A stretch of 64,000 nucleotides of DNA from Candidatus Bathyoplasma sp. NZ (lineage in GTDB: Bacteria; Bacillota_I; Bacilli_A; MAG-NZ), in NCBI GenBank assembly GCA_013332095.1, contig JABENI010000015.1, positions 1-64,000 on the forward strand, given 5' to 3'. Numbering within the stretch: position 1 is the stretch's first letter; every line of letters starts with the position of its first letter. The position numbers were made by a program, and so were the translations under genes. Positions 1 through 64,000 of the stretch are shown in pieces. Below the pieces are notes generated by a model. The model was not told the DNA's origin and did not search any database. It saw only the letters and a list, made by a program, of their open reading frames with translations.

Positions 1-1117
1 CATTTGGACTTACACCAAATTCTCCTGATGCTTCCGCTCCTAGACTACCTGAAGCTGATCTTTTACTTCGTCCATTTGGACTTACACCAAATTCTCCTGA
101 TGCTTCTGCTCCCAGACTGCCTGAAGCTGATCTTTTACTTCGTCCATTTGGACTTACACCAAATTCTCCTGATGCTTCTGCTCCCAGACTACCTGAAGCT
201 CCTCTTTTATTTTTTCCACTTGGATTTGTTCCGCCACCAGTTTTTGTTGAACTTCCTTTACTTGCGCTTAATTCACCTGAAGTTTCTGCTCCAAAACTAC
301 CTGTTGCTGATCTTTTACTTTGTCCACTTGAACTTCCTGCACCGCCAGTTTTTGTTGTACTTCCTTTACTCGCGCTTAATTCGCCTGAAGTTTCTGCTCC
401 ATATCCACCTGTAGCTGAACTTTTACTTTGTTCATTTGAATTTCCTGCACCACCAGCTTTTGTTGTGCTTTTTTTACTTGCACCTAATTCTCTTGAACAT
501 TCTGCGGCATAACTACCAGCACTTGCCATTTTACTGTTTCCACTTGATGCAGTGGCATTTCCAACACTACTGTTTTGCGTTGAATTTTTTTTACTTGCTC
601 CTAATTCTTTTGAAGACTCTGTTGCGTAACTAGCTGCTGCACCTGATCTTTTACTTTTAGCACTTGCATTTCCTAGATTACTAGCATTTGATGAACTTTT
701 TTTACTTGCTCCTAATTCTTTTGAAGATTCTGTTGCGTAACTAGCTGCTGCACCTGATCTTTTACTTTTAGCACTTGCATTTCCTAGATTACTAGCATTT
801 GATGAACTTTTTTTACTTGAAAGTTCTTTTGATGCTTCAACACCAAAATCTTGTTTTGAATTTTTTTTACTCGCACCTAGTTCATTTGAACATTCTACTC
901 CGGCATCTCTTTTTGCTTTTCTTAAATTCAAAGCAGTTCTTGTGGAATATCCACTAGCATTGCTTTTCTTTCTAATTTCGCTTGGAGTAGCGCTTTCACT
1001 ACCAAACTCACTGTCCTTTTTATTGGCGTTTACAATGTTTTGGTGTGCTTTTAATCCTTTTGAAGTTTTATCTTTAGAAAACTTCGTACTACCATACTCG
1101 TTGCTTTTTTTACTCAT
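1..1117 (-). CDS. SASP-like Ser/Ala/Gly/Lys-rich repeat protein (3'-truncated by window edge)
   Basis: The frame is open from an ATG at 1117 to the left edge, about 372 residues, with AGGAG placed correctly upstream. The protein starts MSKKSNEYGSTKF and is almost entirely Ser, Ala, Gly, Lys and Glu. A motif [F/Y/L]-[G/A]-x-E-x-S-x-E-[L/F] recurs about ten times (DFGVEASKEL, SYATESSKEL, GYGAETSGEL, SLGAEASGEF). Three last units are near-identical 24-residue (72 bp) repeats containing EASGEFGV, and two 37-residue units lie at about 590-830. The positional pattern FGxExxxE matches FGTEFASE of gamma-type SASPs, and EASGEFGV resembles the GPR site EIASEFGV of alpha/beta-type SASPs. There is no signal peptide or membrane segment. 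By inference it is a spore-core storage or DNA-associated protein. It is much longer than known SASPs, so convergent low-complexity sequence remains possible. Confidence 0.55.
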   Translation of the reverse strand, partial: MSKKSNEYGSTKFSKDKTSKGLKAHQNIVNANKKDSEFGSESATPSEIRKKSNASGYSTRTALNLRKAKRDAGVECSNELGASKKNSKQDFGVEASKELSSKKSSSNASNLGNASAKSKRSGAAASYATESSKELGASKKSSSNASNLGNASAKSKRSGAAASYATESSKELGASKKNSTQNSSVGNATASSGNSKMASAGSYAAECSRELGASKKSTTKAGGAGNSNEQSKSSATGGYGAETSGELSASKGSTTKTGGAGSSSGQSKRSATGSFGAETSGELSASKGSSTKTGGGTNPSGKNKRGASGSLGAEASGEFGVSPNGRSKRSASGSLGAEASGEFGVSPNGRSKRSASGSLGAEASGEFGVSPN

Positions 1118-1156
1118 GATATACTCCTTTTTTTCCACCAAAAAGTAGTCCATTAA

Positions 1157-1186
1157 TATTGTATCCTAACCTTCGAAAATTATTCT
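1157..1186 (-). promoter_or_regulatory. Possible forespore-type promoter of the SASP-like gene
   Basis: On the minus strand AGAATA (1186-1181) and TACAATA (1163-1157) are separated by 17 bp, upstream of the SASP-like start at 1117. The layout resembles sigma-F/G promoters (GAATA then CATnnTA-like). The -10 is imperfect, so this is only suggestive. It overlaps the end of the upstream small gene. Confidence 0.25.
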
Positions 1187-1410
1187 GAAGATATTTTTTT
1201 AATATTAAACACAATTTTAAAAATCAGTGGAAATACCACCAGAATAAACATTCCTAAAGTTATTAAAATATAGTAATTTGGATGTAAATCCAAAAGAAAA
1301 CCATCTCTTAAATAACTAATATTAAAAATCGCAAAAAGTAAAACACTCGGTAATATTAAATTATATAATATAAATATTGAGTTGAATAATTTAGTTAAAA
1401 CTTTAACCAT
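1180..1410 (-). CDS. Small two-TM membrane protein of unknown function
   Basis: A 76-residue protein whose start overlaps the 3' end of trmL by 8 bp, preceded by AAGGA about 11 bases upstream. Two hydrophobic segments are visible, roughly residues 9-29 and 46-69, separated by a short polar loop and followed by a Lys-rich tail. It is probably translationally coupled to trmL and lies last in a queG-trmL-orf operon. I do not recognise the family. Overlap with a real gene and a sensible hydropathy pattern support it as a real small gene, but no function can be assigned. Confidence 0.55.
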   Translation of the reverse strand: MVKVLTKLFNSIFILYNLILPSVLLFAIFNISYLRDGFLLDLHPNYYILITLGMFILVVFPLIFKIVFNIKKISSE

Positions 1411-1918
1411 TTTTGATAAAATCCTTTCCTTTCAATTCAACAGGTTCAAAAAATTCTAATTCCTGATAATCTTGTTGTTTTAAAGCTTCATAAACAATTA
1501 TTGCTACTACGTTACTTAAATTCAAACTTCTCACTTCTTTAGTCATTGGTAAACGGACACAGTTGTCGAAATTATCTTTTAAAATTTCTATCGGTATTCC
1601 GCTACTTTCTGCACCAAAAACAAAATATAAATCTTGAGTACTATCACTGTAATCACAATCACTTGGTTTTTTTTGCCCATATCTTGTTAAAAAGTAAAAA
1701 GTTCCTTGATTTTGCTCTTTAAATTGCTCCCAATTAGCATAAACTGCATAATTAGTCTTATCAACATAGTTAGCACCACTACGACGCACATTTTTTTTGT
1801 CTAAAGAAAATCCCAACGGCTCTATTAAGTGTAACTTGACATTAGTAGCTGCACAAGTTCTCATAATATTTCCTGTATTTTGTGGTATTTCTGGATTATA
1901 TAACACTACATGTATCAC
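1403..1918 (-). CDS. trmL: tRNA (cytidine/uridine-34 2'-O)-methyltransferase TrmL (SPOUT family)
   Basis: Transfers a methyl group from SAM to the 2'-OH of the wobble nucleotide in tRNA-Leu isoacceptors. At 171 residues it has the compact single-domain length of TrmL/CspR. Visible SPOUT motifs are NPEIPQNTGNIMRTC (8-22), the FGAESSGIP loop (101-109) and the knot helix SLNLSNVVAIIVYE (131-144). The start is a GTG at 1918 that overlaps the queG stop (TAGTG), with a GGGGG ribosome site just upstream. Its partner queG also acts on tRNA wobble modification, so the operon has a translation-fidelity theme. Confidence 0.93.
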   Translation of the reverse strand: MIHVVLYNPEIPQNTGNIMRTCAATNVKLHLIEPLGFSLDKKNVRRSGANYVDKTNYAVYANWEQFKEQNQGTFYFLTRYGQKKPSDCDYSDSTQDLYFVFGAESSGIPIEILKDNFDNCVRLPMTKEVRSLNLSNVVAIIVYEALKQQDYQELEFFEPVELKGKDFIKNG

Positions 1919-2760
1919 TATTTGTTCCCCCTATAATAATTTATTGCATCTAACATATAACTTTCTTTGCTTAAAACATATTTTAAATAATCATCAATAT
2001 TAATATTTTTATTTTTTGCATATAAAATTATATTTCTTTTAATTAAATTATGCCCTAACCAATAAAAAGCATATTCACTATATTTGTTAAATTCTTTTTT
2101 AGGACATTTCAACAAATCAAAAATGTTGATATCTAATTTTTGATGTTGGTCTAAAATATTTTTATTATTATTTTGTGGACAAACTTTTTGACAAGTATCA
2201 CAACCATATATTCGTGTTACTTTTTGATAGTCGAATTTTTTTTTCCTTTGTAAAGAACCTGCTAAACATTTATTATAAACATCTCCAATTGCTTGAGTAG
2301 GACAATGTTTGACGCATAAATTACATTTTAAACAAGATTTCAAACTGCTCTTATCAACTTCAAATTTATAATCAGTAAAAATGTTTCCGATAACGATGTA
2401 AGTACCGTATTTTTCTGCTGTAATTAACTCATTCGTTGAATAATGCCCAATTCCTGCCAAATAAGCACATAATTTATCATCAACTGGTCCGTTGTCAACA
2501 AAACTAACTGATTGAGCATCAATTAACTTTTCTATTACCGATAAGTGTTCTTTAACCAGGTAATGATAATCTTTACCAGTGGCATACGAAGCTACAACAT
2601 TTTCAGACCTATTTACCGGCATTGCGATTGAAACGATACTTTTAGCAAATTCAAAATCAGACTTAAACTTCGATTTATTGTTTAATTTATAATTTTCATA
2701 ACTAGTAAATCCAACTAATAAGCCATTATTTTCAGCATATTTAATTATTCTTGCTTTCAT
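1918..2760 (-). CDS. queG: Epoxyqueuosine reductase QueG (short form)
   Basis: Catalyses the last step of queuosine synthesis, reducing epoxyqueuosine in tRNA using cobalamin and two 4Fe-4S clusters. Cluster ligands are visible as C143-x2-C-x2-C-x3-CP (CLKCNLCVKHCP) and C187-x2-C-x3-CP (YGCDTCQKVCP). The N-terminal half carries the DUF1730-like region with a HY-containing segment near residues 107-120. The protein has 280 residues against roughly 380 for the long form, so it lacks the C-terminal HEAT-like extension; short forms occur in Firmicutes. It is translationally coupled to trmL. Confidence 0.9.
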   Translation of the reverse strand: MKARIIKYAENNGLLVGFTSYENYKLNNKSKFKSDFEFAKSIVSIAMPVNRSENVVASYATGKDYHYLVKEHLSVIEKLIDAQSVSFVDNGPVDDKLCAYLAGIGHYSTNELITAEKYGTYIVIGNIFTDYKFEVDKSSLKSCLKCNLCVKHCPTQAIGDVYNKCLAGSLQRKKKFDYQKVTRIYGCDTCQKVCPQNNNKNILDQHQKLDINIFDLLKCPKKEFNKYSEYAFYWLGHNLIKRNIILYAKNKNINIDDYLKYVLSKESYMLDAINYYRGNK

Positions 2761-2845
2761 AATTTATTCCTAACTATATTCTTTACTTTTTTTACAAATA
2801 AATTCTTTTTTTTTAATATCACAAAAAAATTACTAATTTTAATTT

Positions 2846-3616
2846 CTATCCTTTTGGATGAAATTCTAATTTTAACAAATAACCATAAACAAGAAACATT
2901 CTTATCGCATAGGTAGCGGCAAAAATTGTTGGATAGTAACTAATCCCCAAAAAACCAACTATCATTGCGGCAATTCCCGGCAAAATGGTTAAAACTGAAG
3001 CAATTCTGATACTTTGTTTTAAGTTGATAACTTTTCCTTTTCGTTCACGATTTACCATTAACAACAATAATCCCATTATCATAGTATATATACTATAAGT
3101 CATAATGTTGCTGAAGAAAATATTTTTATAATAAATAGGTTTAGTTTCTTCTAAAGCTTTGTCTAATAAAACTCCTGCTTTTGTTTCAGCATTTTCATTA
3201 GAAAAATCAAGCGGATGATCTTTATAATACAATTTTAAAGTTGATCTTTCTTTTCCTTCTACTGAATATATCACCAAATACTCTTCTGTTAAAGAAATAT
3301 AATTCCCACTGCCTTCTGTACCGTCTAAAATTAATTTATAATCAGTTAATTGCTGATTTTCTTTAGTAGTACATACTAGGTTGTCATCTTTTATCGTACA
3401 CGGTAAATCTTGTTCGTACATTTCTATTACGTTGGATTTTAACTTTGGATAAGTACTAATCATCTCCGTAGAAGTTAAATTGTAATTAAAAAGTATTGCT
3501 GGTGCACTGATAAATGTTGCAGTAATTAAAATAAAAATAAGAATATAAAATGTTTTTACCTTGACAAAACCTAGTACGGCATTATTATCATACATTGCTC
3601 TTATAAAATTCTTCAT
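2846..3616 (-). CDS. DUF1189-family membrane protein
   Basis: A 256-residue membrane protein with one N-terminal TM segment (about 24-46), a ~110-residue extracytoplasmic part containing CTIKDDNLVC and the TDYKLILDGTEGS region, then four C-terminal hydrophobic segments. This TM-ectodomain-multi-TM layout and the sequence around YKLILD fit DUF1189. The function of the family is not known. An AGGTC-type ribosome site precedes the ATG. It appears monocistronic, separated by a terminator from the LysM gene upstream. A second gene of the same architecture occurs at 25697-26527. Confidence 0.75.
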   Translation of the reverse strand: MKNFIRAMYDNNAVLGFVKVKTFYILIFILITATFISAPAILFNYNLTSTEMISTYPKLKSNVIEMYEQDLPCTIKDDNLVCTTKENQQLTDYKLILDGTEGSGNYISLTEEYLVIYSVEGKERSTLKLYYKDHPLDFSNENAETKAGVLLDKALEETKPIYYKNIFFSNIMTYSIYTMIMGLLLLMVNRERKGKVINLKQSIRIASVLTILPGIAAMIVGFLGISYYPTIFAATYAIRMFLVYGYLLKLEFHPKG

Positions 3617-3670
3617 ATTTTTGACCTCCGTTTTCTAAGTTATTTTAACATAAAAAAACAATTAAAAGAA

Positions 3671-3695
3671 AAAAAAAACGAAAATTTTTCCGTTT
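3671..3695 (-). terminator. Rho-independent terminator after the LysM gene
   Basis: On the minus strand AAAACG...CGTTTTTTTT forms a hairpin followed by a T run, starting directly after the stop codon at 3696. Confidence 0.6.
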
Positions 3696-4355
3696 TTATT
3701 TTACATATATCGTACTCCCAGGAATTAGCCAAGTTTCTGAGTTCATTTCAATTACTTCTTTTGCCGTCATGCCCGTTTTACTTAAAATTGTATCAACAGT
3801 GTCCTGCTCTAAAATAAGACAGGTCGATTTCCCAATTGGAATTTTGACCGTTTGTTCTGGCGCTAGTAAATAATTTAAAACATCATTATACATCAGTAAA
3901 AGATTAGTTGACACACCAAACTGATTAGCAACACTTTGTAACGTATCTCCTTGCTTAGTAAAATACTCCTTATAATACATTCCATCTTCTTCTTTGTAAG
4001 GAACTAAAATCGCCTGATTAGGATATATTACTGTATTATCTAAATTATTTATTTTTATTAATTCTTCTACAGTTGTCCCATACTTTTCAGCAATTTTGTA
4101 CAAATTATCTCCTTGCGCAACCAGATATTCTTGATAATCACCATTGGGAAGCATTAACGTTTGCCCGGCGTAAACTGTCGTTGAACTTAAATTGTTAGCA
4201 TTCATTAATTCTTCTATCGTTGTATTATACATAATCGCTATATCAGCTATCGTTTCACCCTGTTTTACTACATGGCTATCCTGATCTCTTAAAACACCAG
4301 AATCATATCTAGGAGCATAATAACCATTACTATTAAACATATCAAATCTATTCAT
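3696..4355 (-). CDS. Multi-LysM protein without signal peptide (SafA/SpoVID-like role possible)
   Basis: The 219-residue protein has about 27 N-terminal residues followed by three clear LysM domains (start motifs HVVKQGETI, YLVAQGDNL, YFTKQGDTL, each ending in a ...LP/VPY/IPI strand) and a fourth degenerate LysM-like unit (about 177-219). LysM domains bind N-acetylglucosamine polymers such as peptidoglycan. No signal peptide or TM segment is seen, which is odd for a wall protein but normal for spore-coat morphogenetic LysM proteins made in the mother cell. The start is supported by AGGAGGT 7 bases upstream. The spore role is an inference from missing secretion signal plus other spore-type genes in the window. 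Confidence 0.75.
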   Translation of the reverse strand: MNRFDMFNSNGYYAPRYDSGVLRDQDSHVVKQGETIADIAIMYNTTIEELMNANNLSSTTVYAGQTLMLPNGDYQEYLVAQGDNLYKIAEKYGTTVEELIKINNLDNTVIYPNQAILVPYKEEDGMYYKEYFTKQGDTLQSVANQFGVSTNLLLMYNDVLNYLLAPEQTVKIPIGKSTCLILEQDTVDTILSKTGMTAKEVIEMNSETWLIPGSTIYVK

Positions 4356-4499
4356 TTTCTACCTCCTAACTATCTATATGTTAAAAGTTTAAAAATGTTA
4401 ATGCATAAGTCTAATTATTTATAAAATTTGGTTCTCATAACACTTTTAATTCACCTATTTTTTAGCAGATAAAATGGTGCTTTTTTAAAAGACATTCAA

Positions 4500-6428
4500 C
4501 TATTTTTTCACTCTATCTTTAATCTCTTTTAAAATCATCGTCTTAAACTGCTGATATTTCACAGTCACTTGCTGGTCTGAACCGTATTTACGGTAGGTGA
4601 TTAAATTCTCATCTTTTTCTTTATCGCCAACAACTAACTGATAAGGAATTTTCTTTGTTTGAGCTTCCCGAATTTTATAGCCTAACTTTTCTTCTCTACT
4701 ATCAATTTCAATTCTTACTCCTAAATCAAATAAATCTTCATAAATTGTTTCACAGTAGCTCAAGTGAACATTGTTATTGACCGGTATCAATTTTACTTGT
4801 TCAGGAGCTAACCAAGTAGGAAAAGCACCTCGATATTGTTCTATTAAAATACTCATCAATCTTTCCCAAGTAGAAATTAATCCCCGGTGTATTACTATTG
4901 GTTTTTCCTTTTTACCCGTTTGAGAAATATAATTTAAATCAAATCTAACCGGTAGTAAAAAGTCCAGTTGAACAGTGCTCATTGTAATAACATGTCCCAT
5001 CATTGTCCGTACTTGCACATCAATTTTAGGTCCATAAAATGCTGCCTCTCCCAATTCTTCTCGGTACTCTACTCCCATTTCATCTAATATTTCACGCATC
5101 ATATTTTCTGCTTTGTCCCACAGTTGGTCATCATCGTGATATTTATCTTTATCTTTATCTCTCAAAGCTAATTCCAAATATTCAATTTCTAATCCCAAAT
5201 CATTTATAACTTTATCGATTAACTTATAAGCTGCTTTTACTTCATCTTTAATTTGGTCTTGTCGAACAAAAATATGAGCATCTGTTAAGGTCATTGCTCT
5301 AACTCTTTCTAATCCTGTTAAAGCACCACTGGCCTCATATCGATGTTGAGTTACGATTTCCGCATATCTAATCGGTAGATCACGGTAACTTCGCAAATCA
5401 GATTTATATATTAGCATATGATGGGGACAACTCATCGGCCTCAACACAAATTCTTCGCCATCTCTTTCCATTAATGGAAACATATTTTCTCGGTAATTTG
5501 CCCAGTGTCCGCTAGTCTCATACAACCATTTAGTTCCTAACATCGGCGTAGCTACATGTAAATAACCTGCTTTTCTTTCCACCTCATAAACGTAGTTTTC
5601 TAACTCTTTTCTAATCGCGTATCCTTTTGGCAGTAACAGCGGTAATCCTTGTCCAGCATCGGGAACAATTTCAAACAGCCTTAATTCTTTCCCAATTTTA
5701 CGATGATCGAATTTTTTTCTTTCTTCTAAAATTTTTAAATGATTTTCTAAATCTTCTTTACTAAACCAGCTAGTTCCATAAATACGTTGTAACTGCTCAT
5801 TTTTTACATCTCCGCGCCAATAGGCTCCAGCTATACTCAGCAATTTAAAATGTTTAATCTGCTTAGTATTTCCCAGATGACCACCTCTACACAAATCAGT
5901 GAATTCTCCTTGAGTATAAGTAGAGATTTCTTCGCCACTAGGTAGGGCACTTATCAGTTCAGTCTTATATTTATCACCTTTAAAGAAAGTTAACGCCTCT
6001 TCTCTTGTCAGTACTTTCCTCATCATCTCTAAAGCAGAGCCGACAATACGGCTCATCTCTTTTTCTAATCTTTTTAAATCTTCCTCTTTAATCGGTTCAC
6101 CGTTAGTATTTACATCGTAGTAAAATCCTTCTTTAATATCCGGTCCTACTCCAAATGTTGATTTAGGAAATAAGTTTTTAATTGCTTGCGCTAGTAAATG
6201 AGCTGAACTGTGGTTTAAAACACTAAACGCTTCTTGGTCTTTTTTTGTTACTATTTTAATCTTACCATCTGCGAGAATCGGTCTGTTTAAATCGTATAAT
6301 TCTCCGTTTACGTATCCTGCTACACTTGCTTTTTTTAATCCACTTGAAATAGAGCCAGCTATTTTTTCCACTGTCACATTTTTTTCAAATTCTTTAATAT
6401 TTCCATCAGGAAAAGTTATTTTAATCAT
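4500..6428 (-). CDS. thrS: Threonyl-tRNA synthetase
   Basis: Charges tRNA-Thr with threonine. The 642-residue length is standard for the bacterial enzyme. Seen in order: N-terminal TGS domain (1-60), the editing domain with HSSAHLLAQAI and CRGGHLGNT, the class II catalytic core (motif 2 around RPMSCPHHML), and the C-terminal anticodon-binding domain ending in the QLVVGDKE region. AGGAGG precedes the ATG. It is transcribed alone from a strong promoter through a T-box leader, so expression should respond to uncharged tRNA-Thr. Confidence 0.98.
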   Translation of the reverse strand: MIKITFPDGNIKEFEKNVTVEKIAGSISSGLKKASVAGYVNGELYDLNRPILADGKIKIVTKKDQEAFSVLNHSSAHLLAQAIKNLFPKSTFGVGPDIKEGFYYDVNTNGEPIKEEDLKRLEKEMSRIVGSALEMMRKVLTREEALTFFKGDKYKTELISALPSGEEISTYTQGEFTDLCRGGHLGNTKQIKHFKLLSIAGAYWRGDVKNEQLQRIYGTSWFSKEDLENHLKILEERKKFDHRKIGKELRLFEIVPDAGQGLPLLLPKGYAIRKELENYVYEVERKAGYLHVATPMLGTKWLYETSGHWANYRENMFPLMERDGEEFVLRPMSCPHHMLIYKSDLRSYRDLPIRYAEIVTQHRYEASGALTGLERVRAMTLTDAHIFVRQDQIKDEVKAAYKLIDKVINDLGLEIEYLELALRDKDKDKYHDDDQLWDKAENMMREILDEMGVEYREELGEAAFYGPKIDVQVRTMMGHVITMSTVQLDFLLPVRFDLNYISQTGKKEKPIVIHRGLISTWERLMSILIEQYRGAFPTWLAPEQVKLIPVNNNVHLSYCETIYEDLFDLGVRIEIDSREEKLGYKIREAQTKKIPYQLVVGDKEKDENLITYRKYGSDQQVTVKYQQFKTMILKEIKDRVKK

Positions 6429-6444
6429 TTTTATTCCTCCTTAT

Positions 6445-6655
6445 AAAATAAAAACGCCCTTAAATTCTAAGGACGAAATTTTTTCGTGGTACCACCTTAG
6501 TTCTAGTCTCCTAGCACTCAATACTCTTAACGCGAGTTCTACGTGATTTATTAATCAAGTTCAAAGGTAGTAATTAACAAAGTAAATACCAGCTCTCAGC
6601 ACCGCTAGTTCTCTTAAATTTAACTTTTATTAATCTTGTCCTTCTCATTGCTTTA
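6445..6655 (-). ncRNA. T-box leader (tRNA-Thr sensing) of thrS
   Basis: The minus strand contains the hallmark T-box sequence AAGGTGGTACCACG (6498-6485), which pairs with the tRNA acceptor end. It is followed by a competing terminator at 6476-6451. Upstream lies a Stem I region with GAGAGCUGG, and a plausible specifier region around UACUACCUUUGAAC offers ACC or ACU, both Thr codons. The leader sits between a consensus promoter and thrS, consistent with tRNA-dependent antitermination. The exact specifier triplet is inferred, not proven. Confidence 0.93.
6451..6476 (-). terminator. T-box attenuator terminator
   Basis: Minus-strand CGTCCTTA-GAATT-TAAGGGCG followed by TTTTTATTTT makes an 8-bp stem plus T run. 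Its left arm overlaps the sequence downstream of the T-box motif, so it competes with the antiterminator. Confidence 0.85.
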
Positions 6656-6683
6656 AGTATAAACTAGTTATTGTTTTTGTCAA
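6656..6683 (-). promoter_or_regulatory. Sigma-A promoter of thrS
   Basis: TTGACA (6683-6678) and TATACT (6661-6656) are separated by 16 bp on the minus strand, just before the T-box leader and immediately after the dnaI stop codon. Confidence 0.8.
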
Positions 6684-6684
6684 G

Positions 6685-7527
6685 TTAATTACGCCAATTC
6701 TTGCCATTCAATTCCAGACTTTTAGACAAATTTCTGATTCTTTCCATAAGTCTAACTACTTTCACGCTATCTGCTACCCTACTACTAAACGATTTCTCTA
6801 AGTGGTCAATCGTATAATTGCTTCCGAAAAAGACCGTTTTGTTATGGTCCATCCGGTACTGTAATATCGGCATTAGCACTTGGTCTCGGTACCAATCAGA
6901 TTGAATCCCCTCATCACCAAAATCATCTAAAATTAACAGATCGACTTTTTTTAAATTTTCCACTGTTTTCTCTAAAGTATTGTTTGTAAAAGTATCTTTA
7001 ATTTTTCTAACAAAATCAGGGTAATTGATATATTTTACTGTTTTCTTTGATGCTGCTTTATTGGCTAGGACAGTTAATATTCTCGTTTTTCCTATTCCTG
7101 GTTTACCGTGCAAATACAATCCTTTAGTATTATTTCCCTCCAAGTATTTTTTAATGTATGACGCGACTTTTTTTCGCTCTTCATTGGTATCAAATGAAAT
7201 AATATCACTATTTAAGTCACTCTGTTTATGAAATTTATTTTTTTGGGAGTATTTACATTCTTGAAAGTCTAATTGAATTCTTTTATTGTAGACTAATTTT
7301 GGTTGATAACCTTTAATAACCATCACACAGTCATCGATCTTTTTACAATTCACACAATTATTGATTTCATTGTTGAATCTCATAAAATTAGTAGTACTTT
7401 TTTCAACTATTTCAGGAGGAATTTTATTCTTTAAGATGAAATTTTTAATTTCAATATTATTCAACAAATCACTTTGAACTTCTTTTTTAGAATATTTAGT
7501 TTTGATAAAATCACTCATTTTTTTCAT
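6685..7527 (-). CDS. dnaI: Primosomal protein DnaI (helicase loader)
   Basis: AAA+ ATPase that loads the replicative helicase onto DNA with DnaB and DnaD. The N-terminal domain has four Cys (about residues 58, 61, 67, 91) that match the zinc-binding helicase-contact domain. The C-terminal ATPase has Walker A GKPGIGKT (about 141-148) and Walker B LLILDDFGDE. I place the start at 7527 (MKKMSDF), seven bases after AGGAG; a longer in-frame start at 7542 would contain its own ribosome site. The gene overlaps the end of dnaB, implying coupling. The thrS promoter begins right after its stop. Confidence 0.93.
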   Translation of the reverse strand: MKKMSDFIKTKYSKKEVQSDLLNNIEIKNFILKNKIPPEIVEKSTTNFMRFNNEINNCVNCKKIDDCVMVIKGYQPKLVYNKRIQLDFQECKYSQKNKFHKQSDLNSDIISFDTNEERKKVASYIKKYLEGNNTKGLYLHGKPGIGKTRILTVLANKAASKKTVKYINYPDFVRKIKDTFTNNTLEKTVENLKKVDLLILDDFGDEGIQSDWYRDQVLMPILQYRMDHNKTVFFGSNYTIDHLEKSFSSRVADSVKVVRLMERIRNLSKSLELNGKNWRN

Positions 7528-8764
7528 CATCATTCTCCTCACTAAAAAATTCTTTCAACTCATCATGGACAAGATCGGTAACTTCTTCAATAACTAATTC
7601 AGTATTTTTTTTACTGGTATCCTCTTCATACTCTTGTTGCCATTTTGGTTTGATCTGCTTTACCGCTTTAGGACGACTTCTAGTTTTAGCATTTTTGTTA
7701 ATATAATTTAAAGCATCGGCTGCTGTCTCAATTCCATTTCGAACCCATTCATTAGCAATTTTTTCAAAATAATTATATCCTGGCATTCGACCCTTTTGTA
7801 AGTTTAAAACATAAAAGATCATTACACTAATCACTTCTGGTAAGATGCGGTAATTTTTTTGTAAACGATAAATTATTTCTAAATCCGCAGCTGTAAGTTT
7901 GACCTTAGATGTCGATTCAAGTATTTCTTTGGGCGAATTTCTAACTAAATAATTTATCAATTCATCTTTCTTATTTTCATTAAAGGAAATTTTCACTTTA
8001 CCTGTACCGTGTTTTTGTTGATAGAATTTTTTTGCTTCTATTTCTAATTGTTTTGGATTAAATTCTAAATTTGAATTTAAACTTCTAAGATAAATAGTTC
8101 GCATATCGCTTTCATTAAAATTAAAACTAAAAGCTAATTTCGCAATAGTATCTTTTAAATTATCTGTCAACATTTTTTTACTGATAAAGTTGGTTCCCAC
8201 TTGATTTAAAAATAGTTCGAAATCAAACATTGAAACAAAGTTAACGTAAGCGGTATTGTTTCTATTAATATACTTATCTTTTAAGTTTTCTTTTGCTAAC
8301 TGAATCTGGAAAACTTGAGCAAAAGTTTTACTTATTTCGTGATACTCTTCTTTATTTTCTGCTATTTTAAAATAATTACTCAATCTTTTAAATTCATTTT
8401 CTCCTAAACTTGACATCAGTAAACTGCCTAACAAACTATCTTTTAAAAACGCACTAGGAGATAGCGGAGTTCGTATTTCAATCAAATAGCTATTTTCATT
8501 TCGGTAAGTTTTAATTAAGCCGATCCCTTCGAGGACTTCACGGTGCTTAATAAAATCTTCTAACTTTATTTTAGTCAAATCTAAAATTGTTTTAGTTGGC
8601 ATTTCAAATTCCAGTTTACTACGATCTAAAAGGTTAAAAAAAGCATTATACAGCGTATATGCTTTTGAACTGATAATCGGTAAATACAGCAAAGTTAAAA
8701 CTTGCATGTCAATTACACTTAAAACAAAATTTGATTTTATTTTTATTTTATCTAAATAATTCAT
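7511..8764 (-). CDS. dnaB: Replication initiation and membrane attachment protein DnaB
   Basis: Gram-positive DnaB, a helicase co-loader distinct from the E. coli helicase of the same name. The protein (about 417 residues from the ATG at 8764) has the N-terminal winged-helix region (about 15-110) and a C-terminal DnaD-like region with YNYFEKIANEWVRNGI (about 330-360), which fits the DnaB_2/DnaD fold. A TTG upstream at 8782 is an alternative start. Overlap with coaE upstream and dnaI downstream, and the conserved coaE-dnaB-dnaI order, support the call. Confidence 0.9.
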   Translation of the reverse strand: MNYLDKIKIKSNFVLSVIDMQVLTLLYLPIISSKAYTLYNAFFNLLDRSKLEFEMPTKTILDLTKIKLEDFIKHREVLEGIGLIKTYRNENSYLIEIRTPLSPSAFLKDSLLGSLLMSSLGENEFKRLSNYFKIAENKEEYHEISKTFAQVFQIQLAKENLKDKYINRNNTAYVNFVSMFDFELFLNQVGTNFISKKMLTDNLKDTIAKLAFSFNFNESDMRTIYLRSLNSNLEFNPKQLEIEAKKFYQQKHGTGKVKISFNENKKDELINYLVRNSPKEILESTSKVKLTAADLEIIYRLQKNYRILPEVISVMIFYVLNLQKGRMPGYNYFEKIANEWVRNGIETAADALNYINKNAKTRSRPKAVKQIKPKWQQEYEEDTSKKNTELVIEEVTDLVHDELKEFFSEENDDEKNE

Positions 8765-9323
8765 CTTCCAATACGACCTCAATTTGTTTTTGATAATCTA
8801 AATTATCTTTGTCGTTAATTATAACATAATTACAGCGACTTTTGTATAAATAAAATCTTTTTTGTAGATTGTTAATCTTTTGGATTTTTTCAACATCAAT
8901 TCCCTGTCTCTGTAACCTTTCTCTTCTTTTTTCTAAACTACAATCAACGTATAGTACACTATTACACAATTCATTAAAATTACTGGAAAATAATATCGCC
9001 ATTTCTAAAATCACTACTGTTTCACTAAGATTTATTATTTTTTTAATTTCCTCTTTCATTAGCGGATGAATAAAATTGTTTAGTTTACTCAGTTGTTGAC
9101 TGTCATTAAAAACAATTTCAGCTAATACTTCTCTTTTAAATTCACCGTCTACAAAAGCAGAGGAAAATAAATTTTTTAACTTTTCCTTGACCGCAGTATT
9201 TTGATACAGTTGATGCGCTAGTTTATCGGCATTTACTACTCGATAACCTAACTTTAAAAAATATTCACAGACAATTGTTTTTCCACTACCAGCTTCTCCT
9301 ACTACTCCGATTACCCTATTCAT
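8748..9323 (-). CDS. coaE: Dephospho-CoA kinase
   Basis: Phosphorylates dephospho-CoA at the 3' ribose hydroxyl, the last step of coenzyme A synthesis. P-loop GEAGSGKT lies at residues 9-16, followed by VVNADKLAHQL, the substrate-binding region typical of CoaE, and the lid segment QRLQRQGI. At 191 residues it is a normal length. It lies one base from the upstream radical SAM gene and overlaps dnaB by 17 bases, so this is one operon. Confidence 0.95.
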   Translation of the reverse strand: MNRVIGVVGEAGSGKTIVCEYFLKLGYRVVNADKLAHQLYQNTAVKEKLKNLFSSAFVDGEFKREVLAEIVFNDSQQLSKLNNFIHPLMKEEIKKIINLSETVVILEMAILFSSNFNELCNSVLYVDCSLEKRRERLQRQGIDVEKIQKINNLQKRFYLYKSRCNYVIINDKDNLDYQKQIEVVLEDELFR

Positions 9324-9324
9324 T

Positions 9325-10038
9325 TTAATACCCTTTAGTGTTAAATCCTTGGTCTTTAAAGTAATTTATTAATTGTTCTTTTTCTTCTGTAGTATAATAG
9401 TCTAACTCAATTGCTGGTAGGCGGTCTAAACTATTAATATGCAGCTCTTTAAATTTAATTTGTTTTAGTACTTTAGTCAGTTCTTCTAAATCATTTGCGG
9501 TATCGTTATAACCTTTTACTAGTAAAACCTCTAAATACAAAATACCTTGGTACTCTTTACTAAATTTAATTAATGAACTAATAATTTCCGCTAACTTAAT
9601 TTTTCCATGTGGACGGTCTACTTTTTTAAAACTTGCCATTACTGCACTATCTAAACTAGGCATTACTATATCAGCCAATAACAGGTCATTGTAAGTATCT
9701 AGATTGCTGATTAAAGCACTATTAGTAATTACAACTACGGGCTTTTCCGTTATTTTTTTAAACTCTTTGATGTATTTTCCTAATTCGCTGTTTAAAGTCG
9801 GCTCTCCATTTCCACTAAAAGTAATACAATCGAATTGATTTTTTTCTTTTTCCACTTTTAATTCTTTTATCACTTGGTCAAAATCCGCATAAACTCCTCG
9901 TTTAGTAAATATTTTTCCACTGCCACATTCACAATAAACACAAGAAAAATTACAGCGTTTTATTTTATCTGCTCCGACGATATCGACACCTAAACTTCGT
10001 CCTAATCTCCGAGAATTTATTATTCCTAACATATACAT
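9325..10038 (-). CDS. Radical SAM protein (COG0731/TYW1-like), function unknown
   Basis: The N-terminal region has the radical SAM cluster motif C-x3-C-x2-C (CNFSCVYC), followed by FSGNGEPTLN, a radical-SAM glycine-rich segment with GNGEPT as in the wyosine-related COG0731 group, and MPSLDSA near the middle. I place the start at 10038 (MYMLGI), six bases after AGGTG; an in-frame ATG upstream overlaps the end of mutM. Bacterial members have no settled function. Its insertion between mutM and coaE is unusual relative to the common Bacilli order. Confidence 0.8.
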   Translation of the reverse strand: MYMLGIINSRRLGRSLGVDIVGADKIKRCNFSCVYCECGSGKIFTKRGVYADFDQVIKELKVEKEKNQFDCITFSGNGEPTLNSELGKYIKEFKKITEKPVVVITNSALISNLDTYNDLLLADIVMPSLDSAVMASFKKVDRPHGKIKLAEIISSLIKFSKEYQGILYLEVLLVKGYNDTANDLEELTKVLKQIKFKELHINSLDRLPAIELDYYTTEEKEQLINYFKDQGFNTKGY

Positions 10039-10046
10039 AATTTCAC

Positions 10047-10856
10047 CTACTTTTGGCATTTTTCACAGAGGTAAGTTCCTCTCCCTGAAACTTTTATCTT
10101 CGTTATAATATTGCCACAATTAATACATTCACTTCCATCTTTTCCGTGAACTGTCAACTCATTTTGAAATCTGCCGGTTACTCCTAAACTAGAAGTATAA
10201 CTTCTAATTGTTGTTCCCCCTAAAACAATTGCCCTTTTCAATACATTTTTAGTTTCTTCTACTATTGATTCAAATTGTTTTAAACTAATTTCAGCTACTT
10301 TTTTTAAAGGATGAATTTTAGTTAAAAAACAAATTTCATTTACATAAATATTTCCAATACCGGCCACAATGCTCTGATTCAATAAAAAATCTTTAATTGT
10401 CTTTCTCGCTTTTTTAGCTTTTTGATACAAGTATTTTGCATTGTATTCAGCACTAAACGGCTCTGGACCTAATTTATTTAAAAAATCTAAATAGTTAGTT
10501 TTTTTTAAAATCAATTCCATTGTCCCAAATTTTCTAACATCGTGATATCGCAAAGTTTCGCCGTTATTCAAATAAAATATAATATGCTCGTGTTTATCTA
10601 TCTCTTGATCTTTTTTTATAAAATACTTTCCTTCCATTCGTAGATGACTTATCAAATAATAATCATCCAAATCGAAAATCAAATATTTACCCCGCCTGTA
10701 AATATCATTAAACTTCTGTCCGATAATTTTTTGAAACTCAACGAGATCAGTTTTCACAATTTTTGGATATTTTAAATCTACTTTAATAATAGTTTTGGCT
10801 AATATTAAATTTTTCAACGTTTCTTTTACCGTTTCTACTTCTGGTAATTCTGGCAT
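10047..10856 (-). CDS. mutM: Formamidopyrimidine-DNA glycosylase
   Basis: Removes oxidised purines such as 8-oxoG and nicks the abasic site. It begins MPELPEVETV with the catalytic Pro2 and Glu3 expected of Fpg. A conserved Lys lies in RRGKYL. The H2TH region spans IVAGIGNIYVNEICF, and the C-terminal zinc finger is C-x2-C-x16-C-x2-C (CINC...CEKC). At 269 residues it is standard. It follows polA by 11 bases, a pairing typical of Bacilli. Confidence 0.97.
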   Translation of the reverse strand: MPELPEVETVKETLKNLILAKTIIKVDLKYPKIVKTDLVEFQKIIGQKFNDIYRRGKYLIFDLDDYYLISHLRMEGKYFIKKDQEIDKHEHIIFYLNNGETLRYHDVRKFGTMELILKKTNYLDFLNKLGPEPFSAEYNAKYLYQKAKKARKTIKDFLLNQSIVAGIGNIYVNEICFLTKIHPLKKVAEISLKQFESIVEETKNVLKRAIVLGGTTIRSYTSSLGVTGRFQNELTVHGKDGSECINCGNIITKIKVSGRGTYLCEKCQK

Positions 10857-10867
10857 AATATCCCCCC

Positions 10868-13471
10868 TTACTTTAATTCATATAAATTCTTACCAACCCC
10901 TAAATCGACTTTTAAAGGTACTTTTAATTCCACAGCATTTTCCATCGTTTTCACAATTAAATTTTTCATCAGTTCAACTTCTGTCTGACAACAATCAAAT
11001 ATTAATTCATCGTGTATTTGAATAATTAACTTGGACTTTAAATTAAGTTTAGTCATCTCTTGATCAATCTCCACCATCGCTTTTTTAATAATGTCGGCGG
11101 CACTTCCTTGAATCGGAGCATTTTTGGCTGTACGCTCGCCAAACGCTCGAATATTTCCGTTACTTGAATTTATTTCTGTAATGTAACGTTTACGATTTAA
11201 TATCGTTTTGGCATATCCTAATTCTTTACAATCAGTTACACATTTATTTAAAAATTCTAAAATTCCCTTGAAAGAATAATAATAATCTTTGATAAACGCT
11301 TCTGCTTCATAAATACCGATACCTAACTCTTGGGCTAGCCCAAAACCACCTTGTCCATAAATAATTCCAAAATTAACAGCTTTTGCTTGTCTTCTCATCA
11401 TGCTAGTAACTTCCTCAGCTGCTACCTTGAAAATTTTCATAGCAGTTTCACGGTGAATATCTTTATCGTTGTTAAAAGCGTTAATTAAATCCTCTGTATT
11501 AGACATTGAAGCTAAAACTCGCAATTCTATTTGTGAATAATCTGCTCCGATTAATACATTGTCATTTTTACTAACAAAAAACTTGCGAATCAAACGACCT
11601 TCTTCTGTTTTGATCGGAATATTTTGTAAATTAGGTGAAACACTGCTTAATCTACCGGTAGTAGTCTCAGCTTGTTTAAAAATCGTATGGACTTTATCTA
11701 AACCATTTCTGCTGATCACTACTTTTTCAATACCATCTAAGTTAGTACTTACCAGTCTACTTAACTTTCTATATTTTAAAATATTTTCGATTATAGGGTG
11801 CTGATTAATTAATTTTTCTAAAATATTAACGTTTGTTGAGTAGCCCGATTTTGTTTTTTTAGCTCCCTTTAAGTTTAATTTTTCAAATAAGATTACTCCT
11901 AATTGTTTCGGTGAATTAATATTGAATTTTTCATCCGCTAAATCGTAAATTTTGTCTGTTAAAACTGAAAGTTCTTCCTTAAATTCAACTTTAAGATCTC
12001 TCAAAATATCCAGATCAATACAGACACCTTCTAGTTCCATCTTTGATAGTGTAACCGCCAAATCCATTTCTAAATTAAACAGTTGAATCTGCTCTTTTTC
12101 GATTTTTTCAAGTACTGTTTTATGTAATTCTTTAATAGTTAAAGCATTTTTAATCGAAAAGTTCATCAACGTTCTTTTATCAGGAACCGTTCTTTTACTA
12201 CCTTTACCAAAGACCGTGTCAATTGGCAAACAGCCAAAGTAATCAAAGCTACTCGCAACATCAAATAAACTATCTTTTGTATTTGAATTGACAACATAAC
12301 TTGCCAACATTAAATCAAAATCAGCACCATTTATCTCAAAACCTCTCCACTTTAAAGCAACTGTCGCCCTTTTTAAATCAAATATTCGCTTTTTCATTTT
12401 CGGATTGGCTAACCAATCACCGATTGCCTCAAACAATTCAAACGGTAGATAAATTATTCCTGAATCGTTTATAATACTAAGCCCTAAAATATTTGCACAG
12501 TGGTAATTTTCATCATCTAACTCTAAACTTATATAAGATTCATCGATCAAATATTTATTGATATCCAAAACATTATTTTCATCAATTAAAGTATAATCTA
12601 TTTTCATTTCTTCAGTTTTTTGAATCAAACTTTTAAATTCTAACTCTTGATAAAAACGATTTAATTTTTCAGTGTCATAACCGTTGTACTCAGTTTCGTC
12701 TAAAGTCACATCAAAATCACCATCAATAACAATCGTTGCTAATTTTTTACACAAAATAGCCATCTGATAATCTTTTTGGATTTTTTCTCCCAGTTTACCT
12801 TTAATCTTTTCTTTATTTTCAATAATTGTTTCTAAATCTTGATACTCTTCTAGTAGTTTTAAAGCGGTCTTTTCTCCTACCCCTTTAATTCCTGGCAAAT
12901 TATCGCTTTGATCTCCCATTAACCCTTTCAAGTCTAAAACTTGTTTTGGGGTAATTTTCATCTTTTCTTTCAATAATTTTTCATCGTAGCAGTCTACTTC
13001 TGATATTCCCCGTTTACTTATATTTACGGTAATATTGTTAGAAATTAATTGTAGCAAATCTTTATCACCTGTATAAATATCTACCTTATAACCTGCTTTA
13101 CAAGCTTTTTTAGCTAACGTTCCGATTATATCATCGGCTTCAAATCCTTCTTTTTCATAACGAGATACTTGTAATTTGTCCACTAATTCTTTAGCTAGCG
13201 GAATTTGTGAAATCAATTCCTCAGGCGTTTCTCTTCGCCCGGCTTTATACTCCGGATATTCTCGATGACGAAAAGTTTTTTTACCGACATCAAAAGCAAC
13301 TAGAATATGACTAAAATCATTTTTCATAAGTTTGTTCAGCATTGCTGCAAAACCGTAAACCATATTTGTTGCTTGTCCTTTTGAATTTCTTAAAATATTT
13401 CCTGAAAATGCTGTAGCATAGTACGCTTTATACAATAAACTAAAACCATCAATTAAAATTATTTTTTTCAT
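10868..13471 (-). CDS. polA: DNA polymerase I
   Basis: Fills gaps and removes primers during replication and repair. It has about 867 residues in three parts: an N-terminal 5' nuclease (FEADDIIGTLA, YTGDKDLLQL, GVGEKTA), a central 3'-5' exonuclease-like domain and a C-terminal polymerase with ADYSQIELRV, RRQAKAVNFGIIYG and QIHDELIF. In the central domain the position of the DxE catalytic motif reads ISLELDDE, so proofreading is probably absent, as in Bacillus Pol I. I choose the ATG at 13471, six bases after AGGTG, over a GTG nine bases upstream. Confidence 0.97.
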   Translation of the reverse strand: MKKIILIDGFSLLYKAYYATAFSGNILRNSKGQATNMVYGFAAMLNKLMKNDFSHILVAFDVGKKTFRHREYPEYKAGRRETPEELISQIPLAKELVDKLQVSRYEKEGFEADDIIGTLAKKACKAGYKVDIYTGDKDLLQLISNNITVNISKRGISEVDCYDEKLLKEKMKITPKQVLDLKGLMGDQSDNLPGIKGVGEKTALKLLEEYQDLETIIENKEKIKGKLGEKIQKDYQMAILCKKLATIVIDGDFDVTLDETEYNGYDTEKLNRFYQELEFKSLIQKTEEMKIDYTLIDENNVLDINKYLIDESYISLELDDENYHCANILGLSIINDSGIIYLPFELFEAIGDWLANPKMKKRIFDLKRATVALKWRGFEINGADFDLMLASYVVNSNTKDSLFDVASSFDYFGCLPIDTVFGKGSKRTVPDKRTLMNFSIKNALTIKELHKTVLEKIEKEQIQLFNLEMDLAVTLSKMELEGVCIDLDILRDLKVEFKEELSVLTDKIYDLADEKFNINSPKQLGVILFEKLNLKGAKKTKSGYSTNVNILEKLINQHPIIENILKYRKLSRLVSTNLDGIEKVVISRNGLDKVHTIFKQAETTTGRLSSVSPNLQNIPIKTEEGRLIRKFFVSKNDNVLIGADYSQIELRVLASMSNTEDLINAFNNDKDIHRETAMKIFKVAAEEVTSMMRRQAKAVNFGIIYGQGGFGLAQELGIGIYEAEAFIKDYYYSFKGILEFLNKCVTDCKELGYAKTILNRKRYITEINSSNGNIRAFGERTAKNAPIQGSAADIIKKAMVEIDQEMTKLNLKSKLIIQIHDELIFDCCQTEVELMKNLIVKTMENAVELKVPLKVDLGVGKNLYELK

Positions 13472-13522
13472 TTTTATCACCTACTGTAATTTTACCATAA
13501 AATTCAACATATTATTAAGGAA

Positions 13523-14134
13523 ATGAAAAATATTTTAATGATTGTTTTATCTGTATTATTGTCGTTTACTCTTTATAACCTAAATGAAATCAAGGAGAAA
13601 AGAATGGGTGAATATTTAATTTTAGTGAATAAACAAAATGGAATAGGTTTAGATTTCGAACCTAAAAATTTAACTTTAGTAGAATTACCAACTATTAATA
13701 ATAGGGAGGTTTATTTAGAAAAAAGGGCCTACGTTGCTTATAAAAGACTTTTTAGAAATGCGACAAAAAATAATATTAATTTAATTATTTTTTCTGGTTA
13801 CCGTGATTCAAATTACCAAAAAATGATATTCACAAACGAGTTTATTACCGCCAAACCTGGTTACAGCGAACATCAATTAGGTTTGGCTGTCGATGTTTCT
13901 ACTGCCGATATCGGACTAACGGAAATTTTAATGTATTCACAAGAGGGCAGATGGTTAAATGATAATGCCTATAAATATGGCTTTATTATTCGTTATCCAA
14001 AAAACAAAGAACATATAACTGAGTATATCCATGAGCCTTGGCATTTAAGATATGTAGGAGAAAATCATGCTAAAAATATTGAAACTGCTAATTTATCTTT
14101 AGAAGAATATCTAAAAATTAGAAACAATAACTAA
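13523..14134 (+). CDS. VanY/DacB-type D-alanyl-D-alanine carboxypeptidase
   Basis: Zinc peptidase trimming the terminal D-Ala of peptidoglycan stems. Metal-site motifs are SEHQLGLAVDVS (H and D ligands in SxHxxGxAxD) and EPWHLRY near residues 173-179, with FSGYRDSNYQ before them, as in peptidase family M15B. A hydrophobic N-terminus (4-19) acts as signal or anchor. AAGGA lies close to this ATG; an internal ATG (MGEYLI) has a better-spaced AAGGAG but would lose the export signal, so I keep the longer form. It is divergent from polA with only about 50 bp between. Confidence 0.9.
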   Translation: MKNILMIVLSVLLSFTLYNLNEIKEKRMGEYLILVNKQNGIGLDFEPKNLTLVELPTINNREVYLEKRAYVAYKRLFRNATKNNINLIIFSGYRDSNYQKMIFTNEFITAKPGYSEHQLGLAVDVSTADIGLTEILMYSQEGRWLNDNAYKYGFIIRYPKNKEHITEYIHEPWHLRYVGENHAKNIETANLSLEEYLKIRNNN

Positions 14135-14149
14135 AAATTTCATAGTATA
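14124..14149 (+). promoter_or_regulatory. Sigma-K-like promoter of the coat-like gene
   Basis: CATAGTATA (14141-14149) fits the sigma-K/E -10 pattern CATAnnnTA, with an AC dinucleotide (14124-14125) 15 bp upstream as the minimal sigma-K -35. It lies 24 bp upstream of the ATG at 14173, in front of a strong GGAGG. Confidence 0.4.
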
Positions 14150-14172
14150 GAAATGGAATAGGAGGTTAAAAG

Positions 14173-14667
14173 ATGAATCCAAATGAAGAGAGAATAGGAC
14201 CAATTTTACCATTTATCGCAGGAGCTTTAGTCGGTAGCTCATTATGGTATCGACCATATTGTAACAGACCATATCCACCAATTCCCTATCCATATCCAGT
14301 ACCGTACCCGATGCCTTATCCAGCACCATATCCAAGACCATATCAAGCACCATATCAAGCACCATATCCAAGACCGTACTCTAATGAGTCAATAAATAAT
14401 TCATATAACTACACGGACAATACCTATCAAGCTGGTCAACGAAGTGATGTTTCTAATTCTAGAAATGAGCCTGATGAAAACAATGATGATGTTGATGAAA
14501 GATATTCGTATCTATCAAGTAATTATCCCAGTTATCAAATGAATTATTGTTACAATAGTCCCTACTGTTACTATAATAGTCTTTATTATTATAATCGACC
14601 TTATTATTATAATCGTCCTTATTATTATAATCGACCTTATTACTATAATCGACCTTATTATAGATAA
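14173..14667 (+). CDS. Tyr/Pro-rich repeat protein, probable spore coat or surface protein
   Basis: A 164-residue protein with strong GGAGG. It starts with a short hydrophobic segment GPILPFIAGALVGSSLW (10-26), then a run of PYP/PYQAP repeats (about 34-72), a polar Asn/Asp/Ser middle, and a C-terminal array of YYYNRP units (four copies). Tyr- and Pro-rich short repeats like these are typical of spore coat and exosporium proteins that become cross-linked. No enzyme motif is present. Assignment rests on composition and the sigma-K-like promoter; a generic surface protein is the alternative. Confidence 0.6.
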   Translation: MNPNEERIGPILPFIAGALVGSSLWYRPYCNRPYPPIPYPYPVPYPMPYPAPYPRPYQAPYQAPYPRPYSNESINNSYNYTDNTYQAGQRSDVSNSRNEPDENNDDVDERYSYLSSNYPSYQMNYCYNSPYCYYNSLYYYNRPYYYNRPYYYNRPYYYNRPYYR

Positions 14668-14684
14668 TCGACCTTATTATAGAT
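14651..14684 (+). repeat. Direct repeat spanning the stop codon of the coat-like gene
   Basis: The sequence aatcgaccttattatagat occurs twice in a row; the first copy ends the coding sequence (RPYYR stop) and the second lies after the stop. The second is a non-translated extra unit of the YNRPYY repeat array. Confidence 0.75.
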
Positions 14685-14696
14685 AATTAGACAATT

Positions 14697-14723
14697 TAAA
14701 AACGGCTATTAATAGCCGTTTTT
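14697..14723. terminator. Bidirectional terminator
   Basis: AAAACGGCTATT-AATAGCCGTTTTT forms a near-perfect stem with A and T tracts on both sides, serving the plus-strand coat-like gene and the minus-strand phosphatase gene. Confidence 0.9.
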
Positions 14724-15378
14724 ACTTGTTTAACTCTTTTAAAACCCCAAACAAATCTTCCATTTTTTCTAACATAAAATCTGGCTTCACTTCTGCTAAA
14801 AATTTTCTACCTTTAATTGACCAAGCCACACCAGCGGTATAAATCCCCGCATTTTGACCTGCCAAAATATCGCTTTTGTTGTCTCCAACCATCATCGAAC
14901 CTCGATGTTTTTCAAAACTTGTCAGTGCTTTGATTACCGGTTCTTTATCCGGTTTTTTATTGATGACATCATCGTTAGTAATTAAAACAGTAAATATTTT
15001 ATCAAAACCAAAGTGGTTGTACATCGGAAGTACTGCTTCTTTTGCCTTAGTTGTCACAACTGCTAAGTTATAACAGTCTTTTTTTAATTTTGTTAAAACT
15101 CGAAGAACATCTGGATAAATTTTAATACTATTAAATTCATTCTGGTGATAGTATTTTCGGTATTCACTCATCAGTTGTTCTGCTTCTTTTTCACTATCAA
15201 CGTAGTGTAAAAAAGTATCTTTTAATGGTGGACCAATAAAAGTCAAAATAGTTTTTAAATCAATTTTTATCTCTGGTAAAAAATTTTCAAAGGTATTTTT
15301 AAAGGAATCAATGATAATTTCATTGGTATCAATTAATGTTCCGTCTAGGTCAAACAATATTGTATCTACATTTTTCAT
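14722..15378 (-). CDS. ppaX: HAD-family phosphatase, PpaX/Gph-like
   Basis: HAD hydrolase with motif I FDLDGTLIDTNE (nucleophile DxD), the cap region starting FIGPPLKDTF, motif II VVTTKAK and motif III/IV KPDKEPV...MVGDNKSDILAG. DTNEIIIDSF and FIGPP match PpaX, the pyrophosphatase that recycles pyrophosphate from HPr kinase/phosphorylase, though a phosphoglycolate phosphatase is the close alternative. I start at the ATG at 15378, seven bases after AGGAG. No hprK neighbour is seen, so the specific role is less certain than the family. Confidence 0.8.
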   Translation of the reverse strand: MKNVDTILFDLDGTLIDTNEIIIDSFKNTFENFLPEIKIDLKTILTFIGPPLKDTFLHYVDSEKEAEQLMSEYRKYYHQNEFNSIKIYPDVLRVLTKLKKDCYNLAVVTTKAKEAVLPMYNHFGFDKIFTVLITNDDVINKKPDKEPVIKALTSFEKHRGSMMVGDNKSDILAGQNAGIYTAGVAWSIKGRKFLAEVKPDFMLEKMEDLFGVLKELNK

Positions 15379-15422
15379 AATTTTTCTCCTCAATTTATCT
15401 TCAACTTAGTTTATCTTTTATT

Positions 15423-15451
15423 TTTCAAAAATACAAGTAATGTAGTATAAT
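15423..15451 (+). promoter_or_regulatory. Promoter of the DUF2779 nuclease gene
   Basis: TATAAT (15446-15451) with TTTCAA (15423-15428) 17 bp upstream, followed by GAGGTGATATC and a GTG start. Confidence 0.5.
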
Positions 15452-15467
15452 TATTTGAGGTGATATC

Positions 15468-17273
15468 GTGATAACTAAAACTAAATTTAAAAACTATGCG
15501 AGGTGCTCTAAATTTTTTAATTTAGAAAAATTAAAAACAGAAAAGGAAAATACTTTTTTAAATATTGATAAAGAAGAAATTATCGAATTTTTAAAAGACA
15601 TGTTTGGGGAAAATGATGAAGATTTAATAGATGTTTCAGATGAATATTTAAAAAACATGTTACCTTATTTTACAAAAGTTGAAACGACTGCCAAAGATAT
15701 CGTCGCAAAGTACTTTCAAGGAAAAATAACTTATTCAGTTGATACTTTAAAACAAAAATCTTTTAGTTGTTTTGGGGAAAATCATAAGTATATTTGTTAC
15801 ACCGATATTTATTTAGAAAGAGATCATGAAACTATAATTTTTGAGGTTAAAGCTACCACTACTAATAAATTTGATGCTTTATCGTATACTTCAGAAAAAG
15901 AAAAAAATAAAATTTTTCAAAAAATAGACAACACCTATCGTTTAAAAGATGAGTTAGATAGTTCTTTTTTAACTGTTGAAAAATATCTAACAGTTCGTAG
16001 TAAACTATTTGATAAATATCATACTGTTGGCAAATATGTCTACGATTTAGCTATTCAAAGATGGATAGTTGAAAATTACTATCAAGAAAATGGCTTAGAT
16101 GATAAAATTAAAAATACAAAATATTACTTAGTTGCCTTAAACCACGAATATATTTTTGATGGATTATACTTAAATGGTGAACCGGTCTACCGAGAAATTA
16201 ACGGTCAAGAAATAATTTCATTTATCGACTTAACTAAAATTACGGAAGAATATCAAACTATTATCGGTGAAGAAGTTTTAAAAGTTGAAAAGTATTTATC
16301 TCTATATCAAATCCCCAATATTTCTGTAAATAAATATTGTGAAAGAAACAAAACGACTCAGTGCAAATACTTTAATATTTGTTGGAATATCCTTCCTAAA
16401 AAAAATTCTATCTTGACTTATATGTACAACCATAAAGGTTTTGGCAGTGATGATGGCGATGATGCGGTCGACATTTTTGACTTGATTAGCGCTGGTGTTG
16501 TTCATGCTCTGGACATTCCTCGCCATAACTTATCTAGAAAAATAAATCTAATCCAAAGAGATTGTATCGAAAGTGATAAAGTTTATTTGAAAAAAAATAA
16601 AATTAATTTAGGATTACGAGCCTTAACATTTCCGATATATCACTTAGATTTTGAATCTTTTCCTTGTCCTTTACCGAGATTTAAAGGAGAAAAAGCATAT
16701 TCTCAAAGTGTCTTTCAGTATTCATTGCACGTTCAAAAAAATTATTTTACTTGTGATAAAAATTCAGACCATTTAGAATTTTTATCTACTTCTTCTAAAG
16801 ACTTGCGAAAAGAGTTAGTTGAAAAACTAATTAGCGAGTTAGGTACCACTGGTTCAATTGTCGTTTGGAATAAGTCATTTGAAGAAACTCGAATGAAAGA
16901 ATTTCAACTATTTTACCCCGAATATGCTAAAAAAATTGACAATATCATCGATAGAATTTTTGATTTGATGCATATTTTAAAAGGAAATACTAAACTTTAT
17001 CAAAGTTTAGGTTTAGAAAAAGATGAAGCGAAAGGAATTAATTATTATCACGTTGATTTACAAGGATCATATTCAATCAAAAAAGTTTTACCGATTTTTT
17101 CAACTTTAACTTACAATGAGCTGGAAGTGAGCAGTGGCTTAGAAGCAGTTTCCTCATATATTACGTTAATGAATTCGCCTTCAAAAACTTTAGAAAAATC
17201 TTTAATTGAGTACTGCAAACAAGACAGTTGGGCAATGGTGGAAATATTAGATAATATTAAAAAGATTGCCTAG
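15468..17273 (+). CDS. DUF2779 protein: Fe-S RecB-like nuclease fused to DEDD exonuclease-like domain
   Basis: A 601-residue protein, GTG start with GAGGTG upstream. The N-terminal part looks like a PD-(D/E)xK nuclease: D113 (YTDIYLE), E126 and K128 (FEVKA), and a YDLAIQRW helix near 192-199. Four Cys, C13 (ARCSKF) and C291/C299/C305 (CERNKTTQCKYFNIC), mimic the split 4Fe-4S site of Cas4/AddB nucleases. The C-terminal DUF2779 region has LDFES (D394, E396), WNKSFEE (467-473) and EYCKQDSWAM (D586), the Exo I/II/III pattern of DEDD exonucleases. Such proteins are common in Tenericutes and relatives, role unknown. The Fe-S site is inferred. Confidence 0.75.
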   Translation: MITKTKFKNYARCSKFFNLEKLKTEKENTFLNIDKEEIIEFLKDMFGENDEDLIDVSDEYLKNMLPYFTKVETTAKDIVAKYFQGKITYSVDTLKQKSFSCFGENHKYICYTDIYLERDHETIIFEVKATTTNKFDALSYTSEKEKNKIFQKIDNTYRLKDELDSSFLTVEKYLTVRSKLFDKYHTVGKYVYDLAIQRWIVENYYQENGLDDKIKNTKYYLVALNHEYIFDGLYLNGEPVYREINGQEIISFIDLTKITEEYQTIIGEEVLKVEKYLSLYQIPNISVNKYCERNKTTQCKYFNICWNILPKKNSILTYMYNHKGFGSDDGDDAVDIFDLISAGVVHALDIPRHNLSRKINLIQRDCIESDKVYLKKNKINLGLRALTFPIYHLDFESFPCPLPRFKGEKAYSQSVFQYSLHVQKNYFTCDKNSDHLEFLSTSSKDLRKELVEKLISELGTTGSIVVWNKSFEETRMKEFQLFYPEYAKKIDNIIDRIFDLMHILKGNTKLYQSLGLEKDEAKGINYYHVDLQGSYSIKKVLPIFSTLTYNELEVSSGLEAVSSYITLMNSPSKTLEKSLIEYCKQDSWAMVEILDNIKKIA

Positions 17274-17294
17274 ATAAAAATAATTTAGTATAAT
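17266..17294 (+). promoter_or_regulatory. Promoter of the cupin/DUF1294 operon
   Basis: TTGCCT (17266-17271), 17 bp spacer, TATAAT (17289-17294). The -35 overlaps the end of the preceding gene; GGAGG follows and the cupin ATG is at 17315. Confidence 0.7.
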
Positions 17295-17314
17295 CAATAG
17301 TTGTGGAGGATAAT

Positions 17315-17659
17315 ATGATAATTAAAAAAAATGAAAGAACAGTTACCGAAATAAAAAATTTAATGGCTGGTATTGGGACTATTAAAAAACACGAGATTTT
17401 AGCAAAAGAAGATTTGCAATCTGGAAGATTATATGCAAAAATGACAATTAAGGTTGGTGATTCTATCGGCAAACATACTCATAATGGGGAATCTGAAACT
17501 TATTTTATTTTAAAAGGCACAGCTATGGTTAATGACAACGGTACTAAAAAAAATATTACAGAAGGAGATATTAGTGTGACTAAATCTGGTGAATTTCATT
17601 CTATTGAAAATATAGGTGCTGATGATCTAGAGTTTATTGCCCTAATTATAAATGATTAA
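17315..17659 (+). CDS. Small cupin-domain protein
   Basis: A single-domain cupin of 114 residues. Cupin motif 1 reads GDSIGKHTHNGESETYFILKG (two His and a Glu as metal ligands) and motif 2 reads GDISVTKSGEFHSIENIG (third His). These residues fit a metal-binding beta-barrel; the substrate cannot be inferred. The ATG at 17315 is used because GGAGG lies six bases upstream; a GTG further upstream overlaps that site. It is two bases from the DUF1294 gene and co-transcribed with it. Confidence 0.85.
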   Translation: MIIKKNERTVTEIKNLMAGIGTIKKHEILAKEDLQSGRLYAKMTIKVGDSIGKHTHNGESETYFILKGTAMVNDNGTKKNITEGDISVTKSGEFHSIENIGADDLEFIALIIND

Positions 17660-17661
17660 TT

Positions 17662-17928
17662 ATGAATACTTATTTACAATTTTATTTAATTTTTATCAAT
17701 GTTTTAGCAGTTATAATCTACTATGTTGATAAGAAAAAAGCAATCGCCAAAAAATGGCGTATTAAAGAATCTGTTTTAATTTCATTATCTTTTCTCGGCG
17801 GTGGAATAGGATCGTTAATCGCCATGAACGTTTTTCATCATAAAACACAAAAATTTAAATTTAAAGTTTTAGTTCCCTTAGGTCTAATTCTTTCGATTAT
17901 AATTCTGTATTTTATTTTAAAAACATAA
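17662..17928 (+). CDS. DUF1294-family small membrane protein
   Basis: An 88-residue protein with an N-terminal TM segment, the motif YYVDKKKAIAKKWRIKES followed by LSFLGGGIGSLIAMNVFHHKTQKFKF, and a C-terminal TM segment. This DK-K-A...R-I-x-E-x-x-L...GG-x-G-S/A pattern with an H-KT-K-F tail is diagnostic of DUF1294. The function is unknown. It overlaps functionally with the cupin gene only by position (two-base gap). Confidence 0.9.
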   Translation: MNTYLQFYLIFINVLAVIIYYVDKKKAIAKKWRIKESVLISLSFLGGGIGSLIAMNVFHHKTQKFKFKVLVPLGLILSIIILYFILKT

Positions 17929-17935
17929 TCTATAT

Positions 17936-17967
17936 AAAAAAATACTAAATTAATTAGTATTTTTTTT
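17936..17967. terminator. Bidirectional terminator
   Basis: AAAAATACTAA-ATTAA-TTAGTATTTTTTTTT stem-loop between the converging DUF1294 and CPBP protease genes. Confidence 0.85.
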
Positions 17968-18014
17968 TATCTTTTTGCTCTTACCGTTATTACAAACAGT
18001 TATTTTTTATATTA

Positions 18015-18719
18015 TTAGTACAGTATTGTTGGTAAAAACATCATCGCATTATTAAGCATGTGCATCATTACTACCACCCAAATGTTTTTACCACTTAAAA
18101 TGTAAGCTCCTCCTAACGGTAGGGCCATCGCGAAATATAAAAAGAAATATTTGAAAGATTCAATATCTGTTACGTGAACAAAAGCAAACAAGATCGACGA
18201 TAAAACAATCAGCAAAAATTTATTGGAAATTTTACATTTTTCCAGTATTTCTACTATCACTCCTCTAAAGAAAATTTCTTCGATAAAAGGAATTAAAATA
18301 ACGATTGAAACAAACATCATCAACGGTGCAATAGCAACTAGTTTTTCAATAAATTCTTGATTCGCTGAATTTCCTCCGATATCTAAATATTTATAAATTA
18401 AGGTAATGGCTATACTAAATAAAAACAGGACAACATAACCAACTAATCCATATAAAAATTTTTTATCTTTGATAAAACTTTTTGCATCATTGATCAGCGT
18501 TTCTTTATTAACAAATAAATATAAAGTTGCACAAATGAGTGAAGCAATTAACATACTAACAGAACTAATTACGACAAATTCTTCTGACTGAGAAACTGTT
18601 ATAATGTCAAGATTTAAAGCAACAATTAAAACAGTGCTCAATAAAATTTGTAAAACCAAATAAACGAATATGTAGATCAAAACGTTGTAAATTATTTTTT
18701 GGGAACTGTACTTTACCAT
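18015..18719 (-). CDS. CPBP-family intramembrane metalloprotease
   Basis: A 234-residue polytopic membrane protein with about seven hydrophobic segments. The family motifs are visible: EEIFFRGVI (EExxxR), a FAFVHV segment and HMLNNAMMF near the C-terminus, forming the predicted intramembrane metal site. Family members include the CAAX prenyl protease-like Abi proteins, some of which act in bacteriocin self-immunity; the substrate here is unknown. It overlaps the end of ffh by 7 bases and so is transcribed after the SRP genes. Confidence 0.85.
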   Translation of the reverse strand: MVKYSSQKIIYNVLIYIFVYLVLQILLSTVLIVALNLDIITVSQSEEFVVISSVSMLIASLICATLYLFVNKETLINDAKSFIKDKKFLYGLVGYVVLFLFSIAITLIYKYLDIGGNSANQEFIEKLVAIAPLMMFVSIVILIPFIEEIFFRGVIVEILEKCKISNKFLLIVLSSILFAFVHVTDIESFKYFFLYFAMALPLGGAYILSGKNIWVVVMMHMLNNAMMFLPTILY

Positions 18720-20101
18720 CTTCTTTTATTCCTTCCTTTTCCCCTATTTTTAGTTTTTTGATTATTCATCATTCCACTGAGGTTATTCATATTCATTTTC
18801 GCAGGATCCATTCCACTCATTGATTTAAACATCTTACTTTGTGTTTGTAAAGATTCAATCAGTTTATTGACCTCTGACATTTTTCTCCCTGATCCTCTCG
18901 CTATCCGCTTTCTTCTTTTACTCGAACCATTGATTAGTTTAGGTGTTTTTCTCTCTTCTTTGGTCATTGAGCCGATAATTACTTCCACCAACTTAAATTG
19001 ACTATCATCAACTTGTCCTAAAGCTTTTTTGATGTTTCCCATCCCTGGTAGCATTCCTAATATACTTGAAAATGAACCCATTTTTTTCATCATTTTAAAT
19101 TGTTTTAACATATCGTTGTAGTTGTAACTACCAGACATCATTTTCTCCATTATGTTACTAGCTTCATCTTCATCTATGTGTTCCGTTACTTTTTCTACTA
19201 AACTTACAACATCACCCATTCCTAAAATTCTTGAAGCTAAACGGTCGCCATGAAAAATTTCTATTTCATCCAATTTTTCCCCGACCCCTGAAAACTTAAT
19301 CGGTACACCGGTTACTTTTCTAATTGATAAAGCCGCACCACCACGTGTGTCTCCATCGAGTTTTGTCAGTATACACCCTGTAATATTCAATTTATTATTA
19401 AACGCTTCTGCTACATTGACTGCATCTTGTCCAGTCATTGCATCTACCGTTAATAATATTTCGTTGGGATTGGCCACTTTTTTAATTTCAACTAATTCAT
19501 CCATCAACAGTTCATCGATATGCAAACGTCCAGCAGTATCGATCATCACTAAATCATAACCGTTAACTCTGGCGTATTCCATCGCTTTTTTTACCGTATC
19601 ACTAGGCTTGTTTGTTCCTCTTTCAAAAACTTCAATATCTAGTTTTTTTCCAATTGTTTTTAACTGTTCAATCGCTGCCGGTCGGTAGATATCACAAGCT
19701 ACTAAAAGCGGCTTTTTATTTTCTTTTTTTCTTAAATAATTTGCTAATTTACCAATATTGGTTGTTTTCCCTGCACCTTGTAATCCGACGAGCATTATCG
19801 AAGTTAAATCATTGCTGAAGACTAACGGTTCTGCTTCTCCCATCAACTCTTTTAATTGCTCGTGAACAATTTTAATTACTTGTTGTCCAGGGTTTAATCC
19901 TTTTAAAATTTTTTCATCTAGAGATTTTTCTTTCAATTCTTTTGTGAAAGATTTAACTACTTTAAAATTAACATCTGCTTCTAAAAGTGATAGTCTTACT
20001 TCTCGCATCATCTTTTCGATATCTTCTTCTGTTAATCGTCCTTTTCCCGTAATTCTACGCATACTCATTTTTAATCTATCGCTTAAATTTTCAAATGGCA
20101 T
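18713..20101 (-). CDS. ffh: Signal recognition particle protein Ffh
   Basis: SRP54 homologue that binds 4.5S/6S SRP RNA and signal peptides and delivers ribosomes to FtsY. The N domain leads to the G domain with P-loop GLQGAGKTTNIGK, DTAGRL and TKLDGDTRGGA. The C-terminal Met-rich M domain includes GSSKRRKRIARGSGR (RNA binding) and a Met/Asn-rich tail. At 462 residues it is slightly longer than usual because of that tail. Operon order ftsY-ylxM-ffh. Confidence 0.98.
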   Translation of the reverse strand: MPFENLSDRLKMSMRRITGKGRLTEEDIEKMMREVRLSLLEADVNFKVVKSFTKELKEKSLDEKILKGLNPGQQVIKIVHEQLKELMGEAEPLVFSNDLTSIMLVGLQGAGKTTNIGKLANYLRKKENKKPLLVACDIYRPAAIEQLKTIGKKLDIEVFERGTNKPSDTVKKAMEYARVNGYDLVMIDTAGRLHIDELLMDELVEIKKVANPNEILLTVDAMTGQDAVNVAEAFNNKLNITGCILTKLDGDTRGGAALSIRKVTGVPIKFSGVGEKLDEIEIFHGDRLASRILGMGDVVSLVEKVTEHIDEDEASNIMEKMMSGSYNYNDMLKQFKMMKKMGSFSSILGMLPGMGNIKKALGQVDDSQFKLVEVIIGSMTKEERKTPKLINGSSKRRKRIARGSGRKMSEVNKLIESLQTQSKMFKSMSGMDPAKMNMNNLSGMMNNQKTKNRGKGRNKRRW

Positions 20102-20112
20102 TTACTTCACCC

Positions 20113-20424
20113 CTATATTTTTTCTAATTTGTCGATTAAGATTGTTAAATCACCGTTACTTTTTTCTTTTATCTCATCGATTATTTTTTTTCTTTTTAAG
20201 TATTTTTGATAAAGTTTCAGTTGATGTTCGTATTCTAATAAACTGTTCTCAACTCTTTTTAAATTATCGTAAATAGCATTTCTAGAAACTTTGAAATTAT
20301 TTGCAATTTCCATTAAACTTAAATCTTTTTCATAATAATAAGTAAAATACTCAATTTGTTTTTCTGTTAATAATTCACTGTAAAAATCAAACAAAGAAAT
20401 CATCTTTAAAGTTTTTTCAATCAT
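20113..20424 (-). CDS. ylxM: YlxM/p13-like helix-turn-helix protein
   Basis: A 103-residue protein, with LTEKQIEYFTYYYEKDLSL and IANNFKVSRNAIYDNLKR forming a sigma-region-4-like helix-turn-helix, followed by a coiled-coil-prone Lys/Glu tail. YlxM is a small modulator or accessory protein encoded between ftsY and ffh in Firmicutes; in streptococci it affects SRP GTPase activity. It overlaps ftsY by four bases (ATGA-type coupling). Confidence 0.93.
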   Translation of the reverse strand: MIEKTLKMISLFDFYSELLTEKQIEYFTYYYEKDLSLMEIANNFKVSRNAIYDNLKRVENSLLEYEHQLKLYQKYLKRKKIIDEIKEKSNGDLTILIDKLEKI

Positions 20425-21377
20425 ATTAAATCACTGAATAATCCATAGATATATTGCTCAATATCAAAGTGTTCTAAATCATCAATTTTTTCACCTAAAC
20501 CAACAAATTTAATCGGTATTCCTAGTTTATTCCTAATTGCTAAAACTATTCCACCTTTTGCAGTGCCGTCTAATTTTGTTAAAACAACACCACTTACCTC
20601 GGTACTTTCCATAAAAACTTTTGCTTGACTTAAGCCGTTTTGACCGGTTGTTGCATCGATTACTAACAAGGTGTCATGAGGAGCATTTTCCACCTCTTTA
20701 CCAATAATTTTTTTTATTTTTTCTAATTCTTTCATCAAATTGACTTTATTTTGTAACCTGCCTGCGGTATCACAAAGCAGATAATCATAATTTTCTTCTT
20801 TTGCTTTTTTTAACGCTTCAAAAACAACGCTCGATGGATCACTACCTTCTTCTTTTGCTACAACCTCACAGCCGATTCTATCAGCCCATACTTTTAATTG
20901 CTCAACTGCTCCCGCTCTAAAAGTATCGGCAGCTGCTAGTAGTACTTTTTTATTTTGATCAATTAATTTTTTAGCTACTTTGGCAATCGTAGTAGTTTTT
21001 CCTACTCCGTTTACACCGACAAATAAATAAACGCTTAGACCATCTTTATTTTTTATTAAATTAGAATTTACAATTTCACCCTTCAAATAAAGTTCAAACA
21101 TTTTATCGACTATTATTGGATTTAATTCTTCAGCAGTTGCTAGACATTGAACCCGTTTGTCATTTCTAAGTTCTTCTACAAATTCTACTACCGTATCTAC
21201 GCCGATGTCACTGATGATAAATAACTCTTCAATTTCATCAAATAGTTCATCGTTGATCCGATTGTGCTTTGATAATAAATTTTTTAAATTATTAAAAACT
21301 CCTTCGCGAGTCTTCTTCATTCCTACTTCATATTTCTTATTAATCTTTTTATTTTTTAAAAAATCGAACAATCCCAT
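20421..21377 (-). CDS. ftsY: SRP receptor FtsY
   Basis: Membrane-associated GTPase that docks the signal recognition particle. The 318 residues contain a short N domain without the long acidic A domain of E. coli, then the NG GTPase: GVNGVGKTTTIAK, DTFRAGAVEQL, DTAGRLQNK, TKLDGTAKGG and the closing GLGEKIDDLEHF. GGTGATAAG precedes the ATG. First gene of the ftsY-ylxM-ffh-CPBP operon. Confidence 0.98.
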   Translation of the reverse strand: MGLFDFLKNKKINKKYEVGMKKTREGVFNNLKNLLSKHNRINDELFDEIEELFIISDIGVDTVVEFVEELRNDKRVQCLATAEELNPIIVDKMFELYLKGEIVNSNLIKNKDGLSVYLFVGVNGVGKTTTIAKVAKKLIDQNKKVLLAAADTFRAGAVEQLKVWADRIGCEVVAKEEGSDPSSVVFEALKKAKEENYDYLLCDTAGRLQNKVNLMKELEKIKKIIGKEVENAPHDTLLVIDATTGQNGLSQAKVFMESTEVSGVVLTKLDGTAKGGIVLAIRNKLGIPIKFVGLGEKIDDLEHFDIEQYIYGLFSDLI

Positions 21378-21470
21378 CTTATCACCCTATCAAAATATAT
21401 TATTATTTTATCATAATAAAACAACTAATTAAATATATTAGTATATAATTATTAAAAAGGAGTGAATAAA

Positions 21471-22103
21471 ATGTATGAATTAGTACCTTTGAAATTTAGT
21501 TCTAATGCTCTAGAACCATCTCTATCTGAAACTAATATCGATGAGCATTATTATACTTTGTACAAAAATTATAAAAATAAACTAAATAGTTTAATGATTG
21601 CTAACGATTTAAAGTTCATTGAGATTGAGTATTTGCTTTATAATTTAGAGAATTTTGACCCAAAAATAGCAAAACAATTATCTAGGTATGGTGGTGGATA
21701 TGCAAATCACACGTTGTTTTTCGAAAGTTTAATCCCTACGAATTACTTTCAAACAGCAGATTATACAGTGTTAGATAGTGAAATCGACAAACAATTCGGT
21801 AGTAAAAATGATTTAAAATTGCTTTTAGAAAAAAATTTATTATCTATTTTTAGTAACGGTTGGACTTTTTTAGTTGCTGATAATTTAGGAAATTTAAAAA
21901 TTATTAATACTAAAGACCAACTGAGTCCTCTAACTCTTGGCTATTACCCGCTAATTGCTTTGGATATGTGGGAACATTCTTACTATTTTGATTATTTATC
22001 CGATAAATTTAGTTATGCAAGTAATTTAATTGAATTAATTGATTTTAAAAGCGCCAACATTAAATATCTAAAAAGTATTACCTTTTTTAAAAACAATCAA
22101 TAA
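21471..22103 (+). CDS. Divergent Fe/Mn superoxide dismutase-like protein
   Basis: The 210-residue sequence aligns along its length with Fe/Mn superoxide dismutases. Metal ligands are kept: H26 (ALEP...DEH), H80 (GGYANHTLFF), D165 and H169 (LDMWEHSYY). Second-shell Y34 and a Gln in place of the conserved active-site Gln (about 150) are present. However the usual HHxKHH segment is HYYTLY, so His30 (substrate gate) is Leu and His31 is Tyr, and FGSGW is FSNGW. It probably detoxifies superoxide, or is a family member with altered activity. I use the ATG at 21471 with AGGAG eight bases upstream. TATAAT sits at 21444. Confidence 0.85.
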   Translation: MYELVPLKFSSNALEPSLSETNIDEHYYTLYKNYKNKLNSLMIANDLKFIEIEYLLYNLENFDPKIAKQLSRYGGGYANHTLFFESLIPTNYFQTADYTVLDSEIDKQFGSKNDLKLLLEKNLLSIFSNGWTFLVADNLGNLKIINTKDQLSPLTLGYYPLIALDMWEHSYYFDYLSDKFSYASNLIELIDFKSANIKYLKSITFFKNNQ

Positions 22104-22130
22104 ACAATTAAAAATATAATCGGTTATCCT

Positions 22131-22159
22131 TTGACACTTTATTCAATTTTTGTTAAAAT
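22131..22159 (+). promoter_or_regulatory. Strong sigma-A promoter of the NPD-family gene
   Basis: TTGACA (22131-22136), 17 bp spacer, TAAAAT (22154-22159), about 45 bp before the ATG at 22203. Confidence 0.8.
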
Positions 22160-22202
22160 TGTTAGAGTAGCATATTTTGAAATTAAAATTAAGGAGTACT
22201 AT

Positions 22203-23264
22203 ATGAATAATTTAATTATTGATAATATAAAAAGTAAACATCCAATTATTCAAGGTGGTATGGGAATTGGCGTAAGTTTACATAAATTAGCGATAGGAGC
22301 CATCAAAGCAGGAATTGTGGGTACTATCTCCTCTGCTCAAGTTGGTTATTTATCAAAAAATCACAAAACTGAAAACTTAAAAGCCAATTTAGAGGCCTTG
22401 TCAAAAGAAATTGCCCTAGTTAGGAAAGAGTGTCCCGATGGTATTTTAGGCGTAAATGTTATGCATGCCCTAACTTCTTTTGATGAATATATCAAACACC
22501 TTGCCAAAGAGCCAATTAACTTTATCGTAAGTGGAGCAGGTATACCACTAGATTTACCAACTTATTTAGTCGGTTCAAAAGTAAAACCTGCGGTAATTAT
22601 TTCTTCTGCTAGAGCATTCAAATTAATTTGCAAAAAATGGATTATTAAATACGATGTCCTGCCAGATTTTGTTGTAGTTGAAGGTCCGCTTGCAGGTGGA
22701 CATCTAGGATTTAGTAAAAGTGAAATTGAAAGTGGTAATTACAAGAGTTTAGAAGAAATTACTGCAGAAGTAATTGAAATTAACAAAGAAATCGCCGAAA
22801 AATATGGCAGACCACACATTCCTATTATTCCAGCAGGTGGAATCCACACAGCTGAGGATGTCGCTAGAATGATGAGTTTAGGTGCCGATGGTGTTCAAGT
22901 CGCAACTAGATTTATTTGTACTGATGAATGTGATGTTAATGAAAATTACAAACAAAAATTAATTGCGGCAAAAAAGGACGATGTGATTCACGTTTCATCG
23001 CCAGTCGGTCTACCTGGTAGAGCAATTAGAAATGACTTTACTGAATATTTAAAAACGGGTAACCACAAAATTAAATTTTGCGTAAATTGTCTTAGAGTTT
23101 GCGCTAAAAAAGATATTCCCTATTGTATCACTGAAAGATTAGGGGCTGCTGCCAAAGGTGATGTAGAAAATGGTCTAGTATTCTCAGGAGCAAATTCTTA
23201 TAAAATTACTAAGATAGATTCGGTAAAAAATATCGTCGAAGATTTAGTAAGTAAAATTAAATAA
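22203..23264 (+). CDS. Nitronate monooxygenase / 2-nitropropane dioxygenase-family flavoprotein
   Basis: FMN-dependent TIM-barrel enzyme of 353 residues. Visible are the N-terminal PIIQGGMGIGVS, the central EGPLAGGHLGFS (the catalytic His region of the NPD family) and the phosphate-binding IIPAGGIHTAEDVARMMSLGADGVQVATRF. The C-terminal part has a cysteine cluster CVNCLRVCAKKDIPYC, seen in clostridial-type members. The alternative is an enoyl-ACP reductase II (FabK), a close relative; no fab genes are nearby. The ATG at 22203 follows AAGGAG by six bases; further in-frame sequence upstream contains the promoter and is not coding. Confidence 0.85.
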   Translation: MNNLIIDNIKSKHPIIQGGMGIGVSLHKLAIGAIKAGIVGTISSAQVGYLSKNHKTENLKANLEALSKEIALVRKECPDGILGVNVMHALTSFDEYIKHLAKEPINFIVSGAGIPLDLPTYLVGSKVKPAVIISSARAFKLICKKWIIKYDVLPDFVVVEGPLAGGHLGFSKSEIESGNYKSLEEITAEVIEINKEIAEKYGRPHIPIIPAGGIHTAEDVARMMSLGADGVQVATRFICTDECDVNENYKQKLIAAKKDDVIHVSSPVGLPGRAIRNDFTEYLKTGNHKIKFCVNCLRVCAKKDIPYCITERLGAAAKGDVENGLVFSGANSYKITKIDSVKNIVEDLVSKIK

Positions 23265-23270
23265 CAGATA

Positions 23271-23300
23271 AAAAAAGCCTATTTAAACGGCTTTTTTTTT
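23271..23300. terminator. Bidirectional terminator
   Basis: AAAAAAGCC-TATTTAAAC-GGCTTTTTTTTT hairpin between the convergent NPD gene and leuS. Confidence 0.85.
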
Positions 23301-25710
23301 ATTTTGATTTAACTACAATACTAACTAATTTTCCTTTTACATAAATAATTTTCGCAATGTTTAATCCTTCTGTCAACTTTTTAATTTTTTCCGTAATAGC
23401 TAATTTTTTTACTTGTTCGGCACTTGTATCAGCATTTATTCTGATCTTATCTCTCACTTTGCCATTTACTTGGATAACTATTTCAACTTCTGTTTCTACT
23501 AATTTTGACTGATCGTACTGAGGCCAATTTTGATAAACTAATATTTCCTTATTACCTAATAATTGATTGATTTCTTCCGTAATATGTGGACATATTGGAT
23601 TCAGTAACATTAAAAACTCTGCCAAATATTTTTTTGAAACTTTTTTTAAACGATAAATTTCATTTACATAAATCATCATCTGAGAAATCGCTGTATTAAA
23701 TTTTAAATTATTATAATCTTCAGTGACTTTTTTAATCGTAAAATGATGTATTTTTTCTAATTGAGGGGCTTCCGTAATTTCCAATGATTCTAAAATACGC
23801 CACACTCTATCGATAAACCTTCTAGCACCTTCAATTCCTGAATCACTCCACGGTTTCTCCCCTTCTAAAGGTCCCATGAACATTTCGTACAATCTAAGAG
23901 CATCTGCGCCAAAATTTTCCACAATCTCATCTGGATTTTTAACATTTCCGCTGGACTTACTCATTTTTTGATTATCTTCACCTAAGATCATTCCTTGATG
24001 AAATAATTTTTGGAAAGGTTCTTTCGTCTGAACTATTCCACAATCGTACAGTACTTTATGCCAAAATCTTGAATATAATAAATGTAATACCGAATGTTCA
24101 GCTCCCCCGATATACAGATCGACCGGTAACCATTTTTTTAATAATTGTTGTCCTTCTTCACTATCTAAAGCGGTATATTCTCCGCAATTGTTAATAATAT
24201 AAGCCAGGTAATACCAACAACTGCCAGCCCACTGGGGCATCGTATTCGTTTCCCGTCGACCTTTGACCCCATCATCTCTAACTACTTCTAACCACTGTTT
24301 TGCATTGGCTAGAGGACTCTCTCCGGTACCACTCGGTTTAATGTTATCCATTTTTGGCAATAACAACGGTAATTCTTCATCTTTTACCAATTCAATCGTT
24401 CCATCTTCATAATGAATTACGGGAAAGGGTTCACCCCAAAATCTTTGACGGGAAAATATCCAATCTCGCAACTTATAATTAATATAAACTTTTCCTATTT
24501 TCTCTTCTTCTAAAAATTCAATCATTTTAGCAATTGCTTCTTCTTTATCCAAACCATTTAAAAATTCTGAATTAACGTGTAAAGCGTCTTTAGTAAAGGC
24601 GCACTGATCGATGTCGCCGTCCAGTACTTTAACGATTTTTATAGCAAATTTTTTCGCAAACTCATAATCTCTTTGATCGTGTGCCGGTACAGCCATAATT
24701 GCTCCTGTCCCATAACTTGCTAAAACGTAATCCGCTATCCAAATGGGAATCTTTTTACCATTGACCGGATTAACGGCGTAAGCACCAGTAAAAACTCCTG
24801 TTTTATCTTTGTTTAATTCTGTTCTTTCTAAATCAGTTTTACTTTTCGCAAATTCAATATAGTTATCAACTTCTTTAGTCTGCTCTTTAGTTTTAATTTT
24901 CTCAACTAATCGATGCTCTGGGGCTAACACACAATAAGTAGCTCCAAACAAAGTATCACATCTGGTTGTGAAAACAGTAAAATCATAATCAGTATTTGCT
25001 ATTTTAAAATCGATCTGCGTTCCGACACTTTTACCGATCCAATTTCTTTGCATTTCTTTAGTCGATTCAGGCCAATCTAAACTATCTAAATCGCTGAGTA
25101 ATTGTTCAGCATACTTAGTTATTTTTAAAACCCACTGTTTCATCGGTTTTTTAGTCACTGGATAACTTCCTCTTTCCGAGACCATTTTTCCATTTTCAAC
25201 TAAGACTTCTTCATTCGCTAGTACTGTTCCTAACTGCTCACACCAGTTCACTTCCAAATAGCCGATTTCAGCTAACCCTTTTTCAAACAGTTTTTTAAAA
25301 ATCCACTGGGTCCATTTAAAATATTTTGGATCAGTAGTATTAACTTCTCGGTCCCAGTCATACGAAAAACCAAGACTTTTAATCTGTCTTTTAAAGGTCT
25401 CGATATTTTGGTTAGTAAATTCTCTAGGGTCATTCCCCGTTTTAATTGCATATTGCTCAGCCGGTAATCCAAAAGCATCCCAGCCGATAGGGTGCAGTAC
25501 TTCATAACCTTGCATTCTACACATTCTAGCATAGATATCAGTTGCGGTATATCCTTCCGGATGTCCGACATGCAACCCTGCTCCAGAAGGATACGGAAAC
25601 ATGTCTAAGATATATTTTTTTTCTTTATTACTATTGCTATTAACTTTAAAAGTTTTGTTATTTTCCCAAAAATTTTGCCATTTTTTCTCGACTGCTTTAT
25701 GATTGTACAT
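23299..25710 (-). CDS. leuS: Leucyl-tRNA synthetase
   Basis: Class Ia enzyme that charges tRNA-Leu. The 803 residues carry the HIGH-type motif [14 protein letters not shown] (about 46-59), the CP1 editing domain with [12 protein letters not shown], the KMSKSSGN motif near 573, and a C-terminal anticodon-binding and [11 protein letters not shown] region. Length is normal. The start overlaps the upstream DUF1189-like gene by 14 bases. No T-box is seen in front of it. Confidence 0.98.
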
Positions 25711-26527
25711 CTCTTTCCCTCACACTTTGTTTTTTAACTGCACTTAATGCGTAAATAAGAGCTACTAAATTGATAAAATAATTCACCATTGGATCGTATT
25801 TTGCAAAATATAATTCCAATATAACTACAATTATAGCATAAATGGTCATCGCATTCACGACAATTTTAAACGTTTCTCCAAATTTTAATTTGCTCGCTCT
25901 CAAAACCATAAGAATAACTACATTTATCAATATTTGCATCATTAAAATAGTTATAAATGAGAACATATACACCAAAAAGCTCATGACCATAATCAAAATT
26001 GCATAATTGCTCAACGTTTGATTTATTAGCGAATAAACATCATTCCAAAAATCATCGGTATCTTCAATCTTTAAGCCGTTTAATGTTGAAGACCAATAAC
26101 TATCAGTTGCAGCGTAAGTTGTATTTAACATTTTTGCTTTTCCTTGGTACAATCCTACCGCTGTCTCTTGAAATACAAGTGCTTGATTGCTCGGATTTTT
26201 TCTGTTTTCAAAATCATTGGCACTATCTAAAATAATTAAAAAATTGCCTGCGGTAACTTCAATATATACTTCTTCGTCGCAAGTTAACTTTTCGTTAATT
26301 TCACAGTTAGCCTCACTTTGCACAAATGGTTTTAAGAGATTTTCAATTTCATTTTTTTGGGCGTAATTCAAACCATTTTCAGTTACTTTATATGAATTTA
26401 ACAGTGGTACGAAAGCCAAAAGTAGTGCTAAAAATATTAAGTACAGAAACGTTTTGAACAATTTTTCATCTTTTGTCAAAGACAATTTGGTTATTGATGT
26501 CAAATTATTTTTCAATTTTCTAAGCAT
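25697..26527 (-). CDS. DUF1189-like membrane protein (second paralogue)
   Basis: A 276-residue membrane protein with one N-terminal TM (about 25-45), an extracytoplasmic region with paired Cys ([11 protein letters not shown]) and a segment [18 protein letters not shown], and four C-terminal hydrophobic segments. The architecture and the ...ILD... strand match the DUF1189 protein at 2846-3616. Its end overlaps leuS, so it is co-transcribed with it; no functional link is evident. AGGAG precedes the ATG. Confidence 0.65.
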
Positions 26528-26539
26528 ATTTTTCTCCTA

Positions 26540-27679
26540 TTATTTAATAATTTTTACAAAGACATCTCGCAATCTATAAAGACAATATAAATTAACGATC
26601 AATAGTATTATAACCCCAATATCAACTAATTTCCATATTATTTTAAAGTTCAAGTAAATACTTGCTATCAAACTGATTACAAAAAGTAATTTAAAGATCT
26701 TTTTATTTCTGGTTAACTTTATCGATCTTTCACACATTAAATAAACACCTATTAAAGTAGAGATTGAAAAGAACATGATCATATTGATTAAAATATACTC
26801 CCCTAAAAAACCAAAATGACTGTTGTAAACTGTTACTAATCCCTGTTGATAATTATCACTGAGCAATACTATAAAGGCACTGATTGTACAAATAACTAAA
26901 GTATCGATAAACACGCCAATTCCCTGTAAAATACCAACACTTAAATAGTGATTTTCTCCTATACTACTTATATTAGGAGTAGTTCCTAATCCCGCTTCAT
27001 TAGAAAATAAACTTCTTTTAATTCCATAGCCCATTCCCCCACCAATAATCGATTGATAAGTAAAAGCATCGGTTATTATCAAGTTAAAAATATCTAAAAT
27101 TTTATTAAAATTACTTACTACTACATAACCACCTAGTAACAGATAACAAATCCCCATAAAAATCACTAGAAAATTGATAAATTTAAACAATTTATCTAAT
27201 TTACTACTAATCATATAAACCACTATCGCAATTGTGCAATAGAGAATTATTTTTGTGCTATAGCCAGCGCCCAAAATATTATTTAAAGAGCCAATTTGCA
27301 CCATTGGAAAAAGTAAACCGTAAGACATCAACAGTATTAATGTATAAAAAAAAGCTATTTTCTTACTTTTAAGACCATTGATAATATAGGCATTTGTCCC
27401 TTTGACATCAGTTTCAAAATATTTAGCTAACGTATTTTCGGCGACACTTAGAGCAGCGCTTAAAAAAGAAAAAGTCCACATCCAAAAAATTGCCCCTGGT
27501 CCTCCTGAAACAATCGCTAAATATACGCCGACAATATTTCCAATTCCTACATGTGTTCCAATCGATAAAAAAAAACCATTAAAGTTTAACTTTTTTCCAA
27601 ACAGTTTACTAAATCTAAATTGAATAAATTTAAATTTAAAATTGAAATATAAAAAAACAACCAAAATTAAAAATTGCAT
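26540..27679 (-). CDS. Sodium:alanine/glycine symporter family protein (AgcS)
   Basis: A polytopic carrier of 379 residues. Family signatures are GIGNIVGVYLAIVSGGPGAIFWMW near the N-terminus and KRSLFSNEAGLGTTPNISS in the middle, which fit the AgcS (amino acid carrier) family that couples Na+ to alanine or glycine uptake. It is shorter than the usual ~450 residues and begins close to the GNI motif, so N-terminal helices appear trimmed, though the reading frame is clean. Twelve bases upstream of the DUF1189-like gene in the same operon. Confidence 0.88.
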   Translation of the reverse strand: MQFLILVVFLYFNFKFKFIQFRFSKLFGKKLNFNGFFLSIGTHVGIGNIVGVYLAIVSGGPGAIFWMWTFSFLSAALSVAENTLAKYFETDVKGTNAYIINGLKSKKIAFFYTLILLMSYGLLFPMVQIGSLNNILGAGYSTKIILYCTIAIVVYMISSKLDKLFKFINFLVIFMGICYLLLGGYVVVSNFNKILDIFNLIITDAFTYQSIIGGGMGYGIKRSLFSNEAGLGTTPNISSIGENHYLSVGILQGIGVFIDTLVICTISAFIVLLSDNYQQGLVTVYNSHFGFLGEYILINMIMFFSISTLIGVYLMCERSIKLTRNKKIFKLLFVISLIASIYLNFKIIWKLVDIGVIILLIVNLYCLYRLRDVFVKIIK

Positions 27680-27741
27680 CTACTTCACCTTATTCCTTAC
27701 TAAAATAATATGAATGTGATAGAATTAATATAGGTGATTTT

Positions 27742-28653
27742 ATGAATTTAATGAATAATGAAAAAAGATATAACAGTTTAAACAACTATTTAAGAGCAAA
27801 GTTTTCTTCTAAAATATTTAAAGTTTCTTTAAACGCTAATTTTACTTGTCCACATATGAGTACTGGTGGTTGCACTTTTTGTTTAGAAGGATCGGGCAAT
27901 TTTGCCGGAAAAATAACAGATGATTTAAAAACTCAATTTACTAAAATAAAAAATAATTTACATCAAAAGTGGCCAACTGCTAAATATATTGCTTATTTTC
28001 AAGCAAATACCAATACTTTGGGCGAATTAGATTATTTAAAAAAACTTTATGAAGAAGCTCTAACATTAGATGAAAATATCGTCGGATTAAGTATTTCTAC
28101 TAGACCAGATTGTCTGACCGATGAGTTAATCGAATATTTTAAAACTTTAAGCCAAAAAACATATTTAACAATTGAGTTAGGCTTACAATCAATTCATGAT
28201 GTGAGTTTAGAACTAATTAATCGTGGACATAATTATTTAGATTTTGAAAGAGCAGTCGAAAAATTAAGAGCTAAAAATATCAACGTAATTGTCCATATCA
28301 TCAACGGTTTGCCGAACGAAACAAAAGAGATGATGGTAAATACTGTGAAAAAATTGAATAGTTTAGATATTCAAGGAATAAAAATCCATCTGCTTCACCT
28401 GATGAAAAACACTGTTATCAGTGAACAATTTTTACAAAAACCTTTTGAAATTTTAACTTTAGAAAAATATGTCGAAATCGTCTGTAACCAACTTGAAATA
28501 TTAAACAATAAGATTATCGTGCACCGTTTAACCGGTGATTCTCCAAAAGAGATGTTAATCGCTCCGCTTTGGAGTTTAAAAAAATTTGTGGTAATTAATG
28601 AAATAGATAAAGAGATGCGCCGTAGAGGGAGTTTTCAAGGATGTTTAGAATAA
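27742..28653 (+). CDS. ytqA: YtqA/MnmL-type radical SAM protein (tRNA wobble uridine modification)
   Basis: A 303-residue radical SAM protein of the TIGR01212 group. It opens with YNSLNNYLRAKFSSKIFKVS, then cysteine motif C-x7-C-x2-C (FTCPHMSTGGCTFC) typical of that family, and later LSISTRPDCLTDE and LGLQSIHD. In Bacillus this protein works with YtqB/MnmM in the last steps of mnm5s2U formation at the tRNA wobble position. AGGTG sits five bases before the ATG. The gene overlaps ytqB by 13 bases. Confidence 0.9.
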   Translation: MNLMNNEKRYNSLNNYLRAKFSSKIFKVSLNANFTCPHMSTGGCTFCLEGSGNFAGKITDDLKTQFTKIKNNLHQKWPTAKYIAYFQANTNTLGELDYLKKLYEEALTLDENIVGLSISTRPDCLTDELIEYFKTLSQKTYLTIELGLQSIHDVSLELINRGHNYLDFERAVEKLRAKNINVIVHIINGLPNETKEMMVNTVKKLNSLDIQGIKIHLLHLMKNTVISEQFLQKPFEILTLEKYVEIVCNQLEILNNKIIVHRLTGDSPKEMLIAPLWSLKKFVVINEIDKEMRRRGSFQGCLE

Positions 28654-29191
28654 CCACTTTTGTCCAAAAAATAATTTGTGAACATCTCAAAAATAATTCT
28701 ATTGCGATCGATGCTACTTGCGGTAATGGTAACGACACTTTATTTTTAACAAGTTTAATCGACAGAGGAAAGATTTATGCATTTGATATTCAAGAGATTG
28801 CTATTGAAAGGACAAAAAATAAAATTAAGGCTGACAATGTAACCTTAATTTTAGATTCTCATGAAAATATTAAAAAATATGTCAGGGCAACAGATTTAAT
28901 TATTTATAATTTAGGTTACTTACCGAATCATGATAAAAAAATAACTACTAATTATCAATCGACTTTAAAGTCGATTGCTGCTGGACTTGATATTTTAAAA
29001 ATAGGTGGATTAATTTTAGTTGTTGTCTATACCGGACATCAAGAAGGAAAATTGAAAGTGAGCACCTTTCAAGGTATCTTAAAACACTGCCGAATAATTA
29101 TGCTATAAGTAAATATCAAATATTAAACAAAAGAGATTGCCCCTACGTTTTAATAATTAAAAAGGATAATAAAAAAACTATTAAAAAATAG
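28641..29191 (+). pseudogene. mnmM: YtqB/MnmM tRNA methyltransferase with a C-terminal frameshift
   Basis: SAM-dependent methyltransferase with motif I AIDATCGNGNDTLFL, YAFDIQ, and the NLGYLPNHDK motif characteristic of YtqB. It completes mnm5s2U34 in Gram-positive tRNA. The continuous frame ends at 29108 after 155 residues with an alien tail. Shifting frame at the TTT of 29067-29069 restores a family-like end (SRYLKTLPNNYAISKYQ, then ILNKRDCPYVLIIKK) to a stop at 29191, about 183 residues, the usual length. One T is therefore missing. It may be a recent pseudogene, a sequence error or a -1 ribosomal frameshift. The SAM-binding core is intact. Confidence 0.8.
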
Positions 29192-29203
29192 TTTTTTTTT
29201 AAT
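29171..29203. terminator. Bidirectional terminator after ytqB and pgpA
   Basis: AAAAAAACTATT-AAAA-AATAGTTTTTTTTT hairpin; the left gene's corrected stop (29191) lies inside it. Confidence 0.8.
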
Positions 29204-29757
29204 TAAAATAATTTTTGTTGTTCAACCCCAATTTCGCACTTTGCTTCTTCTTCCATTTCCATTTGAGCTACTCTGATTGAAGCGGCGGCGGCGATTGCTC
29301 CTACAATATCGTCTAACATCGTATGACAACTTGCATTTTCTCCTTTTCCATGGTCATTTAATTCTGCCACTATTCCTGGCTTATTTACATCGATATCACC
29401 AAAATTTGTCTGACCGATTACGCCAAATAACCCAGCTATTGCTAAACCTAAAACTTCATCTGCACCAAACACTCCTAAATCATGGAATAAAATATCCTGA
29501 ATTGGTCCTTTAAATTGTTTCTCTTCAACTAAACGATCAATTTCTGCACCTAGTAACAAAGCATGAAATACATCTCTTAAACTCAAAATTTTAAGCACAC
29601 TTTCTTCACAATCGCTATAATTAATTTTATCGGAATATTTAGATTGCTGATTATACGAAATTTTCGCAATATCTCGGTAATCAACTCCCCGCTCTTCTAA
29701 AACTTTTAAACAATGTTTTTTCATTTCCTCTCTCGAAAATAATAATTTTGTCTTCAA
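29203..29757 (-). CDS. pgpA: Phosphatidylglycerophosphatase A-family protein (YutG-like)
   Basis: The sequence matches the YutG/PgpA family: an N-terminal segment LEERGVDYRDIAKISYNQQ, then HALLLGAEIDRLVEE and DDIVGAIAAAASIRVAQ near the C-terminus. The family dephosphorylates phosphatidylglycerophosphate, giving phosphatidylglycerol, though soluble YutG members are less well characterised. I start at the TTG at 29757, which has AAGGTG eight bases upstream; an in-frame TTG at 29775 lacks one. It stands alone with its own terminator. Confidence 0.8.
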   Translation of the reverse strand: MKTKLLFSREEMKKHCLKVLEERGVDYRDIAKISYNQQSKYSDKINYSDCEESVLKILSLRDVFHALLLGAEIDRLVEEKQFKGPIQDILFHDLGVFGADEVLGLAIAGLFGVIGQTNFGDIDVNKPGIVAELNDHGKGENASCHTMLDDIVGAIAAAASIRVAQMEMEEEAKCEIGVEQQKLF

Positions 29758-29819
29758 TATTATCACACCTTTCAATTAACCAAGTATAACATATATCGAC
29801 TAAACAAAACAATTTTAGA

Positions 29820-30743
29820 CTATTCAAAAATATCGTTGATTGACAATAACTTATTTCCGTTAATAAAATCTTTAACTAAAACTCTCTTCTTACCGGCTAG
29901 TTGTAAATCTTTAAGCAAATAACCCCCATCTGCTGTTTTCACTAAAATACCAGCTTTAGTAATTTTAACAACCTCTCCTGGTTCTCCGACCACTTCTGCT
30001 AAATGAATTTCACCAGGAAATATTTTAATTTTAGTTTGCTTTAAGGTAGTGTAAGTTCCTGGCCAACTATCAAATGCTCTGATGTGGTTATCAATTTCAA
30101 CAGTTGTTCTTTGCCAATCTATCTTCTCTTCATCACGTTTAATTATTTTAGCATAACTGACTAAATTTTGCTCTTGCTTAAGCGGTCTTATTTTTCCGAT
30201 TGCCAAATCTTCAATTACTTTAAGACATAACAGACTACCGACTTTACTCAATTTCTCAAACATTGTACTGACAGTATCCAAATCCCGAATTTCGACTTCT
30301 TCTTTCTTTAAAATATCTCCAGCATCCATTTTTTCTACCATGTACATAATCGTTATTCCAGTGCATTTATCACCGTTATAAATGGCTCGGTGAATCGGTG
30401 CCGCCCCTCGGTATTTTGGCAGTAGTGAGGCATGAACGTTAATTGCCTTGTACTTTGTAAATTCTAAAACTTTGTTTGGTACTAATTGTCCGTAAGCAGC
30501 TGTCACGACTATCTCTGCCTTAGTATTTAAAATTTTTTGAAAATCCTCTTTAATCTTCACTGGCTGAAATACTTCAATATTGTGTTTTAAAGCAAATTGT
30601 TTAACTGCCGAATAAGTGATAATTTTCTTTCTTCCGACTTTTTTATCTGGTTGGGTAACGACTAGACTAATTTCGTGTTTTTCCATTAATTTTTTTAGCA
30701 CCTCTACTGAAAATTCAGCTGTTCCCATAAAGATAATTTTCAT
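29820..30743 (-). CDS. fmt: Methionyl-tRNA formyltransferase
   Basis: Formylates initiator Met-tRNA using 10-formyl-THF. The N-terminal domain has FMGTAEFSVEVL, the active-site segment HASLLPKYRGAAPIHRAI (Asn/His/Asp catalytic region) and KMDAGDIL. The C-terminal OB-like domain is present up to residue 307, a normal length. GGAGG lies upstream and priA ends 13 bases before, a common pair. No def gene is adjacent here. Confidence 0.97.
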   Translation of the reverse strand: MKIIFMGTAEFSVEVLKKLMEKHEISLVVTQPDKKVGRKKIITYSAVKQFALKHNIEVFQPVKIKEDFQKILNTKAEIVVTAAYGQLVPNKVLEFTKYKAINVHASLLPKYRGAAPIHRAIYNGDKCTGITIMYMVEKMDAGDILKKEEVEIRDLDTVSTMFEKLSKVGSLLCLKVIEDLAIGKIRPLKQEQNLVSYAKIIKRDEEKIDWQRTTVEIDNHIRAFDSWPGTYTTLKQTKIKIFPGEIHLAEVVGEPGEVVKITKAGILVKTADGGYLLKDLQLAGKKRVLVKDFINGNKLLSINDIFE

Positions 30744-30756
30744 TTTTTCCCTCCTG

Positions 30757-33033
30757 TCAATACAATGGCGACTTATCTATTATTAAGCCGATATTTTTAT
30801 CAATATTTAAATAAACGTTGAAATAGTATTTGTCTAAATAATTTGCTATTTTATATTTCACTAATAAATTGACCCGGTACTTTAAATTCACTTTGCTGAT
30901 GTACGGCACAACCGGACCTAATATTTTTACATTTTTAATATTTAAATACTTCATAATCCGAAAAGCTTCTTTAAAAGCATCGACTTGTTTTTTGGAACTC
31001 ACTTGAATCACATCGATAAAGGTGTAAGGTGGATTTTCTCCTAATTTACGCAAATTAATTTCTTTTTTAAAAAAACTTTCATAACTACCCTCAATTACTT
31101 CTTTTAAAACAAAGTGATCTTTATTCAAAGTTTGAATAATTACTTCACCTTTTTTTTCTCCTCTACCTGCTCGCCCTGCCACTTGTACCAACAACTGATA
31201 AGTTTTTTCATTAGCTCTAAAATCAATCCTATTTAACATCGAATCAATTGATATCACACCCACTAAAGTAACGTTAGGAAAATCTAATCCTTTAGCTATC
31301 ATTTGTGTCCCTAGCAAAATCCTTGCCTTGTTTGATTTAAATAATTCCAATGATTTTTCGATATTTTTATTTTTGTTGGTATCTTGGTCTAATCTTAAAA
31401 TTGTTTCTTCCCTAAAGAGACTTTCTAATTCTTCTAAAAGTCTTTCCGTTCCGAATCCTAAATAAATTAAATTGTCACTTCCACAGGCACATCTTATCTG
31501 TTTGTTAACAGTCGTTTTAAGCCGGTATCCACAGTAATGGCAAACTAGTTCATTTCTTTTTTTGTGATACGTAAGTGTCACATCACAGTATTTACATTTG
31601 ATCGTTTCTCTACAATCATCACATAGTAAAAAGGTATTGAATCCTCTTCTATTTAACAGTATAATAACTTGCTCATTTTTTAAAATACGCTCTCTAATAG
31701 CTCTTTCTAATTCTTTAGAAATTAACTTCTTAGTCGGCATGTCTACTACTTTAATTTGGGGCATTGAAAAATTATTAATTCTGTTTTTAAGAGTTAGTAG
31801 ATGATAAATTTCTTTTTTTGCTAAAGCGTAATCTTCTAAACTTGGAGTTGCTGTTCCTAAAATCAAGGCACATTGATGGTAACTACAACGCATTTTAGCA
31901 ACATCAATTGCATTGTACCGCGGATTATTATCTTGTTTATAAGTAGTTTCATGAGCTTCATCAATGATGATTACGCCTAAATTTTCAAACGGTGCAAACA
32001 CTGCACTTCTAGCACCAATCACGCATTTAACTTTATTTTCTTTAATTTTCCGCCACTCATCATAACGCTCACCAGCAGTCAATCCACTGTGAATAACTGC
32101 CACTTGGTCTTTAAATTCGCCCATAAATCTTTTGATAAACTGATAAGTCAAAGAAATTTCCGGAACTAAAAAAATTGCTTCTTTTCCTTGATTAATTATT
32201 TCACTAATATATTTCAAATAAATTTCTGTCTTTCCACTACCGGTCACTCCGTGTAGTAAGTTTACTCGACTTTTATTGATATCATTTAAAACTTTTTGTT
32301 GTCTTTGACTCAAAATAATATTTTTATTTTCAAATTTCTCAAATGAGTAACGGTATTTTTCCTCTTTGGTAATTTTAACTATTTTTTTATCTACTAATGC
32401 TTTTAAAGCACTTGTTGAAAAAGCTTTGTCAACTAATTCAGTTTTTGCTGTTCGGCCATTTTCTTTTAAAAATTCAAATATTTCCAATTGCTTTTTCGCC
32501 GTTAATTGAACATCTTCAGTTACTAATTGATAAAATTGATTGTAAGATTTCTTTACTTTTTGTTTTAAATCAACTAAAACAGTTAAATTTTCTTTTTTTA
32601 TAGATGTATTTAAAGACTTTAGTAAATTATTGTCTAAACTATCTAAATATAATTTTTCGTTAATTTTATACTGATTGAATTCTCTTAAATCGCCAATAAT
32701 ATATTTACGGTACTTAATATTAAGAGCACTGGGCAACATCGTTTTATAAATTTTAATTTGCGTAGTAATTAATTGCTTTGCTAATTGTTTTCCTAGCAAA
32801 ACTAATTCTAAAGTTAAAACTTGATTTAGATCAATCAAAGAAATAACTTCTTTTAATTCACGGTCGCTATTTTCTCCTATTCCCACAACAAAAGCCGCAA
32901 CTTTTCTTGCTCCAAAACTGACTTTAATATAACTTCCCACTGTTATTAAATCAATTAATTCATCTGGAATTAAATAGTCGAATGGTTTATTAACTTGTTT
33001 ATTATCAGCATCAACAATTACTTTTGCTATCAT
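30757..33033 (-). CDS. priA: Primosomal protein N' (replication restart helicase PriA)
   Basis: 3'-5' helicase that restarts stalled forks. The 758-residue sequence shows the N-terminal 3'-DNA-binding domain, Walker A GVTGSGKTEIYLK, DEAH (IIIDEAHETTYK), the zinc-binding insertion with paired Cys (CDDC, CKYC, CHYC, CACG) and helicase motif VAGRAGRGEKKGEV. It ends in TGA within the fmt ribosome-site region, which shows that TGA is a stop here. Confidence 0.97.
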   Translation of the reverse strand: MIAKVIVDADNKQVNKPFDYLIPDELIDLITVGSYIKVSFGARKVAAFVVGIGENSDRELKEVISLIDLNQVLTLELVLLGKQLAKQLITTQIKIYKTMLPSALNIKYRKYIIGDLREFNQYKINEKLYLDSLDNNLLKSLNTSIKKENLTVLVDLKQKVKKSYNQFYQLVTEDVQLTAKKQLEIFEFLKENGRTAKTELVDKAFSTSALKALVDKKIVKITKEEKYRYSFEKFENKNIILSQRQQKVLNDINKSRVNLLHGVTGSGKTEIYLKYISEIINQGKEAIFLVPEISLTYQFIKRFMGEFKDQVAVIHSGLTAGERYDEWRKIKENKVKCVIGARSAVFAPFENLGVIIIDEAHETTYKQDNNPRYNAIDVAKMRCSYHQCALILGTATPSLEDYALAKKEIYHLLTLKNRINNFSMPQIKVVDMPTKKLISKELERAIRERILKNEQVIILLNRRGFNTFLLCDDCRETIKCKYCDVTLTYHKKRNELVCHYCGYRLKTTVNKQIRCACGSDNLIYLGFGTERLLEELESLFREETILRLDQDTNKNKNIEKSLELFKSNKARILLGTQMIAKGLDFPNVTLVGVISIDSMLNRIDFRANEKTYQLLVQVAGRAGRGEKKGEVIIQTLNKDHFVLKEVIEGSYESFFKKEINLRKLGENPPYTFIDVIQVSSKKQVDAFKEAFRIMKYLNIKNVKILGPVVPYISKVNLKYRVNLLVKYKIANYLDKYYFNVYLNIDKNIGLIIDKSPLY

Positions 33034-33046
33034 TTGAGTACCTCAT

Positions 33047-33080
33047 TTAAAAAACACTCAATGTTTTACATCAAGTGTTA
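33047..33080 (-). terminator. Terminator after rpoZ
   Basis: Minus-strand AACACTTGATG-TAAAA-CATTGAGTGTTTTTT forms an 11-bp stem (one G-U, one T-G) plus T run just after the rpoZ stop. It lies before priA, so priA may rely on readthrough or its own promoter. Confidence 0.7.
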
Positions 33081-33296
33081 ATTTTCTATTATCTTTACCT
33101 CTTTTGATAAAATTTCTTCTAACGCTTTTCCAACAGTTTTATAACACTCTGTTTCAATAAGTTCTGGTTCATCTTCTTGTAACTCTTTTGCTCTTTTAGA
33201 TGCAGCAATTGCCAATTTGTACTTCGAATTTGAGATTGTTAATAAATCATCAATTGATGGATATCTCATTCCATATTTTTTTGCCTTATTTTCCAT
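33078..33296 (-). CDS. rpoZ: RNA polymerase omega subunit
   Basis: A 72-residue protein: MRYPSIDDLLTISNSKYKL and AIAASKRAKEL match the omega N-terminal helix and conserved core that latches onto beta'. It assists RNA polymerase assembly. The gene overlaps gmk by 11 bases in the conserved gmk-rpoZ pairing. Confidence 0.95.
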   Translation of the reverse strand: MENKAKKYGMRYPSIDDLLTISNSKYKLAIAASKRAKELQEDEPELIETECYKTVGKALEEILSKEVKIIEN

Positions 33297-33915
33297 TTTC
33301 GCCCTCCAGCATATCTAGGTAAGTATGAATACTTCTAGCAGTTTTAGCGTGCTCCGCTCTTATTATAGCATTGATTCTATCTGCCGCATTAAAAACTTCA
33401 TCGTTAACGACGATATAGTCATATTTATGGGCTAATTTAAATTCAATATCTGCTTTGCTAATTCTTTTATTCACTTGATAATTAGTTTCAGTACCTCGAG
33501 AAATTAATCTTTCATATAAAGCCATTTTTGATGGTGGCACTATAAATATCAAAACAGCATCTTTCATTTTTTCTCGCACTTGTAGAGCTCCTGCTGTTTC
33601 AACTTCTAAAACAACTTCTAACCCTTCTCCAAGTTTATCTTCTACAATGTCTAACGGTGTTCCGTAGTAATTCCCTACAAACTCTGCATATTCTAAAAAT
33701 AAACCTTCTTTGATTCTTCTTTCAAATTCTTTTTTTGTTACAAAGTAATAATCTTTTCCATCTACTTCATCTTTACGCGGCTTCCTCGTTGTCATTGAAA
33801 CAGAGTATGTCAAGTCGTGTCCATCTAGTTCAAACAAGGCTTTTCTAACTGTTCCTTTCCCAACTCCACTTGGTCCAGATATTACTACTAATAATCCTCT
33901 TTTGTTTAATTTCAT
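33286..33915 (-). CDS. gmk: Guanylate kinase
   Basis: Phosphorylates GMP to GDP. P-loop GPSGVGKGTV is at residues 13-22, followed by the GMP-binding SVSMTTRKPRKDEVDGKDYYFV segment (S, R, Y contacts) and EYAEFVGNYYGTP. 209 residues, normal length. First gene of the gmk-rpoZ-priA-fmt run; AAGGAG sits upstream of the ATG. Confidence 0.97.
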   Translation of the reverse strand: MKLNKRGLLVVISGPSGVGKGTVRKALFELDGHDLTYSVSMTTRKPRKDEVDGKDYYFVTKKEFERRIKEGLFLEYAEFVGNYYGTPLDIVEDKLGEGLEVVLEVETAGALQVREKMKDAVLIFIVPPSKMALYERLISRGTETNYQVNKRISKADIEFKLAHKYDYIVVNDEVFNAADRINAIIRAEHAKTARSIHTYLDMLEGENGK

Positions 33916-33988
33916 TTTTTCACTCCTTATATTTTATAAGGTTATTGATATATTATAACTTATAAGTGGATATTTTTCAAAGTATTTT

Positions 33989-33994
33989 GTATAA
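33989..33994 (+). promoter_or_regulatory. -10 element for rqcH
   Basis: TATAAT at 33989-33994, 35 bp before the rqcH ATG; the -35 region is TTTTTC-like and weak. Confidence 0.45.
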
Positions 33995-34028
33995 TTAAAT
34001 TAATAAATTTATAAAGTAGGTGTTTATC

Positions 34029-35615
34029 ATGGCTTTTGACGGACTTTTAATTAACTGTTTAGTCGAAGAATTAAATGTTTTAATCGGTGGTAAAATTTCC
34101 AAAATCCACCAGCTATCAAACAATATTATTTTAACCATTAGAAGCAATCAACAAAATTACAAACTATTAATTTCTGCATCTAGTTCTTACACTAGAATGA
34201 ACATTACTAAACATTCGTACGATGCTCCTAAATCTCCTCCTAGTTTTTGTATGTTTTTAAGAAAGCATTTAGAAAGTGGGATTATTAAAAATATTTCTCA
34301 ACATCAAAATGATCGTATTATTGAAATTGAAATTTTAAAGTTAAACGAATTAAAAGATCAAGTAATTAAACTGTTAAGATTCGAAGCGATGGGAAAACAC
34401 TCTAATATTATTTTAACTGAAAATAATAAAATATTAGAAGCAGTCAAACATCTTCCTCCTTTTATGAATTCTTACCGGACTATTCTTCCGGGTAGTGAGT
34501 ACATCTACCCTCCTAATGATAAACTAAATCCTAAAATATCTTTTACCTACAGTGATTTTGATAGTATCATGAAATATCAAGGAATTTCCCCTTTACTCGC
34601 TGATCAAATTTTAAACAAAAATATTGATATTTTTAATTTTAAAATAACTCCAACTATCGTTAAAGGAAAAAAAGACCTTTACCATGTCATTGATTTAGAT
34701 GTTGAAGGTACTAAAGAATATTATAATTCGGTCAATGAATTGTTAGATGCTTTTTATTATAATCGCGACACTTTTGATAAAATTAAGCAACAGACCAAAG
34801 ATTTAACTTTATTTATAAAACATGAACTTAAAAAAAATATCAATAAATTAGATAAATTAAACTACCAGTTAACAACTGCTGAAAACAATTCTATCTTAAA
34901 AATTCAAGGTGAATTGCTACTAGCAAATATTTACAATTTTAAAAAAGGAATGTCTGAGGTCACTGTTAACAATTACTATACTGATCAACCGATAACTATT
35001 CCTTTAAATTCTCAATTAACTCCTAAAGAAAACTCCCAAAAATATTTCACCAAACATAAAAAAATTAAAAAATCAATAACTCATTTAATTAGCCAAATCG
35101 AATTAACTAAAATCAATATTGAATATTTTGACCTTTTAAACGAACAAATTTATCAATCATCTATTTTAGATATTGACGAAATCAGATTAGAACTAGAAGA
35201 AAAAAAATATTTGCGCTCTAAAGGAAAAAGAAAAAATAGTAAACCGAATTTTATCACTTATGAAACGGCTGACAAAACTTTGATCTTAGTAGGAAAAAAT
35301 AATAAACAAAACGAATATATCACTCATAAAACTGCTAGTAAAAACGATTTGTGGTTTCATACAAAAGGAATACCTGGCTCACACGTTATCGTAAAGTCTA
35401 ACAATCCTAGTGAAGATACAATTAGAACCGCAGCCACTGTGGCTGCTTATTATTCAAAAGCTAGATATTCTTCTAGCGTGCCAGTCGATTATACTTTTGT
35501 TAAATTTTTAAAAAAAGTGCCAAAAAAAGCTTTGAGTTTTGTAACGATAACTAATCAAAAAACTATTTACATTGATCCCGATGAACATTTTATCATGAAT
35601 TTAAAAAAAGTATAA
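34029..35615 (+). CDS. rqcH: Ribosome-associated quality control protein RqcH (NFACT family)
   Basis: Binds split 50S-peptidyl-tRNA complexes and adds C-terminal Ala tails to stalled chains. Once annotated as a fibronectin-binding protein. N-terminal NFACT-N domain with the MAFDGLLINCLVEEL start and a QNDRIIEIE segment carrying the Asp-Arg pair needed for tailing; a long coiled-coil middle (about 250-390); and a C-terminal NFACT-R domain with HKTASKNDLWFHTKGIPGSH and a YTFVKFLKKVPK segment. About 528 residues, standard. ATG at 34029 has AGGTG six bases upstream. Confidence 0.95.
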   Translation: MAFDGLLINCLVEELNVLIGGKISKIHQLSNNIILTIRSNQQNYKLLISASSSYTRMNITKHSYDAPKSPPSFCMFLRKHLESGIIKNISQHQNDRIIEIEILKLNELKDQVIKLLRFEAMGKHSNIILTENNKILEAVKHLPPFMNSYRTILPGSEYIYPPNDKLNPKISFTYSDFDSIMKYQGISPLLADQILNKNIDIFNFKITPTIVKGKKDLYHVIDLDVEGTKEYYNSVNELLDAFYYNRDTFDKIKQQTKDLTLFIKHELKKNINKLDKLNYQLTTAENNSILKIQGELLLANIYNFKKGMSEVTVNNYYTDQPITIPLNSQLTPKENSQKYFTKHKKIKKSITHLISQIELTKINIEYFDLLNEQIYQSSILDIDEIRLELEEKKYLRSKGKRKNSKPNFITYETADKTLILVGKNNKQNEYITHKTASKNDLWFHTKGIPGSHVIVKSNNPSEDTIRTAATVAAYYSKARYSSSVPVDYTFVKFLKKVPKKALSFVTITNQKTIYIDPDEHFIMNLKKV

Positions 35616-35648
35616 GAAAATTTCTGTTATTCACAGAAATTTTTATTT
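35616..35648. terminator. Bidirectional terminator
   Basis: AAAATTTCTGT-TATTC-ACAGAAATTTTTATTTT hairpin between rqcH and the convergent hydrolase gene. Confidence 0.85.
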
Positions 35649-36394
35649 TAAAGATTAAAAAACTGCCCTATTTCATTAAATACTTTTTGGTTGATTTCAC
35701 TCGATAAAATTCGGTGGTATTCTCCGGAAATAACAATCATTTTTTTATCTTTACTCTTAATTTTTTTCAAAATACTAAGTGAACTATCAAGCGGTACCAT
35801 TTCATCGGAATCCGCATGATATATTCTAGTAGGGGTATCAATTTTATCAACTTTTTTATTAATGTGTTTAATTAGTTTTGCAAAATTCAAATATACTTTC
35901 TCTTTCACTTCTAAAAAGTTTCTATTTTCGGGTAATCCATAACTTTTTTTCCCTATTTCAACAAATCTGCTTGTATTTTCTAATTTATAGTCATTTTTTG
36001 AATTGAAAATTTTAAATCTGCTGTTTTTCTTTCTATAATTCATATTATCTTGATACCATATTGAAGTACCATCATATTCAAACATCGGTGATACTAAAAC
36101 TAATTTATCTGCACCGTATTGTTTAGCCAAGTAGGTCGATATAGTTCCACCTGCTGAAACCCCGATTAAATATACTAAATCGTATTTTAATTTAAATTGC
36201 TGATATTGTTCGCAAACTTTTTTCAAACATTTTGCACAATTAAAACGATTAATATTTTCAGTATTACCGTGTCCTTGTAACGACACTGCCAAATAATCTG
36301 TTAGACCAAATTTATTTAAAGAGTGTTTTAACTCTTTAAAAGTTAATTCTGCATCTTCCATAAAACCATGAATTAAAAAAATTCCAACTTTCAC
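35648..36394 (-). CDS. Alpha/beta hydrolase (carboxylesterase/monoacylglycerol lipase-like)
   Basis: About 248 residues with an alpha/beta-hydrolase fold: FLIHGFMEDAE (oxyanion region), the nucleophile elbow GVSAGGTIS (Ser in G-x-S-x-G), Asp in HADSDEMVP and a C-terminal GEYHR His. It resembles small carboxylesterases such as Est30, substrate unknown. The start is taken as GTG at 36394, seven bases after GAGGGG. It lies just after the ktrB end (overlapping upstream reading frame), so it is likely the last gene of the HPt-ktrB operon. Confidence 0.75.
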   Translation of the reverse strand: MKVGIFLIHGFMEDAELTFKELKHSLNKFGLTDYLAVSLQGHGNTENINRFNCAKCLKKVCEQYQQFKLKYDLVYLIGVSAGGTISTYLAKQYGADKLVLVSPMFEYDGTSIWYQDNMNYRKKNSRFKIFNSKNDYKLENTSRFVEIGKKSYGLPENRNFLEVKEKVYLNFAKLIKHINKKVDKIDTPTRIYHADSDEMVPLDSSLSILKKIKSKDKKMIVISGEYHRILSSEINQKVFNEIGQFFNL

Positions 36395-36405
36395 ATTACA
36401 ACCCC

Positions 36406-37758
36406 TCACCCTACTATTAAATCAATCTCAGGATATTTTATATTATTTTCATCCTTGTTACCTTTAAAGAACATTAATAATGCCACTATTCCTATTCTTC
36501 CAATAAACATCGTAATTATTATTACTAATTTACTAAAGGTATTTAAACTAGAAGTTATTCCCAAAGATAAGCCGGTTGTTCCAAATGCACTCGTCACTTC
36601 AAACAACACTTCTTCTAGCGTAAATTCTTGAACCATTAATATTAAAAACGATGACAAGATAACTAAAAACCAACCGGTAATAAATACCGAGAGTGCTTTG
36701 CTAATTGTACTATCTTTCAATGCTCTTTTACCAATTACCACCTGTTTTCTATTTTTACTAAATGAAAACAGTGACGCGATAACGACTACCAAAGTAGTCG
36801 TTCTTATACCACCACCAGCTGAGTTTGGACTCGATCCAATAAACATTAATAAAGAGATAAATAACAAGGTTGGCGATATAAAGTTTGCTACTTCCATCGT
36901 GGCAAATCCAGCATTTCTAGCAGTCAACGAATTAAACATACAGAGAAAGAACTTCTCGATAATAGATTTATCTAGTAAATAATTATTTCTCTCTAATAAG
37001 AAAATCACTAATGCTCCAAAAATCCATAATCCCACATGCATAAAAAACAATATCTTGGTAAACTGAGAAAATTCAAAATTTTTCTTTTTAATTTTTGCCT
37101 TTACGTAATCTTTAAATTCAACGAGTGGCCAAAATCCTACTGCCCCAAAAAACATCAGTAACATTGCCATTGATTGAAAACCATAATCGTTGTTATATCT
37201 AAATAGTGAATCTCCTGTTATATCAAAACCGGCATTCGCTGTCATCGAAATTGTTAAAAAGAAACTTTGAAAAAATGCTTCTCCGAAATCAAAATAGTTG
37301 TTAAAGTATAAATAGAAACCGATAATAACAAACATTATACTTTCCACTATGAACAGGATAAACAATATATCTTTAACTAATTTTACTACTTGCGAACTTC
37401 GCACTTGGTTTTGATCGGTGACGATATACTGTCTTTTTTTATACCCTATATTGGTTCCTAGAGCAAACCAAACAAAAGCGATTAACATAATTAAGCCAAT
37501 TCCGCCAAACTGGATTAATAATGCTAAAATGACTTGTCCTGCAACACTAAAGGTATCTGCTACAATTACTGTAGTTAATCCGGTTGTGCTCATACTGCTA
37601 ACAGATACAAATAACGCATCTACAAATTTTATTGAGACATTTTCTTTTAAAGAAAATGGGCTCATTAATAATAAAGCCCCAAAAATGGTAAAAAATAAAT
37701 ATCCTAAAACAAATACTCTAATGTTAGTTGCAAAGATTTTAGCAATTATTTTTTTCAT
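36406..37758 (-). CDS. ktrB: Trk/Ktr potassium uptake transmembrane subunit (KtrB-like)
   Basis: A 450-residue K+ channel-like transporter. The four half-repeat selectivity loops are visible: SMSTTGLTTV, TANAGFD, TARNAGFAT and GTTGLSLG, each with the key Gly. Such proteins take up K+ with an RCK regulator (KtrA); no ktrA is in the window. The ATG overlaps the stop of the HPt gene (TAATG), so translation is coupled to it. Confidence 0.93.
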   Translation of the reverse strand: MKKIIAKIFATNIRVFVLGYLFFTIFGALLLMSPFSLKENVSIKFVDALFVSVSSMSTTGLTTVIVADTFSVAGQVILALLIQFGGIGLIMLIAFVWFALGTNIGYKKRQYIVTDQNQVRSSQVVKLVKDILFILFIVESIMFVIIGFYLYFNNYFDFGEAFFQSFFLTISMTANAGFDITGDSLFRYNNDYGFQSMAMLLMFFGAVGFWPLVEFKDYVKAKIKKKNFEFSQFTKILFFMHVGLWIFGALVIFLLERNNYLLDKSIIEKFFLCMFNSLTARNAGFATMEVANFISPTLLFISLLMFIGSSPNSAGGGIRTTTLVVVIASLFSFSKNRKQVVIGKRALKDSTISKALSVFITGWFLVILSSFLILMVQEFTLEEVLFEVTSAFGTTGLSLGITSSLNTFSKLVIIITMFIGRIGIVALLMFFKGNKDENNIKYPEIDLIVG

Positions 37759-38099
37759 TAAGCCTTGCCTTTTAAATAATTTTGTATTTCCACAATTACT
37801 AATTTATATTCTGAAACATATTTTGGATAATTTATTTTTATCAATTCTTTCACGTTTTCTGTAATGTTTTTTTCTAACTCTGAACTTACTTCATATAATT
37901 TTTCTGCTCCTAAATTTATGCTTATTCCTTTTACTGAATGTACTAGTCGCTTAGCTACTACTAAATCTGAATTTATCGCTTGCTCTAATTCTTCTAAATA
38001 ATTTACAGCATTATTGTCAAATTCTTTGTATACTTTGATTAAAATAAACTCTAAATTATTTATTTTGCTGAGAGCTAATCCAATGTTTAAAGTTGACAT
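37758..38099 (-). CDS. Stand-alone HPt (histidine phosphotransfer) domain protein
   Basis: A 113-residue helical protein. The HPt signature is HSVKGISINLGAEKL with the phospho-acceptor H54, followed by an SSELE helix; preceding helices carry LALSKINNLEFILIKVYKEF. It would shuttle phosphate between a hybrid kinase and a response regulator, but no kinase or regulator is in the window. The ATG at 38099 follows AAGGAG by eight bases. A strong extended -10 promoter lies just upstream. It is coupled to ktrB, hinting at a link to K+ uptake. Confidence 0.85.
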   Translation of the reverse strand: MSTLNIGLALSKINNLEFILIKVYKEFDNNAVNYLEELEQAINSDLVVAKRLVHSVKGISINLGAEKLYEVSSELEKNITENVKELIKINYPKYVSEYKLVIVEIQNYLKGKA

Positions 38100-38120
38100 G
38101 TTAATCACTCCTTCGTGAAA

Positions 38121-38147
38121 ATTATACCATGATTTTCAAAAAAGCAA
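38121..38147 (-). promoter_or_regulatory. Extended -10 promoter of the HPt-ktrB operon
   Basis: TGGTATAAT on the minus strand (-10 at 38126-38121) with TTGCTT about 15 bp upstream (38147-38142), whose -35 lies inside the pdaA terminator stem. Confidence 0.7.
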
Positions 38148-38166
38148 GTAATTACTTGCTTTTTTA
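38137..38166. terminator. Terminator after pdaA
   Basis: A perfect palindrome AAAAAGCAAGTAA-TTACTTGCTTTTT with T run on the minus strand, ending at the pdaA stop. Confidence 0.9.
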
Positions 38167-38892
38167 TTTCGCTATTAAACTAAATATTTCTTTGAATTGA
38201 TACTTATTCTGTTTTAAATCGACAATAATTTTTTCTAATCCTTCGACGTTGTCATCTGAAACCGTATGCATTAAAATAACTGCACCGTTGTGAATATTAT
38301 TCATCACACTATCGTATGCGTATTCATATCCTCTTTGACTATCAGTTAGCCAATCAACATATGCCAACGACCAAAATATTGTCACGTATCCTAATTCATC
38401 CAAATATTGTAATGAGTTTGGACTAAATGTACCTTTTGGTGGTCTAATAAATTTATACATTTCTAATCCTGTAACTTTTTTATACTCATTTTCTAGTTTA
38501 ATCAGCTCTTGATTAATTTTCTCTTTAGATAATTCTGCCAAATCGGGATGACTGTATGTGTGGTTACCCACAACATGACCTTCTTCTACCATTCTTTTAA
38601 CTAAATCGGGATGTTGTTTAACAAAATGACCTGTCACGAAAAAGATTGCTGAAACATTAGTTCTTTTCAAAATATTTAAAATTTCATTAATATTTCCATT
38701 ATCATAGCCTGTATCAAATGTCAAATATATTTCTTTTTCCTGATCGTCACCTCTATAATATACATTGTGTTCTTCAATTATATTTTGGTATTTTCCGATT
38801 ATAGGATTATTATCTAAATCTTTTGAATATCCCCATCCAGATGCATTAGATAATGCTACTAGGATAGAAGACACACCAATCAACATATTCAT
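38164..38892 (-). CDS. pdaA: PdaA-type polysaccharide deacetylase (muramic delta-lactam synthesis)
   Basis: A 242-residue NodB-fold deacetylase. The metal motif is TFDTGYDNG (D60), the His pair GNHTYSHPD (H111, H115), the RPPKGTFS motif (150-157) and the catalytic LMHTVS (H209). An N-terminal hydrophobic segment marks export. The D-T/N-GY-x-NG variant and GWGYSKDL start match PdaA, which deacetylates N-acetylmuramic acid in the spore cortex to form muramic delta-lactam for germination. That makes this a strong spore-former marker. A generic peptidoglycan deacetylase is the less likely alternative. Confidence 0.85.
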   Translation of the reverse strand: MNMLIGVSSILVALSNASGWGYSKDLDNNPIIGKYQNIIEEHNVYYRGDDQEKEIYLTFDTGYDNGNINEILNILKRTNVSAIFFVTGHFVKQHPDLVKRMVEEGHVVGNHTYSHPDLAELSKEKINQELIKLENEYKKVTGLEMYKFIRPPKGTFSPNSLQYLDELGYVTIFWSLAYVDWLTDSQRGYEYAYDSVMNNIHNGAVILMHTVSDDNVEGLEKIIVDLKQNKYQFKEIFSLIAK

Positions 38893-38958
38893 TAAATCAC
38901 TTCCTCTGGTGTATCTATAATTATTTTTAGCAATTAATCATTATTAATACTAAAAATG

Positions 38959-39741
38959 TTAATCCAAATATTTACTGCTCAAAATTATTCCTAAAAGTAA
39001 AATATAAGTTAGAGAATATATCCATAAAAATAACATTAAAAAACTTTGAAATGGACCATAAAGAGTACTATATTTTGATATATCTTTAACATATATTATA
39101 AATACATTAGAAAAGACTATAAAACAGGTAGTGACCAATATACTAATTTTAATATTATTTTTTATTAATGATTTTTTCGGTTTTGTGTAAGTCAAGATTA
39201 ATAAAATTAAAACAAATAATGTTGCTGGCAACAAAAAAAATCTTAATAAACTTGTGATGTAATGAATTACTTGGTAATCTGCAAAATTATCAAAAATGCC
39301 GACTACTCCTAAAACAATACTGATTAAAAGAATAAATAAAATAAAAATTCCCAAAGTAAAAAAGAGGGCATAAACAATCAATTTAATTTTGTTATCAGCA
39401 ACTTTTTTTTGATAAATTATTTCATTAAACTTTATGATTCCTCTCATTCCCTTTGATGAACTATAAAGTGTACTTATAATCACAAACACAATAAAATATT
39501 TACTAACTGTTACTTTGTTAGTCAATAATGTATAAACATGTTCGTGTAACGATTCAGGCACATTTTCTAAAATATAACTGATAAATTCAGAGGATGAAAT
39601 TATATTTGAACTAACAATTATCTGTAATAGTAAATATAAACTCGGTATCGCAGCCCATAGTAAATAAAAACTTACACCTGCACATAACATCGAAAAATTA
39701 TATTCATCTTCTAAATGCTGAAAAAATTTAAGTACTTTCAC
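38959..39741 (-). CDS. YihY/virulence factor BrkB-family membrane protein
   Basis: About 260 residues with six TM segments. It begins near HLEDEYNFSMLCAGVSFYLLWAAIPSL and has LTNKVTVSKYF and SSSKGMRGIIKFNEIIY, the conserved features of the YihY/BrkB (once misnamed RNase BN) family; function unknown. The GTG at 39741 is chosen, with further in-frame codons upstream overlapping the GDT1 gene. Overlaps the preceding gene, so the two are co-transcribed. Confidence 0.85.
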   Translation of the reverse strand: MKVLKFFQHLEDEYNFSMLCAGVSFYLLWAAIPSLYLLLQIIVSSNIISSSEFISYILENVPESLHEHVYTLLTNKVTVSKYFIVFVIISTLYSSSKGMRGIIKFNEIIYQKKVADNKIKLIVYALFFTLGIFILFILLISIVLGVVGIFDNFADYQVIHYITSLLRFFLLPATLFVLILLILTYTKPKKSLIKNNIKISILVTTCFIVFSNVFIIYVKDISKYSTLYGPFQSFLMLFLWIYSLTYILLLGIILSSKYLD

Positions 39742-40378
39742 AATTACCACGCCTAAATATTAGATATGCAATTATTATATAAACAATTGCAAATAATAAA
39801 ATATTAGTCAATGTTAAATATTTTGCTTCTAAAACATCAACTAATTTTAGTATTCCAAATATTAAGAAAACTAAACTAGATATGTACTTAATTGTGCTAT
39901 TTTGAACTTTATTTTTTAATTTACTACCAATTAATATTGCTACTACACTGCTTAAAACCATTGCTGTTACTGTGCTTAAGAGCGTTAAAATCAAAGATTT
40001 TGACTGCGTAGCTAAAACAATCGCAGTCAGTTGTGTTTTATCACCTAATTCTCCTAAAAAGAAAGTTAAAGCCACCGTTACAATCACACCGTATTTATTT
40101 TTTTTTTCTTCTTCTACTTTGTCACTGCTGGCGAGTCCTATTAACGAAAATAAAATAAAAGTAAATCCCGCTATTGTTGCTAATATATTAATATCGATAA
40201 ATTGAGTTAAAACACTACCTAAAAAAATAGCAATTCCATGATTCAAAAAAGCTCCAATAGCAACCCCTATCAGTATTTTTTTAGCAGGATATTTCGTTGC
40301 AAATGATATTGTTAATATTTGACTTTTATCTCCTAATTCAGCAAAAAAAACTAGCAGTAATCCATTTAAAAAATCCAT
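39728..40378 (-). CDS. TMEM165/GDT1-family (UPF0016) cation transporter
   Basis: A 216-residue protein with six TM helices in two repeats. The E-x-G-D-K-[S/T] signature appears twice: FAELGDKSQI near residues 11-20 and GELGDKTQL near 118-126. The family moves Mn2+ or Ca2+/H+ and often reduces Mn excess. No yybP-ykoY Mn riboswitch is visible upstream. AGGAGG and a TATAAT (40422-40417) precede it. Confidence 0.92.
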   Translation of the reverse strand: MDFLNGLLLVFFAELGDKSQILTISFATKYPAKKILIGVAIGAFLNHGIAIFLGSVLTQFIDINILATIAGFTFILFSLIGLASSDKVEEEKKNKYGVIVTVALTFFLGELGDKTQLTAIVLATQSKSLILTLLSTVTAMVLSSVVAILIGSKLKNKVQNSTIKYISSLVFLIFGILKLVDVLEAKYLTLTNILLFAIVYIIIAYLIFRRGNCEST

Positions 40379-40665
40379 ATTACCTCCTAAAAAAAATTAA
40401 AAAGCTTGTCTATAATTATTATATGCGTAAATAACTAAAAAATAAATGACTAATTGTCAATCAATAATTATAAACATTTCTTATATTAAAAATTATGTTT
40501 TAATTACTATTAAAATAACTATTATTATAAATTTTAGAATCACTTCTTAAAATTAATTTTGATAAAAAAGAGATTGCTCTCTTGCAATCTCTTTTAATAG
40601 TATAAGGAAAACCTATAGCTAACTAATTTTTAAATTATATATCTCATAGGTTTAATAAAATTATT
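40379..40665. other. Intergenic region with only a terminator
   Basis: AT-rich spacer between the GDT1 gene and the 1158-residue surface protein gene. It holds the promoter-like TATAAT of GDT1 and the terminator at 40564-40596; no gene is seen. Confidence 0.7.
40564..40596 (-). terminator. Terminator of the 1158-aa surface protein gene
   Basis: AAAAGAGATTGC-AAGAGA-GCAATCTCTTTTTT on the minus strand: a perfect 12-bp stem with T run, downstream of the stop at 40666. Confidence 0.9.
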
Positions 40666-43600
40666 TTACTTCTTTTTAGTGTACAATACTACTCCACCTA
40701 CTCCGACTATTGCTACTACTCCAGCTATGACAAACATCATAATTATCGATATAGGTTTTTTTGCTCTTTCTACAATTTTACTAGTAGATTCTGCATAATT
40801 CAAACCATTTCCTATGTCGTATTCAATAGTTGCAGAAAATTTATTTTTCTTGAACGGCAATTTTAGAGTTTCTCTGTTTTTTACATTTAAATCGATACAC
40901 TCTCCAGGATTACTTACGTTACAAACTTTTACAGTTGCAACTGCATCATCTGCTATAGTTGATCCTGGGTCATCAATTTGAACTGTAACAACAACTTGAT
41001 CATCTTTGGTAGGTGCACCTACTATTAATTTAACTGTTGGTATTTCTAAAAGTTCCGTTGTTGTAAAAAATTCTTCAGACAAAATTGTCTTTTCTGTATC
41101 CTTAATACTTTCCACAGAAATTTTATAATCAGCATGGCTATTTAAATTCTTGAATGTTACATCATTTTTACCGCTTACTAAAGAAATTCTTTCAATTTCT
41201 GTTGTTCCATCTTTTTCAAATAACAGTGCTGAAACTTCTGCACCAATATAATTATCTACTTCAATTATTGTAACAACTGAATTTACTTTAACATCTTTGT
41301 CAATTATAACTGCTGCAATATTTTTTTTAGTTCTTATCTCATTTGTATATAATATTTCTTCTTCAATTTCTCCATCAATTTTATACTCCACTTTTACTAC
41401 GACTTTGTATAGGTGATTTGTTTCTAAATTGGAATAAGAAAAATCTTTAAGGTTATTTTGATATAGATTTAAAGGAGTTCCTTTAACCCTATTTCTATTG
41501 TCCACATCGTAGAAGATAACTGCAGCTTTTTCCATAGAACGATCTGTATCAGATAATAAAATCGATAAATCTATTGAATTATTAGTAACTATAATTGAAT
41601 CTTCAGCAACATCAACAATAGGTATCGCTTTTTTTGTACTCACATTTAGATTATTAAAGAAATTGAAATCAGTTTCTCTATCATTAAATTCTCCTAAATC
41701 ATATATTATTTCAAAATTAATATGGTATTCAGTATCTGAACTTAATCCTTCAAATTCATTCCCACCTCTTGTTCCTACAGATAATTCAATCACTTTATTA
41801 GTTTCTACACCATTTTCCCATAAAACTGCTACTAACGATATAAGTGCATCCCCTCGGTCAATCACTTTTGAAGTAAAAGTTATTGAATCAGAAGTTGATG
41901 TCAGGTCTTCGATTTCTAAAGTAGGTTCTTCTTTAGAAGTATATACCTCTTTACTAATTACTTTTTCATGTTCTACTTCTCCTAGTGCACCTTTTAAATC
42001 ATAACTAACGTACACGTTTACAGTATATTTTGTATCAGCAGTTAATTCATCAAAAGTTTCTAATATTTTGTTTGATGTTGGAAATGATAACTTTGTTATT
42101 TCCTTAATCAATTTTCTACCTTCATAAATTTCAATATCAACACTATTATTATCTACTGCACCATCAGGATCAATAACTAGAATTTTAGTAGTAAAATCAG
42201 ATTGTGATACATCATTAACTACTATTTCAAATTCTGGTGTTTTTTTTATTGTCCTAAAGTTATAAGATGCTAAAATATCGCTACCGTCTTTTACTAGTAA
42301 TCTGTAATTATATCTGTAGTCCATTAATGATTCCATTTCCTCTAATACAATAATATTGTTTGTTCCTTCAGGAATATCGTATTCCTGTTTAAGTGGACTA
42401 CCGGTGCTGCTTAAATCTCCATCTGAGTTTACTTTGTATATCAATACGTCTAAGTCATCATCACCACTATTTATTCTATCTACTAGCAATTTTCCGTTTA
42501 TTTTTCCGCTTTCTGATATAATTTCACTAAATTTCACATCAAACTGTGGGTCATTAGCTGCAGTTTTAGTCTCATATTTGCTAAGTCTTATATTAATTGG
42601 ATTATCATCACGGCGGGAATCAACAATTCTTATTTCGTAATTTTCCCTTTTTTTTAAGCCTTCAAAAGTAAGAATATTAGGACCATTATTATTAGAAATA
42701 TCTAGTTCTTTTTCTCTATGAGACCCATCATATAACTCTGCTTTTAAACTTGTACGTTCATTACTTGGATTATTTATTATAATTTCTGTTGTAATTGAAT
42801 CATCAGTAACACTTGTCCAATTTATAACTGCATATGGTACAACGATATCCTCAACTTCTTTTGTCTTAGTATTGTATTGAGTGTAATTACCGTTTGAATC
42901 GATTGCACGAACTGCATATTCTTTTCTAACATCACCATATGTACTTGTATCTATTTTTAGATCCACATCATCACTATTACTGGATTCAAATTTATTTATC
43001 AGCTCATTATTTGAGTCTAGAGTTGAACCATCATAATCTATATTTGTAACATATCTATCATCTATCCATAGTTGATAAGAACATACTTTTTCATCAGTCG
43101 AAGCAGTTGTACAACCTACTGAAGCTCCACCTAAAGGTTCGTAAAATCCGACAATTATCTCTGATTCAACACCCTCTCCTGTCTCACCATCTTCATCATC
43201 ATCATCTTCATCTCCTGCAACTATATCAAGATGTTTAGTCTTTAAACTCGCTAAACTTGGTCCAGTTATATTTAAGTAAAAACTAATTGATGCTCCATTT
43301 CCTAATTTATCTTTCCAATATACAACAACCTCTTCTTCGCTAAATTCATGTTCAATATTTCGCAAAGCTCCTTGTAAATCTTCAAAATCGCCTCTCCTGT
43401 AATCAACAGATGATCCTGTAATTTGTCCTTCAATTTTATACTCATAAATATCATCTCTACTATTAATTACTTCTATTGTATCTCTTTCAAAAATATTTAC
43501 TACTTCCCAGACATTAGAATTGTCTGCATCAGGAGTTTTATTAGGTACCTCTATATTTTTTCTTACTCCTAAACTAAAATCATTCTTAACGATATCACTT

Positions 43601-44142
43601 ATTTTAAAACGCTCATATGTAATCGTTACTATCGGTGCGTTTCTATCAATTTCAAACTTCTTGCTCGCACTTCTCCTAATAATTGAGTCATTATCTCTTC
43701 TAGCTTCTACTGAAACGGTAACTTTTTTATCAAACCATTCATCCTCATTGATATATACCTCAATTCCATCATCTTCTTCATATCCACTATCATCTACTCG
43801 TATTTCCGCATCATCTAATACGCTATATCCAGCAGGACCATTTTCACCTTCTGTATGTCCAGATTTCCAACTACTATTGCTATCCTCATCAAACACTGGC
43901 ATATTGATTAAATTTCGAAAATTTGGCGCATTGTTAAACGTTAGAATATAATAGTCAGCATCATCTTCTTCGGCCCATTTAAGCGTAATAAAATCAGCAT
44001 TTGTTTTAAAAGTTCCTGATTCAACGTAGCCATTTTCATCTTCTCCACTGATGCTCAAACTATATTCTGTAGCTTTTACATTAGTAGTTACTAATGTAAG
44101 AGCTAAAAGTAAAAAACTAAATATCCCTATCTTTTTTTTCAT
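40666..44142 (-). CDS. Large Fn3-like repeat surface protein, membrane anchored
   Basis: A 1158-residue protein with a signal peptide (MKKKIGIFSFLLLALTL...VKA) and a C-terminal TM segment (about 1132-1154) with a Lys tail, giving a type I anchor without LPxTG. In between are repeated beta-sandwich units of about 100 residues, each ending in a DTxY-x-I/V-x-V strand, like fibronectin type III or Ig-like folds; Asp/Glu-rich loops suggest cation binding. A likely adhesin or matrix protein. Paralogous to the gene at 44545-48051. AGGAGGAGA precedes the ATG. Fn3 assignment rests on pattern, not search. Confidence 0.75.
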   Translation of the reverse strand: MKKKIGIFSFLLLALTLVTTNVKATEYSLSISGEDENGYVESGTFKTNADFITLKWAEEDDADYYILTFNNAPNFRNLINMPVFDEDSNSSWKSGHTEGENGPAGYSVLDDAEIRVDDSGYEEDDGIEVYINEDEWFDKKVTVSVEARRDNDSIIRRSASKKFEIDRNAPIVTITYERFKISDIVKNDFSLGVRKNIEVPNKTPDADNSNVWEVVNIFERDTIEVINSRDDIYEYKIEGQITGSSVDYRRGDFEDLQGALRNIEHEFSEEEVVVYWKDKLGNGASISFYLNITGPSLASLKTKHLDIVAGDEDDDDEDGETGEGVESEIIVGFYEPLGGASVGCTTASTDEKVCSYQLWIDDRYVTNIDYDGSTLDSNNELINKFESSNSDDVDLKIDTSTYGDVRKEYAVRAIDSNGNYTQYNTKTKEVEDIVVPYAVINWTSVTDDSITTEIIINNPSNERTSLKAELYDGSHREKELDISNNNGPNILTFEGLKKRENYEIRIVDSRRDDNPINIRLSKYETKTAANDPQFDVKFSEIISESGKINGKLLVDRINSGDDDLDVLIYKVNSDGDLSSTGSPLKQEYDIPEGTNNIIVLEEMESLMDYRYNYRLLVKDGSDILASYNFRTIKKTPEFEIVVNDVSQSDFTTKILVIDPDGAVDNNSVDIEIYEGRKLIKEITKLSFPTSNKILETFDELTADTKYTVNVYVSYDLKGALGEVEHEKVISKEVYTSKEEPTLEIEDLTSTSDSITFTSKVIDRGDALISLVAVLWENGVETNKVIELSVGTRGGNEFEGLSSDTEYHINFEIIYDLGEFNDRETDFNFFNNLNVSTKKAIPIVDVAEDSIIVTNNSIDLSILLSDTDRSMEKAAVIFYDVDNRNRVKGTPLNLYQNNLKDFSYSNLETNHLYKVVVKVEYKIDGEIEEEILYTNEIRTKKNIAAVIIDKDVKVNSVVTIIEVDNYIGAEVSALLFEKDGTTEIERISLVSGKNDVTFKNLNSHADYKISVESIKDTEKTILSEEFFTTTELLEIPTVKLIVGAPTKDDQVVVTVQIDDPGSTIADDAVATVKVCNVSNPGECIDLNVKNRETLKLPFKKNKFSATIEYDIGNGLNYAESTSKIVERAKKPISIIMMFVIAGVVAIVGVGGVVLYTKKK

Positions 44143-44503
44143 GTTTACTCTCCTCCTGATTTTTTATAAATTCACTCACAATCGGTAAATCAACATTAAT
44201 GATTAATTTTTTGGACTGAATTTAAATTATCTCCTTCTTATTAATTTTCAAGTTATTTTGAAAATAACCTCACTCCTTATTATAATATATTTATTTGAAA
44301 TAATCCACAAAATAATTAATTTTTTTTTTTATTTTTATTGATAAAATTTCCTAAATATTTTTGAACCTACAATAATATATGCAAATTTCATTTCAAATAA
44401 TAAAAAATTAATTAATTATTCAAGAGATATCTATTTAATTTTACCATAAAAACATTGCTTTTACATCGTTTTTAGTAAAATATTTTGAATTTATTTTTTT
44501 ACC
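44143..44503. promoter_or_regulatory. Upstream region with a promoter and palindromic dyads
   Basis: Minus-strand TATAAT at 44284-44279. A palindrome GTTATTTT-G-AAAATAAC (44252-44268) lies downstream of the expected start, TTATTT-G-AAATAA (44291-44303) lies in the spacer/-35 region, and a related CATTTCAAATAATAAA (44389-44404) further up. The repeats look like an operator family; no gene lies here. Confidence 0.5.
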
Positions 44504-44540
44504 CAAAAAAGACATTAATTAAAAAATCAATGTCTTTATT
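44504..44540 (-). terminator. Terminator of the 1168-aa surface protein gene
   Basis: AAAGACATTGAT-TTTTTA-ATTAATGTCTTTTTT hairpin on the minus strand with T run, just after the stop at 44545. Confidence 0.85.
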
Positions 44541-44544
44541 TTTT

Positions 44545-47500
44545 CTAATACTCTCTTCTTTTGATCACCCAGTAAGAACCCGCTCCGATTACTGCGATGC
44601 TAACTGCTGTTGCAATTACTATAATTGTTGGTGTAACCTTTAAATTTATTATTTTCTTGTTGTCTAATGGTAAAATACTAGCGTTCGAAACAGTTTTTAT
44701 AGTTTCTTCATCTACGATATAATCAGCAGTTACAGTTATCTCATTATTGTTGTACGGTAATGAAATTTGCTTAGTAACTACTAATATTTCCAAGTCACCT
44801 CTAGTAAACGGTACTTTTTCTGTTTGACATTCATCTCTATTTTTAATATCACAAATTTTTAGTATCAAGTCACCGCTAATTAGGAACCCAGGGTCATCCA
44901 AAGTAATTATAACAGTACCCAATTGAGGTTGATCTGAATTAGTTGCTGAAATATTTACAGTCGGTCTTTGCAAAGCTTTTTTTGTTGTTATAGATTCTTC
45001 AGTTAAAATTTTTTTATCTCCGGAGACACCAGTTGTTTCAATAGAAATTTTATAATTATTGTCGGCAAACAATTCACTGAATTCTACTGAATTTATTCCA
45101 CCAGTTAATAATTTTTGCTCAACTATTACTTCTTCTAAATATAAAACTGCATAAACATCAGTTTTTATATCTTCTTTAACATCCACACTGAATGATATTT
45201 TTTTTTCTCCCACAACTCTATTAGTAATACTAGCGCTTATTAATTTTTCAGTTCTTATCTGCCTTTTTACTAAATCCTCTCGAACAACTATTCCTTCTGC
45301 ATCTACATGATTAGCTCTAACTACAATTTCATACAAATTGTCAGGTGATAAATTGTTATACTCAAATTTTTTCGCTGTGCCTGCATAAATATTTAAATTT
45401 ACTAAGTTTTTATTACCATCACTTAAATTATTTAATCTAACTTCTAATGTGTCCGCATAGCGATTTGTGTCTGTTACCATAATAGTCAAATCAATTGTAT
45501 CAGAAGTTATCAACTCTAAACCATCTATAAATTCAACAGTTGGTTTAGCTTTTTTTGTTCTATAAATCGGTGTTGTTTCAAAAAAGGATATTGTAATTGG
45601 TTCACTATTTGAACTTAATTGATAACGTGCCTCAACATTAATATGATAATTTTTTAACGGCTTTAAATTTTCAAATTTTAATCCTTCGGTAGTTCCTGCC
45701 TTTAAATCAATGCTCCCACCCATTAGTACTCCATTTTCATATAAAAATGCTTTTATTATCTTTAAAGTTTCATCTTCATCGTTAATAACAGTTGAAAACG
45801 TAAGCGTATCCTCTGTCATAACCACATCTTTAATTTCCATAGTTGGCAAACTTTTAGCAGTATAGAAGTAATCTGAATACACTAAACCACTGCTAATTTC
45901 TTCATCTTTATCTAAAACATTATAACTACTGTAAGCTTTTATCGTATATTTAGTATTTTTTTCTAAACCTTTTGGAGTAATGGTAATTCTATTTTTACCG
46001 TTGATAAGAATTTCCCCAGAACTATCATTACCAGGATCATTAGAATTATTGAAATCAACAATAACAAGTTTTCCTTCATCGTAAACTTCAATTCTCAACC
46101 CCTTAGACTCCTCTGTATCAATAATAGCATTATCTAAGTCATCAATTAAAAACTCCATACTAATTTTATCTTCTTTCACATCAATTAAATTTACTTCAAA
46201 TTTTGGTTTACTTTTTACTGCTCTAAAATTATAAATAGCTATTATTTCTCCTTCGACTTCAACATAAATACGATAATTTGTCCCAAAAGTCAATTGGCTA
46301 AATTGGTTCAGATTAACTTCCGTATTATCATCTTGCTCATCTACTCTAATTAGTTTTCTATCTGCTTCTGCACCACGTGTTTCATCACTATTTATCGGAT
46401 ACAATTTCACTAAAATTTGATCATCGCCTGAATTTAATCGTTCAATGTCTAACACACTTTTAAAATTATTCCTCTCCACCACAGTAGATTTAAAATCAAT
46501 TGTAAATTCTTGTCCTGAATCTGCTGTTTTAATCGGATATTCTGTACCTAACATAGTTTTTATATTTTTAATATAACCAAATATTTTAAGCTTATATTCA
46601 GTATCTTTTTCTAAATCATTAAAAAAATATTCATTTACTGAGTTGCTTACTGAAATTACCTTTACTTGTCTATTTTGGTCATCATACAAAATTGCTCTTA
46701 AATTTCTCGCAACTCCATTTGGGTCATAAACATTTAATTCAAATTTAATTTTTTCCTTTGTAACTGTCGACCAATTAATTATCGCAAAAGGAGCAACAAC
46801 ATCTTCGGTAACTCCATCCTTTTTTGGATATACACTGTAGTTCCCATCAGTATCTATTGCACGTACTTCATAATAATTAGTTACACTTCCATAGTCAAAC
46901 GTTTTAATATCATAATTTATGCTGTTAACTGGATTTACAAAATCACTTGTTCCATCATAGGAAATGTTGTTCTCATATACATCATTTACCCACAGTTGAT
47001 ACGCACATGTTTTGCCAGTTTCTGCATTGTTACAAGATGGACTTCCAAAATTTGTTTCAAACCATTCAACTTTTACCGTTGTATCAATTCCATCGGTTTT
47101 ATCTGAATCGGTGTCATCTGAATCAATGTTTGAAATAATTATACTTTTATTAGTTGGTAATGCCGGGCCTATTACGTCTAAATAAAATATGTATTCACCT
47201 TCATTCTCTAATTTATCTTTAACATATAAATAAATTTTAGCTTCTTTTTTGTTTGCAATATGACTATTGTCGATTGTTCTTAAACTTTTTTCTAAATCAA
47301 CCGCATTTCCTTGACGATAATTTTCATAAGTTGTTTGCGCTGCGCCCACAATTTTATATTCGTATATTTCGGAATTGAGATCGACAACATCGATTGTTTT
47401 TTGTTCAAAGAAATTAATATTTTTATTAACTCTAACATTGATGATATTTGGCTGACCATCAGCCTCTGTAATATCCCTTACTCGACCATTAAGATCACCA

Positions 47501-48051
47501 TCAACAATTTTACTAGTTTTTATATCTTCAAACTGAATTGTTATATCTGGAGCTAATCTATCAATAGTCACCTTTAAAGGTTCTTGATTTCCCACCAGGA
47601 TATCAGTCCCCTTAAATACTTCAACACTAATTAATAATTCTCTACCTTCCCACTCCTCATCAAACACATCTAACGCAAAACCAATATCTTCATCATAGTC
47701 GTTATCAGTAATACTTAATGTGTTTAAATTATTAACAGTGTAATCAGCATCGGTACCTCGTTTATCTTCATCTCTATGAGCACTTTTATATTCACCTGAA
47801 GGATTTGGATAGTTATCAAGATTTTTTAAATTCGGAGCTCCTTCTATTATTATCTGGTATCCATCTGCTCGTTCGACTTCATTCCAAGTAATAATAATTG
47901 TTTCAGTTTTAGTCTCTAATGTTGTTGTGTCGAATTGTTTATCAAGTTCAATAGGTCTCACTTTCACATCAAAATAAGTCGCATTTGTTTTTACTGCCAA
48001 TCCTAGTATAATTATTGAAACCATACTTATAATTTTTATTACATTTTTCAC
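44545..48051 (-). CDS. Large Fn3-like repeat surface protein, membrane anchored (paralogue)
   Basis: A 1168-residue protein, GTG start with GAGGTG five bases upstream. A signal peptide (MKNVIKIISMVSIIILGLAVKTNA) and C-terminal TM with KRREY tail match the neighbour at 40666. Shared landmarks include WNEVERADGYQIIIEGAPN, a disulphide-like CxxAETGKTCAYQLWVND segment near 360, and repeated strands EKDTEYKLKIFG and NTKYTIKAYSSY. The pair arose by duplication and then diverged widely. They probably act at the cell surface; ligand unknown. Confidence 0.75.
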   Translation of the reverse strand: MKNVIKIISMVSIIILGLAVKTNATYFDVKVRPIELDKQFDTTTLETKTETIIITWNEVERADGYQIIIEGAPNLKNLDNYPNPSGEYKSAHRDEDKRGTDADYTVNNLNTLSITDNDYDEDIGFALDVFDEEWEGRELLISVEVFKGTDILVGNQEPLKVTIDRLAPDITIQFEDIKTSKIVDGDLNGRVRDITEADGQPNIINVRVNKNINFFEQKTIDVVDLNSEIYEYKIVGAAQTTYENYRQGNAVDLEKSLRTIDNSHIANKKEAKIYLYVKDKLENEGEYIFYLDVIGPALPTNKSIIISNIDSDDTDSDKTDGIDTTVKVEWFETNFGSPSCNNAETGKTCAYQLWVNDVYENNISYDGTSDFVNPVNSINYDIKTFDYGSVTNYYEVRAIDTDGNYSVYPKKDGVTEDVVAPFAIINWSTVTKEKIKFELNVYDPNGVARNLRAILYDDQNRQVKVISVSNSVNEYFFNDLEKDTEYKLKIFGYIKNIKTMLGTEYPIKTADSGQEFTIDFKSTVVERNNFKSVLDIERLNSGDDQILVKLYPINSDETRGAEADRKLIRVDEQDDNTEVNLNQFSQLTFGTNYRIYVEVEGEIIAIYNFRAVKSKPKFEVNLIDVKEDKISMEFLIDDLDNAIIDTEESKGLRIEVYDEGKLVIVDFNNSNDPGNDSSGEILINGKNRITITPKGLEKNTKYTIKAYSSYNVLDKDEEISSGLVYSDYFYTAKSLPTMEIKDVVMTEDTLTFSTVINDEDETLKIIKAFLYENGVLMGGSIDLKAGTTEGLKFENLKPLKNYHINVEARYQLSSNSEPITISFFETTPIYRTKKAKPTVEFIDGLELITSDTIDLTIMVTDTNRYADTLEVRLNNLSDGNKNLVNLNIYAGTAKKFEYNNLSPDNLYEIVVRANHVDAEGIVVREDLVKRQIRTEKLISASITNRVVGEKKISFSVDVKEDIKTDVYAVLYLEEVIVEQKLLTGGINSVEFSELFADNNYKISIETTGVSGDKKILTEESITTKKALQRPTVNISATNSDQPQLGTVIITLDDPGFLISGDLILKICDIKNRDECQTEKVPFTRGDLEILVVTKQISLPYNNNEITVTADYIVDEETIKTVSNASILPLDNKKIINLKVTPTIIVIATAVSIAVIGAGSYWVIKRREY

Positions 48052-48362
48052 TTTCGCACCTCAAATATAGTTTGCACAAATTGTTACACAACAAAAATAA
48101 TGCTTATAATTTTTCTTATAATTACACCGTTTGTTTCCGTTAATTATATCATAATATTATCAAAATTATCAAAAAAAAATCAAAAAAATTAGTGGTAAAT
48201 TTTATAAACATTTTAAAACAAAAAAATCAATTTAATTTAACATTTATTTTTAAAAAAACGGTTTTTTAGTCTAATAAAAGCAATATAATCAACTTATCTT
48301 TTTAACATATCTGATAATCATAATTAATTTTTATAACCTCTATTAATAAACATCTTTAATTA
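48052..48362. other. AT-rich intergenic region
   Basis: Non-coding spacer between the 1168-aa protein gene and deoD, with homopolymer A runs and a short AAAAAACCGTTTTTT inverted repeat. No gene or clear riboswitch is seen. Confidence 0.6.
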
Positions 48363-49082
48363 TTATTCAGCTAATTCTAAAGCAATTTTCATCATTTTGG
48401 TAAATGTCTTTTCTCTTTCGGTAAAATTAGTCGCTTGTTTTGTTTCAAGATTATCTGAAACGGTTAGTAGACAAGCTGCTTTTTTCCCTAATATTTTTGC
48501 ATTGGCAAATAAAGCAAATGCTTCCATTTCGACTACTTGACATTTCTTTTCATCTCTAATCTGAATATATTCTGTAAATTTTTCACGGTAAAAAACATCT
48601 GATGAGTGAACTTTTACCAATTCAATATCAATTGCCAAACTTTCGGCAATTTTTATCAATGCTGAATTTAATTGTTCATTTGGCTCAATTGTCTCTTGCT
48701 GATATCCACTCTGGATTTTCGCAAACGTCGATTCAGACCAGACATCTTTTGCTAGCACTACATCATATAAATTTAATTCTTTTGTATATGCACCACAAGA
48801 ACCGATTCTCACGATATTCTCCACTCCATAAAATTTAAACAATTCATAGGAATAAATTCCGATTGAAGGCATTCCCATTCCTGACCCCATTACAGAAATT
48901 TTACGACCTTTATAAGTTCCCGTAAATCCTTTCATTCCTCTAACATTGTTAAACATTTTGGCATTTTCTAAAAATGTATCAGCGATAAACTTCGCTCTTT
49001 TCGGATCACCTGGCATTAAAACAGTTTTAGCAATATCGCCTAATTTCGCTTCATTGTGAGCAGTTGGTACATTAGATTTCAT
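48363..49082 (-). CDS. deoD: Purine-nucleoside phosphorylase DeoD-type
   Basis: Splits purine (deoxy)nucleosides to base and (deoxy)ribose-1-phosphate. The 239-residue, hexameric DeoD-type sequence begins PTAHNEAKLGDIAKTVLMPGDPKRAKF, includes GSGMGMPSIGIYSYEL, RIGSCGAY and VEMEAFALFA (ribose-phosphate contacts), and the SDNLETK active site Asp. Monocistronic; GGAGG-like site upstream of the ATG. Confidence 0.95.
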   Translation of the reverse strand: MKSNVPTAHNEAKLGDIAKTVLMPGDPKRAKFIADTFLENAKMFNNVRGMKGFTGTYKGRKISVMGSGMGMPSIGIYSYELFKFYGVENIVRIGSCGAYTKELNLYDVVLAKDVWSESTFAKIQSGYQQETIEPNEQLNSALIKIAESLAIDIELVKVHSSDVFYREKFTEYIQIRDEKKCQVVEMEAFALFANAKILGKKAACLLTVSDNLETKQATNFTEREKTFTKMMKIALELAE

Positions 49083-49266
49083 TTTATTTCCTCCCTAATT
49101 TTTATTTCTAATTTATTAAAAATAAATAAAAATATTTTCCTGTCTTAGTATTAAATAGTATAGCATTTTTTTTACTCCGATAAATAGATTTTATTGATTT
49201 TTCTAACAATTATTATCAATAAACTTTAATCTTCAAAATAAAATAAAATTTTTATTCAAAGAAAGG

Positions 49267-49302
49267 TAAAAATGAATTGCTTCTCAACAATTCACTTTTA
49301 TT
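49267..49302 (-). terminator. Terminator of gap
   Basis: GTGAATTG-TTGAGAAG-CAATTCATTTTTA hairpin on the minus strand after the gap stop at 49318. Confidence 0.75.
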
Positions 49303-49317
49303 TTATTCGATATTTTT

Positions 49318-50322
49318 TTATTGCATTAAATATTTAATTGTACGTACCATTTGCGAAACATAACTCATTTCATTGTCATACCAAGTTAAAACTTTTACTA
49401 ATTGTTTTCCTTCTACTTCAATTACCTTCGTACATTGTGCATCAAATAAAGAGCCATAATTACTACCAATAACATCACTCGATACTATCGGATCTTCAGT
49501 ATATCCTAAACTTTCATTAGTTGCTGCTTTTATCACTTTGTTAATTTCTTCAACTGTTACTTTTTTCTCTAAATCCAGTACTAAATCCACACATGAACCA
49601 GTAATCGTTGGTACTCTTAAAGCCCCTCCATCTAATTTACCTAGTAATTCGGGCATAACTTTTCCGACCGCAACTGCGGCTCCTGTACTGGTTGGTACAA
49701 TATTTGTTGCTGCTGCTCTACCTCTTCTAGCGTTGATATCTTTTCTACTAGGTCCATCTAAGATATTTTGGTCATTTGTATAAGCATGAACAGTTGTCAT
49801 GTATCCTTTGATAATTTTAAAATTATCATTTAAAACTTTCGCTACTAATGCTAGACAATTAGTTGTACAAGATGCTGCTGAAATAACTGTTTCAGTTCCA
49901 TCTAAAATTTGGTGATTCACATTATAAACAATCGATTTTAAATCACCTTTTGCGGGAGCAGAGATAACTACTTTTTTCGCTCCTGCTTCAATATGAGCGC
50001 TTGCTTTTTCTTTGGAAGTAAAAAAACCAGTACATTCTAACACAACATCTACACCTAAACTACTCCATGGTAATTCTTTTGGATTTGGTTTTGCATAAAT
50101 TTCAATTTCTCTACCATCAATTACAATGGAATTTTCTTTCGCCTCAATTGAGTTAATTTTATAACTCCCTTGTGAAGAATCATACTTTAATAAATACGCC
50201 AACGTTCTCGGATCTGTTAAATCATTTATTGCCACTATCTGATAATTTTTATCTTCATTCATTAATCTAAATGCTAATCTCCCGATTCGACCGAAACCAT
50301 TTATCGCTACTTTTACTGCCAT
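49318..50322 (-). CDS. gap: Glyceraldehyde-3-phosphate dehydrogenase
   Basis: Glycolytic enzyme, 334 residues. NAD-binding [11 protein letters not shown] at the N-terminus, catalytic Cys in ASCTTNCLA (about 152), and the [16 protein letters not shown] and WYDNEMSY signatures. AGGAGAG precedes the ATG. A TATAAT (50364-50369 region) marks its promoter. Divergent from clpP. Confidence 0.98.
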
Positions 50323-50456
50323 TTTTTCACTCTCCTACTAAATTTAAATTTTTCTCACTATTATTATACGACATTTTTTGAAAAAAATAAAATATATACT
50401 CTATTAAGAACGATTTTATTTATTAAAACGTTTTATTAAATTTAGGAGGAAAAAAG

Positions 50457-51038
50457 ATGAATATACCATATGTAATTGAAAAAAATGGTAGCAGTGAGAG
50501 AAGTTATGACATTTATTCAAGATTATTAAAGGATCGTATAATTATGTTAAGTGGTGAAATAAACGATGCCGTGGCAAACTGTATAATTGCCCAATTCTTG
50601 TTTTTAGCTTCTCAAAGTGAAGAAGATATTAATTTTTACATTAATAGTCCTGGTGGTCATATCACTGCTGGCATGGCAATATTTGACACAATCAATTATA
50701 TTAAACCCGATGTTTCAACTATTTGTGTTGGATTAGCAGCTAGCATGGGAGCATTTTTATTATCTAGCGGTACCGTTGGAAAAAGATATGCTTTAGAAAA
50801 TAGTGAAATATTAATCCATCAACCTTTAGGTGGAGTTAAAGGACAAGCTACTGACATCAAAATAGTTGCTGAACACATTTTAAAAGTTAGAAGTAGATTA
50901 AATTCAATCTTGAGTAAAAACACTAACCAGCCGTTGGATAAAATCGAAAAGGATACCGACAGAGATAACTACATGTTTGCTGAAGAAGCTTTAGCGTATG
51001 GAATAATTGATAAAGTAGTTAAAAATTCTGATAAATAA
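50457..51038 (+). CDS. clpP: ATP-dependent Clp protease proteolytic subunit
   Basis: 193 residues with the catalytic triad S96 (AASMGA), H121 (LIHQP) and D166 (EKDTDRD). [14 protein letters not shown] and the C-terminal [12 protein letters not shown] fit ClpP. AGGAGG lies seven bases before the ATG. No CtsR operator is visible upstream. It ends at a strong terminator. Confidence 0.97.
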
Positions 51039-51098
51039 AAAAGGATAAAATTTTTGTATTCGTCAAAAAATAACGAACAGATAAATAAATATTAATTG

Positions 51099-51136
51099 AA
51101 GCCTTGTTGAATTCTATATTCAATAGGGCTTTTATT
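51099..51136 (+). terminator. Terminator of clpP
   Basis: AAGCCTTGTTGAAT-TCTAT-ATTCAATAGGGCTTTTATTTT forms a 14-bp stem with wobbles and a T run. Confidence 0.8.
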
Positions 51137-51139
51137 TTC

Positions 51140-51831
51140 GATTAATTAACCTATTTAATGATTTTATTACAAAATATCTAATCAAGTTTTGCTTTGGACA
51201 TTGGTCTTTTTCTTATGCTCTTTGTGATATTTTTCGAATAATCTTGATGCTAACAAGGTACTATTGTTAATGTTATTATAATCTATAAATATCTACATTT
51301 TTATTTAATTTATGAATACTGCTAATACTAACCTATTGCTATCAGCCAATTGCTCCGAAATTGTCATTTTAGCAACTACTAACTTTTGCTTTCATCTACT
51401 AATATACTTTTTGTTAATAATCTCCAAATATATTATAAATGTGATGCCACTTAGCACTTCAATAGTTCCAATATTTATTGCCTTTTATTCTACTCCGCAT
51501 TTATGCTGGTATTATGTTTATAGCGTATAATAATTTCAAATCCACTTTTCATTTCTTATTTTCTAGTTTTAAATATATTATTATTTTCTCAAAGTGTAGT
51601 ATTTTAAAATAAAAAGGTTGCTAATTAGCACCCTTTTTTTTAAATTATAAACTTTTTTTCACTACTAAATATACTTGTCATTATTAATTCCTAATAAATG
51701 TTAGGCATATCTTTAATATCAATAATATTATATCAATCCGAATTTACTCTGATATTTCCTATTCTATTTACTATAATAAAATGTATAATTATCTTACTCT
51801 ATCTGTATTGTAGCTACTTTATATACTACTG
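51140..51831. other. Non-coding trailer homologous to the region after array copy 2
   Basis: No gene is supported. The segment 51610-51830 is similar to 55914-56137: the same terminator hairpin and a matching run through ..aaattataaactttttttc.. and ..cattattaattcctaataaatg... It is the 3' flank of the first Ig-like array copy. Confidence 0.6.
51609..51642 (-). terminator. Terminator downstream of array copy 1
   Basis: AAAAGGGTGCTAA-TTAGCAACCTTTTT on the minus strand, duplicated at 55913-55950 and, diverged, at 60473-60507. Confidence 0.6.
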
Positions 51832-54800
51832 CTATTCGCTAGGTATAGTAGTATAAACATTGATACTATAAGTAACAATGTTTCCTGATATATCACGTAC
51901 TCGCAAATCATTTTGTCCATCGCTTAAAAGAATATCCGTTATTTGATAATTTGGTTCTACTGTTACCCATTCGTTATCATTTACTTGGTACCCTGAAACT
52001 TCTTCATTAGATTCAAATGTATATACTGGATTGTCAACTGAATTAGCTCCTCCAGAAACTGGAGCTAATTCATCAATAGTACCATTATTAATTTGTACCC
52101 CAAAGTTTTGAATAAGTAATGCACGGTTTGTGGCACCTGTACTTCCACTACTAATGAAAATTTTATTATCTACTGAACCACCAGTATATGTATCAAAGTT
52201 TATTTTTCCAATAAAAATCCCATTCATGTATAAATCTGCCTGCGGTAATATTCCTCCTGCTCCTTCATCTGCAGGAATACGAGCTTCAAAATTTAGTGGG
52301 TCTCCAACTTTTACTATTGGTAAATCTACAAGTTCCGAACCTCCTATAGCAGTAACACCAGTAGCACCATTTAGAATCATAGTCCTTCCGGGATGCTGCT
52401 ATTTCTAAATACTCACCTGTATAATCAATACTAATACCATATCGTCGCTGATCAGTCCTACCTGGAATTGTTTCAAATTGTAATCCTAAATATCCCCCAT
52501 AGTCTACCGCTTGAGAGTTTCCTGCATAATTCCCAGTATTAGGATCTCCTATTCCTGCATAAGTTCCTCCAGAAGGAAGTATAAGTTCCCCTCTAAAAAT
52601 TCCACCGTAGTTGTATAAATCATTATAATTAGCATCGCTCAATAATTTTCCCATTTGAACGATATTCTGACTATTATCATCTAACTGTTGGAGCACTTTT
52701 ACTTGTTCTCCATCAATCTCAAGATCATAAATCCTATAACAGTATGCGCCCTCACCGTATTCGTTATTACAATTTCCATCTGCGTCTAATAAACCTGGAG
52801 TTACTTGCTCTGTTGTTCCGAAATACTTTCAATTAGAATCGATTCCATCTCCTGGCTCTGTATCATATTCCCATGGAAGTAATCCTTTTGATGCATAAAA
52901 CATAGCGTTATCACCACCAGTTGCCTTTCCCTCAATTGGAAACGCACCACTTACATCGTCTTCAATATCTTTAAGCACTAACTGATGTGGTAAATTGTCT
53001 CCGATAGAAACAGTATATTCACCATCAACAGGAGGGTCGATTGTTATAAAATTACCTCCATCTAATGAGTATTCTACTATTGACTCATTTGTTGTAAAAA
53101 CATACTCTTGCGCTAATGTCCAATTTCCTTTCGTTATTATAGGTATTGTTGCTATTTTTGCTATAAATGTTGCGCTTACTTCTGTAGCTACATTTCCTGC
53201 TGCATCGCTTACATTATATTTTACTACTATATCTCTTACTTCTGTTAATTCTGTTCTTGCTGCTGTTAAATCTGCTAATAAAGTTGTTCCATCTGCTTTG
53301 TAATATGTACTACTACATCATCACTTATATCTCCATCTATATCATCATTTGCTGTTGCTTCTGGTGCTATCCAAGTTGCCGCATCTACTGTATTTACTGC
53401 TCCTCCTGCTACTGAATCTAATATTGGTACTGTTTTATCTACTGTTACTGTACTTGAATTTGTTGTTGCTGTTACTGGTATCCCAGCATGGCCTGCTAAA
53501 TCAGCAAATGTTATGTTAATTTCTGCTAGTCCTTCAGGAGTTTCTGCTGTTACTATATAAGTTGCCATATATTCATTTCCACTTCCTGTTACTGTTACTG
53601 CTTGTCCTGCCATTCTTACTGATGGTGTTACTGTTGGTATTGTTAATAACAATTCACTAGTTGTTAACCTTAAGGTAATAGTATCTCCTATTTTTGCTGA
53701 TGTTGGATTATCGTTATCACTTTCTATTGTTGCTTCTAATGTTGGTGCTGTTTTATCTATGGTTACTGTACTTGAATTGGTTGTTGTTACCACAGTACCA
53801 GCGTTCCCTGCTTCATCAGTATATGTTATGTTAATTCCTGCTACTCCTTCTGGAGTTCCTGCTACAACTTGATATGTTGCCGTATATTTATCTCCACTTC
53901 CTGTTACTATTGCTGACTGTCCGGCTATTGTTACTGTTGGTGTTTGGAGGTTCTTATTAGCTGTTATATCTACTGTAATTGTATCTCCTAATTTTGCTAA
54001 TGATGTATTATGATTATCACTTTCTATTGTTACTGCTTCTAATGTTGGTACACTTTTATCTACTGTTACTGTACTTGAATTTGTTGTTGCTGTTACAGGA
54101 ATAATTGGGCTCTGATTATCATGATTATATAATATTTCAAATTCTACTACTCCTTCTGGAGTTTCTGCTGATACTATATGAGTTGCATAATATGCATTTG
54201 AGTTTCTTCTTACTGTTGCAGTTTGCCTTGCTATTGTTACGATTGGTGGTTGTAACCCGCCAGTTATTGTTAAAGTTATTGTGTCTCCTACTTTTGCAAT
54301 TGATCCATTAGAACTTGTCCATATATTAACATTTCCTATAGGTATATTGTAAATAATTTCAATTATACTGTTATTTGTTGTTTCAGTTATTGGTACGCCA
54401 ACGTTCCCTGCCTTATCAATAAATCTTACGTAAATTTCTGCTTCTCCGTCTGGAGTTCCTACTAATACTGTATATGTTGCAGTATATGTATCTCCACTTC
54501 CCGTTACTGTTGCTCTTTGTCCTGCTATAGTTACTATGGGTCTTTGTATGTCTTCACTAGCTGTTATTGATAAAGTTATTGTACTTCCTATATATCCTTT
54601 TGAAGGAGTGCCATAATCACTTTCTATTATTGCTGTTGATAAAGTTGGTACCGTTTTATCTACTGTTACTGTGCTTGAATCTGTTGTTGCTGTTACTGCT
54701 GTACCAGCATTACCTGCTAAATCAGTATATGTTATGTTAATTGCTGCTACTCCTTCTACAGTTTCCTCTACCACTGTATAAGTTGCAGTATAATTCATCC

Positions 54801-55081
54801 CACTTCCTGTTACTGTTGTTGATTCTCCTGCTATCGTTACTGTTGGTGTTTGGATGTTCTCATCAGCTATTATCGATAAAGTTATTGTATCTGCTAATTT
54901 GGCAAATTCTGTATTATTTGTATTATTACTTGATATTTCTACTGTTGGTAAGGTTGGTGCAGTGATGTCTACTGCTGCATTTACTTCTTGTTCTAAAAAC
55001 CTTGGTGTTAAGAATGCTACTACTGTTAACGTTATTATCATTAAAACCCATTCCTTTAAAAATAATTCTTCTTTCTTTCAT
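51832..55081 (-). pseudogene. Ig-like repeat secreted protein, array copy 1 (inactivated)
   Basis: Homologous along its length to the intact gene at 56138-59680. The inferred start is ATG at 55081 (MKERRIIFKGMG). Lesions: a net 5-base deletion just after GMG (about 55040-55048), a one-base deletion at about 53309, an in-frame TGA at 52831-52829 where the intact copy has TGG (Trp), and a one-base insertion near 52390. It has five Ig-like units against six, then the DDIDGDISDDV domain and the C-terminal domain with the NTGNYAGNSQ and INNGTIDELAPVSGG segments. A decaying duplicate. Confidence 0.85.
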
Positions 55082-55139
55082 AAAAAAACCTCTTTTAGGT
55101 TTATTTACATTTATTTCCATTTAATACTATTTATTATAG

Positions 55140-55912
55140 CGTATTATTTTTAAAAAAAAGGTTTTTTGATATTTAATATATTATTTTTATATTTTTTCCT
55201 TTATTTGTCGTTAAAATATTTGTGGTTGCAAATTTCATATAATTTTCTGTTATTTCGCTATTGTCAATTTTGCATAAATTCTACTTTTCTCTTTTCAATT
55301 ACTGCTGTTTTAGTTCAACTGCTGTTGCTTCATATTCACTCTAAACTACTAACAAAATTATTGCTTTATCATAATCAGATACTGTCATAATATTGATATA
55401 TATTTAAACATTAGTGTCCAGATTATTTACTCTTCTGTTCTAATATCAAAGTTTGTTCCATTTTCATCAAAATACCTTAATCTGAATCAATAAATTGAGT
55501 TTCTTATTCTAAGTGTATGGTTGTTAATCATTTAATGCTTATGCTCACGCATACATTTAACTTTTCTATGGTATATTACTATTTTAGCATTATAAAAATA
55601 TCTTTTTGCCTATCAATATCATAATTTTATTCATCTTTCAAAATCTATAATTTCAGAAATTTTCTACATATATCTATTTATCCAAATTATTTTTCATCTA
55701 CTAATATGCTTTAAATTCTTCATCTCTAAATATATTATAAATGATTAGTGTCATTGAGCATCTCAATAGTTCCACTATCTATTGCTGTTTATCCTAGTAC
55801 TTATTTTGTGCTAGGTATATCTGTCGGTAATTATATCAATAGTTGCATCTTTTTTCATTGCTTATTTTCTAATTTTAAATATATTATTATTTTCTCAAAA
55901 TGTAGTGTTTTT
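55140..55912. other. Non-coding spacer between array copies 1 and 2
   Basis: No gene. Contains the promoter flank of copy 1. It is collinear with 59745-60470: matching gatatttaatatattatttttatattttttcc, tttgtggttgcaaatttcatataatt and other stretches, more diverged toward the 3' trailer of the next copy. Both spacers were duplicated along with the gene. Confidence 0.7.
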
Positions 55913-55950
55913 AAAAAAAAGGGTTGCTAATTAGCACCCTTTTTTTTAAA
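55913..55950 (-). terminator. Terminator downstream of array copy 2
   Basis: AAAAGGGTGCTAATTAGCAACCCTTTTT hairpin with T run, about 190 bases past the stop of the intact gene. The intervening DNA is conserved between copies. Confidence 0.7.
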
Positions 55951-56137
55951 TTATAAACTTTTTTTCGCTACTAAATATACTTGTTATTATCAATTCCTAA
56001 TAAATGCTAGGCATATCATTAATATTAATAATGTTATATCAATCCAAATTTACTCCGATATTTCCTATTCTCTTTACTATGATAAAATGTATAACTATCT
56101 TATTCTATCTGTATTATATATGCTTTGTCTATTCCTG

Positions 56138-59100
56138 CTATTCGCTAGGTGGAGTTGTGTCAACATTGATACTATATGTAACAATGTTTCCTGAAATATC
56201 ACGTACTCTCAAATCATTTTGTCCATCGCTTAATAAAATATCAGCTATTTGGAAAGTTGGTTCTACAGTTATCCAATTTTCATCATTTACTTGGTATCCT
56301 GAAACTTCTTCATTCGATTCAAATATATATATTGGATTGTCAACCACATTAGCTCCTCCAGAAATTGGAGCTAAAACATCAATATCACCATTATTAATTT
56401 GTGTCCCAAAGTTTTCAATAATTATTGCTCTATTTGTCCCGCCTGTACTTCCACTACCAATGGAAACTTTATTACCTGTTGATCCACCACCAAATGTGCC
56501 AAAGTTCATTTCTCCAATATAAATTCCATTCGTATATATCTCTGCCTTAGGTAATAGTCCTATTGCTCCTGCTGTTTTAGGAATACGAATCTCAAAATCT
56601 AGTGGGTCTCCAAGTTTTACTATTGGTAAATTTACAGTTTGTGAACCTCCAATAGTAGTAACATCAGTAGCACCATTTAAAACTATACTCCCATCAGGTG
56701 TAATTATTTTTACATTCCCACCTTCATAAGTAATATTTAAACCATAACGCCTCTTCGTACCACCACCTGGAATCATTTCAGGTTCAAATTGTAATCCTAC
56801 AAATGCACCATACTCTACCACTTGAGAGTTTCCTGCATAATTCCCAGTATTAGGGTCTCCTATTCCTGCATACGTATTTCCATAAGGAAGTATAACTCTC
56901 CCTCTAACAGATCCACCATTACTGTATAAATTATTATAATCGTCTACATCCAATTGTCTAATCGTCTGTAAAATAACAGTAGAACTATCATCTAACTGTT
57001 GGAGCACTTTTACTTGTTCTCCATCAACATCAAGATAATAAATCTTATAGCAAGCTGCTCCCTCACCGTACTCATTCTGACAATTTCCATCTCCATCTAA
57101 TATATCTGAAGTTATCGATCCTGTTCCGGTATATTCCCAATTAGCATCACTGTCCCATGGAAGTAATCCTTTAGAAGCGTAAAACATTAGGTTATCATTA
57201 CCAGTTGCTTTTGCCTCAATTGGCAATGAATCACTTAAATCATCTTCAATATCTTTAAGCACTAACTGATGTGGTAAATTGTCTCCGATAGAAACAGTGT
57301 ATTCACCACCAATAGGAGAGTCGATTGCTATAAAAGTACCTCCATCTAATGAGTATTCTACTATTGACTCATTTGCTGTAAAAATATACTCTTGCGCTAA
57401 TGTCCAATTTCCTCTCGTTATTATAGGTGTTGTTGCTATTCTAAATGTTGCGCTTACTTCTGGTGTTGCATTTCCTGCTGCATCGCTTACGTTATATTTT
57501 ACTACTATATCTCTTATTTCTGTTAATTCTGTTCTTGCTGCTGTTAAATCTGCTAATAAAGTTGTTCCATCTGCTTTGTAATATGTTACTACTACATCAT
57601 CACTTATATCTCCATCTATATCATCATTTGCTGTTGCCTCTGGTGCTATCCAAGTTGCCACATCTACTGTATTTACTGCTCCTCCTGCTACTGAGTCTAA
57701 TTCCGGTGCTGTTTTATCTACTGTTACTGTACTTGAATTGGTTGTTGCTGTTACTAGTATACCAGCATGGCCTGCTAAATCAGCAAATGTTATGTTAATT
57801 TCTGCTAGTCCTTCAGGAGTTTCTGCTGTTACTATATAAGTTACCATATATTCATTTCCACTTCCTGTTACTGTTACTGCTTGTCCTGCTATTCTTACTG
57901 TTGGGGTTACTGTTGGTATTGTTAATAACAATTCACTAGTTGTTAACCTTAAGGTAATAGTATCTCCTATTTTTGCTGATGTTGGATTATCGTTATCACT
58001 TTCTATTGTTACTACTTCTAATGTTGGTGTTGTTTTATCTATGGTTACTGTACTTGAATTGGTTGTTGTTACCACAGTACCAGCGTTCCCTGCCTCATCA
58101 GCATATGTTATGTTAATTCCTGCTTCTCCTTCTGGAGTTCCGGCTACTACTGTATATGTTGCCGTATATTTATTTCCACTTCCTGTTACTATTGCTGTTT
58201 GTCCAGCTATTGTTACTGTTGGTGTTTGGAGGTCCTTATTAGCTGTTATAGCTACTGTAACTGTATCTCCTACTTTTGCAAATGATGTATTATGATTATC
58301 ACTTTCTATTGTTACTGCTTCTAATGTTGGTATAGTACTATCTACTGTTACTGTACTTGAATCTGTTGTTGTTGTAATTGGAATAGTTTTCACATCATCA
58401 CGATATTGGTATAATACTTCAAATTCTACTACTCCTTCAGGAGTTTCAGCTGTTACTATATGAGTCGCAAGATAATAAAAACCTATATCTCTTTGTACTG
58501 CTGCAGTTTGCCCTGCTATTGTTACCATTGGCGGTTCTAAATCAGATACTGATGTCATAGTTAAAGTTATTGTATCTCCTACTTTTGCAAATGATTCACT
58601 AGAATCTGATGATATCCAAACTTGTGATGAAACTTCATTGGTGTGAATTGTAACTGTACTGTTATTTGTTGTTTCAGTTATTGGTACACCAAGGTTCCCT
58701 GCCATATCAATAAATCTTACGTAAATTTCTGCTTCACCTCTTGGAGTTCCCCTTAATACTGTATATGTTGCAGTATATGTATTTCCACTTCCCGTTACTG
58801 TTGCTGATTGTCCTGCTATTGTTACTACGGGTCTTTGGATGTCCTCACTAGCTGTTATCGATAGAATTACTGTATCACCTTGATATACTGTATAAGGTGC
58901 ATCACTTTCTATTGTTACTGCTTCTAATGTTGGTACTGTTTTATCTACTGTTACTGTACTTGAATTTGTTGTTGTTGTTACTGGAATACCTGTGTTACCC
59001 GCCAGATCTTCATACGTTACGTTAATTGCTACTTCTCCTTCTGGAGTTGTCGCTACTACTGTATAATATGAAAAGAATTTCGTATAATTACTCTCCCAAA

Positions 59101-59680
59101 GTACTAATACAGTTCCTGTTTCTTCTGCATGTGTTGTTGTTGGTATTTTGATGCTCTCACTAGCTGTGATTGTATATCTTACTCTATCTCCTACTTTTGC
59201 TAATTCTAGGTAATTACTAACTTTTACTTCTAGTAGTGTTGGTGCCGTTTTATCTATTGTTACTGTACTTGAATCTGTAGTTTCTGTTTCTACCGTACCA
59301 GAGTTACCTGCTATGTCAGCATATGTTATGTTAATTCCTGCTACTTCTTCTACAGTTTCCTCTACTACTATATAAGTAGCTGAATATGTATCTCCACTTC
59401 CTGTTACTGTTGCTGATTGTCCTGCTATTGTTACTATTGGTGTTTGGATGTCCTCATTAGCTATTATCGATAAAGTTATTGTATCTGCTAATTTGGCAAA
59501 TTCTATATTATTTGTATTATTACTTGATATTTCTACTGTTGGTAATGTTGGTGCTGTGGTGTCTACTGCTGCATTTACTTCTTTTTCTAAAAACCTTGGT
59601 GTTAAGAATGCTACTACTGTTAATGTTATTATCATCAATAAGTAACCCATTCCTTTAAAAATAATTCTTCTTTCTTTCAT
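56138..59680 (-). CDS. Large secreted Ig-like repeat protein (array copy 2, intact)
   Basis: About 1180 residues from the ATG at 59680, seven bases after AGGAGG. An N-terminal hydrophobic export segment (about 13-27) is followed by six Ig-like units with the pattern AKxGDTITL-x-ITA...TVTIAGQxATVTGSGNxYTATY...TPEGxAxINITYxDxAGN...TVTVDKT. Then come a DDIDGDISDDVVVTYYK domain, a Cys-containing C-terminal domain (CQNEYGEGAACYKIYYLD) and a Gly/Asn-rich beta domain. It ends ...TTPPSE with no TM or LPxTG, so it is secreted or anchored otherwise. Likely adhesin or matrix component; function inferred from architecture. Confidence 0.8.
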   Translation of the reverse strand: MKERRIIFKGMGYLLMIITLTVVAFLTPRFLEKEVNAAVDTTAPTLPTVEISSNNTNNIEFAKLADTITLSIIANEDIQTPIVTIAGQSATVTGSGDTYSATYIVVEETVEEVAGINITYADIAGNSGTVETETTDSSTVTIDKTAPTLLEVKVSNYLELAKVGDRVRYTITASESIKIPTTTHAEETGTVLVLWESNYTKFFSYYTVVATTPEGEVAINVTYEDLAGNTGIPVTTTTNSSTVTVDKTVPTLEAVTIESDAPYTVYQGDTVILSITASEDIQRPVVTIAGQSATVTGSGNTYTATYTVLRGTPRGEAEIYVRFIDMAGNLGVPITETTNNSTVTIHTNEVSSQVWISSDSSESFAKVGDTITLTMTSVSDLEPPMVTIAGQTAAVQRDIGFYYLATHIVTAETPEGVVEFEVLYQYRDDVKTIPITTTTDSSTVTVDSTIPTLEAVTIESDNHNTSFAKVGDTVTVAITANKDLQTPTVTIAGQTAIVTGSGNKYTATYTVVAGTPEGEAGINITYADEAGNAGTVVTTTNSSTVTIDKTTPTLEVVTIESDNDNPTSAKIGDTITLRLTTSELLLTIPTVTPTVRIAGQAVTVTGSGNEYMVTYIVTAETPEGLAEINITFADLAGHAGILVTATTNSSTVTVDKTAPELDSVAGGAVNTVDVATWIAPEATANDDIDGDISDDVVVTYYKADGTTLLADLTAARTELTEIRDIVVKYNVSDAAGNATPEVSATFRIATTPIITRGNWTLAQEYIFTANESIVEYSLDGGTFIAIDSPIGGEYTVSIGDNLPHQLVLKDIEDDLSDSLPIEAKATGNDNLMFYASKGLLPWDSDANWEYTGTGSITSDILDGDGNCQNEYGEGAACYKIYYLDVDGEQVKVLQQLDDSSTVILQTIRQLDVDDYNNLYSNGGSVRGRVILPYGNTYAGIGDPNTGNYAGNSQVVEYGAFVGLQFEPEMIPGGGTKRRYGLNITYEGGNVKIITPDGSIVLNGATDVTTIGGSQTVNLPIVKLGDPLDFEIRIPKTAGAIGLLPKAEIYTNGIYIGEMNFGTFGGGSTGNKVSIGSGSTGGTNRAIIIENFGTQINNGDIDVLAPISGGANVVDNPIYIFESNEEVSGYQVNDENWITVEPTFQIADILLSDGQNDLRVRDISGNIVTYSINVDTTPPSE

Positions 59681-59731
59681 AAAAAAACCTCCTTTAGATT
59701 TATTTACATTTTTTTCCATTTAACTCTATTC

Positions 59732-59740
59732 ATTATAGCA
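59732..59740 (-). promoter_or_regulatory. Extended -10 promoter of the intact Ig-like gene
   Basis: TGCTATAAT on the minus strand (-10 at 59737-59732) with an 8-T tract just upstream in the spacer region. The pseudogene copy has CGCTATAAT at the equivalent place, so the TGn element is lost. Confidence 0.6.
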
Positions 59741-60472
59741 TATTATTTTAAAAAAAAAGGTTTTTTGATATTTAATATATTATTTTTATATTTTTTCCTT
59801 TATTTGTCGTTAAAATATTTGTGGTTGCAAATTTCATATAATTAGCTGTTATTTCGCTATTATCAATTTTGTATAAATTCTACTTTTCTCTTTTCAATTA
59901 CTGTTGTTTCAGTTCAACACTGTTGCTTCATATCCATTCTAAACTATTAACAATATCGTTGTTTCATCCTCATTAATTATTGTCACAATTTTAATAAAAA
60001 TCTTACACCCAAGTATTTAATTATATTCTTCTCTCTCGCATAAAAATTTGTTTATCTTCATCTATTTCCTTGAACCTAAATCAATAACTTGAACTCCTCT
60101 TTTAGTTTATATTTCCAAATCATTTAAGATTAAGCCCCCTATAAATTAAACTTTGTTATGATATTTTATTATTGCAGAAATATTTTTTTGCTTATTCGTT
60201 ATCTTAATTAATTTATTCCTTAAATTCCCAACTTTAAAAAAGTTTCAGCATTTCAATGTCTTCATATCAAGTTATTTTTCATCTACGACTATTTTTAAAT
60301 ACTTCATCTCTATATATGTAAATGTGTCTAGTAGTTGATTATACCAATAGCTCCATTATCTATTGCTGTTTCTATTACTCCAATATTTTATCCTAAATAT
60401 GGATGCCAATAATATATTAATTGTTACAAATCCTCTTTTCACTGCTTATTTTAGTTTAAATGTATTTTTTCA
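59741..60472. other. Non-coding spacer upstream of array copy 2
   Basis: No gene is supported. It is similar to 55140-55912 (see that entry), with more divergence, and leads into the terminator and trailer of the third copy. Confidence 0.65.
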
Positions 60473-60507
60473 GAAAAAAAGGTTTGCTCATTTGCAACCC
60501 TTTTTTG
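60473..60507 (-). terminator. Diverged terminator of array copy 3
   Basis: AAAAAAGGGTTGC-AAATGA-GCAAACCTTTTTTT on the minus strand; same position relative to the remnant as in the other copies. Confidence 0.6.
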
Positions 60508-60707
60508 AATTTAAAATTTTTTTTGCTACTAAATAAACTTGTTATTGTTAATTCTTAATAAATTTTATGCATCTATCAGTGTCAAAAATATTATATAAGT
60601 GCTAAATGTATCTCCAATTTCCCTATTCCATCTATTGTATGATGATGTACTATCTACTACTAAATTATTCTATTTACTATCTATCTGCTTATTCATTAAT
60701 ACTATTC

Positions 60708-61058
60708 ATTAAGTGTAGTTGTATCTCCATCAATACTATATGTAGCAATGTTTCCTGCTATATCATTTATATTACATTTGACTACTATATTTCTTTTTGT
60801 TGCTAATTCTTCTCTTACTACCTTTAGATCTCCTAATGAAGTTGTTACTATGTAATCACTTGTATCTTTATAATATTGTCAGTTGTTGTTATTGGTATAT
60901 CAATATAGCCTGCATCATCATTAGATATTATGTTAATTGCTGCTATTCCTTTTGACGTATTTCGTATACATCAAAATATGTACATAACTATTACTTACCT
61001 ATGAAAGATTTCCGCCGTTGCTGGTTGTCCTGTTTTATTGTTATTGGCATTGTTGTTA
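60708..61058 (-). pseudogene. Remnant of an Ig-like array gene (copy 3)
   Basis: In shifted frames the DNA still reads family fragments: an IxxAGQxATV-like stretch near 61030, AINIISNDDAGYIDIPITTTDN near 60900-60950, YYKDTSDYIVTTSLGDL and EELATKRNIVVKCNINDIAGN, then TYSIDGDTTTLNE and a stop at 60708-60710. Compared with the intact gene, several hundred residues are missing inside and the DIAGN and ISGNIVTYS parts are fused, at a shared AGN/SGN motif. About 350 bp, heavily decayed, directly after mcrC. Confidence 0.7.
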
Positions 61059-62111
61059 CTATTCCACTAACGACAACAATCTATTTGATATTTCTCCCCA
61101 TTCTGCATTGAGATTTAAAGTTCTTATAGCAATTTCACTATCTATTACTGGAAAATCAGCATTAACGTCTTTTTCAATAGTAGGATACAACAACATTCCC
61201 TTGACCTCACCTGAAAATTTACTGTTTTTAATGTACGCAAAAATTTGAAAAAGATGGCTACTACGCACTTTTTCAATTTGCGACTCTTTTCCTCGGTAAC
61301 TTAAAACAAGCGTTTCACTATAAAATTTAGTATCGATTATCAGTTGTCTTTTTTTATCTTCAACGACTATGTCAGTCCTCATCTGTGGCAGTAAAACTAA
61401 TTCTTCAGCATTTATTTCTCTTGACAATTCCCATTTCATTCTCGGAGAATGAATTTTGTATTTTTTGGGGTCTAAATGTAGACGGTAAAAATTTAGGACA
61501 AACTTTTCGTACAAATTTGCCATTTGTCTATCTCTAATAAAATCAGAAAACAAAAATTGATTATCTTTTTCTTCAGTAATTAACCCCTGATAGATCATCT
61601 CACTAATATTTATTAACATCCGGTAATGATAATTATTTTGATTGTACCTCAGTGATGAAAATAATTGCTTAGAAAATTTAATATTTTCTACATTTGAAAA
61701 ATGTAAACGATGTTTCAATAAGTCTTTTTTTAAACCAATATCTAATTTAGGTACTTTTATCAAAATATTAATAGTTGCTTTTACAATCTGATTGAGTTCG
61801 GTGTTTTCAGAAAAATTATCATATTGGCATATCATCCTACCACTACGGATAGTCTGTCCCTTAGTTGATTCTGCTATTTTAATTTTTCCTCTGAGCGTCG
61901 AAAGTGGTTCAGTTTCTTCAACATAGTATTTATTTAACCCTCTTTTAATGATGCTTTTGGTTCCGTTGATATAGATTCTGGCAAATAAATTGTAAATATT
62001 ATCAAATTTTTCACTACCTAAAAGAATATTATCAGACTGTTTAAGAGTCTTCCAAGCGTAACAGAGCATATAATATATATTTTTTATCGGTATTGGAGGT
62101 TTACGACTCAT
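61059..62111 (-). CDS. mcrC: McrC-family nuclease subunit of a modification-dependent restriction system
   Basis: A 350-residue protein of the 5-methylcytosine restriction McrC family. N-terminal PIPIKNIYYMLCYAWKTL is a typical start; the PD-(D/E)xK centre is RTDIVVEDKKRQLIIDTKFY (Asp, then D-T-K) near residues 254-273. It would be the endonuclease partner of the NTPase McrB. ATG overlaps the mcrB stop (ATGA). Confidence 0.9.
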   Translation of the reverse strand: MSRKPPIPIKNIYYMLCYAWKTLKQSDNILLGSEKFDNIYNLFARIYINGTKSIIKRGLNKYYVEETEPLSTLRGKIKIAESTKGQTIRSGRMICQYDNFSENTELNQIVKATINILIKVPKLDIGLKKDLLKHRLHFSNVENIKFSKQLFSSLRYNQNNYHYRMLINISEMIYQGLITEEKDNQFLFSDFIRDRQMANLYEKFVLNFYRLHLDPKKYKIHSPRMKWELSREINAEELVLLPQMRTDIVVEDKKRQLIIDTKFYSETLVLSYRGKESQIEKVRSSHLFQIFAYIKNSKFSGEVKGMLLYPTIEKDVNADFPVIDSEIAIRTLNLNAEWGEISNRLLSLVE

Positions 62112-63559
62112 TTCAGTAACTCTTTAATATAATCATTTGCTTTTGTTTCTTCATCAAACCAATATTCTTTAATAAGAGGCTGAATTTCATATTCAATAAC
62201 TTCTTGATACCAATTATCTGAGCCGGTGTAATCACAAAAATAACTGTGTCCAATTTTAAATCCTTTTCCTAAATTGGGATCTTTTTCAATATCTAAATTA
62301 ATATTTCCTATTTTAGTTTTTATTTTTTTTATTATATTTTTGCTAACTTTTTGTTTTAAAAGATGTTTATTAAATATTTCCGATTCAAATGCCGGTTCTA
62401 ATTCAAAAAAACAAAATCTTCTTCTTAAAGCGTAGTCAATCATCGCAAGACTTCTATCAGCAGTATTCATCATTCCGATAATATAAAGATTTTGAGGAAC
62501 AGTAAATTCTTCCTCTGAATACATAAGAGTTATTTTTTCTCCCCGTTTATCACTTTCAATAAGCATCATTAACTCTCCAAAAACTTTACTCATATTTCCA
62601 CGATTAATTTCATCGATAATAAAAAAATAATCATCATTAGGATTCGCTGATGCGATTTTACAAAATTGATAAAATGGACCTTCTTTTAGGATGAAACCAT
62701 CGTTGTTTGCCCTATAGCCCATAACAAAATCTTCATATGAGTAACTTTGGTGAAATTGAATTATTTTTATTTTTGTTGAATCTTTTTTTCCAATTATAGA
62801 ATAAGCTAACCTTTTAGCAGCGTATGTCTTCCCTACTCCTGGAGCTCCTTGTAAAATAAGATTTTTTTTTCTTCTTAAAAGAGACTCCATCGTTTGGTAC
62901 AATTGTTCATCGATAAAAACATCTGCTAAAAACTCTGACTTGGTATACGCTGGATATTCTATTGGTAATTCAGTTTCTTCATTCCCCGTTTTATGTGCTG
63001 ATTTGGGAAAAGGATAAATTGAATTTTCTTTGTAGCGATCACTCCAAAATGGATCATCAAGAAATTTTTTAATATTTTGTGGATGATTGTTAAAAGTAAA
63101 ATCAACTAGATTTGCTCTCATCCAATCTTTTGTCTCATCTATTCTCCAAACACTATAAGTATAGGTAAAAAAATACCATTCTTTTGCCGGCTCTAAAAGT
63201 TTCCAGTTAACAGATAATTTATGACCACTTTTAAAGTTCTTTCTTACAATTCCTACTGCTCTTATTTTCATAACTGATACAAATTCATTTTGATTATCAA
63301 ACAAAAAACCATCTTTTTTTGACATGACAGCTTTTAAAGCAATACGGTCTCCCTTTTTAATAGAATTTATTTGTTCTTTATTGCCATTTCCATTAGTATC
63401 TTCCCATATTCCCTCATCGATAAAACGTTTGGAATCTTTTTCACTTCCGTTAACAAACCAAGATATTTTATTTATAGATTTTTTTTTCATATTTAAATCA
63501 GCGTTTTCTGTAACCAATACATCTTGATTATCGACATTATTATTAATATTTTCTTTCAA
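62108..63559 (-). CDS. mcrB: McrB-like AAA+ NTPase with an N-terminal PUA/EVE-like domain
   Basis: A 483-residue protein, TTG start with GGGGGAAG upstream. Residues about 30-140 (WFVNGSE, GIWED, GDRIALKAVMSKKDGF, IRAVGIVRKN, WYFFTYTYSVWRI) have the pattern of EVE/PUA-like modified-base readers found at the N-terminus of some McrB proteins. The AAA+ motor follows: Walker A GAPGVGKT (238-245), IIDEINRGN Walker B, and MNTADRSLAMIDYALRRRF, the McrB-type sensor. It should bind modified DNA, hydrolyse GTP and drive McrC. The domain assignment at the N-terminus is inferred. Confidence 0.88.
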   Translation of the reverse strand: MKENINNNVDNQDVLVTENADLNMKKKSINKISWFVNGSEKDSKRFIDEGIWEDTNGNGNKEQINSIKKGDRIALKAVMSKKDGFLFDNQNEFVSVMKIRAVGIVRKNFKSGHKLSVNWKLLEPAKEWYFFTYTYSVWRIDETKDWMRANLVDFTFNNHPQNIKKFLDDPFWSDRYKENSIYPFPKSAHKTGNEETELPIEYPAYTKSEFLADVFIDEQLYQTMESLLRRKKNLILQGAPGVGKTYAAKRLAYSIIGKKDSTKIKIIQFHQSYSYEDFVMGYRANNDGFILKEGPFYQFCKIASANPNDDYFFIIDEINRGNMSKVFGELMMLIESDKRGEKITLMYSEEEFTVPQNLYIIGMMNTADRSLAMIDYALRRRFCFFELEPAFESEIFNKHLLKQKVSKNIIKKIKTKIGNINLDIEKDPNLGKGFKIGHSYFCDYTGSDNWYQEVIEYEIQPLIKEYWFDEETKANDYIKELLK

Positions 63560-63944
63560 AATACTTCCCCCTTTAATTGCCTTTTTTAGTTAATGATTAT
63601 CTTACTATTGTCTTAACGGCAACTTCAATTTTACGATTTAATTATTGTTTCATTATCGCTTTTATTGATAATTTTCTCCGCAAATTTTAATTATTAAAAT
63701 ATCTAACTAAATAACTATTTTTTTCTTTGTTATTTTTAATTTTAACAGTTTTTACCATTAATTACAAAAAATAGTTACATTTATCGCCATTATTCGAGTT
63801 TTTTTAGAATATCTTGAATTTCAATTGATTTTAAAAAGCAATATCTCAGGTAAACCAAATAAAAAAACTATCCATTTTTAGGTGAATAGTTTTAAATTAT
63901 AGAATCAAAATATTTCATTTTAATCCAAAATAATATTTGTTTTA
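63560..63944. other. Intergenic region upstream of mcrB
   Basis: AT-rich spacer holding the mcrB ribosome site and, at 63861-63894, the terminator of the gene entering from the right. No other gene seen. Confidence 0.6.
63861..63894 (-). terminator. Terminator of the gene at the right edge
   Basis: AAAACTATTCA-CCTAAAAA-TGGATAGTTTTTTTAT hairpin on the minus strand. Confidence 0.7.
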
Positions 63945-64000
63945 TTATTTTTTTCCGATTAATTGTTGGTATTCTGCAAGTACCATTGCTTTAATTTCTG
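63945..64000 (-). CDS. C-terminal end of an unidentified gene
   Basis: The minus strand reads EIKAMVLAEYQQLIGKK followed by TAA at 63947-63945, with a terminator further on. Too little to name; the body lies outside the window. Confidence 0.6.
   Translation of the reverse strand, partial: EIKAMVLAEYQQLIGKK

Follow-up and report, generated by a model that had tools for sequence, protein, structure and literature searches.

A giant repeat protein with GPR-type sites in Candidatus Bathyoplasma sp. NZ is a candidate gamma-type-like SASP

Structure of the giant gene

The window, i.e., the complete stretch of 64,000 nucleotides that was analyzed, starts with base 1 of contig C39 in a genome of 1.82 Mb (44 contigs, 97% complete). 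Its first gene is read on the reverse strand from an ATG at position 1117, which is supported by the ORF listing and by reading of the sequence, and extends over 372 codons without a stop (Table 1). The frame is still open at base 2, where the gene is truncated by the contig end. The deduced 372 residues contain 11 ExxxE sites, ten of which also fit the stricter pattern Ex[AS]xE[LFIS], in agreement with the initial annotation of a long repetitive protein of at least 372 residues with about ten sites. Among 20,000 residue shuffles of this part the two patterns occurred 1.6 and 0.17 times on average and at most 8 and 3 times, respectively, but the excess of the observed sites is partly inflated because the units are tandemly amplified (72, 108 and 111 bp). 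The site is also present in nine units that are less than 50% alike; these were chosen by their two glutamates, whose invariance among the compared units is thus a selection effect. The same holds for the complete set of 19 units, picked by the same residues, in which both glutamates are retained and the first one shows synonymous GAA/GAG changes.

The gene continues on contig C17, whose start was flagged by a SASP_gamma (PF04259) profile search of the same genome. This contig opens within the same repeat and the same frame and contributes 186 codons with seven sites, followed by a TGA at positions 560-562. Beyond the TGA both the frame and the repeat pattern persist for 66 codons (SRSSSLGN...KNRNATTGNYGTEFASEADPN...) up to a TAA at 760-762, and this tail holds a near-classical gamma-SASP site, NYGTEFASEAD. 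The protein accordingly comprises at least 558 residues with 18 sites, or about 625 residues with 19 sites if the TGA is passed, and further 24-residue units have possibly been lost in the assembly gap between C39 and C17. The shared repeat, the frame and the locus order support the assignment of both pieces to one gene. A genome-wide use of TGA as sense codon was ruled out, because seven ORFs of the window contain 36 TGG codons and TGA exclusively as stop. Since TGA functions as a regular stop codon in this organism, the in-frame copy represents a nonsense mutation, a readthrough site or a sequence error; if real, it removes the best gamma-SASP site of the giant protein. A separate small gene after the TGA was likewise rejected, as no start codon precedes the site.

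The giant protein is of low complexity, with Ser, Gly, Ala and Lys as abundant residues. Its first 372 residues (36.7 kDa) are basic, with 56 K+R versus 29 D+E, a K+R content of 15% and a pI of 10, and KR pairs adjoin many of the sites (SKRSASG). A single-sequence structure prediction resulted in a mean pLDDT of 41.8 with nearly all positions at low confidence and some helix between residues 21 and 82; the protein is probably intrinsically disordered, for which pLDDT is weak evidence. A search for a relative of its C-terminal part among solved structures retrieved none.

Table 1. Location of the giant gene, its GPR-type sites and adjacent features in the window
Feature	Position	Strand	Remark
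5' part of giant SASP-like gene	1..1117	-	372 codons; continues at C17:1-562 (TGA) or to 762 (TAA)
Ribosome-binding site AAAGGAG	1124..1130	-	read from sequence
Site EFGSE	995..1009	-	codons 37-41; Phe at P1'
Site ECSNE	881..895	-	codons 75-79
Site EASKE	824..838	-	codons 94-98
Site ESSKE	716..730	-	codons 130-134
Site ESSKE	605..619	-	codons 167-171
Site ECSRE	488..502	-	codons 206-210
Site ETSGE	380..394	-	codons 242-246
Site ETSGE	272..286	-	codons 278-282
Site EASGE	164..178	-	codons 314-318
Site EASGE	92..106	-	codons 338-342
Site EASGE	20..34	-	codons 362-366
Tandem array, 72-bp (24-residue) units	1..224	-	near-identical copies at contig end
Tandem array, 111-bp (37-residue) units	581..819	-	tandem-repeat analysis
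Syntenic flank: 76-aa ORF, trmL-type methyltransferase, queG-like gene	1180..2760	-	order as in G002, G003

Conservation of the locus in relatives

The locus was compared with two genomes of the same family, the complete chromosome of Mycoplasmatota bacterium zrk6 (G002; CP074575) and a MAG (G003; CAJYBF010000011). In both of them queG, trmL and a small membrane/zinc-ribbon ORF are followed by the gene of an 80-82 aa protein, which faces Coat_F and a 71-87 aa gene, and thereafter by a thioredoxin-like gene, DUF402 and an aminopeptidase-like gene. With the exception of the thioredoxin-like gene, C39 and C17 together match this order, and the giant gene replaces the one of the 80-82 aa protein. 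This synteny supports the joining of the two contigs as well as the positional correspondence of the giant and the small genes. The gene of the small protein has the location and direction of the giant one, with trmL on one side and the convergent Coat_F pair on the other, but the protein is devoid of repeats and harbors a single site, EFAEE, which fits the preference of GPR and lies in its most conserved block (EFAEEITI-PTGTTF, with EFAEEITI fully conserved). The overall similarity of both proteins is not significant and their N-terminal likeness does not exceed that of shuffles, so that the comparison establishes a correspondence in position and not a common descent. A common 5' leader of the two genes, suggestive by eye, was dropped on account of weak shuffle results (124 and 27 of 1000). 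Where the relatives have the Coat_F pair, convergent genes for 101-aa and 69-aa proteins are located (L058:798-1302), and a profile search of the 101-aa protein yields no Coat_F match any longer.

Sporulation genes of the genome

The gpr homologue whose presence the initial annotation had proposed to check was found with an E value of 1e-115. The encoded GPR aligns to the B. megaterium enzyme (1C8B; 316 bits, E 2e-93) and retains the two catalytic aspartates, in TPD and IDALAAR; its N-terminus retains TDLAYEE, similar to the autoprocessing site. One alpha/beta SASP, which carries EIASELGV, and SpoIVA (E 6e-99) are also present. Neither a lack of gpr and sporulation genes nor homologues restricted to non-spore-formers with a different role, named beforehand as evidence against a spore protein, was thus encountered. 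Judged from the genes alone, GPR, the alpha/beta SASP and SpoIVA characterize the genome as that of a putative spore-former. A scan for the sigma-G consensus promoter scored the giant gene no better than shuffles. Of 60 genomes, including that of the giant gene, 21 encode GPR and 17 encode alpha/beta SASPs; the number of the latter ranges from four to seven in several genomes of the class versus one here and in zrk6. A survey of the mycoplasma-related orders of Bacilli inferred that SASPs were all lost before their divergence (PMC10868615), which our PF00269 matches above the cut-off contradict for the alpha/beta SASPs.

At positions 3696-4355 (-), the window contains the gene of a 219-aa LysM protein with four matched stretches. 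Its subthreshold matches to SafA and SpoVID make it possibly a spore-coat assembly protein.

Relationship to known SASPs

The tail beyond the TGA has a sole match in Pfam, SASP_gamma (E 0.0037; 18.2 bits versus a cut-off of 28.4), and a sole match in NCBIfam, TIGR01442 (E 0.0047; 17.5 bits versus a cut-off of 30.65). The profile search suggested in the initial annotation hence recovers gamma-type SASPs in two libraries, all of the matches being below the cut-offs. In the profile searches the first 372 residues gave no SASP match and the PF00269 domain is absent from the giant protein. Searches with the protein and with the repeat-unit profile retrieved no homologues in the 60 relatives, in the genome_contigs collection or, at E 0.01, in any other of the 395 genomes of the class, in none of which SASP_gamma scores above its cut-off. 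A phage origin was discarded, since PHROGs yielded no useful match; a hit that was set aside covered 10 residues, its 36-residue model being without known function.

The giant protein shares its low complexity, the probable disorder, the repeated [F/Y]GTE-x-ASE-type site and the occurrence in a genome with GPR with gamma-type SASPs (SspE; PF04259/TIGR01442), of which a survey in Bacillales is reportedly provided by Vyas et al. 2011. B. subtilis SspE has two GPR sites. In contrast, the giant protein combines at least 558 residues and 18 sites with central EASGE, ETSGE and ESSKE motifs and scores below the cut-offs. Known SASPs have a size of 7-12 kDa (PMC3533761), i.e., less than about 100 residues, which the poly-site protein exceeds at least fivefold. 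It was not assigned to the SspE family, which is reported for most Bacilli and no clostridia (PMC3533761), because its size, the full site consensus and the profile cut-offs do not conform. With the alpha/beta-type SASPs (PF00269) the giant protein has the layout E-x-x-x-E-[LF]-G in common, as exemplified by EIASELGV of the genome's own member, but it lacks their domain and contains many sites instead of one.

GPR prefers a hydrophobic residue at P1' and Ala at P2', the usual site being E↓[FIL]-A-x-E. The 19 sites of ExxxE layout have Glu at P1 and P4'. Their P1' position is occupied by Phe (3), Cys (3), Ala (9) and Ser or Thr (4), and P2' is Ala in two and Ser or Gly in 17 of them, so that few sites comply with both preferences. 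The designation as "GPR motifs" is therefore appropriate for their layout but not for the full consensus, given the 13 sites with Ala, Ser or Thr at P1' and the 17 without Ala at P2'. Near both ends of the protein the sites EFGSE, ECASE, EFSNE and EFASE resemble classical GPR sites, whereas the central ones are EASGE, ETSGE, ESSKE, ECSRE and similar, most of them reading E↓A-S-G-E. They differ from the strong sites of the same genome, E↓IASE of the alpha/beta SASP and D↓LAYE of GPR. Efficient cutting of the central sites is hence not assured: either the GPR of this organism would be tolerant or altered, or many sites of the giant protein would be poor. The gamma-like context [FY]GTE-x-ASE is present in FGTECASE (C17 codon 147) and YGTEFASE (codon 214, past the TGA), and in the C-terminal units FGTECASESGV and NYGTEFASEAD the site of gamma-SASPs is reproduced. 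The residue-by-residue comparison of FGAETSGE with FGTEFASE in the initial annotation was correct.

Function and origin of the giant protein

Beyond the observed gene with its repeats, sites and synteny, and the presence of GPR, alpha/beta SASP and SpoIVA genes, we regard the giant protein as a probable gamma-type-like SASP, i.e., a disordered polymer of GPR-type sites. This polymer would consist of short units with a high content of Ser, Gly, Ala and Lys, and every unit would contribute one site of GPR layout. Its synthesis would probably take place in the forespore and its deposition probably in the spore core; during germination GPR would cut it into pieces, from which peptidases would then liberate amino acids for outgrowth. 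The gene probably grew by repeated in-frame amplification of units of 24-37 residues at the locus that holds the single-site protein in the relatives. The initial proposal of a giant SASP-like storage protein is supported in part by the gpr context, the subthreshold matches of the tail and the small one-site syntenic gene, but a descent shared with SspE is not borne out.

One alternative is a coat protein of the CotG type, a basic and repeat-built spacer that the mother cell produces and that assembles on the surface of the spore. Such a protein would equally be long and disordered with Ser/Lys-rich tandem repeats and a net positive charge, and a Coat_F gene pair adjoins the locus in the relatives. 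Members of this group have modular repeats in common, without sequence homology (PMC9765600). However, the repeat of the giant protein is a different one, and its K+R content of 15% is far from the very high K/R/H content of CotG-like repeats, exemplified by 47.8% positive residues in B. subtilis CotG (PMC9765600). The neighborhood differs as well, as the giant gene is adjoined by queG, trmL, the genes at the Coat_F position and DUF402, with no cotH beside it. The recurrence of E-x-[SA]-x-E in divergent units and the repeat-free, single-site organization of the small syntenic protein also argue against a coat protein, which we consider unlikely.

Even less probable is a basic forespore polymer that compacts DNA or RNA, backs up the single alpha/beta SASP and is removed by GPR at germination. 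The pI of 10, the KR pairs near many sites and the contrast between one alpha/beta SASP here and four to seven in several genomes of the class would suit such a role, but the polymer has neither the PF00269 domain nor a predicted known DNA-binding fold, and zrk6 likewise has one alpha/beta SASP and yet no giant protein at the locus. Nothing speaks specifically for the DNA-coating function that was initially envisaged. To a comparably low degree we expect a decaying or selfish array, in which slippage expanded an old SASP gene with one or few sites that is now mostly uncut and broken by the TGA near its end. The near-identical 72-bp copies, the TGA ahead of the last site and the poor P1'/P2' residues in the middle of the protein conform to this scenario; against it stand at least 558 repeat codons without any other stop or frameshift and the retention of both glutamates in the 19 units, with the reservation that they were picked by these residues. 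The sites in divergent units and the single-site syntenic protein are together better explained by a storage protein than by the three alternatives.

As to its origin, it is conceivable, although rather doubtful, that the storage protein, a long polymer of protease sites, arose independently of sspE in a deep Bacilli lineage for which a loss of SASPs has been described, and that GPR accepts E↓[A/S/T/C]-S-x-E sites there. The function of gamma-SASPs would then have been reached convergently, through the amplification of repeats at the locus where a small one-site protein is encoded. The role of gamma-type SASPs as amino acid reservoirs is still a hypothesis (PMC8452069). A genome with GPR, an alpha/beta SASP and the poly-site protein would extend the spore-core reservoir to a mycoplasma-related lineage. 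The giant protein also allows the reservoir idea to be tested directly, as each molecule carries a multiplied number of sites with hardly anything except spacer between them.

Other repeat proteins and paralogs

Several further genes are conspicuous. A 164-aa Pro/Tyr-rich repeat protein with NRPYYY units, which belongs to no Pfam family, is encoded at 14173-14667 (+) adjacent to a VanY-type carboxypeptidase. At 40666-48051 (-) a pair of paralogs is encoded, both about 1160 aa long and with a hydrophobic C-terminal segment, which are likely surface proteins. Large paralogous repeat proteins occupy 51832-59719 (-), where a long ORF (56138-59719) is accompanied by a neighboring copy that is apparently split into frames (51832-55041). 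An adjacent pair of an ATPase and a partner gene at 61059-63559 (-) has the appearance of a putative McrBC-type restriction system. At L058:9059-15724 an ABC transporter pair, consisting of an 819-aa permease and a 228-229 aa ATPase, is tandemly duplicated with nearly identical copies.
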